The notes below the pieces were generated by a model. The model made no database searches. It saw nothing but the letters and a program-made list of their open reading frames with translations, and was not told where the DNA came from. The translations under genes were made by a program, and so were the position numbers. Shown in pieces: positions 1-42,441 of a DNA stretch of 42,441 nucleotides. The DNA lies in the NCBI GenBank assembly GCA_022509065.1, contig JAFLTY010000021.1, positions 1-42,441 of the forward strand. Direction: 5' to 3'. Positions within the stretch are counted from its first letter, which is position 1, and each line of letters starts with the position of its first letter. This DNA is from Muribaculaceae bacterium. GTDB taxonomy: Bacteria; Bacteroidota; Bacteroidia; Bacteroidales; Muribaculaceae.

Positions 1-61
1 CAGTCTTACCCTTACCGTACTTCTCGAAGATCTGTACTTTTTCTTCAGAATTTAAGTGCAT
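1..61 (-). CDS. rpsO: 30S ribosomal protein S15, N-terminal fragment
   Basis: Only the first 20 codons lie inside the window; the gene continues beyond the left edge. Read on the minus strand from the ATG at 61-59 the peptide is MHLNSEEKVQIFEKYGKGKT. The IFEKYG segment is the characteristic start of bacterial S15, a primary 16S rRNA-binding protein of the small subunit platform. No Shine-Dalgarno sequence precedes the start, as is usual in Bacteroidota. The gene has a good promoter and a structured leader (separate entries), which suggests autoregulation. The call rests on a short stretch, but start, frame and family motif agree. Confidence 0.85.
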   Translation of the reverse strand, partial: MHLNSEEKVQIFEKYGKGKT

Positions 62-196
62 TCTTTTGAAAATTTATGGGTTAGAAATAAATAAAAAATT
101 AACTGTAAATCAGGTTATTACCATCACATTGACTCACGTATATTCGCCAACGTCGATCTCATCGACGTGGCCTCGCGAACACGGGATGACCCGATT
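62..196 (-). ncRNA. Structured rpsO 5' leader, candidate S15 autoregulatory RNA
   Basis: Between the predicted transcription start near 196 and the rpsO ATG lies a leader of about 135 nt. On the RNA a small CGGG/CCCG hairpin (193-182) is followed by a long stem-loop: an outer UUCGC/GCGAA helix, an asymmetric internal loop, and an inner perfect 8-bp ACGUCGAU/AUCGACGU helix (168-150) with a 3-nt loop. The last 60 nt before the ATG are A/U rich. S15 is known to repress its own synthesis by binding structurally diverse leaders in several phyla. That this leader binds S15 is inference from position and fold. Confidence 0.5.
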
Positions 197-202
197 TCGC
201 CG

Positions 203-233
203 CAAAATTACAAATTTTATTTCAAACCACCAA
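203..233 (-). promoter_or_regulatory. rpsO promoter (Bacteroidota consensus)
   Basis: On the minus strand TTG (233-231) is followed after exactly 20 bp by TAATTTTG (210-203). This matches the Bacteroidota primary sigma consensus TTG-N19-21-TAnnTTTG. Transcription would start near 196 and give the rpsO leader. Confidence 0.75.
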
Positions 234-330
234 CCCCTCCGACCACATTTTCTCTACCGCAGGTTCAACTTGTCCGTTTTGTAGAGTCCAAAGGTTAAAA
301 GTTTCAAAATAAGCAGACTCAAAATGGCAT

Positions 331-366
331 TTTGTTAGCGTCTTTGAGAAAAAAACTGTATCTTTG
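331..366 (+). promoter_or_regulatory. Probable promoter of the S8 protease gene
   Basis: TATCTTTG at 359-366 fits the TAnnTTTG -7 element and lies 48 bp before the ATG. The best -33 candidate, TTTG at 331-334, has a spacer of 24 bp, longer than the usual 19-21, so only the -7 element is well supported. Positions 285-330 hold nothing else recognisable. Confidence 0.45.
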
Positions 367-414
367 TTCCTATAAACCTAAATATTGATCTTTATAAGTA
401 CTATACCATAGCAA

Positions 415-2808
415 ATGAACAAAACCATCATATTAGCCGTGGCCGCATCGCTCTCTTTCACAGCGGCCGCTAAAGGCCTTGATTTACAGAGTCGTACCAC
501 GTTACAGCGTCAGGCTGTCGAAAACGCCGCCCATCAGCGTAACAACACACGCCCCATCTCCGCATTAGCCAATTCCGCTTCGTCGTCCGATAACGACGCC
601 GGCGTCATGGGCTTCGTCAAAATCGAAGATGGATATACTGCCCAAGACCTTGAGGCTGACGGTCTTACCGTACTCGCCGTCAAAGGCCGTATAGCCATTG
701 TCGCCATGCCGCGAGACAGTGTGGAGGCTTTTGCTGTCAAACCCGCCGTGCGCAAACTCACAATACAACGGCCGCTGCATCATGCAATGAAGAACAGCCG
801 ACAGGCATCCGGTATCGATGATATACACCAGGGCACCGGCCTCGACATGCCATACACAGGCAACGGTGTACTCACTCTCATCGTTGACCAGGGCATGGAT
901 CCTAACCATGTCGCTTTCCTCGACGACAACGGCAAAAGCCGCGTCAAATACTTGGCTGCCTTCGACGGAACTGCTGACCGTTACGGCGTGCCCAACTTCT
1001 CGCTATATGGCGACCAGATCTACGATATAGACCAAAACGGTAACGTGTATTGGTACCCTACTGTCGATAAGTTCACGACCGACGAGAAACAGGCCTTTCA
1101 TGGCACCCATACGATGAATATCCTTGCCGGCGGCTACAAAGGCAAGATACAGGAAACCATAGGCCTTAGCGGCATACGCCCGGTAACGCAGACTATCGAC
1201 AACCCATATTATGGAGCCGCCCCCGAGGCCACAATAGCCGCCTCGTGCGGTTCGCTCCAGGACGCCTGCATTGCCTACGGCCTCAACGGCCTGCTGGATT
1301 TCGCCGACTACGCCAAACAAACCGAAGGTATGCCGTCGGTGGTCAGCCTGTCACTGGGTGCCAGCCAAGGCCCACACGACCCAAGAGGTCTGATGAACCA
1401 GTTCCTGGACGAATGTGGTAACGAGTCCATCATCGTTGTGGCGTCGGGCAACGAAGGCGACCTCAAGATTGCCCTCAACAAGACATTCGCCCAAGGCGAC
1501 ACTACCATGGCCACCATGATATATCCTTTCGGATACCGTTACGATCCGTCAGCAACTCAAGACCAGTACAACACATATATACGCACCGGCGCCGTCATGG
1601 TCTACTCGGCCGACGATACTCCCTTCACTCTGCGTGCCTTCATCATGACCGGCCAGGATGGAAACTATCGTCGCAGAGCCACATTCGACATTACCGGCGA
1701 GAACGGCAACTACTTCGTTTCCGATGCCTTCTACACCAACTACGTCGGGGGTACTGTCAACAGCACCGTGGCACGATATTTCGACGGTTACATAGGTGGT
1801 GGCACTATGCTTGACGAAGACCTTGGCCGCTACTACGGCGCTTTTGACTACTATCTGTTCACCAACCCGGAGACCGGTTATAACGATGACGGCAGCGAAG
1901 GTGTCATCGTCGGATTCGAAGTCATTGGCGTCGACGGACAGCGCATCGACTGTTACGGCGACGGCGAAAACACCTGGATGTCCAATTACGGTATGGACGG
2001 TTATATGGACGGTCAGTACGACGGCACCATATCTGACATGGCAGTAGGACATAACGTGCTTGTTGTCGGAGCCTATAACAAAAGCCTCATTTGGACATGT
2101 CTCGACGGATCGCGCTATGGTTACGACGAAAGCCACGGTATGTACCTCGACGACATCGCAGTCTACTCGTCCTTCGGAACGCTTGCCGACGGACGAACAC
2201 TACCCCACGTATGTGCCCCGGGCACCGGCGTGATATCGGCCATATCCACACCCTATGTCAACTACGTCTTCAACGGTTATGAACAATACATACCGATGAA
2301 CATGCAAGCCAAAGCCGAAGTTGACGGTCGCACATATTACTGGAAGGCCGAGACCGGAACATCGATGTCCACGCCTCTCGTGGCAGGCTCTATAGCCCTG
2401 TGGCTCGAAGCTGACCCAACCCTAACCATAGACGATGTACGCGACATAATATCTCGCACTTCGATACGCGATGAGAAGGTACTTCAAGGTGAAGCCGCTC
2501 GCTGGGGTGCCGGCAAGTTCGACGCTTTGGCCGGCCTTAAGGAAGTGATAAGAAGAGCCTCGGTCGACGGAATCACAATCGATGGCCACAACGACCGTCT
2601 TATAGTCAATCCCAAAGGCAACCGGAAGTTCAACGTCTTCGTGGGAGAAGCCACGTCGCTTCATATCACCGTCTACGATATCGCCGGCAGTCGCCACTTC
2701 TCGTCAATATACGACGGTTGCGAGGCCGATATAGACTTGAGTGCGTTACCCGCAGGGGTGTATATCATCCAGGCCAACGGCCATTCAAAGAAAATCATGT
2801 TAAACTGA
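415..2808 (+). CDS. Secreted S8 family (subtilisin-like) serine peptidase with sorting tail
   Basis: The product has 797 residues. A signal peptide covers about residues 1-19 (lysine, then a hydrophobic run ending in Ala-rich sequence). The catalytic triad of family S8 is visible: Asp158 in IVDQGMD, His229 in FHGTHT and Ser650 in GTSMSTP, with oxyanion Asn346 in ASGNEG. About 300 residues separate the Asn and Ser motifs, so a large insert sits inside the peptidase domain, as in many Bacteroidota S8 enzymes. The last 80 residues form a beta-rich domain with VYDIAG and LPAGVYII, typical of type IX secretion type A sorting domains, implying export through the outer membrane and surface attachment or release. 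The next gene encodes another protein with a similar tail. The substrate is unknown. The start is the first ATG after the promoter and gives an intact signal peptide. Confidence 0.9.
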   Translation: MNKTIILAVAASLSFTAAAKGLDLQSRTTLQRQAVENAAHQRNNTRPISALANSASSSDNDAGVMGFVKIEDGYTAQDLEADGLTVLAVKGRIAIVAMPRDSVEAFAVKPAVRKLTIQRPLHHAMKNSRQASGIDDIHQGTGLDMPYTGNGVLTLIVDQGMDPNHVAFLDDNGKSRVKYLAAFDGTADRYGVPNFSLYGDQIYDIDQNGNVYWYPTVDKFTTDEKQAFHGTHTMNILAGGYKGKIQETIGLSGIRPVTQTIDNPYYGAAPEATIAASCGSLQDACIAYGLNGLLDFADYAKQTEGMPSVVSLSLGASQGPHDPRGLMNQFLDECGNESIIVVASGNEGDLKIALNKTFAQGDTTMATMIYPFGYRYDPSATQDQYNTYIRTGAVMVYSADDTPFTLRAFIMTGQDGNYRRRATFDITGENGNYFVSDAFYTNYVGGTVNSTVARYFDGYIGGGTMLDEDLGRYYGAFDYYLFTNPETGYNDDGSEGVIVGFEVIGVDGQRIDCYGDGENTWMSNYGMDGYMDGQYDGTISDMAVGHNVLVVGAYNKSLIWTCLDGSRYGYDESHGMYLDDIAVYSSFGTLADGRTLPHVCAPGTGVISAISTPYVNYVFNGYEQYIPMNMQAKAEVDGRTYYWKAETGTSMSTPLVAGSIALWLEADPTLTIDDVRDIISRTSIRDEKVLQGEAARWGAGKFDALAGLKEVIRRASVDGITIDGHNDRLIVNPKGNRKFNVFVGEATSLHITVYDIAGSRHFSSIYDGCEADIDLSALPAGVYIIQANGHSKKIMLN

Positions 2809-2820
2809 TACTCAACAACT

Positions 2821-2907
2821 TGAGTCATAAAACAATTCACGTATTGAGTCATAAACAATTCACGTATTCACTCTTCATAGCTTGTATTCACTCTTCATAG
2901 CATATAT
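2821..2907. repeat. Two adjacent pairs of short tandem repeats
   Basis: Two copies of a 23-24 bp unit (TGAGTCATAA...CACGTAT) lie at 2821-2844 and 2845-2867 and differ by one A. They are followed by two copies of a 20 bp unit (TCACTCTTCATAG...TAT) at 2868-2887 and 2888-2907, then a degenerate third copy from 2908. The array fills the spacer between the protease and LRR genes. I saw no promoter consensus in 2809-3006. Confidence 0.85.
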
Positions 2908-3006
2908 TCGCTCTTTATTGCACTGAATGCAGCAATCTAATTAACATATTGAAACATAAAACATTAAAATAACCAATCTCGGAAACAACTAATCCTGATT
3001 TGTGAT

Positions 3007-6000
3007 ATGAAAACATTGTTGAAAAAATTTTGTGCCGCTTTCATGACGTTGTGCGCACTGGGTTCGACAAACCTTGTCAACGCACAGGACGCGGCGGACA
3101 TGCCGGTAGTGATGACTATCCGCACGAACATATACGGGTACGTCGGTCCGGACAACTACTTCACCGTCTATCTGGGGTCTACCGAAAAAGACTGTGAGTT
3201 CTATGTCGAAGGACCCAAGACTCAGGAGTATGTCTATGTCAATCCATACTCGGTAGGCACTGACAGCGAAGGCAACAAGACAGCCATAGCGACCGCCATT
3301 CCGTTGAGTGTCACAGAAAACAACAACGAGGTCAGGATTTATGGCGACGCGTCGAAACTGGACTATATTGACGTGCATGGTTGTTATCTGTCGTCCATAG
3401 AGTTGTCCGAAGGACTAAACCACCTGAGCGTGCTTGACGTATCGTACAACGAACTCACCGAAGTAGACCTGTCGCACCTTCCTTCGCTCGAATCCATCGA
3501 CTTGTTGTGCAACTCGTTTACCGACCCGGCGAAGATGAAGATAGGCACAAACCATCCCAACCTTGTCATCCTGTCGGTGGGTATCAACGATGTCATCGAC
3601 GAGGAGCTGGATCTTAAAAACTTCCCTCAGTTGCAGTACTTCAGCGCGCGTAACAACTACGGACTTACCTCGATCGATCCCAGCGGCTGCCCCAACCTGA
3701 TATCGCTGGTCCTCGAGGTCACCAACATATCGACAATAGACGTGTCCAAAAACGCCATACTTGATGTGCTCAATGTGTCGAACACCAAGATTACCGACAT
3801 TGACCTCTCTCATAACACCAACCTGGGTGAGTTCTACGCAAGCCATGACGGATCGTTCAACAACCAATACAAGATTGAACACATCGACGTGTCCAAAAAC
3901 ACACGACTTCAGTATCTCGACCTTGCCGGCAACCGCCTCACAGAGATAGACCTGACCCACAATCCCAATCTGGTTCTCCTGTATCTGCAGAGAAACCGTC
4001 TGTCCGAGATTGACCTAAGCAACAACACCAAGTTGTCCATTGTCGACCTGTCCAACAACTTGTTTACCTTCGCAACCTTGCCGCTGCCGCGTCCGGGTTG
4101 GGACTATATGTATTATCGCTCTCCGCTTGACTGTTATTTCAAGTATAAGGTTGACGAACCCATCGACTTTTCGAAGGAAGTCATCCGGGCACCGTATGTA
4201 GACGACAACGGCAACACCATCACGCCGACGACCTATGCCATGGCTTTCGGAGCACCGCGAGTAGACGCCGAATATGCCCTTGACGAATCGCTGTACACCT
4301 ACCGGGACGGCATCATAACCTTCCATGAGGCCATCAAGGACTCGGTGTATGTACAGTTCTTCTGTGACGCTTTTCCTGATTGGCCTCTGGAGACAGCCAA
4401 GTTCGCTGTAAAAACAGCCGAGGACTATGACGCTCCCACCACCGTGATGTCGTTCACGCCGGACCGTACGATGGCCGGAAAGACCGTCAGCCTGCGACTC
4501 GGCGCCACTCCGGTGTCGGGCAGTCTGAGCTATCCCGCCGATGTTTACGTCACACTCCCTACCGGCACCGTCACTTTGTCCGGCGCCATCACCGGAGCAG
4601 AATTGCCTGACGAACCCAACGTGACCTTCACGATACTCAGCGGTCTGCGTCCCGTGACTATATCGTTGACAGACGGCTTCATCGCCACTGAGATGGCTAT
4701 TGACGGCATATCGATGATCGATATAGACGTGACGCCCACAGAGAGTTTCACCGACCTTTCGATAACCAACTGCAACCTGACGGCGATAGATCTGAGCTTT
4801 GCGCGCGACTTGCGCCATCTCGACCTGCAGGGTAACATTTTGACCTCCATTGACTTTGCGGGAGCTCGCGGTGACTATGAGAAGTACAGCCTGACCGACG
4901 TCAACCTGTCAAACAATCGTTTGACATCGATGACCGGCGTTGTGTATGACATATACAAAACATTGAATCTGTCCAATAACGCCTTCAGCAGGTTTGACTT
5001 CAAGTACTATACAGGCCTTGTCAATCTCGACATGAGTAACAACGCTCTGGAAGGCACGTTGGATTTGACAACGACAAGAACACTCAAGACGCTCAATCTT
5101 GCCGGAAACCGTCTAACCGAGGTAGCCTTGGCCGATTCGCTGCAGTTGACCGATATTAATGTGACCAACAACAACATGTCGTTCGCCACGCTGCCCATCA
5201 TCAGTGGCGATGATGTCACATACAGCTACGCGCCCCAACTTCCCTACCCCATACTGTCTGCCGGCTCGGGAGTCAACCTTTCCAGTCAATACCTTGACAT
5301 CGACGGGGGAGTGACAACCTTTACGTGGAAGTATGCCGACACCAACCAGACGGTCGATAACGGGCTTATCACCAACGATAAGGGCAAGATACTCTTCGAC
5401 GCGACCCTTACAGGCCGTTCGCTCTACTGCGAGATGACCAATCCGGCGTTTCCGGACTTCGACGCTCAGCCAATGACCACCACGACGATAACCGTACGCG
5501 AGAAGCCGACCAATGTTGTGGCCACCTTCACCACCGCCCAGACAGGGCAAGCTCAGATAGGTTTCCGTTTCAACAAGTTCGGAGCAAATGCCGTTTATGT
5601 TGACTGGGCAGGTGACGGCAGTTCGCTCGACGAATATCTCTACGATGAGAACAACACCGCCATATACCGCGCCTGCAAGACCTATGCCGACAGCAAAGCC
5701 ATTGTTTACAGTTATGAGGATCCGTCCGAAGTGACTATGATGTTCATGATGGACATTGCTTTGAAAGACCTCGATGCAACACCAATGACCAAGGCAGAAG
5801 CTTTCGACATTCACAATGCCGGTCTTACCGACGGCAGTATAAAGTTGCCGGCCAGCCAGGCACTCTTTGAGCTTGTGCTCGACGGCAGCAATTTCGAGAC
5901 CCAGAGTTTCCCGGGCTATCCCGCGCTCCAGACACTCACGCTGTCCAATAACAAGTACACTCGTTTCGACCTTTCGCCCTATCCCAATGCCATGTTTGTC

Positions 6001-6756
6001 AATATCAGCGACAACAGTATAGAAGAGATCGTCATGGGAGAATCGTCGTCGCTCTATCAGCTTGACGCAACCAACAACCGCCTTACAGATATAGACCTGA
6101 GCGGCATGACAAATCTTTCCGAACTGCTTCTGGCTACTAACCGGCTCAGCTACATAGACCTGTCACCGGTGCGCGAAAAACTGCGTGTCCTTAATGTGGC
6201 CGGTAATAATTTCACCTTCGCCACACTGCCACGTCCTAACGAATTCAACAGTAATATGTATATTTCGTTCTACTACGCAAATCAGCAACCGATGACAGTA
6301 AGCTGCGTGGGCGGAAAAGTCGACTTGTCGGCTCAGGCCGATGTCAACGGCATAGAGACCGAGTATCGCTGGTTCCTTGGTGACAAGCAAAGCGACGTGT
6401 ATTATGACGCGTACTACGAGATGTTTGTAGGCGAGGAACTTGAAGGACCCGGTGTTTCCTCCGATCCCGAATATTCGGTGACGAACGGCGTCACCACGTT
6501 CCATTATCCACAGAACAGACGCGTTATCTGCGCCATGACCAATGCTGAATATCCCAACCTTATACTTTACACTACGCCGACAGCCGTTGAGGTGACCGGC
6601 ATTGAGGATGTTGCACAAGACGGTGAAAACCAATTGGTTGATGTCTATAACATGCGTGGCATTTGTGTTCGTCGTCAAGTGAAGGCTAAGGAGGCAACCA
6701 CCGGACTGACTCCGGGTCTTTATATCGTTGGCACCCAGAAAGTTTTGGTGAGGTAA
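3007..6756 (+). CDS. Large secreted leucine-rich-repeat / Ig-like protein
   Basis: The product has 1249 residues. A signal peptide (about 1-26, ending NAQ) is followed by three modules. Each has a run of leucine-rich repeats with a period near 21 (pattern LxxLxLxxNxLTxIDLS), at about residues 125-359, 570-730 and 919-1075. Each run closes with the motif FATLP (355-359, 726-730, 1071-1075) and is followed by a beta-rich, Ig-like segment. The C-terminus (about 1199-1249) contains VYNMRG and LTPGLYIV, a short type IX-like sorting tail. Extracellular LRR proteins of this kind in Bacteroidota serve adhesion or binding of host or polymer ligands; the ligand here cannot be told. It lies 198 bp behind the protease gene, and both proteins probably use the same secretion route. 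A terminator hairpin follows the stop codon. Confidence 0.88.
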   Translation: MKTLLKKFCAAFMTLCALGSTNLVNAQDAADMPVVMTIRTNIYGYVGPDNYFTVYLGSTEKDCEFYVEGPKTQEYVYVNPYSVGTDSEGNKTAIATAIPLSVTENNNEVRIYGDASKLDYIDVHGCYLSSIELSEGLNHLSVLDVSYNELTEVDLSHLPSLESIDLLCNSFTDPAKMKIGTNHPNLVILSVGINDVIDEELDLKNFPQLQYFSARNNYGLTSIDPSGCPNLISLVLEVTNISTIDVSKNAILDVLNVSNTKITDIDLSHNTNLGEFYASHDGSFNNQYKIEHIDVSKNTRLQYLDLAGNRLTEIDLTHNPNLVLLYLQRNRLSEIDLSNNTKLSIVDLSNNLFTFATLPLPRPGWDYMYYRSPLDCYFKYKVDEPIDFSKEVIRAPYVDDNGNTITPTTYAMAFGAPRVDAEYALDESLYTYRDGIITFHEAIKDSVYVQFFCDAFPDWPLETAKFAVKTAEDYDAPTTVMSFTPDRTMAGKTVSLRLGATPVSGSLSYPADVYVTLPTGTVTLSGAITGAELPDEPNVTFTILSGLRPVTISLTDGFIATEMAIDGISMIDIDVTPTESFTDLSITNCNLTAIDLSFARDLRHLDLQGNILTSIDFAGARGDYEKYSLTDVNLSNNRLTSMTGVVYDIYKTLNLSNNAFSRFDFKYYTGLVNLDMSNNALEGTLDLTTTRTLKTLNLAGNRLTEVALADSLQLTDINVTNNNMSFATLPIISGDDVTYSYAPQLPYPILSAGSGVNLSSQYLDIDGGVTTFTWKYADTNQTVDNGLITNDKGKILFDATLTGRSLYCEMTNPAFPDFDAQPMTTTTITVREKPTNVVATFTTAQTGQAQIGFRFNKFGANAVYVDWAGDGSSLDEYLYDENNTAIYRACKTYADSKAIVYSYEDPSEVTMMFMMDIALKDLDATPMTKAEAFDIHNAGLTDGSIKLPASQALFELVLDGSNFETQSFPGYPALQTLTLSNNKYTRFDLSPYPNAMFVNISDNSIEEIVMGESSSLYQLDATNNRLTDIDLSGMTNLSELLLATNRLSYIDLSPVREKLRVLNVAGNNFTFATLPRPNEFNSNMYISFYYANQQPMTVSCVGGKVDLSAQADVNGIETEYRWFLGDKQSDVYYDAYYEMFVGEELEGPGVSSDPEYSVTNGVTTFHYPQNRRVICAMTNAEYPNLILYTTPTAVEVTGIEDVAQDGENQLVDVYNMRGICVRRQVKAKEATTGLTPGLYIVGTQKVLVR

Positions 6757-7564
6757 ACTCACGACAGATATCGTTATCACGTGCCCGAGGAAAGAGTATT
6801 TTTCCCGGGCATGTTTTCGTTATAGGCAAAGGAGAGGAAGTGTGAAATGACGAACCTCTCTTTAGAAAGTACGTCTGACGAGAATTGGTGTCCTCTGTGA
6901 AGGACGGCGAGGTTGATGGTGATAGTACCGAGGAGAGTACCGGTGAGAGTACTAAGGAGAGTAAGACACCACACTTAGCGCTGTCAGGTGCTGAGTACGA
7001 GGTGATTTTCTCGCGCTGAACACACACATCAACGCGCAGGTTCGGGGTAATTGTGAAGCATACAGCATCGAAGTTTTCCTTAAGGGTATTGATAATATCC
7101 GAGTTACGAGCACTATCTTCAGAAGTCAGGCCGAAATTGCCTTCCGGAGTGACGGTATGAAGGAAAGGCGAAGCTTCAAATCGCAGACGGTATGAGCTGT
7201 CAAGGCGGAAAGGTCGCTGTATGGTAGCGCGTAGGGTGAAAGTATGCGCGATGAGGTATCCTTCGTCGCCCTTTTCATGATGAAATTTGTATGAAGAGAG
7301 TTCTCTGTCGTGAGAAAATGGCAGACCATCCGGTGGCATGACAAGCGTAATGGGGCCGTATGCGACGGGAGTGTCATGACGATCGACAACAACGGGGCGT
7401 ATAAGAAAGGGCTGAAAGAAGACGCGAAAATGTCGCGCTTCGGCATCCAGTCGGCTGTAGACGGTGAGATCGTCATCGCCGTCGAAACGTGCAGCGATGT
7501 CATCAGCAGGAATGGTCTCGTAGGAGATACCCGAGAAATCGGGATTAATTGCATTGTTTTTCAT
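6686..7564 (-). CDS. Unrecognised protein, convergent with the LRR gene
   Basis: A 292-codon ORF that I do not recognise. It has a consensus promoter 43 bp upstream of its ATG, which argues that it is expressed. Residues 1 to about 195 look like an ordinary soluble protein with balanced composition (start MKNNAINPDFSGISYET); there is no signal peptide or membrane segment. From about residue 200 the sequence changes: a low-complexity LSLVLSPVLSSVLSPSTS stretch encoded by imperfect repeats at about 6895-6965, then sequence read through the LRR terminator hairpin and 71 bp antisense to the LRR gene. The C-terminal third may be non-native extension after loss of an earlier stop or a frameshift. 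No function is proposed. Confidence 0.55.
   Translation of the reverse strand: MKNNAINPDFSGISYETIPADDIAARFDGDDDLTVYSRLDAEARHFRVFFQPFLIRPVVVDRHDTPVAYGPITLVMPPDGLPFSHDRELSSYKFHHEKGDEGYLIAHTFTLRATIQRPFRLDSSYRLRFEASPFLHTVTPEGNFGLTSEDSARNSDIINTLKENFDAVCFTITPNLRVDVCVQREKITSYSAPDSAKCGVLLSLVLSPVLSSVLSPSTSPSFTEDTNSRQTYFLKRGSSFHTSSPLPITKTCPGKILFPRARDNDICREFTSPKLSGCQRYKDPESVRWLPP
6781..6822 (+). terminator. Terminator hairpin after the LRR gene
   Basis: The arms GTGCCCGAGGAAAG (6781-6794) and the segment 6799-6812 pair over about 14 positions with one A/C mismatch and a few G-U pairs. The loop has 4 nt and the 3' side is followed by GTTTTCGTTA. It lies 24 bp after the LRR stop codon and inside the 3' end of the convergent ORF. 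Confidence 0.65.
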
Positions 7565-7606
7565 AGATAAAATTTGTTCAGATTAATTTTGCGTTTAATT
7601 TTGCTG

Positions 7607-7636
7607 CAAAGTTAAGTATTATTTTTGAAATGACAA
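7607..7636 (-). promoter_or_regulatory. Promoter of the unrecognised minus-strand gene
   Basis: On the minus strand TTG (7636-7634) is followed after 19 bp by TAACTTTG (7614-7607), an exact match to the Bacteroidota consensus. A start near 7600 would give a leader of about 36 nt before the ATG at 7564. Confidence 0.7.
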
Positions 7637-7637
7637 A

Positions 7638-7885
7638 ATAAAATGCAAGAAAAATGTTTTTTGACTTGGCCTGGTATTGTCGGACGCAAGCGCCCGACCG
7701 CTATGACAAAGCAGGCAGCAAAGCTGCCGTGGGAGTAAAAGGAGGGAGCGCGGTGTGTCAATGCAATGGAGACGCCGAGAAGAGGCAGAGGAACGGCAAA
7801 GAAGAGTGAGTAGAGCGGCCGAGGAGATGCAGAGAAGAGTCAGAGGAGAGGATATTTTGGGTGGGTTAGAAAATAGGTTGGCGAT
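7638..7885. other. Intergenic stretch with two GC-rich hairpins and a purine-rich tract
   Basis: This lies between two divergent promoters. GTCGG/CCGAC arms enclose a partly paired core at 7679-7698, and a perfect GGCAGC-AAA-GCTGCC hairpin lies at 7714-7728. Positions 7731-7870 are strongly purine-rich on the plus strand, with many GAGAAGAG-like words. A 64-codon ORF (7755-7949) runs through it, but its sequence is Arg/Glu low complexity and it spans the next promoter, so I do not call it a gene. Confidence 0.5.
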
Positions 7886-7920
7886 TTGTGTGGGTAGGTC
7901 AGCATTTTTATGTAACTTTG
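7886..7920 (+). promoter_or_regulatory. Probable glutamine synthetase promoter
   Basis: TAACTTTG at 7913-7920 matches the -7 consensus. The nearest TTG (7886-7888) is 24 bp upstream, a long spacer, so the -33 element is weak or the promoter depends on an activator. The leader to the ATG at 8130 would be about 200 nt. Confidence 0.55.
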
Positions 7921-7922
7921 CG

Positions 7923-7965
7923 CGAGAATTAAACCAAAACCTCTTTTAATTAACGAGAATTAAAC
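7923..7965 (+). repeat. Direct repeat CGAGAATTAAAC in the glutamine synthetase leader
   Basis: The 12-mer CGAGAATTAAAC occurs at 7923-7934 and again at 7954-7965, a spacing of 31 bp or about three helical turns. It starts immediately downstream of the -7 element. This would suit a dimeric DNA-binding regulator; no regulator is identified. Confidence 0.55.
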
Positions 7966-8129
7966 TGAAACAGCGCTCAAATTAGCAAAAAATTAGCAAC
8001 TTAACTTCCTATTGATGAAAATTTGTAACATATCACAAACGATTAGAGTTAGGAGCTTGTATAGCAAATTGGCGAGAGTTAGTGAGATTTCGGGTAATTG
8101 AAGAGGATTTAACAAAACATCCCCACACT

Positions 8130-10301
8130 ATGGAATTGATGAGATTTAAAATGATCGAGGAAGCCATGAACCGCAGCGCATTAGAGGTAAAGGCTCCCTC
8201 CGCCCGGCCGTCGGATTATTTCGGGTCGAAAGTCTTCGGCAGGAAAGCCATGCGTAAGTATCTTGACAAACGTACTTATGAAGCGCTTGTAGATAACATA
8301 GAAAAAGGCACACCGCTGACACGAGAGATAGCGGACAGCATAGCATCGGGGATGCGACAATGGGCAATGGAGAACGGCGCTGACCATTATACCCACTGGT
8401 TCCAACCGCTGACGGGAGGCACAGCCGAAAAACACGACTCGTTCGCAGATCCAGACGGTCATGGAGGCGTTTTGGAAGAGTTTTCGGGTAAGATGCTGAT
8501 ACAGCAGGAGCCCGATGCTTCGTCGTTCCCAAGTGGCGGCATACGCAACACTTTCGAAGCCCGCGGCTATTCGGCCTGGGATCCCACCTCCCCTGCCTTT
8601 ATCGTGGACACCACTCTTTGCATACCGACCGTTTTCATCTCTTATACCGGTGAAGCGCTCGACTACAAAGCACCACTGCTTCGTTCGTTGTCGGCACTCA
8701 ACAAAGCCGCTACCGAAGTATGCCAGTATTTTGACAAGAATGTGAGCCGTGTGTTTTCCTATCTGGGTTGGGAACAGGAGTATTTCCTTATCGACGAGAG
8801 CCTATGGGCAGCTCGCCCTGACCTTGTGCTGACAGGACGCACAATGATGGGACACGAACCGGCCAAGAGCCAACAGCTTGAAGACCATTATTTCGGTGCA
8901 ATCCCGATGCGCGTCATGTCTTTCATGCGCGATCTTGAGTATGAGTGTCACCAACTTGGCATCCCCGTTAAGACACGCCATAACGAAGTAGCGCCCAACC
9001 AGTTTGAGTTAGCCCCCGTGTACGAAGAGGTTAACCTGGCCAACGACCACAACCAATTGCTTATGACGGTCATGGACAAGGTTGCACGCAAGCATCGTTT
9101 CCGTGTGCTACTCCACGAGAAACCCTTCAAAGGTGTCAACGGCTCGGGCAAGCACAACAACTGGTCGCTTGGCACCGACACCGGCGTAAATTTGTTAAGT
9201 CCCGGCAATACTGCACAAAGCAATCTGCAGTTCATCACCTTTCTTGTAAACATCATATCTGCCGTACACAAAAACAACGGTTTGCTTAAAGCGTCTGTCA
9301 TGAGCGCCACCAACGCGCACCGACTTGGCGCCAACGAAGCGCCGCCCGCCATCATATCGACATTCCTTGGCGAGCAGATATCGGGCGTTCTTGACCACCT
9401 TGTTGAAGACAGCGACGAAACGATACGCTTCGACGCTAAGAGCGTTTTCAAGATGAGCGGTATGACCAGTATCCCCAGTATATCACGCGACAATACCGAC
9501 CGCAACCGCACGTCGCCCTTTGCGTTTACCGGCAACCGTTTTGAATTCAGAGCAGTGGGTTCGTCAGACAACTGTGCCGAGGCCATGATAGTTATCAACA
9601 CGGCCGTAGCCAAAGAACTTAAGGAGTTCAAGCAGGAAGTCGACGCCAAGATAGCAAGCGGTGCGAAAAAAGAACGCGCCATCTATGAAGTGTTAAAGGA
9701 GAAGATTCAAGCCTCGAAACCCATCCGTTTTGAAGGTAACGGTTATTCCGACGAATGGAAAGAAGAAGCCAGCAAACGAGGACTTGACTGCGAGACCTCG
9801 ACACCCGAAATCTTCAAACGCTATCTCGACGCACAGACAATGGAGATGTTCAAGGAACTTGGCGTTTACACGCCACTCGAACTGGAAGCGCGCACCGAGG
9901 TGAAATGGGAGACCTACGTAAAGAAAGTTCAGATAGAGTCTCGCGTGTTAGGCGATTTGGCAATGAACCACATAGTTCCCATCGCGTCGAAATACGAAGC
10001 CATCCTACTTGACAAAGCTTGCAAGATGAAAGAGCTGGGACTGATTTCGACAGCGGACATCGATTTGATACGACGTATTCAGGATCACACCGTGGCCATC
10101 CAAACCGGCACCACCAATATGATAAACGCCCGCAAGAAAGCCAATCGCATCGAAAACATGTACGAGAAAGCGGTAGCGTATCATGACACAGTGGAAGTCA
10201 TGTTCAACGAGATACGTTCGCATATAGACGCGCTCGAGGAGATTGTCGACGACCAGCTATGGACACTGCCAAAATACAGAGAGATAATGTTCATAAAATA
10301 A
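8130..10301 (+). CDS. glnN: Glutamine synthetase type III
   Basis: The enzyme makes glutamine from glutamate, ammonia and ATP in the cytosol. With the start at 8130 it has 723 residues, close to the roughly 730 usual for GSIII. Family motifs are plain: THWFQPLTGGTAEKHD, EPDASSFPSGGIRNTFEARG, GWEQEYFLID, KHNNWSLGTD, and NRTSPFAFTGNRFEFRA. The ORF stays open upstream to a GTG at 8082, but homologues begin four residues before the RF(K/R)xxEEA motif, which fits MELMRFKMIEEAM at 8130; ATG 8139 is the alternative. The gene is followed by a strong terminator and then by the nucleotide operon, whose PurF, PurL, GuaA and CarA products all consume glutamine; this functional link is inference, since the transcripts look separate. 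Confidence 0.95.
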   Translation: MELMRFKMIEEAMNRSALEVKAPSARPSDYFGSKVFGRKAMRKYLDKRTYEALVDNIEKGTPLTREIADSIASGMRQWAMENGADHYTHWFQPLTGGTAEKHDSFADPDGHGGVLEEFSGKMLIQQEPDASSFPSGGIRNTFEARGYSAWDPTSPAFIVDTTLCIPTVFISYTGEALDYKAPLLRSLSALNKAATEVCQYFDKNVSRVFSYLGWEQEYFLIDESLWAARPDLVLTGRTMMGHEPAKSQQLEDHYFGAIPMRVMSFMRDLEYECHQLGIPVKTRHNEVAPNQFELAPVYEEVNLANDHNQLLMTVMDKVARKHRFRVLLHEKPFKGVNGSGKHNNWSLGTDTGVNLLSPGNTAQSNLQFITFLVNIISAVHKNNGLLKASVMSATNAHRLGANEAPPAIISTFLGEQISGVLDHLVEDSDETIRFDAKSVFKMSGMTSIPSISRDNTDRNRTSPFAFTGNRFEFRAVGSSDNCAEAMIVINTAVAKELKEFKQEVDAKIASGAKKERAIYEVLKEKIQASKPIRFEGNGYSDEWKEEASKRGLDCETSTPEIFKRYLDAQTMEMFKELGVYTPLELEARTEVKWETYVKKVQIESRVLGDLAMNHIVPIASKYEAILLDKACKMKELGLISTADIDLIRRIQDHTVAIQTGTTNMINARKKANRIENMYEKAVAYHDTVEVMFNEIRSHIDALEEIVDDQLWTLPKYREIMFIK

Positions 10302-10313
10302 CCCTATGATATC

Positions 10314-10347
10314 AGAGCCGGTTGGCATTTGTTGTCCAACCGGCTCT
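10314..10347 (+). terminator. Strong hairpin after glutamine synthetase gene
   Basis: A perfect 12-bp stem, AGAGCCGGTTGG (10314-10325) with CCAACCGGCTCT (10336-10347), has a 10-nt loop and begins 12 bp after the stop codon. The tail is TAATTAATTA rather than a clean T run; a T7 run follows at 10373-10379. Confidence 0.8.
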
Positions 10348-10403
10348 AATTAATTAGTGCGTAAAGGGTTACTTTTTTTATGAAATTTTAATGGCAAGAA
10401 TGC

Positions 10404-10434
10404 TTGGTCGCCTAAAAAAATATCATTACCTTTG
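10404..10434 (+). promoter_or_regulatory. Promoter of the nucleotide-biosynthesis operon leader
   Basis: TTG at 10404-10406, a spacer of exactly 20 bp, and TACCTTTG at 10427-10434 give a full Bacteroidota consensus promoter. Transcription should start near 10440. It is the only consensus promoter I see between the glutamine synthetase terminator and pyrC, about 305 bp before the pyrC ATG. Confidence 0.75.
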
Positions 10435-10455
10435 TAGTGAATTAAAGACGATGCA

Positions 10456-10611
10456 ATGAATTCGCGCCAAAGTCAACAAGACCCGGCGCCTAACAGTCAA
10501 AAAAACCAAATTTCAAAAGAATACATGAAACGTAAGTTGCTGATAGAATGTGAGAACAAAGTTTTACAAACAACTTGCGTCATGTTTTACGGTTCGTATG
10601 TCAAGAAATAA
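10456..10611 (+). CDS. 51-codon ORF, candidate leader peptide of the pyr operon
   Basis: It starts about 15 nt after the predicted transcription start and encodes 51 residues, from MNSRQSQQDPAPNSQ to VMFYGSYVKK. It has no signal peptide, no membrane helix and no recognised domain. The stop codon (10609-10611) overlaps the first two bases of an intrinsic terminator stem, and a hairpin plus UUUU lies within its last third. By position this resembles the 44-residue PyrL leader peptide of enteric pyrBI, whose translation controls the attenuator; sequence similarity to PyrL is not evident. It could instead be an independent small protein, or the transcript could be a roughly 200-nt small RNA with a chance ORF. 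Confidence 0.5.
   Translation: MNSRQSQQDPAPNSQKNQISKEYMKRKLLIECENKVLQTTCVMFYGSYVKK
10524..10588 (+). promoter_or_regulatory. Pause-like hairpin followed by UUUU in the pyr leader
   Basis: The arms CATG (10524-10527) plus ACGTAAGTTG (10530-10539) pair with CAACTTGCGT (10571-10580) plus CATG (10581-10584). That gives 14 pairs with one G-U and a two-A bulge. The loop has 31 nt. TTTT follows directly at 10585-10588, 21 nt before the terminator stem. A hairpin followed by U residues is the form of a UTP-sensitive RNA polymerase pause; this role is inferred. Confidence 0.5.
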
Positions 10612-10638
10612 TTCCGCAGTCATGTGGAATTTTTTTTT
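10610..10638 (+). terminator. Intrinsic terminator / candidate attenuator before pyrC
   Basis: AATTCCGCA (10610-10618) pairs with TGTGGAATT (10623-10631) in a 9-bp stem with one G-U pair, a GTCA loop and an unbroken T run to 10638. The stem begins at the stop codon of the leader ORF. A ribosome sitting at that stop would cover the ascending arm. Termination here would end a transcript of about 198 nt and separate the promoter from the operon. Confidence 0.75.
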
Positions 10639-10746
10639 ACATATATAATAGCGCGCGTCACGCGCACGAACAATAATCAATAGGCAGTAACATCGCCAGG
10701 TAGTCACCAATCAAAAACGACAGACAAGGTAGAAACAAAAGTCAGA

Positions 10747-11886
10747 ATGTCAAACCAACCCAACATAGTCCGCTTCCCCGCCTTTGTGGATTTGCATGTG
10801 CATCTACGCGAACCGGGCTACGGATATAAAGAGACAATACTGACCGGCACCCAAGCCGCCGCGGCAGGGGGCTACTCGGATGTTTTCGCGATGCCTAACG
10901 TCAACCCCGTGCCCGACACTGTCGAGCATCTGCAGATACAGAAAGACATTATCTCGAGCAGCGCAGTCATCAACGTACATCCGTACTGCAGTATCACCAT
11001 GGGACAGAAAGGGCGTGGCGAGTTGGTAGCTTTCGATAAACTGGCGCCATTGACTTCCGGATTTTCGGACGATGGAAAAGGCATACAATCGGAGAGCCTT
11101 ATGCGCGAAGCGATGACACGTTGCCACGCGGCAGGTTCGATGATTGTGGCGCATTGCGAAGTTGAAAGCCTTCTTGACGGAGGGTATATCCACGCAGGCA
11201 AATACGCGGCAGAACACAACCACAAAGGTATATGTTCGGCCAGTGAATATAAAGAAGTCGAAAGAGACATACAATTGACAGAACAGACGGGCTGTCCTCT
11301 TCATATATGCCATGTTTCGACAAAAGAAAGCGTGGCACTCATCCGTGCCGCAAAGACAAAAGGACTGCCTGTGACATGCGAAACCGCACCACATTACCTA
11401 TTGCTCAACGACCTGATGCTGGAGGAGAGCGGCGATTGGAAGATGAATCCGCCACTTCGGTCGGAAGAAGACCAACAGGCACTTATCGAAGGTATCATTG
11501 ACGGCACTATAGACTGTGTTGCCACCGACCATGCGCCCCACTCCTCCGAAGAGAAATCAAGAGGGTTGCGAGACAGCGCCTTCGGTATTGTAGGTTTGGA
11601 GACGGCCTTCCCATTGCTGTACACCTATCTTGTTTGCCGCGGCGTGATTACCCTTGACCGATTGGTAGAACTTATGTCCCGTCGCCCCAGCCAGATCATG
11701 AACCTCGCTGACGATGACAGCTCATATACACTATTCGATCTGGACGAAGAGTATGAAATAGACCCGTCGAAGTTCAAGTCCAAAGGACATTCGACACCAT
11801 TTAAGGGCTGGAAAGTAAAGGGTCGGTGTTTAAAAACAGTTTGTAACGGAAAAGAAGTGTACAACTATGCGACAACTGACCTTTAA
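10747..11886 (+). CDS. pyrC: Dihydroorotase
   Basis: The enzyme closes carbamoyl-aspartate to dihydroorotate, step 3 of UMP synthesis. The product has 379 residues. Metal and active-site residues of the class I amidohydrolase fold are present: His17 and His19 in DLHVHLREPG, Asp108/109 in FSDDGKG, His136 in AHCE, His189 in CHVSTKE and Asp261 in ATDHAPH, plus NPPLR. Only 12 residues precede the metal motif, whereas relatives have about 45-50, so the N-terminal part of the beta-sandwich is missing; no in-frame start lies upstream. The sequence style (REPGYGYKETILTG, EEKSRGL, GIVGLETAFPLL) recalls clostridial PyrC more than the Bacteroides type. It is the first gene of the operon and overlaps pyrK by 20 bp. 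The spacer 10639-10746 holds only a small GCGCG/CGCGC palindrome (10653-10665). Confidence 0.93.
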   Translation: MSNQPNIVRFPAFVDLHVHLREPGYGYKETILTGTQAAAAGGYSDVFAMPNVNPVPDTVEHLQIQKDIISSSAVINVHPYCSITMGQKGRGELVAFDKLAPLTSGFSDDGKGIQSESLMREAMTRCHAAGSMIVAHCEVESLLDGGYIHAGKYAAEHNHKGICSASEYKEVERDIQLTEQTGCPLHICHVSTKESVALIRAAKTKGLPVTCETAPHYLLLNDLMLEESGDWKMNPPLRSEEDQQALIEGIIDGTIDCVATDHAPHSSEEKSRGLRDSAFGIVGLETAFPLLYTYLVCRGVITLDRLVELMSRRPSQIMNLADDDSSYTLFDLDEEYEIDPSKFKSKGHSTPFKGWKVKGRCLKTVCNGKEVYNYATTDL

Positions 11887-12628
11887 AATAACGGCCAACG
11901 AAGCCCTGACACCGCTTATCAACAGCATGTGGCTTGAAGGGGTTGACGAAGAGGTTCGGAAGACGGTAAAGAGCGTCGTTCCCGGACAATTCATCAACGC
12001 GGCCATTGAAGGATGTTACCTGCGGCGTCCGGTGTCAGTGTGTGATGTACAAAACGACAAGATACGCATAGTATATAAGGTTGTAGGCAAAGGTACCGCG
12101 CTTATGCGTGAGATGCACCCCGATACAAGCCTTGACATACTTGTGCCGTTGGGTAACGGGTTCGATATAAGCCGGTCGGGAAGACGACCGCTGCTGATAG
12201 GCGGCGGCGTAGGGGTACCACCCTTACTTTTTCTGGCCAGAAAACTAAAAGAATCTGGGGTAACGCCCGACGTAGTATTAGGGTTCAATAGCGGAAACGA
12301 AATCATCCTTGCAGAAGAATTCCGCTCACTCGGGTGCGACATACAGATAGCTACCTTAGACGGCAGCACGGGACAAAAAGGGTTTGTCACCGACACCCGA
12401 GCAGTCAAGGACAGCCAATCGACCAACAGTTTTTATTACGCATGCGGGCCATTGCCCATGCTACGGGCTATCCAAGGGCAGTTGGGCATCGACGGGCAAC
12501 TGAGCGTGGAAGAAAGGATGGGTTGCGGTTTCGGCATTTGTATGGGCTGTACCTGCCATACCAAATCGGGCGCCCGACAGGTTTGCACACACGGCCCGGT
12601 GTTTCAAAAAGACGATATAATATTATAG
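11867..12628 (+). CDS. pyrK: Dihydroorotate dehydrogenase B, electron-transfer subunit
   Basis: This is the FAD and [2Fe-2S] subunit that passes electrons from dihydroorotate, via PyrD, to NAD+. The product has 253 residues. The N-terminal half is the ferredoxin-reductase-like FAD domain with RRPVSVC, then a nucleotide-binding segment with GGGVGVPPL, and the iron-sulphur ligands Cys220, Cys225, Cys228 and Cys240 near the C-terminus (CGFGICMGC, then QVC). The start lies inside the end of pyrC, suggesting translational coupling, and pyrD follows after 16 bp. The pairing with pyrD identifies the enzyme as the heterotetrameric NAD-linked class 1B type. Confidence 0.95.
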   Translation: MRQLTFKITANEALTPLINSMWLEGVDEEVRKTVKSVVPGQFINAAIEGCYLRRPVSVCDVQNDKIRIVYKVVGKGTALMREMHPDTSLDILVPLGNGFDISRSGRRPLLIGGGVGVPPLLFLARKLKESGVTPDVVLGFNSGNEIILAEEFRSLGCDIQIATLDGSTGQKGFVTDTRAVKDSQSTNSFYYACGPLPMLRAIQGQLGIDGQLSVEERMGCGFGICMGCTCHTKSGARQVCTHGPVFQKDDIIL

Positions 12629-12644
12629 AAAGGACAACATACCC

Positions 12645-13562
12645 ATGGCCAACCGACTCGAAATAACCTTAGGTAACATTACACTGAAGAATCCGATAAT
12701 ACCGGCATCGGGCACTTTCGGGTTTGGCCTTGAGATGGCGTCATTGTACGACATCGATTGTCTGGGAGCGATAAGCATAAAAGGCACCACCGTGGAGAGC
12801 CGCTACGGCAACCCTACTCCACGCATTGCGGAATGCAGCAGCGGGATGCTGAATTCGGTAGGACTTCAAAATCCCGGAGTTGAAGCGGTAACACGCGACA
12901 TACTGCCACGACTGCGCTCCGTCTACCACCAACCCATCATAGCCAATATCAGCGGATTCTCGATAGCCGAGTATGAGCACCTCGCCAAGACGCTGAGTAA
13001 GGAAGCTCAAGTCGGTATTCTGGAAGTGAACATATCGTGTCCCAACGTCCACGACGGCGGAATGGCTTTCGGAACGAGCGCCGAGACAGCCGCGGAGGTA
13101 ACGAAAGCTGTTAAAGCGGTGTCAAGCAAACCCGTATTCATCAAGCTTTCCCCCAACGTCACCGACATAGTCAGTATCGCCAAAGCCTGCGAAGAGGCCG
13201 GAGCCGACGGGCTGTGCCTTATCAATACCGTTTTGGGAATGCGCATCGACATCCGGCGGCGGGAGCCTGTCCTGGCCAACAAGTACGGCGGGATGTCGGG
13301 ACCGAGTATTTTTCCGTTGGCCTTAAGAATGGTCAACCAGGTAGCACAATCGTGCTCGATACCGGTGATAGGTTGCGGAGGTGTGGGTACGGCGGAGGAC
13401 GTGATAGAGATGATGATGGCCGGTGCGAGCGCCGTTGAGATCGGCGCAGCCAATCTTGTCAATCCGTATGTATGCAAAGACATTATAGACCAACTGCCCG
13501 ACAAACTCACAGAATTGGGCATTGAGAACATAAAGGATATAATAAACATAGTAAACCAATGA
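12645..13562 (+). CDS. pyrD: Dihydroorotate dehydrogenase B, catalytic subunit (class 1B)
   Basis: The FMN enzyme oxidises dihydroorotate to orotate, step 4 of UMP synthesis. The product has 305 residues, normal for class 1B. The catalytic base Cys132 lies in NISCPN, followed by AFGTSAE; FIKLSPNVTDI and the phosphate-binding GCGGVGTAEDV are also present. It has no membrane anchor, as expected for the cytosolic class. The stop codon overlaps the pyrF start by 4 bp (ATGA). Confidence 0.96.
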   Translation: MANRLEITLGNITLKNPIIPASGTFGFGLEMASLYDIDCLGAISIKGTTVESRYGNPTPRIAECSSGMLNSVGLQNPGVEAVTRDILPRLRSVYHQPIIANISGFSIAEYEHLAKTLSKEAQVGILEVNISCPNVHDGGMAFGTSAETAAEVTKAVKAVSSKPVFIKLSPNVTDIVSIAKACEEAGADGLCLINTVLGMRIDIRRREPVLANKYGGMSGPSIFPLALRMVNQVAQSCSIPVIGCGGVGTAEDVIEMMMAGASAVEIGAANLVNPYVCKDIIDQLPDKLTELGIENIKDIINIVNQ

Positions 13563-14275
13563 GCAAGTCCGACCATAATAACGTCATAATAGCCTGTGAT
13601 TTTGACAGCGCCGAAGCGTTGTATCGTTTTTTGCCACAATTCGGCGAATCGCGTCCTTATCTCAAAATAGGCATGGAACTGTATTATGCCGCAGGGCCTG
13701 CCATAGTGAGAGAACTTAAAAGCAAAGGTTTCCCGATATTTCTTGACCTGAAGCTGCACGACATACCCAATACGGTAAAGAAAGCCATGTCGGTATTATC
13801 GAAACTTGACGTCGACATGTGTAACCTTCACGCATCGGGGGGCATCGCCATGATGAAAGCCGCCGTCGAAGGGCTGACACGCAAAGACGGCAGTCGCCCC
13901 ATACTGCTTGCCGTCACACAACTCACCTCGACGAGCCGTGAGACAATGAACAACGAACTGCTTATTGACGGACCGGTGGAACGCGTGGTAGCCCAATACG
14001 CGAAGAACGCTCGGGAAGCGGGACTTGACGGGGTGGTATGTTCGCCTCTCGAAGCCGGCATAGTGAAAAAAGAATGCGGAGACGACTTTCTGACGGTCAC
14101 TCCCGGAGTGCGTTTCTCCAATTCGGACACGCAAGATCAGAAGCGAGTGACCACACCGGCGCTTGCCCGCGAACTTGGGTCGGATTATATAGTGGTGGGC
14201 AGACCGATAACCGGGGCTCAGAATCCCTACGAAGCGTATATGCGGTGTTTGGCAGAATTTAACGGCATAGAATAG
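13559..14275 (+). CDS. pyrF: Orotidine 5'-phosphate decarboxylase
   Basis: The enzyme converts OMP to UMP, the last step of the pathway. The product has 238 residues, the length of the short Bacillus/E. coli-type subfamily. The catalytic D-x-K-x-x-D array is Asp63, Lys65 and Asp68 in FLDLKLHDIPNTV, and the phosphate-binding end has VTPGVR and VVGRPIT. Bacteroides species typically carry the other, longer subfamily, so this gene is one of several in the operon of Firmicutes type. It is coupled to pyrD by a 4-bp overlap; pyrE follows after 23 bp. Confidence 0.96.
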   Translation: MSKSDHNNVIIACDFDSAEALYRFLPQFGESRPYLKIGMELYYAAGPAIVRELKSKGFPIFLDLKLHDIPNTVKKAMSVLSKLDVDMCNLHASGGIAMMKAAVEGLTRKDGSRPILLAVTQLTSTSRETMNNELLIDGPVERVVAQYAKNAREAGLDGVVCSPLEAGIVKKECGDDFLTVTPGVRFSNSDTQDQKRVTTPALARELGSDYIVVGRPITGAQNPYEAYMRCLAEFNGIE

Positions 14276-14298
14276 ACATTTGATATAAGACACAACCA

Positions 14299-14946
14299 AT
14301 GGAAGCAAAAACAGACAAACGACATATAGCCGAAGACCTGTTATCGATAGGCGCGGTATTTCTTCGACCTGACGAACCCTTCACGTGGGCAAGCGGCATA
14401 AAAAGCCCCATCTACTGCGACAACCGACTGACACTCTCCGATGTAGCTATACGCGAAGACGTAGAGGAAGGGCTTGCGCGAATCGTCCGTGAGCATTATC
14501 CCGAAGCCGAAGTGCTGATGGGAACCTCGACAGCGGGAATAGCTCATGCCGCCATAACGGCGACCAAACTGAGCCTTCCGATGGGTTATGTGCGGTCGTC
14601 GGCAAAAGACCACGGTCGCACGAACCGCATAGAAGGGAAGTTGACCACGGGGCAGAAAACAGTTGTTATAGAAGACCTTATATCGACCGGAGGCAGTTGT
14701 ATAGAAGTGGTAGAGGCACTCCGGGAAGCCGGCGCCGATGTTTTGGGTATAGCGAGCATCTTCACATACAACATGGAGAAAGGCCTGGAGGCGCTTAGAC
14801 GCAACGAGGTGAAGAACGTAAGCCTTTGCGACCTGGACGCCTTGCTCGATGTGGCTGTAGACAAGAAATATATCAAACCGACAGACAAAAAGAAACTGTT
14901 AGCGTTCCGCAGCAATCCGTCAGATGACAGCTGGCGCAACGCCTAA
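14299..14946 (+). CDS. pyrE: Orotate phosphoribosyltransferase
   Basis: It transfers phosphoribose from PRPP to orotate to make OMP, step 5. The product has 215 residues. FTWASGIKSPIYCDNR is the orotate-side family motif, and the PRPP loop is VVIEDLISTGGS at 122-133. GTSTAGI and RSSAKDHGR are the flexible-loop and substrate segments. It lies between pyrF and pyrB with gaps of 23 and 45 bp. Confidence 0.96.
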   Translation: MEAKTDKRHIAEDLLSIGAVFLRPDEPFTWASGIKSPIYCDNRLTLSDVAIREDVEEGLARIVREHYPEAEVLMGTSTAGIAHAAITATKLSLPMGYVRSSAKDHGRTNRIEGKLTTGQKTVVIEDLISTGGSCIEVVEALREAGADVLGIASIFTYNMEKGLEALRRNEVKNVSLCDLDALLDVAVDKKYIKPTDKKKLLAFRSNPSDDSWRNA

Positions 14947-14991
14947 GGATAAGCAAAAGAGAGTTATTCACAATAACAAACAAGTGAAAAA

Positions 14992-16053
14992 ATGCGACAT
15001 TTAATAGACTCGACCGATTTAAGCGTTAAGGAAACTCAGGAGATTTTAAATCTTGCTCTCGATATTATCGAAAACCGCACAATGTACAGTCATGTATGCG
15101 CCGGGAAGAAACTGGCGACACTCTTCTATGAACCGAGCACGCGTACGAGACTGAGTTTCACAGCAGCCATGATGGAACTTGGAGGAAACGTCCTCGGGTT
15201 TTCGGATGCGAGCACCTCGTCGGTGAGCAAAGGAGAAACCGTAGCCGACACGGTTCGTGTAGTATCGGCGTTCGCTGACATCATCGCCATGCGTCACTAT
15301 AAAGAGGGAGGCCCGTTTGTCGCATCGCAATATTCACGCATTCCGGTAATAAACGCCGGCGACGGTGGCAACGCACATCCCACCCAGACCCTCACCGACC
15401 TTCTCAGCATACGCCGTGAGCTGGGACATCTTGACAATCTCACCATAGGACTGTGCGGCGACTTGAAATACGGGCGGACGGTGCATTCGCTCATTAAGGC
15501 TATGAACCGTTATGAAGGTGTAAAGTTTGTTCTTATAGCTCCCGCAGAACTACGGCTGCCCGACCACATAAAGAATCTTGCACCGACGAAATGCGTTGAA
15601 ACAGCGACGCTTGAGGAAGCGTTGCCCACGCTTGACGTCCTCTATATGACCCGCGTTCAACAAGAACGTTTCGCCAACAAAGACGACTATGAACGTCTTA
15701 AAGACAGTTTCGTTCTGGACGCGCGCAAGATGCAGCTTGCAAAAGAAAAAATGATTGTGCTGCATCCTCTACCTCGAGTCAAGGAAATAAGTCCCGATGT
15801 GGACAGTGACTCCCGTGCGGCCTACTTCCGTCAGGTAGAGAACGGCAAATTTGTGCGTATGGCACTGATTTACACATTGCTGCATAAGACAACCGAAACC
15901 CGCGAGCACTCAGAGTCCCTCAGTGTCACCGAGGAACCATGCACCAACAGACGGTGCATCACCGCCACCGAGCCCGTGGAAAGACTATCGTACGAAGACC
16001 ACGACGGGAAAAGACGGTGCGCCTACTGTAACCACGTTCTGGCCAACAGCTAA
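14992..16053 (+). CDS. pyrB: Aspartate carbamoyltransferase with a fused PyrI-type zinc tail
   Basis: The catalytic chain joins carbamoyl phosphate and aspartate, step 2 of UMP synthesis. Residues 1 to about 297 are a complete catalytic chain: FYEPSTRTRLSF (STRTR at 49-53), the SVSKGET loop, HPTQTLTDL and LHPLPRV. After a polar linker the C-terminus (about 314-353) has Cys317, Cys322, Cys343 and Cys346 in CTNRRCITATEPV ... RCAYCNHVLAN. This matches the four-cysteine zinc domain at the end of the regulatory chain PyrI (in E. coli CPNSNCISHAEPV ... CKYC ... VLAN). The nucleotide-binding allosteric domain of PyrI is absent, and no pyrI gene is in the window. In enteric ATCase the zinc domain contacts the catalytic chain, so the tail may dock in cis or between trimers; that is inference. 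Confidence 0.94.
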   Translation: MRHLIDSTDLSVKETQEILNLALDIIENRTMYSHVCAGKKLATLFYEPSTRTRLSFTAAMMELGGNVLGFSDASTSSVSKGETVADTVRVVSAFADIIAMRHYKEGGPFVASQYSRIPVINAGDGGNAHPTQTLTDLLSIRRELGHLDNLTIGLCGDLKYGRTVHSLIKAMNRYEGVKFVLIAPAELRLPDHIKNLAPTKCVETATLEEALPTLDVLYMTRVQQERFANKDDYERLKDSFVLDARKMQLAKEKMIVLHPLPRVKEISPDVDSDSRAAYFRQVENGKFVRMALIYTLLHKTTETREHSESLSVTEEPCTNRRCITATEPVERLSYEDHDGKRRCAYCNHVLANS

Positions 16054-16077
16054 AAAATGAAATTAAACAAAAGATAA

Positions 16078-17571
<1,494 letters not shown>

Positions 17572-17586
17572 CACGTTATCGTTTTC

Positions 17587-19113
17587 ATGGAAAAAATTTA
17601 TATAGTAGATTTCGGATCACAATATACTCAGTTGATAGCACGACGCCTGAGAGAACTTAATGTGTATTGCGAAATCCACCCGTTCAATAAAGTGCCGGAG
17701 CTTGATGAGGAAGTGAAAGGCATAATACTGTCCGGCTCGCCGGCCTCGGTAAGAGACGCTAATGCCCCACAAATAGATTTGGCGCCTGTTTTCGGCAAAT
17801 TACCGATATTAGGCATCTGTTACGGCGCCCAGTACCTCGCGCAAACATACGGCGGAGAGGTTTTGCCATCGCCCAGCCGCGAATATGGACGTGCCATATT
17901 GATTATCAAAGATAAAGAAGATGTCCTGTTCCAAAACGTTCGAACGGAGAGCCAGGTATGGATGTCGCACGGAGACACGATACAGAAACTGCCGAACGAG
18001 ACACGTGTGCTGGCCTCGACATCGGATGTACGTAATGCTGCCTTTCGTTTCGACAACGCGCCGGTTTGGGGCATACAGTTCCACCCCGAAGTTTATCACA
18101 CGGAACAAGGCATGCTGATACTGCAAAATTTCGTGGTGTCGGTATGCGGATGTAAACAAGACTGGACTCCGGATAACTTTGTTGAACAGACAGTCGCCCA
18201 ACTGAAAAAAACCATTGGTGACGACAATGTCATTTTAGGTTTATCGGGAGGGGTGGACTCGTCGGTAGCTGCCATTTTGCTGAAGAAAGCTATCGGCGAC
18301 CGTTTGCATTGTATTTTTGTGGACAGCGGATTGCTGCGATATAATGAATTTGAAGAGGTTTTGGCCTCGTATAAAAACTTAGGGTTGAACGTCATTGGAG
18401 TAGACGCATCCGAACGTTTCTATAATGACCTGAAAGGAGTGACCGAACCCGAGGAAAAACGTAAAATCATAGGCCGCGATTTCGTCGAAACTTTCAATGA
18501 AGCCGCCGCAAAGATACCCAACGCCAGGTGGCTGGCACAAGGGACCATTTATCCGGACGTTGTAGAATCGGCCTCGGTAAGCGGTCCGGCTGCCAAGATA
18601 AAATCGCACCACAATGTTGGTGGTCTTCCTGAAAAGATGCATCTTAAAGTGGTTGAACCCTTGAGGTTGCTCTTTAAAGACGAGGTGCGCCGTGTGGGCA
18701 AGTCATTGGGCATGCCACAATCGCTTATAGGACGTCATCCTTTCCCGGGACCGGGACTGGCAATAAGGATAATAGGTGATATAACACCCGAAAAAGTGCA
18801 TATCCTTCAGCAGGTAGACAAGATATTTATCGACAACTTGAAACGCGCCGACCTTTATGACAAGGTATGGCAAGCAGGCGCCATCTTGCTTCCGGTACAA
18901 AGTGTCGGGGTTATGGGTGATGAGCGCACATACGAAAGATGTGTAGCTTTACGAGCCGTTTCGTCGGTGGACGGAATGACCGCCGACTGGGTGCATCTGC
19001 CTTACGATTTTCTTGCTCAGACATCAAACGAAATCATCAACAAGGTTAAAGGTGTCAACCGTGTCGTTTATGACATATCGTCAAAACCACCGGCAACAAT
19101 CGAGTGGGAATAA
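17587..19113 (+). CDS. guaA: GMP synthase (glutamine-hydrolysing)
   Basis: The enzyme aminates XMP to GMP with glutamine and ATP. The product has 508 residues. The class I amidotransferase domain (about 1-190) has nucleophile Cys78 in GICYGAQ and His166/Glu168 in FHPEVYH. The ATP pyrophosphatase domain has the P-loop GLSGGVDSS. The C-terminal dimerisation domain ends in [15 protein letters not shown], the standard finish of GuaA. Both domains are intact in one chain. Confidence 0.97.
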
Positions 19114-19175
19114 AAATTCCGCTTATCGAATCACCATCAACCAATAGAAATTAGCCAAACAAAACCAATTGAAAT

Positions 19176-19643
19176 ATGAAAGTCGGTATTATAATGGGTT
19201 CGACATCCGATTGGGAAGTAATGCAACCCGCAGTGACAACGCTTGAGTCCTTCGGCATAGAATATGAGAAAAAGGTTATCAGTGCCCACCGTGCACCTCA
19301 TGCTCTTTTTGAATGGGCATCGACTGCAAAGGAACGCGGACTAAGCGTCATAATAGCTGGCGCGGGAGGCGCAGCCCATCTGCCCGGTGTAATCGCCGGA
19401 CTCACCATACTGCCGGTTATAGGTGTCCCCGTAAAGAGCAAAATGCTTGACGGACTTGACTCTTTGCTCTCGATTGTTCAGATGCCTTCTGGCATCCCGG
19501 TTGCGACAGTCGCTATCAACGGCAGTAAGAATGCAGCACTGCTGGCAACCAGTATCTTGGCGCTGAAATATCCCGAGTTGGAGGAAAAACTGGTTGCTTT
19601 CCGTAAAAGCCAAACAGAAGCTGTCCTGGCAGCACAAATCTAA
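19176..19643 (+). CDS. purE: N5-carboxyaminoimidazole ribonucleotide mutase (PurE)
   Basis: It converts N5-CAIR to CAIR in purine synthesis. The product has 155 residues with [10 protein letters not shown], the active-site SAHRAPH and [11 protein letters not shown]. It looks like the small class I form, which normally needs PurK to make N5-CAIR, yet no purK is in the window. purK could lie elsewhere, or this enzyme could use AIR and CO2 directly as class II enzymes do. The spacer before it (19114-19175) holds no promoter that I can see. Confidence 0.94.
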
Positions 19644-19656
19644 GAAACGCACTTTT

Positions 19657-22600
19657 ATGCCTCAACAACACATGCAAAAAAATACAGCCTATAGAGTTTT
19701 CGTTGAGAAAAAACCGGGGTTTCAAGTCGAGGCTCGGATGTTGCTTGACGAACTGAACCAAAATCTCCAACTCGACATCAAGGATCTGCACTTGGTTAAT
19801 GTGTACGACCTTTTCGGATTTTCAGAGCCGTTGCTTAAGCAATCACTTTTCAAAGTGTTTGCCGAGGAACCGACCGACACGTTGTCAACCTCGTACAATC
19901 TTGACGGTAAGAGATATATTGCTATAGAATACTTGCCGGGGCAGTTTGACCAGCGAGCTTCTTCGGCTATCGATTGCGTGCATCTTATTGATCCGACCGC
20001 AGAGATAAACATCCGTAGTGGCAAATTGCTTGTGTTTGACGACAATGTAACCGATGAGGATATTAATAGGATAAAACACTATGTGATAAATGCCGTTGAA
20101 TCACGCGAGAAAGATATGAATCAATTGCGAGATTCGGAAATCGCCTCACAAAAGGTGGTTGCGAAACTTGACGGTTTCTGCGACATGGATCATAATGAGC
20201 GAGTCAATTTTATCAAGGATTGGGGTCTGGCCATGAATGAGGATGACCTTATGGAGGTTATCAAATATTTTCGTAAGGAAAAACGCAATCCTACTGAGAC
20301 CGAACTGAAAATTCTTGACACATATTGGAGCGATCACTGTCGCCACACTACCTTTACAACCAAGCTTGAACATATCGACATTGAGCCGTCGTTTATCAAA
20401 CCCGATATAGAGGACACGCTATGTCGCTTTTATTCAATCAGATCGACTGGCAAAGACCTTATAAGTCATGGGTCGGAAGCTAAAGAAGAATGTGCTTCAG
20501 AACCGTTGACATTGATGGAGCTTGCTACTGTAGGAGCGCGCTATCTACGTTCAATCGGCAAATTAGACGACCTTGAAAAAAGCGAGGAAAACAACGCTTG
20601 CAGCATCATCATTGATGTAGATGTTGATGGGAAAACGGAGCAATGGTTGCTTCAATTTAAAAACGAAACTCACAACCATCCCACCGAAATAGAACCTTTT
20701 GGAGGAGCTTCCACATGTCTCGGGGGCGCCATACGAGACCCACTGTCAGGACGCGCTTATGTATATCAGGCGATGCGCGTCACCGGTGCCGGTGATATAT
20801 GGCAACCCGTATCGGATACTATTCCGGGCAAATTGCCTCAACAAGTCATTTCGAAAAAAGCCGCGGCCGGTTATTCATCTTACGGTAACCAAATAGGCTT
20901 GGCCACTACTCATGTCCGCGAAATCTATCACCCCGGTTTCGTCGCTAAACGACTCGAAGTAGGTGCTGTAGTAGGAGCAGTCAAGGCTGCCGATGTAGTC
21001 AGAGAGAGACCGCAACCCGGCGATATAGTCCTTATGTTGGGGGGCAAGACAGGACGTGACGGAATAGGAGGCGCCACGGGCTCGTCGAAACAACACACTC
21101 AGTCTTCACTCGAAAGTTGCGGTAGTGAGGTGCAGAAAGGTAACGCTCCGGTGGAACGCGCGCTTCAACACTTGTTTCGCCGTCCCGAAGTAACTCGACT
21201 CATTAAGAAAAGTAATGATTTCGGAGCCGGCGGCGTATGTGTAGCCATAGGAGAATTGGCCGACGGCCTGGACATCTGGTTAGACCGTGTCCCTGTCAAA
21301 TACACAGGTCTTAATCCAACCGAGTTGGCTATCAGCGAATCCCAGGAACGTATGGCTGTTGTCATTCCTGCCGAATACAAGGAACAGTTTAGCAAGTATT
21401 GCCGGGAAGAGAACATCGAAGTCACCCATGTGGCTAATGTCACAGGCAACAACCGCATGCGTCTGTATTATAACAGCGAACTTGTAGCAGACATCAGCCG
21501 AGAGTTTATAAACAGTGCCGGAGCACCGCACTATGCCAACGCCACAGTAGGGTCTGTAACAGACCGTAATCCTTTTGCACAATCTCCCGACGGTAAAAAC
21601 CTCGAAGATAAAGTCCGGTCTGTGCTAAGTCTTCCGAATGTCACCTCGCAAAAAGGGCTCATTGAGATGTTCGATTCGACAATAGGCCGTTCTACCGTCC
21701 TGATGCCTTTCGGAGGTAAGCATCAACTCACCGAGACGCAAGTTTCAGTTCAAAAAATTCCATCCAAAGGCTTTACCGAGACATCCAGCGTCATGTCTTT
21801 CGGGTATAATCCTTTCATTTCTGAATGGAGTCCCTATCATGGCGCCGCATACGCAGTGGTTGAAGCCTGTGCTAAAGCGGTGGCTGCCGGTGCCGATTAT
21901 AGTAAAATGCGCTTCTCGTATCAGGAATACTTTGAACGCATGACTTCCGCATTGTCTTTTGGCAAGCCCCTCAGCGCTCTTCTTGGGGCGTTAAAGATGC
22001 AACTTGATATGGAGTTGCCCTCTATTGGCGGTAAAGATTCGATGAGCGGCACCTTTGAAGACATCAATGTTCCGCCAACTCTCATCGCTTTTGGCGTGAC
22101 TACTGAAAATGCTAACAACATAATTTCCCCTGAGTTTAAAAAGTCCGGGCACTATCTGTACATTCTAAAGCACAAACCCTTAGACAATTACATGCCCGAC
22201 GTTGAACGCTTGAAGAAAAACTGGGATTGGTTGCATGAAAACATCAAGTCCGGTGTTGTATGTTCGGCGTATGCTCTGACCACGGGAGGTTTGGTTGAGG
22301 CTCTGGCAAAAAGTGCCTTTGGCAACATGGTAGGCGCCGAAATCAACTATCCTGAAGACAATCTGTTCGATTACTCTTACGGGTCCATTCTGATTTCCAC
22401 CGAAAGAGAACTCGATTTTGATGGTTTATTGCCCATAGGCAAAACGATAGATAACACCTCATTGATAATAAACGGGCATGAAATGCCGTTATCAACTTTG
22501 TTAGACATCAACACCGCGCCTTTCAACCAGATATATCCGTCGACGGCAAATCACCAGTTCCAAGGTTCTTTAAATCCTATATCCGACGAGAACGATGCCA

Positions 22601-23457
22601 ACATTTCGGCTTCGTTCAAAAGGTCTAACTTAAAACCACATGTCCATACCGACCATCCGGTTGTATTTATTCCGGTATTTCCGGGTACTAACTGCGATTA
22701 TGACAGCGCCAAGGCTTTTGAACGCGCTGGAGCTTCGGTCAGGTCAATGATTTTCCGCAACCAAACAGCAGACGATGTAGCGGAAAGCATAAAAGAGATG
22801 ACCGATGCTATTGACAACTGTCATATACTCATGATAGCCGGCGGTTTCTCGGTAGGTGACGAACCGGACGGCTCCGGCAAATTTATCGCCAGCGTTCTGA
22901 CCAACAAACAAGTCGCAGATTCAATAAACCGACTTATTGAACGTGGCGGTTTGATATTGGGCATTTGTAACGGTTTTCAGGCATTGATAAAGTGCGGTCT
23001 TTTGCCTTTCGGACATCTTGGCGAAGTCAACGGCAATTCACCCACCCTGTTCCGTAACGATATAAATCGCCATATCTCACAAATCGTTACCACGCGAGTG
23101 GCTCGATGTGATTCTCCCTGGCTCAGTGCGTTCCACGATGGCGAGTTGTTCAGCATAGCGGTTAGCCATGGTGAAGGCAAATTTGTTGTTTCGGAAGAAA
23201 TAGCACGGGAACTATTCAAAAACCATCAGGTCGCTTTCCAATATGCCGATCCTTTGACGGGAGAACCCACAATGGTTTCGCCTTATAATCCTAATGGCTC
23301 TTTCTACGCAATAGAAGGGATTGTCAGCCCCAACGGCCAGATTCTTGGCAAGATGGGACATTCCGAACGTTTCGAGGAAGGCCTATTCAAGAACATTTCC
23401 GGCAACTGTAAGCAATCGATTTTTGAAAACGCTGTCAATTACTTTAAAAATAATTAA
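19657..23457 (+). CDS. purL: Phosphoribosylformylglycinamidine synthase, single-chain form
   Basis: The large FGAM synthase converts FGAR to FGAM with glutamine and ATP. With the start at 19657 it has 1266 residues and carries a PurS-like N-terminal part, two AIR-synthase-like halves and a C-terminal glutaminase, so purS and purQ are not needed. HNHPTEIEPFGGAST lies near 339-353. The amidotransferase nucleophile is Cys1104 in GICNGFQAL, with His1171 in SHGEGKF. An open frame extends back to 19594 inside purE, but ATG 19657, 14 bp after the purE stop, fits better. The sequence resembles the Clostridium/Streptococcus long form rather than the proteobacterial one. Confidence 0.95.
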   Translation: MPQQHMQKNTAYRVFVEKKPGFQVEARMLLDELNQNLQLDIKDLHLVNVYDLFGFSEPLLKQSLFKVFAEEPTDTLSTSYNLDGKRYIAIEYLPGQFDQRASSAIDCVHLIDPTAEINIRSGKLLVFDDNVTDEDINRIKHYVINAVESREKDMNQLRDSEIASQKVVAKLDGFCDMDHNERVNFIKDWGLAMNEDDLMEVIKYFRKEKRNPTETELKILDTYWSDHCRHTTFTTKLEHIDIEPSFIKPDIEDTLCRFYSIRSTGKDLISHGSEAKEECASEPLTLMELATVGARYLRSIGKLDDLEKSEENNACSIIIDVDVDGKTEQWLLQFKNETHNHPTEIEPFGGASTCLGGAIRDPLSGRAYVYQAMRVTGAGDIWQPVSDTIPGKLPQQVISKKAAAGYSSYGNQIGLATTHVREIYHPGFVAKRLEVGAVVGAVKAADVVRERPQPGDIVLMLGGKTGRDGIGGATGSSKQHTQSSLESCGSEVQKGNAPVERALQHLFRRPEVTRLIKKSNDFGAGGVCVAIGELADGLDIWLDRVPVKYTGLNPTELAISESQERMAVVIPAEYKEQFSKYCREENIEVTHVANVTGNNRMRLYYNSELVADISREFINSAGAPHYANATVGSVTDRNPFAQSPDGKNLEDKVRSVLSLPNVTSQKGLIEMFDSTIGRSTVLMPFGGKHQLTETQVSVQKIPSKGFTETSSVMSFGYNPFISEWSPYHGAAYAVVEACAKAVAAGADYSKMRFSYQEYFERMTSALSFGKPLSALLGALKMQLDMELPSIGGKDSMSGTFEDINVPPTLIAFGVTTENANNIISPEFKKSGHYLYILKHKPLDNYMPDVERLKKNWDWLHENIKSGVVCSAYALTTGGLVEALAKSAFGNMVGAEINYPEDNLFDYSYGSILISTERELDFDGLLPIGKTIDNTSLIINGHEMPLSTLLDINTAPFNQIYPSTANHQFQGSLNPISDENDANISASFKRSNLKPHVHTDHPVVFIPVFPGTNCDYDSAKAFERAGASVRSMIFRNQTADDVAESIKEMTDAIDNCHILMIAGGFSVGDEPDGSGKFIASVLTNKQVADSINRLIERGGLILGICNGFQALIKCGLLPFGHLGEVNGNSPTLFRNDINRHISQIVTTRVARCDSPWLSAFHDGELFSIAVSHGEGKFVVSEEIARELFKNHQVAFQYADPLTGEPTMVSPYNPNGSFYAIEGIVSPNGQILGKMGHSERFEEGLFKNISGNCKQSIFENAVNYFKNN

Positions 23458-23469
23458 ACCTATCCAACC

Positions 23470-24501
23470 ATGGCTCAATCATATCAGCAAGCAGGAGTAA
23501 ACCTTGAGGCGGGTTACGAAGTAGTCAGCCGCATAAAACAACATGTAGCGTCGACCATGCGTCCCGGCACAATGGGCAACATCGGTTCGTTTGGTGGCAT
23601 GTTCGACCTTAGTGCGCTTCATCTCAAAGAACCCGTTCTTGTTAGTGGCACCGACGGCGTAGGCACAAAACTTAAGATTGCTTTTGCGCTCGACAAACAC
23701 GACACCATAGGCATTGACGCGGTCGCCATGTGCGTCAACGATGTTCTTGCTCAGGGTGCCGAACCACTTTATTTTCTTGACTATATCGCTGTGGGACACA
23801 ATATTCCCTCAAAAATAGAAGCTATTGTCGCAGGGGTGGCCGAAGGCTGCAGACAGGCAGGCTGCGCCTTAGTTGGAGGTGAAACAGCCGAGATGCCCGG
23901 CATGTATCCAAACGGTGAGTATGATATCGCTGGCTTTACAACAGGTGCAGTGGAAAAATCCAAGATTATCGACGGCTCGAAAGTCAAGGTCGGGGATGTT
24001 TTAATCGGACTGAATTCGTCCGGCATACATTCCAACGGTTACAGTCTTGTCCGAAAAATAGTATCAGATAATCATCTTGACTTAAATAAAGCATATCCTG
24101 AGTTTGACGGACAGACTTTAGGCGAAGTATTACTGGCACCAACAAAAATCTACGTCCTTCCCGTCCTTGAGGTTCTGCGCCATGTCGATGTACACGGCAT
24201 TTGCCACATAACCGGAGGTGGTTTTGACGAAAATATACCGCGCGCTCTCAAACCCGGTATGGCCTTCTCGGTCATTGAAGGTTGGTGGACAGTTCCTCCT
24301 ATATTCAAAAAATTGGAGGAATGGGGTCACATTCCTCATCGCGAAATGTTTAACATCTTTAATATGGGAATCGGTATGATCTTAATCGTCGACAAAGCCG
24401 ATGCCACCAACGTTATAAGCATTCTGCAACAAAACGACCAGCAGGCTCAGGTAATTGGAACCGTAGTGGAAGGCGAGAATGTAATCAAATCAATGAAGTA
24501 A
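23470..24501 (+). CDS. purM: Phosphoribosylformylglycinamidine cyclo-ligase (AIR synthetase)
   Basis: The ATP-dependent enzyme closes FGAM to AIR. The product has 343 residues, the usual length. [29 protein letters not shown]-like sequence (here PLYFLDYIA), [11 protein letters not shown] and [13 protein letters not shown] are family motifs. It lies 12 bp behind purL, its upstream enzyme in the pathway. The sequence is close in style to clostridial PurM. Confidence 0.97.
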
Positions 24502-24524
24502 AAATCTGAAGACATAAATATAAA

Positions 24525-26060
24525 ATGGCAAAAAGAGCATTATTCAGTGTTAGTGACAAGGCAGGGATAGTTGAGTTCGCCTCCGGTTTACAAAAACTGG
24601 GCTGGGAAATTATCGCTACGGGAGGAACCAAGTCCCTGCTGTCCAAATCCGGCATACCGGTGATTGACATAAGTGAAATAACCGGTTTTCCTGAAATTTG
24701 TGACGGCCGAGTAAAGACTCTGCACCCAAAAGTACACGGCGCACTCTTGGGTGTACGGGAAAATCCCGAACACATGAAAGAGTTATCTGAAAACGGAATA
24801 GGTTTCATCGACCTTGTTTGCGTCAATCTTTATCCTTTCAAAGAAACCATCGCCAAGCCGGATGTCACATTGGATGAAGCTATTGAAAAGATTGACATTG
24901 GCGGTCCGTCAATGTTGCGAAGTGCAGCCAAGAATTACACGAGTGTCACAGTGGTTTGCGACCCGCGCGATTATGCCGGCGTCTTGCGTCAGATTGAGGA
25001 AAACGGGAACACATCCCTCATGACACGATTGGAATTATCAGCCAAAGCATATACGCACACCGCTCAATACGATATGTGTATCGCAACGTATATGCGTAAA
25101 CAGGCCGACCTTCCTGAAAAACTGTTTCTTGAGTTTGACATCAAGCAACCATTGCGCTATGGTGAAAACCCACATCAATCGGCAAATTTCTATGCGTCAC
25201 CCGATGTACAACCTTTTTCATTAGCGGACGCAATACAGATTCAAGGCAAAGAGTTGTCATACAACAATATTCAGGATGCTAATGCGGCTCTTTCGATTGT
25301 TCGCGATTTTTCCGACCCGTTTTGTGTCGCTCTCAAACACATGAACCCTTGTGGAGCTGCACAGGCTGGCTCCATCGAACAAGCATGGCAAAAAGCTTTT
25401 GAAGCCGATCCCGTAAGCATTTATGGAGGCATAGTGGCCGTCAACCGTCCTCTTACAAAAGAAATAGCCCAAGCCATGAAACCTATCTTTTTGGAGATAG
25501 TCCTGGCGCCCGATTATACCCCGGAAGCCCTCGAAATTCTTGTTACCAAAAAGAATCTACGAGTCCTCAAAGTCAACATGACACAATCGGACAAACCTGT
25601 CAATCAATATGTCGGGGTGACAGGCGGCATGTTAGTTCAGCATCAGGACACTCAGACCGAGATACTGACTCTCGAACAGGTAGTAACTGAAATGAAACCT
25701 ACGCCCGAAATGCTTGCCGATTTGCAATTTGGCTGGAACATAGTAAAACATGTCAAGTCAAACGCAATTGTCGTCGTTCAGGACTTACAGACGCGAGGTG
25801 TTGGAGCAGGGCAGATGAACAGAGTAGGTTCTGCTCAGATAGCATTAGAACAAGCTGCCGCTTCGGGAAACTGTGACAGACTTGTACTTGCGTCTGATGG
25901 TTTCCTACCTTTCGATGACACCGTTGAGCTTGCCGCGCGATATGGAGTCAAAGCTATTGTGCAACCGGGCGGCAGCATCAGAGATGCCGAGTGCATAAGC
26001 AAAGCTAATGAAAAAAATATTATCATGCTCCTGACCGGAGTAAGACACTTCAAACATTAA
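24525..26060 (+). CDS. purH: Bifunctional AICAR formyltransferase / IMP cyclohydrolase
   Basis: It performs the last two steps to IMP. The product has 511 residues. The N-terminal cyclohydrolase domain (MGS-like fold, ATGGTKSLL, GRVKTLHPKVHGALL, NLYPFKETI) is followed by the formyltransferase domain with RYGENPHQ and the catalytic Lys271-His272 in LKHMNPCG. It uses 10-formyl-tetrahydrofolate, which the FolD half of the next gene product can supply. Only one base separates its stop from the next ATG. The sequence follows the Bacillus-type PurH rather than the Bacteroides type. Confidence 0.97.
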   Translation: MAKRALFSVSDKAGIVEFASGLQKLGWEIIATGGTKSLLSKSGIPVIDISEITGFPEICDGRVKTLHPKVHGALLGVRENPEHMKELSENGIGFIDLVCVNLYPFKETIAKPDVTLDEAIEKIDIGGPSMLRSAAKNYTSVTVVCDPRDYAGVLRQIEENGNTSLMTRLELSAKAYTHTAQYDMCIATYMRKQADLPEKLFLEFDIKQPLRYGENPHQSANFYASPDVQPFSLADAIQIQGKELSYNNIQDANAALSIVRDFSDPFCVALKHMNPCGAAQAGSIEQAWQKAFEADPVSIYGGIVAVNRPLTKEIAQAMKPIFLEIVLAPDYTPEALEILVTKKNLRVLKVNMTQSDKPVNQYVGVTGGMLVQHQDTQTEILTLEQVVTEMKPTPEMLADLQFGWNIVKHVKSNAIVVVQDLQTRGVGAGQMNRVGSAQIALEQAAASGNCDRLVLASDGFLPFDDTVELAARYGVKAIVQPGGSIRDAECISKANEKNIIMLLTGVRHFKH

Positions 26061-26061
26061 T

Positions 26062-28170
26062 ATGAAAAAAGTTCTTGTAGTTGGTTCGGGAGGCAGATGC
26101 CATGCGATAGTGCATGCTTTGCGTCGGTCTCCTTCGGTAGGGAAGATATACTGTACAGGCGAAAACCCCGGCATTGGACAATATGCCGAACTTGTGCCCA
26201 TTAAAGATACGGATATTGTCGGTTTGCGCGATTGGGCGGCCGAAAATAATATAGACCTTACGGTGGTTGGTCCCGAGGTACCCTTGTCTTTAGGTATCGT
26301 TGACCTTTTCCGTGAATCAGGCCTTAAAATTTTTGGTCACACAAAAGCGGCCACGCGCATCGAGTCGAGCAAAGAGTTCGCCAAACAGATCATGAAATCA
26401 GCCAATGTCCCGACAGCTGATTACAAATCCTTCACCAACTATGACGACGCTTTACAATTTGTCCTTAGTCGTCCTTTCCCGGCGGTAATCAAATACGATG
26501 GGTTGGCTGCCGGAAAAGGTGTTGTGATTGCCCGCACACCCGAGGAAGCCGAGGCGGCTTTAAAGGATATGCTCGTAAACGAGACGTTTGGAGGCGATAA
26601 GGTTATCATAGAAGATTTTCTTTCCGGTCCGGAATTCTCTTTTATGTGCTTTGTGTCGGGTAAACACGTAACTCCGATGCCCGTGGCTCAAGATCACAAA
26701 CGAGCTTTTGACGGAGACAAAGGTCCTAATACCGGAGGTATGGGGGCTTACACGCAATTACCGTTCATCACCTCCGAAGATAAAGAATATGCCTTGAAGC
26801 ATATCTTGCAACCTGTGGCAGACACCATGGCCGATGCCGGATTCCCACTCTCCGGAGTGCTTTACGGGGGACTGATAAAGACTCCGAATGGCATCAAGGT
26901 TATTGAGTTCAACGCTCGTTTTGGCGACCCCGAAACGGAGGTTGTGCTTCCAATGCTTGACAGCGACATCTATACAATAATGGATGCGGTCGCTTCTCGC
27001 CATGCCATTCCGGAACCGACATGGAGCGACAAGGCTGTTTTCGGTGTGGTGTTAGCCTCAAATGGTTATCCGGGCAAGTACACAAAAGGTGCCGTAATTG
27101 AAGGTCTGAAAGATGTCGAAACGACAGTTTATCACATGGGTACAGCTATTAAGGACAATAGCGTGATTGCATCGGGAGGACGAGTACTAATGGTTGTGGC
27201 AGCCGAAAAAGATTTGCAGACTGCAAAACAAAAGGTGTACGACGAGATTAAAAAAATCAAATGCGACCAATTGTTCTACCGTAGCGACATCGGGCATTTT
27301 GCTTTCTCGTCTCAATCCATGACTAAAATTATTGATGGAAAAAAAATAGCAGACGAGATTAAAACAAATGTCAAAAACCAAATTGACGTGATTCGTCAAT
27401 CGGGTGCTCGCATTCCGGCTTTAGCAGTAATCGAAGTAGGCGACAATCCCGCATCGCGCGCTTATGTAAGGAATAAAATCAAAGCTTGCGAAGCGACCGG
27501 CATCATAAGCCATCATTTCAGCCTGCCGAATAGTGTATCCGAATCTGAGCTGCTTGATTTAATTAATAAGCTGAATCAGGATGACACCATAGACGGCATA
27601 TTGATTCAATTGCCGTTACCGATGGCCATTGACACCGACAAAGTGATCAACGCCATCCGTCATGACAAGGATGTCGATGGCTTCCATCCGCTAAATGTGG
27701 CGTCTCTTTGGAATGGCAACGCAACCCTTGTGCCATGCACCCCCGAGGGTATTATGTATGTACTGCGACGACTCGAAATTGAACTTGACGGAAAGACAGC
27801 TGTGGTTGTCGGAAGGAGCAATATCGTCGGCAAACCTATCGCCAAACTTTTGCTTGACTCAAACGCCACTGTAGTGATGGCTCATTCCCATACAGCTCAT
27901 CTTGAGGAAATCACCAGACTGGCCGATATACTGGTCGTGGCGGTAGGAAAAAAACATTTCATCGATTCCCGTAACATAAAGCCCGGCGCAGTTGTCATAG
28001 ATGTAGGCATTAACCGCGGTGAGGACGGAAAACTTTACGGAGATGTCAATTTTGACGATGTTTTACCCCTTGTCTCGGCTATTACCCCTGTACCGGGAGG
28101 CGTAGGTCCTCTCACTGTGGCCATGCTCATGCTTAACACACTTAAATGTTATAATCTTCACAAACAATAA
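26062..28170 (+). CDS. purD/folD: PurD-FolD fusion: GAR synthetase + methylene-THF dehydrogenase/cyclohydrolase
   Basis: One uninterrupted frame of 702 residues. Residues 1 to about 414 are PurD (glycinamide ribonucleotide synthetase, step 2 of purine synthesis): ATP-grasp motifs KYDGLAAGKGV, DHKRAFDGDKGPNTGGMG and EFNARFGDPE, ending YRSDIG. After a short HFAFSSQS linker, residues 420-702 are a full-length FolD: Tyr468 and Lys472 in AYVRNKIKAC, QLPLP, GRSNIVGKP and TPVPGGVGPLT. FolD makes 10-formyl-THF, the cofactor of PurH encoded just upstream. No stop separates the parts; ATG 420 (position 27319) could also serve as an internal start. In PurD the usual GSGGREHA reads GSGGRCHA. Both activities should be retained judging by motifs. 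Confidence 0.93.
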   Translation: MKKVLVVGSGGRCHAIVHALRRSPSVGKIYCTGENPGIGQYAELVPIKDTDIVGLRDWAAENNIDLTVVGPEVPLSLGIVDLFRESGLKIFGHTKAATRIESSKEFAKQIMKSANVPTADYKSFTNYDDALQFVLSRPFPAVIKYDGLAAGKGVVIARTPEEAEAALKDMLVNETFGGDKVIIEDFLSGPEFSFMCFVSGKHVTPMPVAQDHKRAFDGDKGPNTGGMGAYTQLPFITSEDKEYALKHILQPVADTMADAGFPLSGVLYGGLIKTPNGIKVIEFNARFGDPETEVVLPMLDSDIYTIMDAVASRHAIPEPTWSDKAVFGVVLASNGYPGKYTKGAVIEGLKDVETTVYHMGTAIKDNSVIASGGRVLMVVAAEKDLQTAKQKVYDEIKKIKCDQLFYRSDIGHFAFSSQSMTKIIDGKKIADEIKTNVKNQIDVIRQSGARIPALAVIEVGDNPASRAYVRNKIKACEATGIISHHFSLPNSVSESELLDLINKLNQDDTIDGILIQLPLPMAIDTDKVINAIRHDKDVDGFHPLNVASLWNGNATLVPCTPEGIMYVLRRLEIELDGKTAVVVGRSNIVGKPIAKLLLDSNATVVMAHSHTAHLEEITRLADILVVAVGKKHFIDSRNIKPGAVVIDVGINRGEDGKLYGDVNFDDVLPLVSAITPVPGGVGPLTVAMLMLNTLKCYNLHKQ

Positions 28171-28206
28171 TTTTTTATTTACGCAAAAACACGTAATTTG
28201 TTTAAA

Positions 28207-29391
28207 ATGACAAAAATAGGAACGCCCCTTACACCAAGCGCCACGCGAGCTTTACTTTGCGGCTCGGGCGAATTAGGGAAAGAAGTAGCTTTGGAACTTC
28301 AACGTTATGGTGTTGAGGTCATAGCTGTTGACCGTTATCCCAACGCGCCGGCAATGCAAGTCGCACATCGCTCGCATGTTATTAACATGCTAGACCCTGA
28401 GGCTTTAAGAGAAATTATTCTTAAGGAGCAACCTACTATCATTATCCCCGAAGTCGAGGCTATCGCAACGCCTGCCCTTTTACAACTCGAAAAAGAGGGC
28501 TTTACAGTCATACCGACAGCAAACGCGGCTTTTCTTACCATGAATCGCGAGGCTATCCGCCGTCTGGCTGCCGAGGAACTCTCCCTGCCTACAGCGCCCT
28601 ATCTTTTCGCTGACAATTACGATGAGTTTGTTGCCGCAGTAAATAAAATCGGCATACCCTGTGTCGTCAAACCAATAATGAGTTCCTCTGGACACGGTCA
28701 GTCGACCATCCGTTCGGCATCGGATATCGATGCTGCCTGGCAGTGTTCACAACAATCGGGACGAGCCGGCGCCGGTCGGGTCATCGTGGAAGGATTCGTG
28801 CCCTTCGATTATGAAATAACTTTGTTGACTGTGCGCCACTCCGGAGGCACAACATTCCTCAATCCTATCGGTCATCATCAAGTCAATGGAGACTATCAGG
28901 AATCATGGCAACCTCAGCCCATGTCATCAGTCTGCCTGGCGAAAGCGCAACATATAGCCAAAACTGTCACCGACGCTCTTGGCGGCTACGGAATCTTTGG
29001 AGTCGAAATGTTTATAAAAGGTGATGAAGTAATCTTCAGTGAAGTGTCTCCACGTCCTCATGACACAGGAATGGTTACCATGATATCGCAAGATTTGTCC
29101 GAGTTCTCGTTACACGCTCGCGCCGTGTTGGGATTACCAATTCCGGACGTATTTTTCCGCGGACCGTCGGCTTCAAAAGCCATCGTGGTGAACGGCGATA
29201 CAAACCAAGTAGTTTTCTCTAATCTCAAGGATGTTCTGGCGGAGGAAGGCGTGCAGATACGCTTGTTTGGCAAACCCGAGGTGAAGGGACATCGTCGCAT
29301 GGGAGTGCTCTTAGCGACAGCCGACACGGTGGAACATGCGTTGGAAAAAGTAGAAAGAGCTTATAATAAACTTCAAATAACCACTTTATAG
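28207..29391 (+). CDS. purT: Formate-dependent GAR transformylase
   Basis: The ATP-grasp enzyme formylates GAR to FGAR using formate and ATP instead of 10-formyl-THF (step 3). The product has 394 residues, matching the usual 392. It shows [45 protein letters not shown] and [13 protein letters not shown]. No purN is in the window. The start at ATG 28207 matches the family; an upstream TTG at 28198 is in frame but unnecessary. Confidence 0.95.
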
Positions 29392-29402
29392 AACACGTCA
29401 AA

Positions 29403-30698
29403 ATGATACAACGATATTCGCGTCCTCAGATGCAGGCAATTTGGACGGAAGAAAATAAATTCAAGGCTTATCTCGAAGTAGAGCTTCTGGCTGCAGAAGC
29501 TTGGTCGGAACTTGGAGTAATACCGGCTGCGGACATATCACTGCTTCGTAAAAAAGCAGGTTTTGACATTGACCGCATTCATGAAATAGAAGAAACCACT
29601 CACCATGATGTAGTCGCTTTTACCCGCGCCGTCAGCGAGACTCTTGGCGAAGAACGCAAATGGGTTCATTATGGATTGACATCGACAGATGTGGTTGACA
29701 CCGCCAACGGTTACCTGATTCGCCAAGCCAACCAAATACTGCGACAGGATCTTATAGACCTCATAGACACCCTCAAGGAGCGTGCTTTAGAATTTAAATA
29801 CACCCCTGTCATCGGTCGTACTCACGGCATGCATGCCGACGTTACATCCTTCGGACTGAAATGGCTCCTTTGGCTGGAAGAGGCGAAACGCAATCTGCAA
29901 CGTTTCGATATGGCCGCCAAAGATGTTGAAGCGGGCAAATTGAGTGGAGCTGTGGGTAATTTCGCGAATATTCCCCCCTTCATTCAGGACTTCGTTTGCT
30001 CGCACCTACACTTACAGTCGGTGCCTATTGCCACTCAGGTGCTACAAAGGGACAGACACGCTTATTATTTCTCGGTATTGTCTCTCATAGCATCGTCGCT
30101 CGAGCAAATGGCGCTGGAGATTCGAAACTTGCAACGTCAAGAGGTCAGAGAAGTCGAAGAGGCCTTCTCAAAAGGACAAAAAGGCTCATCGGCAATGCCT
30201 CATAAACGTAATCCCATAGGCAGCGAAAACATTTGTGGGTGTGCAAGAGTAATGCGAGGCTATATGGTAACCGCCAACGAAAACATCGCTCTTTGGCACG
30301 AAAGAGACATATCCCACTCGTCGACAGAGCGAATCATCATGCCCGATGCCACGATATTGCTCGACTATATGTTGACACGTTTCACAAAGATTTTGAAAAA
30401 CCTTGTCGTATATCCCGACAGGATGCTCAAGAATATTTATCTTACCCATGGCGTAATATTTTCACAACGTCTCATGAACGCTCTGATTTCTAAAGGTCTC
30501 GTAAGAGAAATGGCGTACGATACAGTGCAACCCATCGCAATGAAAACGTTGCAAGAGGAATCAGAATTCATCAATAATGTAAAAGCTGACGAAAAAGTCA
30601 CTAAATACCTCACCGACAAAGAAATTGACGCTTGTTTCACACTCGATTATTATATGTCGAATGTCGACCATCTCTTTAAAAAGTGTGAGGTGGAATAA
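29403..30698 (+). CDS. purB: Adenylosuccinate lyase
   Basis: It cleaves SAICAR in IMP synthesis and adenylosuccinate in AMP synthesis. The product has 431 residues, the length of the Bacillus-type enzyme; Bacteroides typically has a longer E. coli-type Pur[10 protein letters not shown] and the catalytic flexible loop [11 protein letters not shown] (Ser262/Ser263) are present. It follows purT after 11 bp. The 114 bp after it (30699-30812) is the largest gap in the operon; I see no promoter consensus or terminator there. Confidence 0.96.
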
Positions 30699-30812
30699 TT
30701 AATCAAATCATTAACCGGAGACTACATGTCAAGGAAAGTATTAAAGTCCGCAAATCCATAATTTCAATACCGATTTGATATTTAATCTCCGCTCAAAACA
30801 ATTAATATCTTT

Positions 30813-32078
30813 ATGCAAAAATTAGATGTAGTACTCGGCCTTCAGTGGGGCGACGAAGGCAAAGGAAAAATTGTTGACGTTCTTACCCCCGAATATGATG
30901 TAGTGGCTCGCTTTCAAGGAGGACCTAACGCCGGTCATTCAATATATTTCGGAGACAAAAGTTTTGTTCTGCATACTGTACCTTCCGGAATATTCCGTCC
31001 GAATACATATAACATCATCGGAAATGGCGTCGTAGTCGACCCAATCATTCTGATGAAAGAAATACATGACCTAGAGCAAATGGGCGTGGACGTAAAATCC
31101 AAACTTTATATTTCCAAGCGCGCGCACTTGATACTGCCCACCCATCGTCTTCTTGATGTCGCTTCCGAAAAAGCAAAGGGCGATAAAAAAGTGGGAACTA
31201 CCGGCAAAGGTATCGGTCCCACATACACTGACAAGATAGCGAGAGTCGGTTTACGCATGGGAGATCTTTTGCTTCCGGACTTTAAGGAACGCTATGATGC
31301 TCTGACAAACGAGCACCTCGCTCGCATGGGCAAGGACACAGCTGTCGACCATGAAGAATGGCTCAACGCTGTAAAAGAGCTCGTTGAAAAGTTCAAAGAC
31401 AATTTTGTTGAAAGTGAGATTGTTGTCAACAAATGGCTCCAAGAGGACAAACGCATACTGGCCGAAGGCGCCCAAGGGTCTCTGCTTGATATAGATTTCG
31501 GCTCTTATCCCTTTGTCACTTCCTCAAACACTCTTTGTGCCGGTGCTTGCACAGGATTGGGTGTCGCCCCTTCACATATCGGCAAGGTGTACGGCATTTT
31601 TAAAGCCTACTGCACTCGAGTTGGTTCGGGGCCTTTCCCTACCGAATTGAACGATGAAACCGGCGAGCAGTTACGTCGCCTTGGACACGAGTTCGGAGCA
31701 ACCACAGGTCGCCCGCGTCGTTGCGGCTGGTTGGATTTGGTAGCCCTTAAGCACACTATCACCCTGAATGCCGCTAATTCGCTCATCATGATGAAAAGCG
31801 ATGTACTCGATGGTTTCGACACAATTAAAGTATGTGTGGGATATCAGACAAAAGACGGAAAAACACTTGACTATTTCCCCATGTATGTAGAGGAAATGGA
31901 TATCACTCCCGTTTATAAAGAATTTCCCGGATGGAAAACCGACACCACGTCTTGCCGTAGCTACGACGAGTTACCAAAGGAACTGAGAGACTACATAGAA
32001 TTTATTGAAAAAGAAACCGGGGTATCGATTGACATCGTCTCAGTCGGACCGAACCGGGACAACACAATCGTTAGATAA
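30813..32078 (+). CDS. purA: Adenylosuccinate synthetase
   Basis: The GTP-dependent enzyme condenses IMP and aspartate, committing IMP to AMP. The product has 421 residues. The phosphate loop GDEGKGK is at 13-19, followed by QGGPNAGHS, GTTGKGIGPTY, EGAQGSLLDIDFGSYPFVTSSN and TTGRPRRCGW. PurB, encoded just upstream, completes the step to AMP. The sequence agrees with the Bacteroidota form. From here on the operon looks native. Confidence 0.97.
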   Translation: MQKLDVVLGLQWGDEGKGKIVDVLTPEYDVVARFQGGPNAGHSIYFGDKSFVLHTVPSGIFRPNTYNIIGNGVVVDPIILMKEIHDLEQMGVDVKSKLYISKRAHLILPTHRLLDVASEKAKGDKKVGTTGKGIGPTYTDKIARVGLRMGDLLLPDFKERYDALTNEHLARMGKDTAVDHEEWLNAVKELVEKFKDNFVESEIVVNKWLQEDKRILAEGAQGSLLDIDFGSYPFVTSSNTLCAGACTGLGVAPSHIGKVYGIFKAYCTRVGSGPFPTELNDETGEQLRRLGHEFGATTGRPRRCGWLDLVALKHTITLNAANSLIMMKSDVLDGFDTIKVCVGYQTKDGKTLDYFPMYVEEMDITPVYKEFPGWKTDTTSCRSYDELPKELRDYIEFIEKETGVSIDIVSVGPNRDNTIVR

Positions 32079-32124
32079 CCGATAAGCACGTCAAACACAG
32101 ACCGAATACGCTTTAACATTCAAA

Positions 32125-34032
32125 ATGGAAACACTCAAACACGAATGTGGCATAGCCCTTATAAGGTTGCTTAAACCCTTGTCATATTTCCAGGAGAAAT
32201 ATGGCAGCTGGACCTATGGCCTTGACAAACTCTATCTGATGATGCTTAAAGAGCGAAATCGAGGTCAGGAAGGAGCCGGGCTTGCCTGTTTGAAGATGGA
32301 GGCACTCCCGGGTCAGGAGTATTTTTTTCGTGAACGTGCCGAAGGTAGCGAAGCTATCAGCGAGATTTTCGACATTGTGCATTCCAAAATAAGCAAGTCA
32401 CTTAAATCATCGACAGGTACCAACAATCGTCCCGACGTAGAATTCATAGAACGCCATACGCCATACGCCGGCGAGGTATATATGGGTCATCTGCGTTATT
32501 CCACTACCGGCAAGAGCGGTCTGACGTTCGTGCATCCTTTCCTGCGAAGAAACAACTGGCGCGCACGCAATCTCTGTCTTTGCGGAAATTTCAATATGAC
32601 AAATGTCGATGAAATCTTCAACGATCTGACGCGTCTGGGTCAGCACCCCAGAATATACAGCGACACATATATAATGCTCGAACAAATCGGGCACAGACTG
32701 GACAGGGAGAGCGAGCGGCTGTTTGGCATTGCTTTGGAAAAAGGTCTTAAAGGAACCGAGATTACAAAATATATCGAATCCCATATATGCATTGAGAATA
32801 TACTTCGCGAGTCCAGTGCCATCTGGGACGGAGGATATGTCATTTGCGGAATCACAGGCAGTGGCGAGACTTTTGTCATGCGTGACCCATGGGGTATACG
32901 AACCGCTTTCTATTATACCGACAACGAAAAGGTTGTGGCAGCATCAGAGCGCCCCGTTATTCAGACGGCCTTGAATGTCGAGATAGAAGCCGTACACGAA
33001 CTTGAACCGGGACAGGCGCTTATTATATCAAAAAACGGCGAATGGCGTCTCAGTCAAATACAGCCACCGGCGGAGAGAGTGTCTGCCTGCTCGTTCGAAC
33101 GTATCTACTTTTCCCGCGGTTCGGATGCTGACATCTATCATGAGAGGAAAGCACTTGGCCGCAACCTTATGCCTCAGATTCTTTCTGCCATAGACAATGA
33201 TATAGAAAACACCGTCTTTGCGTTCATTCCCAACACTGCCGAAGTCGCCTTTTACGGCATGACCGAAGCCATGGAGGAGTATCTATGTCAAACAAAACTG
33301 AACAAGCTGCTGGCTCTGAAAAGAATGCCTACCCCCGAGGAGACCACTTCCATTATGAACTGCCGTGTGCGTCGGGAGAAAGTGGCGCTCAAGGACGTCA
33401 AGCTGCGCACGTTCATCACCGAGGGAGACAGCCGCAACGATTTGGTGGCTCATGTATATGACATCACTTACGGCTCGTTAAGACCTCATATTGACAATCT
33501 TGTAATCATTGACGACAGTATTGTCAGGGGTACAACATTGCGCGAGAGTATCATACGGATACTTGACAGACTTCATCCCAAAAAAATGATTTTGGTGTCA
33601 TCGTCTCCTCAGGTAAGATATCCCGATTATTACGGTATAGATATGAGCTCGATGCACGAATTCATCGCTTTCCGCACAGCCATTGAATTGCTTCTGGAAC
33701 GAGGGGAATGGGACTACATCGCTCAAATATATCATAAGTGCCTTAGTCAGCGAAACGCCAAGCCTGAAGAAATGATAAATTATGTAAAGGATATCTACAA
33801 ACCATTTACATCAGAGGACATTTCAACCAAGATGGCAGAGATGCTTCGCCACGACGATGTCAAATCGGAAATAAAGATAATCTTTCAATCTCTGGACGGT
33901 TTGCGAAAAGCGTGCCCCAATCACATGGGAGACTGGTACTTTACAGGAGACTATCCTACCCCGGGCGGAGTGCGTCGCATCAACGAGGCTTTCATAACAT
34001 ACATTGAAGAACGCTTTAACAACATCAAATAA
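32125..34032 (+). CDS. purF: Amidophosphoribosyltransferase, long Bacteroidota form
   Basis: It makes phosphoribosylamine from PRPP and glutamine, the first committed step of purine synthesis. The product has 635 residues, far longer than the 470-505 of most PurF enzymes and typical of the Bacteroidota variant. The Ntn nucleophile is Cys8 in HECGIA, which implies removal of a 7-residue propeptide. RNRGQEGAGLA and GHLRYSTTGKSG belong to the glutaminase domain, and the PRPP loop LVIIDDSIVRGTT is at 459-471. The extra C-terminal 130 or so residues have no function known to me. Confidence 0.95.
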   Translation: METLKHECGIALIRLLKPLSYFQEKYGSWTYGLDKLYLMMLKERNRGQEGAGLACLKMEALPGQEYFFRERAEGSEAISEIFDIVHSKISKSLKSSTGTNNRPDVEFIERHTPYAGEVYMGHLRYSTTGKSGLTFVHPFLRRNNWRARNLCLCGNFNMTNVDEIFNDLTRLGQHPRIYSDTYIMLEQIGHRLDRESERLFGIALEKGLKGTEITKYIESHICIENILRESSAIWDGGYVICGITGSGETFVMRDPWGIRTAFYYTDNEKVVAASERPVIQTALNVEIEAVHELEPGQALIISKNGEWRLSQIQPPAERVSACSFERIYFSRGSDADIYHERKALGRNLMPQILSAIDNDIENTVFAFIPNTAEVAFYGMTEAMEEYLCQTKLNKLLALKRMPTPEETTSIMNCRVRREKVALKDVKLRTFITEGDSRNDLVAHVYDITYGSLRPHIDNLVIIDDSIVRGTTLRESIIRILDRLHPKKMILVSSSPQVRYPDYYGIDMSSMHEFIAFRTAIELLLERGEWDYIAQIYHKCLSQRNAKPEEMINYVKDIYKPFTSEDISTKMAEMLRHDDVKSEIKIIFQSLDGLRKACPNHMGDWYFTGDYPTPGGVRRINEAFITYIEERFNNIK

Positions 34033-34071
34033 GCAATAAAAGCCAACCATAGAATCAACAATACACTTTCT

Positions 34072-35199
34072 ATGAAACAAAGTAAAGTCACATTACAGTT
34101 AGACAACGGTCAGTGTTTCCACGGCACTTCTTTCGGATACGAAGCTCCAACCGAGGGGGAAGTGGTTTTCAACACAGCCATGAGCGGTTATCCCGAAAGT
34201 CTTACAGATCCGTCGTATGCCGGTCAGATACTTGTTCTCACCTATCCCTTGATAGGCAACTATGGTGTGCCCGACTTCACATTTGAACCTGACGGATTGG
34301 CAACGAATATGGAAAGTGACAAAATACATGTCAAAGCCCTTGTTGTCAGCTCGTACAGTGGCGAATACAGTCATTGGAACGCCAAGGAAAGTCTGGCCGA
34401 TTGGCTTAAACGCGAACATATCCCTGCAATAACGGGCGTAGACACCCGCGAACTTACCAAGATACTTCGCGAGCATGGCGTCATGATGGGCAAAATTATC
34501 TTTGACGACGACAATTATAAAAACCAGGACACAACCGACGAGAGTGATGATACTTCGCGCAAAGAGTATCATAAATCGAGTTATGAGTCAGTTAACTGGG
34601 TGAATCAGGTGTCTTGCCAACAACCGATTTATTACAATAAGGGAGCTGACAAGAAAATTGTCCTGTTGGATTGCGGTGTCAAACATAACATCATCCGCAA
34701 CTTGATAAAAAGAGGAGTGGAAGTTATGCGAGTTCCTTGGGATTACGACTTCAATGACTTGCAGTTCGACGGACTCTTCTTATCGAATGGCCCGGGCGAC
34801 CCCAACACTTGTGACGCAGCTGTGCAAAACATCCGCAAATTCTTAAATTCACAACGTGTGCGACCTCTAATGGGCATTTGCATGGGAAACCAGTTACTGG
34901 CCAAGGCTGCCGGCGGTGAAGTGTACAAGTTGCCTTACGGTCATCGAAGTCACAATCAACCCGTTCGAATGGAAGGTTCGACACGTTGCTTCATAACGTC
35001 ACAAAACCACGGTTACGCCGTCGACCCCAACACTTTGCCTTCGGAATGGAAACCTTACTTCACAAACATGAACGATGGCTCGAACGAAGGAATCCGCCAT
35101 ATTTCAAAACCCTGGTTTTCAGCTCAATTCCATCCTGAGGCTGCCTCCGGCCCTACCGACACTGAATTCCTTTTTGATGATTTTATCTCCCTACTCTAA
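34072..35199 (+). CDS. carA: Carbamoyl-phosphate synthase, small (glutaminase) chain
   Basis: It hydrolyses glutamine and channels ammonia to CarB for carbamoyl phosphate, the first step of UMP and also of arginine synthesis. The product has 375 residues. The N-terminal domain has GEVVFNTAMSGYPESLTDPSYAGQ-type sequence, with GVDTRELTK further on. The glutaminase part has the nucleophile Cys270 in GICMGNQLL and the His/Glu pair in QFHPEAASGP. carB follows after 54 bp. Confidence 0.97.
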   Translation: MKQSKVTLQLDNGQCFHGTSFGYEAPTEGEVVFNTAMSGYPESLTDPSYAGQILVLTYPLIGNYGVPDFTFEPDGLATNMESDKIHVKALVVSSYSGEYSHWNAKESLADWLKREHIPAITGVDTRELTKILREHGVMMGKIIFDDDNYKNQDTTDESDDTSRKEYHKSSYESVNWVNQVSCQQPIYYNKGADKKIVLLDCGVKHNIIRNLIKRGVEVMRVPWDYDFNDLQFDGLFLSNGPGDPNTCDAAVQNIRKFLNSQRVRPLMGICMGNQLLAKAAGGEVYKLPYGHRSHNQPVRMEGSTRCFITSQNHGYAVDPNTLPSEWKPYFTNMNDGSNEGIRHISKPWFSAQFHPEAASGPTDTEFLFDDFISLL

Positions 35200-35253
35200 C
35201 TTTATCCCTTTCATTTTTTACGCATTACGCTTCAACGGAACATATAACAATCT

Positions 35254-38200
35254 ATGAAACAAGTAAATCTGAAAAAAGTACTGGTGCTCGGATCGGGCGC
35301 GCTTAAAATAGGAGAGGCTGGTGAATTCGACTACTCCGGCTCGCAAGCTCTCAAGGCATTGCGCGAGGAAGGCATAGAAACCGTTCTCATCAATCCGAAT
35401 ATCGCAACGGTACAAACAAGTGAGGGGATTGCCGACCACATATATTTTCTGCCTGTCGAACCGTCGTTTGTTGAAAAAATCATCAACAAGGAACGTCCTG
35501 ACGGCATTCTTCTTTCGTTCGGAGGTCAGACTGCCTTGAATTGTGGGGTGGAATTATATCGCAAAGGCGTTTTCGAGAAATACGGCGTTGAGGTGCTCGG
35601 AACCCCTGTGCAAGCTATAATAGACACCGAAGATCGCGAATTGTTCGTTGAGAAACTGGCACAAATAGATGTAAAAACGATAAGCAGCGAGGCATGCTGC
35701 AGCATAGACGAGGCAGTGGCAGCGGCAAGGGAACTTGGCTACCCGGTAATTCTGCGTGCAGCGTATGCCCTCGGAGGCCTCGGCTCCGGATTTTGCGACA
35801 ACGAGGAGGAGTTGAAGGAGTTGGCCGAAAAAGCTTTCTCATATTCACCCCAAGTACTTGTCGAAAAAAGTCTGCGCGGTTGGAAAGAGATTGAATATGA
35901 AGTTGTTCGCGACCGTTATGACAATTGCATAACGGTATGTAATATGGAAAATTTCGACCCGCTGGGTATCCATACCGGAGAAAGTATCGTAATAGCGCCA
36001 TCGCAAACGCTTACCAACTCAGAATATCATAAATTGCGCGAGTTGGCAATAAAAATCATACGTCACATCGGCATAGTGGGCGAATGTAATGTGCAATACG
36101 CACTTGACCCCAACTCGGAGGACTACAGAGTTATCGAAGTGAACGCACGTCTTAGCCGCTCATCGGCTCTTGCTTCGAAAGCCACCGGGTATCCCTTGGC
36201 ATTTGTCGCAGCCAAACTGGGGCTTGGATACGGTCTTTTCGAACTCACAAACTCCATCACTAAAACCACATCGGCTTTCTTTGAACCCGCATTGGATTAC
36301 GTGGTGTGCAAAATGCCTCTCTGGGACTTAAGCAAATTCCGCGGTGTCGACCACCAACTGGGGTCGTCGATGAAATCGGTGGGAGAAGTTATGGCCATAG
36401 GACGCACTTTCGAAGAGGCACTTCAAAAAAGTCTTCGCATGATTGGCCAGGGAATGCACGGTTTTACGGACAACAAGGACATACCCGTCAGCAGTGAAAA
36501 AGAACTGGACGAGGCTTTACAATCACCCACCGACAAGCGAATTTTCTTTATCGCGAAAGCAATGAAGATGGGGTATACCATCGACAAGATACATTCGCTG
36601 ACCAAGATTGACCGTTGGCTACTGCAAAGGCTTTATAACATTCATAATACTGATCGGGAACTGAGTCATGTCCCGTCGTTGAAACAACTCAGTGGAGAAT
36701 TGCTTTTGAAAGCAAAGAAACAGGGTTTCTCCGACTTCCAGATAGCACGCGCTTTACATCTTGAAAAGAATTGCAGCTCGATGGACAAGGCCGTTCTACA
36801 AGTACGCGCCCGTCGCAAACAGTTAGGCATCGTACCGTATATCAAACAGATAGACACACTGGCTGCCGAATATCCCGCTCAGACAAACTATCTCTATCTG
36901 ACATACAGCGCTATGGCAAGCGACATCAAACCCACTCACGACAATAAGACAATCGTCGTGCTGGGGTCTGGTCCTTACAGAATTGGTTCGTCGGTTGAGT
37001 TCGACTGGTGCGGCGTGCAGGCGCTAAAGACAATCCGCGACAACGGCTACAGTGGCGTAATGATTAACTGTAATCCGGAGACTGTGTCGACCGACTATGA
37101 TATGTGCGACCGACTGTATTTCGATGAACTTACTTTCGAACGCGTTCTTGATATTATGGAGGCCGAACAGCCCAAAGGTGTCATTATCTCGACCGGCGGT
37201 CAGACACCTAACAACCTGGCTGTTAAGCTCGACGAACAAAATGTGCCCATCTTAGGAACGACCGCGCACAGCATTGATAACGCCGAGGATCGCGACAAGT
37301 TCTCGGCCATGTTGGATCGCATCGGCGTCGACCAACCGCAATGGAGCGCGCTTACCTCGAAAGAGGCCATTCACGAATTCATCGAGAAGGTTGGATATCC
37401 CGTTTTGGTTCGTCCATCGTATGTCTTGTCAGGAGCGGCAATGAATGTTTGTACCACTCCCGAGGAATTGGATCATTTCCTTAATCTGGCTGCTCAGGTA
37501 AGCAAGGAACATCCCGTCATTGTCAGCAAATTCATGGTTAACACCAAAGAGGTTGAAATGGACGCTGTGGCAGACAAAGGCGAAATCATAGCGTATGCCA
37601 TAAGCGAGCACGTCGAATTTGCAGGTGTGCACTCGGGAGACGCCACCATAATGTTCCCTGCTCAGAAACTCTATGTAGAGACTGTGCGCCGAATTAAAAA
37701 AATATCGGGACAGATTGCGCGCGAACTTAACATCTCCGGACCGTTTAATATACAGTTCCTGGCGCGAGATAACGAAATTAAAGTTATCGAATGCAATCTT
37801 CGCGCTTCGCGAAGTTTTCCTTTCGTCAGCAAGGTGTTGAAGATAAACCTTATAGATATAGCCACGCGCATAATGCTCGGATTGGAAGTGCAGAAACCTC
37901 ACAAGTCGCTCTTTGACTTCGATTATGTCGGAGTGAAGGCCAGTCAGTTCTCGTTCAATCGTCTGCATAATACGGATCCGGTTCTTGGCGTGGACATGTC
38001 ATCGACTGGCGAAGTGGGTTGTATAGGACAAGACGCTGCATCGGCCCTGTTGAAGGCTATGCTATCTGTTGGCATGAGAATACCGCAGCAGTCTGTCTTG
38101 CTATCGGCAGGCGACCCAAAAGACAAGGCTTCGTTACTCGAACCGGCACGACTGTTGCATCACAAAGGCTTTAAGATATATGCCACAAAAGGCACAAGCG

Positions 38201-38490
38201 CTTTCCTAAACGCCTACAAAATTCCGAACACGCAAATATACATGGATCACGAGCCGGGAGAACCAAAGGTGTTACAACTGCTACGCGACAAAAAAATAGA
38301 TCTTGTTGTTAGTGTACCAAAGATTGTTGACAATGAAAATATTGACAACGGTTACAAAGTGCGTCGCTTGGCCGTAGACCTTAATATACCACTTGTGACA
38401 AACTCAAGGCTCGCTTCGGCATTCATAAATGCGTTCTGTTCCATCTCGGTCGACGAACTCGACATACTCAGTTGGGAAGAACTAAAATAA
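35254..38490 (+). CDS. carB: Carbamoyl-phosphate synthase, large chain
   Basis: The product has 1078 residues. Two ATP-grasp halves are visible: the first starts near LVLGSGALKIGEAGEFDYSG and the second near VVLGSGPYRIGSSVEFDWCG (about residue 565). They make carboxyphosphate and then phosphorylate carbamate. The C-terminal MGS-like allosteric domain begins near residue 945. The SGALKIGEAGEFDYSGSQ style is shared by Bacteroidota and eukaryotic enzymes rather than E. coli CarB. In a single operon with pyrBCDEFK it serves pyrimidine synthesis; no arginine genes are nearby. Confidence 0.97.
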   Translation: MKQVNLKKVLVLGSGALKIGEAGEFDYSGSQALKALREEGIETVLINPNIATVQTSEGIADHIYFLPVEPSFVEKIINKERPDGILLSFGGQTALNCGVELYRKGVFEKYGVEVLGTPVQAIIDTEDRELFVEKLAQIDVKTISSEACCSIDEAVAAARELGYPVILRAAYALGGLGSGFCDNEEELKELAEKAFSYSPQVLVEKSLRGWKEIEYEVVRDRYDNCITVCNMENFDPLGIHTGESIVIAPSQTLTNSEYHKLRELAIKIIRHIGIVGECNVQYALDPNSEDYRVIEVNARLSRSSALASKATGYPLAFVAAKLGLGYGLFELTNSITKTTSAFFEPALDYVVCKMPLWDLSKFRGVDHQLGSSMKSVGEVMAIGRTFEEALQKSLRMIGQGMHGFTDNKDIPVSSEKELDEALQSPTDKRIFFIAKAMKMGYTIDKIHSLTKIDRWLLQRLYNIHNTDRELSHVPSLKQLSGELLLKAKKQGFSDFQIARALHLEKNCSSMDKAVLQVRARRKQLGIVPYIKQIDTLAAEYPAQTNYLYLTYSAMASDIKPTHDNKTIVVLGSGPYRIGSSVEFDWCGVQALKTIRDNGYSGVMINCNPETVSTDYDMCDRLYFDELTFERVLDIMEAEQPKGVIISTGGQTPNNLAVKLDEQNVPILGTTAHSIDNAEDRDKFSAMLDRIGVDQPQWSALTSKEAIHEFIEKVGYPVLVRPSYVLSGAAMNVCTTPEELDHFLNLAAQVSKEHPVIVSKFMVNTKEVEMDAVADKGEIIAYAISEHVEFAGVHSGDATIMFPAQKLYVETVRRIKKISGQIARELNISGPFNIQFLARDNEIKVIECNLRASRSFPFVSKVLKINLIDIATRIMLGLEVQKPHKSLFDFDYVGVKASQFSFNRLHNTDPVLGVDMSSTGEVGCIGQDAASALLKAMLSVGMRIPQQSVLLSAGDPKDKASLLEPARLLHHKGFKIYATKGTSAFLNAYKIPNTQIYMDHEPGEPKVLQLLRDKKIDLVVSVPKIVDNENIDNGYKVRRLAVDLNIPLVTNSRLASAFINAFCSISVDELDILSWEELK

Positions 38491-38522
38491 CTTGTTAACT
38501 AATTAATCTAACCACACATACA

Positions 38523-39488
38523 ATGATTGCCTTAACATCAACCAACTTTAATTTACCACATCAGAAAACTGTTTATCACGGTAAAGTTCGCGATGTCTAT
38601 TATCTTGACAATGATATCCTTGCTATGGTCGCTACCGACCGTATCTCGGCTTTTGACGTCGTGCTACCCAAAGGGATCCCATATAAAGGTCAGATTCTGA
38701 ACACAATAGCTGCTAAATTCCTTGATTACACAGCTGATATTGTTCCTAACTGGAAACTACAGACACCCGATCCTATGGTTACCATCGGTGTACGATGCGA
38801 AGGATACCCCGTAGAAATGATTGTCCGAGGATATCTGTGTGGTTCGGCATGGCGCGCTTACAAGGCTGGCGCCCGTGAAATGTGCGGCGTCAAACTGCCC
38901 GAAGGGATGAAAGAAAACCAGGAGTTCGCCGAACCTATTGTGACACCGACAACAAAGGCTGAGATCGGCGAACATGATGCAGACATCTCGCGCGAAGAAA
39001 TTATTGCAAGGGGACTTGTACCTGCTGAGGAGTATGACAAGATTGAGAAATACGCCCTGCAACTTTTCAAACGTGGCCAGGAGATTGCTCGCCGCCACGG
39101 CCTGATACTCGTTGATACCAAATATGAGTTTGGTAAACATAACGGAGACATTATGCTTATGGACGAAGTCCACACACCGGATTCCTCGCGCTATTTCTAC
39201 CTTGATACCTATAAGGAACTGTTTGATAAAGGTTTACCCCAGCGTCAGTTATCCAAGGAATTCGTGCGTGAATGGCTCATGGAAAATGGTTTCCAAGGAA
39301 AAGCCGGCCAGCAAGTGCCTGCCATGACCGACGAGATAGTCGAAGGTATCAGCGACAGATATATTGAGCTTTATGAACAGATAACAGGCGAACGCTTTGT
39401 CAAATCGGATAAAGCCATTACCGAAGCCGAACTTTCATCACGTATAGAAAATAATATCTTGAAAGGTCTAAAAGACCTCGGGAAATAA
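38523..39488 (+). CDS. purC: SAICAR synthetase
   Basis: It joins CAIR and aspartate with ATP in purine synthesis. The product has 321 residues, matching the longer form common in Bacteroidota and yeast. Motifs include [48 protein letters not shown] and [12 protein letters not shown]. It is the last gene of the operon and is followed by a strong terminator. Confidence 0.97.
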
Positions 39489-39548
39489 TTTCCCGTGCGG
39501 CGCACTGTCGAACCGGCTCTTAAACGCTTTCGACAATTATCTAATGTT

Positions 39549-39584
39549 GTAGCACCAACGCAGGTCGTAGTGGTGCTACTTTTT
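39549..39584 (+). terminator. Intrinsic terminator at the end of the nucleotide operon
   Basis: GTAGCACCA (39549-39557) pairs perfectly with TGGTGCTAC (39571-39579) around a 13-nt loop and is followed by TTTTT and ATTT. It lies about 60 bp after the purC stop and just before the end of the convergent small membrane protein gene. Confidence 0.88.
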
Positions 39585-39592
39585 ATTTGGTT

Positions 39593-39835
39593 TTAATCAA
39601 TAGAGGTCTTCTTAGTGAGCTTCGTTTTGAAGATCTCAATAAGCATTATGGCCAAACAGATGGCATTACTTGTAATCAGTGGAATATTATTAGTCAATAT
39701 GCCGTTGATCATCCAGAAAAGATTGCCTAATGAGACAAGGTATTTCACCATATTGGCTGATTTACATAACATTCCGACAGAGCGGAATACTGTCGCTATC
39801 CAACCAATAATTTCAGTCAGTAATACAAGAGTCAT
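39593..39835 (-). CDS. Small three-helix membrane protein, YgjV/SemiSWEET-like
   Basis: The product has 80 residues with three hydrophobic helices, at about 4-23, 29-48 and 51-69, and a basic C-terminus (KTKLTKK). The layout and the segment GNLFWMINGILTNNIPLITSN recall the bacterial YgjV inner-membrane family and, more loosely, SemiSWEET sugar transporters, but I see no PQ motif. It is convergent with purC and separated from tonB by a hairpin, so it is probably a single-gene unit. Function unknown. Confidence 0.65.
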   Translation of the reverse strand: MTLVLLTEIIGWIATVFRSVGMLCKSANMVKYLVSLGNLFWMINGILTNNIPLITSNAICLAIMLIEIFKTKLTKKTSID

Positions 39836-39867
39836 GGGTTAAACAGTTGTTTCTCAATATTATCGTT

Positions 39868-39875
39868 CAAAAATA
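39868..39875 (-). promoter_or_regulatory. Possible -7 element of the small membrane protein gene
   Basis: On the minus strand TATTTTTG (39875-39868) matches TAnnTTTG and lies 32 bp before the ATG. No TTG is found 19-21 bp upstream, so the promoter call is tentative. Confidence 0.4.
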
Positions 39876-39891
39876 TCCGGTTTTTTAATTA

Positions 39892-39931
39892 ATAACGGCC
39901 GCTGGAATCGAGGGATTTCAGCGGCCGTTAT
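39892..39931 (-). terminator. Long hairpin after tonB
   Basis: ATAACGGCCGCTG (39892-39904) pairs perfectly with CAGCGGCCGTTAT (39919-39931). The stem can extend by about four more pairs inward. It lies 23 bp beyond the tonB stop. On the tonB strand the tail is TAATTAAAAAA, not a T run, so termination efficiency is uncertain. Confidence 0.6.
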
Positions 39932-39954
39932 GTTGAGTTATGTCAATTCAAAAC

Positions 39955-40815
39955 TTATTGAAGTTTGAATGTCACGGGAAGCATGTAAGTTACGCGGACA
40001 GGCGCACCGTTGTTACGGCCGGGAATCCATTTCGGCATCTTCTTAACAACGCGCACGGCTTCTGCATCAAGAGCAGGGTGTTTACCGCGTACCACGGAGA
40101 CGTTTGTAATCGAACCGTCTTTTTCGACAATGAACTGAACGGTAACTTTACCGGAAACGCCTTCTTCGGCAGCTGCCGGCGGATAATTGATGTTGTTACC
40201 GAGCCATTTGTACATTTCGGCGTCACCACCTTGGAACTGAGGCTTTTGTTCAACCATTGCCATATTGACAGGACCTTCCTCTTTAACGACAGGTGCGGGT
40301 TTTTCTTCGACCACTTCGGTAATAACGGCCGATTTGTTAAGGTCTTCTATACCTTCCTTATCGGTGCTACCGAGCGCACGGGTGTCTTCGAGGATTTCAT
40401 CCTGGTCTTTCATTTCTTTGTCCTTGTCGACAACGTCAACGATAGCGAGCTCTGTAAGAGCCTGTGTAGCTGTCGTTTCGTCTTCTTGCTGGACATCTTC
40501 GGGTTCGGGTTCGGGAATATCTTCGATTTCCTGAACCATTTCGTCTTCGTCCATTTCGTCTTCGGCTGTACCTATATCAACAGCTACCATATCGGCCTGT
40601 GCATCGCCTACCTCGTCAGCACGCTCAAACACGCCGTTAACGGCCAATATGAGAATGATAACAAGTGCGGCAAGGACGCTAAGCACTATGATTACCGCTG
40701 TTGTATGACGTTTTGGTGAACCTTGACGAAGGGTATAGGCACCGAATTCTTTGTTTTTACCTTCAAAGACTATATCGGTCCATTCTTTTGAAGAAAGATC
40801 TACATCTTTAGCCAT
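39955..40815 (-). CDS. tonB: TonB family energy-transducing protein
   Basis: The product has 286 residues. A cytoplasmic N-terminus with KNKEFGAYTLR, typical of Bacteroidota TonB, precedes one membrane helix (about 39-61). The periplasmic linker (about 65-190) is rich in Glu and Asp, where classical TonB has Pro-Lys and Pro-Glu repeats. The C-terminal TonB domain (about 200-286) has INYPPAAAEEGVSGKVTVQF and KMPKWIPGRNNG. It passes proton-motive force from ExbB/ExbD to outer-membrane receptors. It follows two exbD genes on the same strand. Confidence 0.93.
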   Translation of the reverse strand: MAKDVDLSSKEWTDIVFEGKNKEFGAYTLRQGSPKRHTTAVIIVLSVLAALVIILILAVNGVFERADEVGDAQADMVAVDIGTAEDEMDEDEMVQEIEDIPEPEPEDVQQEDETTATQALTELAIVDVVDKDKEMKDQDEILEDTRALGSTDKEGIEDLNKSAVITEVVEEKPAPVVKEEGPVNMAMVEQKPQFQGGDAEMYKWLGNNINYPPAAAEEGVSGKVTVQFIVEKDGSITNVSVVRGKHPALDAEAVRVVKKMPKWIPGRNNGAPVRVTYMLPVTFKLQ

Positions 40816-40861
40816 AATTCATTTCGGATTGTTTAGTTAAACATATCTATCTTTCTTATCA

Positions 40862-41629
40862 TCAACTGTTTTTACGCACGTTATCGCGGATAACTTGAAC
40901 GCCGTTGGCTTTTTCGTAATTGCGGAGCAAAAGCGTATCGGTGGCATCAAGATGTTCGAACGAGTATTTACGTATCTGGTTAAGCTGAAGTTCGTCGAAG
41001 GCGTTAATGACGTTTTCGTAAGTCGTATTGGGACCGGCTTTCAGGATTATAGTAGCAGGGAGATTGAGTGTGTCCTTGGCTATTTCGAGAGCCTGGGCAT
41101 TGAACTCGTCTTCTTTAATCTCCTTGTTGGCATAACGTTCTTTTAGTGCGTCATATTTGTCCATAACCATTTCGTTACGTCTACGCAATATTGAACGAAT
41201 GCCCTGAGGTTTTCCGTCGGCGTTGGCCTTATACGTTTCCATAGCTACGGCACCTTTGTAAACCTGTTTGTTACCGATGTTGGCGTTCACTGAATCGGGC
41301 ACACCTTCGTAATAATAGATTGTGTGGAGTGTATGGCCGGTTTCGGGGTCGGTTTTGGGTTTGCCGTTTTCGTCATATTCTGTATCGAGAATGAGGGTCA
41401 TCACAAGGTCTTTGTTTACCTGGGTCACCTTTTCGTGTTTTTCGTTGGGCTTGGCAGGCAGAATGATCTGTACGGTCTGCGATTTGATCATTGTTGTACA
41501 GAGCATAAAGAATGTGATAAGGAGCATGTTCATGTCCACCATGGGAGTAAAGTCTACATGGATAGACATCTTCTTCTGGGCGCCTTTTTTCTTTTTGCCG
41601 CCTTTGTCTGATTGTTCTATTTGTGCCAT
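40862..41629 (-). CDS. exbD: ExbD/TolR family biopolymer transport protein
   Basis: The product has 255 residues. A lysine-rich cytoplasmic start (GGKKKKGAQKK) leads into one membrane helix at about 29-48 with the conserved proton-carrying Asp32 in FTPMVDMNMLLITFFML. The periplasmic part is long (about 200 residues) compared with the roughly 95 of E. coli ExbD, with an insertion before the C-terminal fold. It is the second of two tandem exbD genes upstream of tonB, a usual arrangement in Bacteroidales; an exbB gene would be expected outside the window. Confidence 0.9.
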   Translation of the reverse strand: MAQIEQSDKGGKKKKGAQKKMSIHVDFTPMVDMNMLLITFFMLCTTMIKSQTVQIILPAKPNEKHEKVTQVNKDLVMTLILDTEYDENGKPKTDPETGHTLHTIYYYEGVPDSVNANIGNKQVYKGAVAMETYKANADGKPQGIRSILRRRNEMVMDKYDALKERYANKEIKEDEFNAQALEIAKDTLNLPATIILKAGPNTTYENVINAFDELQLNQIRKYSFEHLDATDTLLLRNYEKANGVQVIRDNVRKNS

Positions 41630-41644
41630 TGTTAAACTTTACTT

Positions 41645-42441
41645 TTATGAGTTGGACTTAAGGGCTGTCATCAGCGTGAATTTGTTAAGCTCCATGAAAC
41701 GGAGATTTTCAAAAATCTGGTTGATGACTGAGAAAGGAGTATCCTTATCGGCTTTGATGGATATCGACTGGCCTTGCATCAGTGTGTTGTAAAGCATGTC
41801 GAGTGAGCGAATCTTTTCAGTGTCATCGGGATTAGCGGGATCAAGACCTTCGGTCCTGAGTTTGTTTTCGCGGACATCCTGAGCCACCAGTTTGAGTGCT
41901 TTCATCCAAACCTGAAAGTCGTTAAGGTTGTTGTCCTTTGTGTTGTTGTTGATAGGTATACCTATTCTGTTTGCTAATTCGGGGAATTTGCTTCCGTCCA
42001 AGTCGCCCATGAGCTGGTCACGGCGTACGATATCCATATCGAGGACTTCGGGGAGGTAACGGAAGGGTGTTCCCATCATGTTTGTTTTAGCGAAAGCGTC
42101 AATCTGACGTTCGTTGAGCGACAGTTTGTTGCGTTGTCCGGCACCGTCGGTATTATAAACCGACACTGCTTTTGTTATGATTTCGCGACGCAATTGTTCG
42201 CTGGGCAGAACGGAGTCACCGGCAAAAGAGATAAATATTTTACCTTCGGTAATTGTGGGGTCTTCCATTTTGCCACTTTTGTCAGCACTCGAGACCAGGA
42301 TGGTCACGAGGTCTTTGACGGGTACTTTTTCTTCAGACACTGACGAAGGGGTATATACTATGGTCGGCTCTTTCTGAAGGAAAGTCGAAGTCAACATGAA
42401 GAAAGTAAGCAAAAGAACGGTAACGTCACTCATCGCGGTCA
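41645..42441 (-). CDS. exbD: ExbD/TolR family biopolymer transport protein, 5' end cut
   Basis: The frame is open to the window edge. It contains the ExbD membrane motif TAMSDVTVLLLTFFMLTSTF and a long periplasmic domain. The ATG at 42433 belongs to the conserved MSDVT motif and is not the real start; the codons before it (Thr-Ala) continue the family motif, so the first few dozen residues lie outside. It is 15 bp upstream of the second exbD. The two ExbD proteins differ clearly and may form a heteromeric motor component with ExbB. Confidence 0.88.
   Translation of the reverse strand, partial: TAMSDVTVLLLTFFMLTSTFLQKEPTIVYTPSSVSEEKVPVKDLVTILVSSADKSGKMEDPTITEGKIFISFAGDSVLPSEQLRREIITKAVSVYNTDGAGQRNKLSLNERQIDAFAKTNMMGTPFRYLPEVLDMDIVRRDQLMGDLDGSKFPELANRIGIPINNNTKDNNLNDFQVWMKALKLVAQDVRENKLRTEGLDPANPDDTEKIRSLDMLYNTLMQGQSISIKADKDTPFSVINQIFENLRFMELNKFTLMTALKSNS

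Follow-up and report, generated by a model that had tools for sequence, protein, structure and literature searches.

The locus studied here raises the question of what controls transcription into a long run of nucleotide synthesis genes in a member of the Bacteroidota, and whether a short translated leader could act as the switch. The window, by which we mean the whole 42,441-nt stretch of Muribaculaceae DNA that was analysed, carries the dihydroorotase gene pyrC as its first structural gene (10747..11886, + strand; TIGR00857, over its cut-off). The genes pyrK, pyrD, pyrF, pyrE, and pyrB (11867..16053, + strand) were assigned from profile matches, with pyrD, pyrF, pyrE, and pyrB over a cut-off and pyrK as a best match below its cut-off. 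Open reading frames (ORFs) on the same strand at 16099..39488 include guaB, identified by family search, and genes that we take, from reading the sequences, to be guaA, further purine genes, carA, carB, and purC. Together, 20 same-strand pyrimidine and purine synthesis genes occupy a single 29-kb run from 10747 to 39488, for which co-transcription is putative.

An initial annotation had described, ahead of pyrC, a promoter, a 51-codon ORF, a hairpin, and a terminator, and each of these was recovered at its position. The predicted promoter (10404..10434, + strand) was recognized by sequence, with TTG at 10404-10406 and TACCTTTG at 10427-10434. It contains the single + strand occurrence of TAnnTTTG between 10300 and pyrC, a motif that matches the Bacteroidota-type promoter consensus and is also given in the available part of PMC9723704. 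The leader ORF (10456..10611, + strand) has 51 codons, ends in TAA at 10609-10611, and had no Pfam match at E ≤ 1, and when the leader was shuffled 3000 times, an ORF placed likewise between the window's promoter and the stem arose in 40 cases. The intrinsic terminator, a putative attenuator (10610..10638, + strand), consists of nine pairs (10610-10618 with 10623-10631) and a T-run to 10638; the folding z-score of 10605-10640 was −4.17 and was equalled by one of 200 shuffles. As annotated, the stem begins at the ORF stop, since its first bases overlap the TAA, which ends 2 nt into the stem. The upstream hairpin, a possible pause element (10524..10588, + strand), has 14 outer pairs followed by UUUU and a predicted energy of −17.1 kcal/mol (z −2.76; equalled by 5 of 200 shuffles). 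The relatively U-rich stretch proposed as a candidate pause region (10577..10602, + strand) has T at 11 of 26 positions. The most T-rich 26 nt anywhere in the leader hold 12 T, a count that 248 of 1000 shuffles reach and that is therefore not significant, and near the stem T occupies 6 of 20 positions, below the fraction of 0.54-0.61 over the last 15 nt in the relatives described below.

Generic scans of 8000-14000 were also carried out. They gave six terminators vs. 6.9 expected in shuffles and eight promoters vs. 6.3, with no excess in either; the promoter scan looked for E. coli-type sites, and the window's promoter at 10404-10434 was absent from its list. The case therefore rests on the position of the elements and on the relatives. 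A phage search using the window region returned no matches. Further upstream, an inverted repeat (10311..10350, + strand) with 15-nt arms that are 93% complementary is probably the terminator of the preceding gene, and would separate that gene from the pyr promoter. The preceding gene is a glutamine synthetase by appearance, and glutamine synthetase models matched it only below their cut-offs.

The distribution of this pyrC type determined where relatives of the locus were sought. Among 49 genomes of the window's genus, 41 matched the window pyrC at E ≤ 0.001, but the 40 other than the window's own genome (G000) did so at ≤34% identity, leaving G000 as the sole carrier of its pyrC type in the genus; a second pyrC match was not found in G000. 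Across the order, 4 of 393 genomes, G000 included, matched at E ≤ 1e-90, and in family f113, 192 of 268 genomes matched at E ≤ 1e-60, all within two of 22 genera. Because the type is confined to G000 within its genus, relatives were taken from f113, and as the window's own leader had no close relative among the sequences found, its conservation was judged by layout in another family. A pyrC tree of 37 rows left the window row unplaced inside a mixed clade of Bacillota and Bacteroidota. The N-terminus of the window pyrC was shorter than in the f113 genes that were read. Gene order differed in five f113-type or Rikenellaceae loci (L006, L008, L013, L014, and L017), which have pyrC, carA, carB, pyrK, with pyrD next after pyrK in four of the five (names mostly by reading).

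In total, 159 regions upstream of pyrC were examined, including those of 147 of the 192 matching f113 genomes, and a terminator was found in 151. Removal of seven duplicate records, one clostridial region, and two identical ones left 141 rows, comprising 139 from f113, a Rikenellaceae metagenome-assembled genome (L017), and the window. All counts over relatives ignore shared descent. A terminator scoring at least 9 stood before pyrC in 136 of 145 f113 upstream regions vs. 0.3% of 725 shuffles. Six of the 147 f113 genomes lacked a usable terminator; two had too short an upstream region, and four (L216, L244, L246, and L278) had no terminator even at a score of 7. TAnnTTTG occurred 100-175 nt before the stem in 139 of 141 rows, the exceptions being the window (183 nt) and L279. 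A leader ORF ending between −12 and +16 nt from the stem was present in 130 of 139 loci (138 f113 and L017), with 10.1 expected. Among the nine exceptions and L279, the ORF ran through the terminator in seven (five with ATG, two with GTG starts); of the others, L163 begins with GTG, the ATG of L232 lies slightly further along, and L279 offers only TTG or a late ATG as a start. Under a looser ORF rule, devised after these exceptions had been seen and applied with the window included, 137 of 140 loci passed with ATG starts (15.3 expected) and all 140 with ATG or GTG (22.2 expected). Geometry agrees with the claim that the ascending arm would be covered by a ribosome standing at the stop codon; if a 13-nt reach is assumed, half of the arm or more would be covered in 124 of 130 relatives. 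In a separate observation, L018 carries a hairpin and T-run soon after a promoter-like site, ~190-260 nt upstream of the pyrC anchor; no leader ORF was seen there by eye, and the terminator script did not score the hairpin.

The presence of the same layout before the same pyrC type in f113 strongly supports a predicted leader-ORF attenuator. The reading we favor, with a probability of roughly 0.7, is a ribosome-controlled transcription attenuator in which UTP scarcity would lead the ribosome to occlude the terminator, so that the pyr operon is read. With plentiful UTP, RNA polymerase would run ahead of the ribosome, the hairpin would form, and transcription would end. With scarce UTP, the polymerase would slow at U-rich positions in the leader and the ribosome would catch up; on reaching the stop codon it would cover the ascending arm and the operon would be transcribed. 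The sequence of the leader peptide itself should be irrelevant to such a switch.

Leader evolution was investigated in 37 disjoint pairs of relatives. Substitution rates at the three codon positions were 0.089, 0.111, and 0.121, with 132 synonymous vs. 284 other changes; the near-even rates and these counts indicate a leader peptide that is little constrained. Four indels fell inside the ORF (~105 nt) vs. 12 between promoter and ATG (~20 nt). ORF indels had no bias toward multiples of three (two of four in the disjoint pairs; 18 of 62 when all 138 pairs, which are not independent, are counted, with single-base indels making up 40 of the 62), and this is a point against strict keeping of the frame. 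The last 12 codons were U-rich, at third positions most, with T at 51.4% of third positions vs. 29.6% earlier, and the phenylalanine codons TTT and TTC stood at 152:58 in this stretch vs. 48:80 earlier. Leader-wide structure was weak (mean MFE z −0.58 in 65 of the 130 leaders), and in the relatives the upstream hairpin gives no impression of being conserved. Compensatory changes in the terminator stem were set aside as proof, as the 31 distinct 25-nt stems had been chosen for complementarity; in these selected stems, double changes occurred at 9 of 10 stem pairs (0 to 4 when slid) and at 2 of 10 in a 13-stem subgroup.

A similar leader-ORF attenuator could respond to general translation or coupling, through growth state or other nucleotides, rather than to UTP. 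Its anatomy would be identical, and the weak U-tract of the window would suit it. The unremarkable U content of the window stands against nucleotide sensing. We nevertheless regard this as rather unlikely, as U enrichment in the relatives peaks at third codon positions toward the end of the leader, and two families have leader attenuator layouts ahead of pyr genes. Support for UTP sensing is indirect, coming from U-enriched leader ends, varied amino acids, and the lack of an antiterminator and of a PyrR match over the cut-off in 16 genomes, and these would fit a nucleotide sensor.

The PyrR search bears on a reading in which the RNA senses a protein or ligand, as a PyrR-type element or a novel riboswitch, and the ORF is incidental. 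Four clostridial loci (L002, L003, L005, and L007) do share a hairpin-like sequence before pyrC that resembles a PyrR site by eye. PyrR, however, was over the cut-off in 0 of 16 genomes, including G000 (95% complete), with weak sub-cut-off matches in 11; an Rfam search of the window at gathering scores, covering riboswitches and T-boxes, gave 0 matches; and the leader ORF is placed in the relatives far beyond chance. We consider such an element very improbable. Classical amino-acid attenuation, with control codons and an antiterminator, is even harder to credit. In the relatives, 13.5% of the last 12 codons encode phenylalanine, which would favor it, but the peptides vary, no shared codon run was seen in the peptide lists by eye, and no antiterminator was found, the ascending arm pairing with upstream RNA less than shuffles do (mean z −1.15, 65 leaders). 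The third-position U bias, the change of the prevailing phenylalanine codon from TTC to TTT, and the missing antiterminator point to a putative nucleotide-sensing rather than amino-acid-sensing leader. To our knowledge, pyr genes respond to no single amino acid, which also counts against amino-acid attenuation. Least credible is a simple terminator that ends a short transcript, pyrC being read from another start within 10640-10746, for although this 108-nt gap has room for a weak promoter, it contains no + strand TAnnTTTG, and the layout is kept across relatives.

Loci upstream of pyrB were also read, 33 in all (30 f41 and 3 f78). By script, 19 have a terminator shortly before pyrB and 14 lack one, and a leader ORF ended between −12 and +20 nt from the stem in 15 of the 18 loci with a promoter in range (2.9 expected). 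One of the loci in this comparison, L321, is from f78, and two others, L311 and L335, are nearly the same sequence. In five f41 loci (L332, L334, L337, L338, and L340), an attenuator-like layout was observed before pyrB with the leader stop inside the ascending arm. Among the best 30 pyrB loci from 198 genomes, about four had a promoter and terminator by eye (L307, L310, L311, and L313), and the rest did not. In the window's genus, 43 genomes had a pyrB match; 30 of their pyrB loci were retrieved, and none of the 29 readable ones, which lack the window-type operon, showed the promoter-leader-terminator layout before pyrB. Twenty-six had no terminator; in L369 and L374 the promoter lies after the terminator, with the ORF of the preceding gene reaching the stem in L369, and L384 had a weak stem and no ORF.

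It is a tentative and somewhat doubtful possibility that UTP-sensing ribosome-occlusion attenuators had more than one origin in Bacteroidota, one set lying ahead of pyrC (f113 and the window) and another ahead of pyrB (f41), with one governing the window's 20-gene run. If true, purine synthesis would be tied to UTP, and close transcription-translation coupling would be required in Bacteroidota. No leader peptide of a pyrimidine gene in Bacteroidota was found in the titles and abstract openings of open-licence literature, among the matches listed. Leader peptides in general were nonetheless already suspected in the phylum: the available part of PMC7366714 describes small ORFs in Bacteroides thetaiotaomicron that resemble attenuating leader peptides, and that of PMC9723704 gives strong indications that amino-acid operons in Flavobacterium are preceded by leader-peptide attenuators. 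Should the window's leader work as proposed, transcription-translation coupling in Bacteroidota would be directly testable.

Several known systems were compared with the locus. PyrR-dependent attenuators of Bacillota control pyr operons at a terminator; they need PyrR and its binding site, neither of which was found for the window. PyrR is named in the available part of PMC13328217. Attenuators of the trp/his type differ in that the ascending arm pairs with an antiterminator, a pairing not found in 65 relatives. The Pseudomonas aeruginosa carAB leader also encodes a leader peptide and may be subject to attenuation by pyrimidines (PMC4997734, in part), but concerns another gene in another phylum. 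In E. coli pyrBI (pyrL), the leader ORF crosses the terminator and ends just before pyrB, as the ORFs of the seven f113 loci cross theirs, whereas the window's ORF stops at the stem base. The window's promoter is Bacteroidota-type, unlike that of pyrBI, and its leader has no likeness by eye to the PyrL peptide. As the first structural gene is pyrC and not pyrB, the window locus is not classed as a member of enteric pyrBI. The E. coli pyrL pause was judged unlikely to depend on RNA structure in the available part of PMC9291695, so weak conservation of the hairpin is no strong objection. A U-rich tract is enriched in the relatives and not significant in the window, and the relatives have neither an antiterminator nor a control-codon run, as in PyrL-type leaders. 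In the window and its relatives, a leader ORF lies between a promoter and an intrinsic terminator before a pyr gene, and by geometry a ribosome finishing the ORF would overlap the terminator stem. E. coli pyrBI too has a promoter, leader ORF, and intrinsic terminator before a pyr gene, with a leader that is U-rich (K-12 sequence; PMC10135430 and PMC5021804, in part), and, according to the same sources, the ribosome there can block the hairpin, which is the occlusion logic proposed here.
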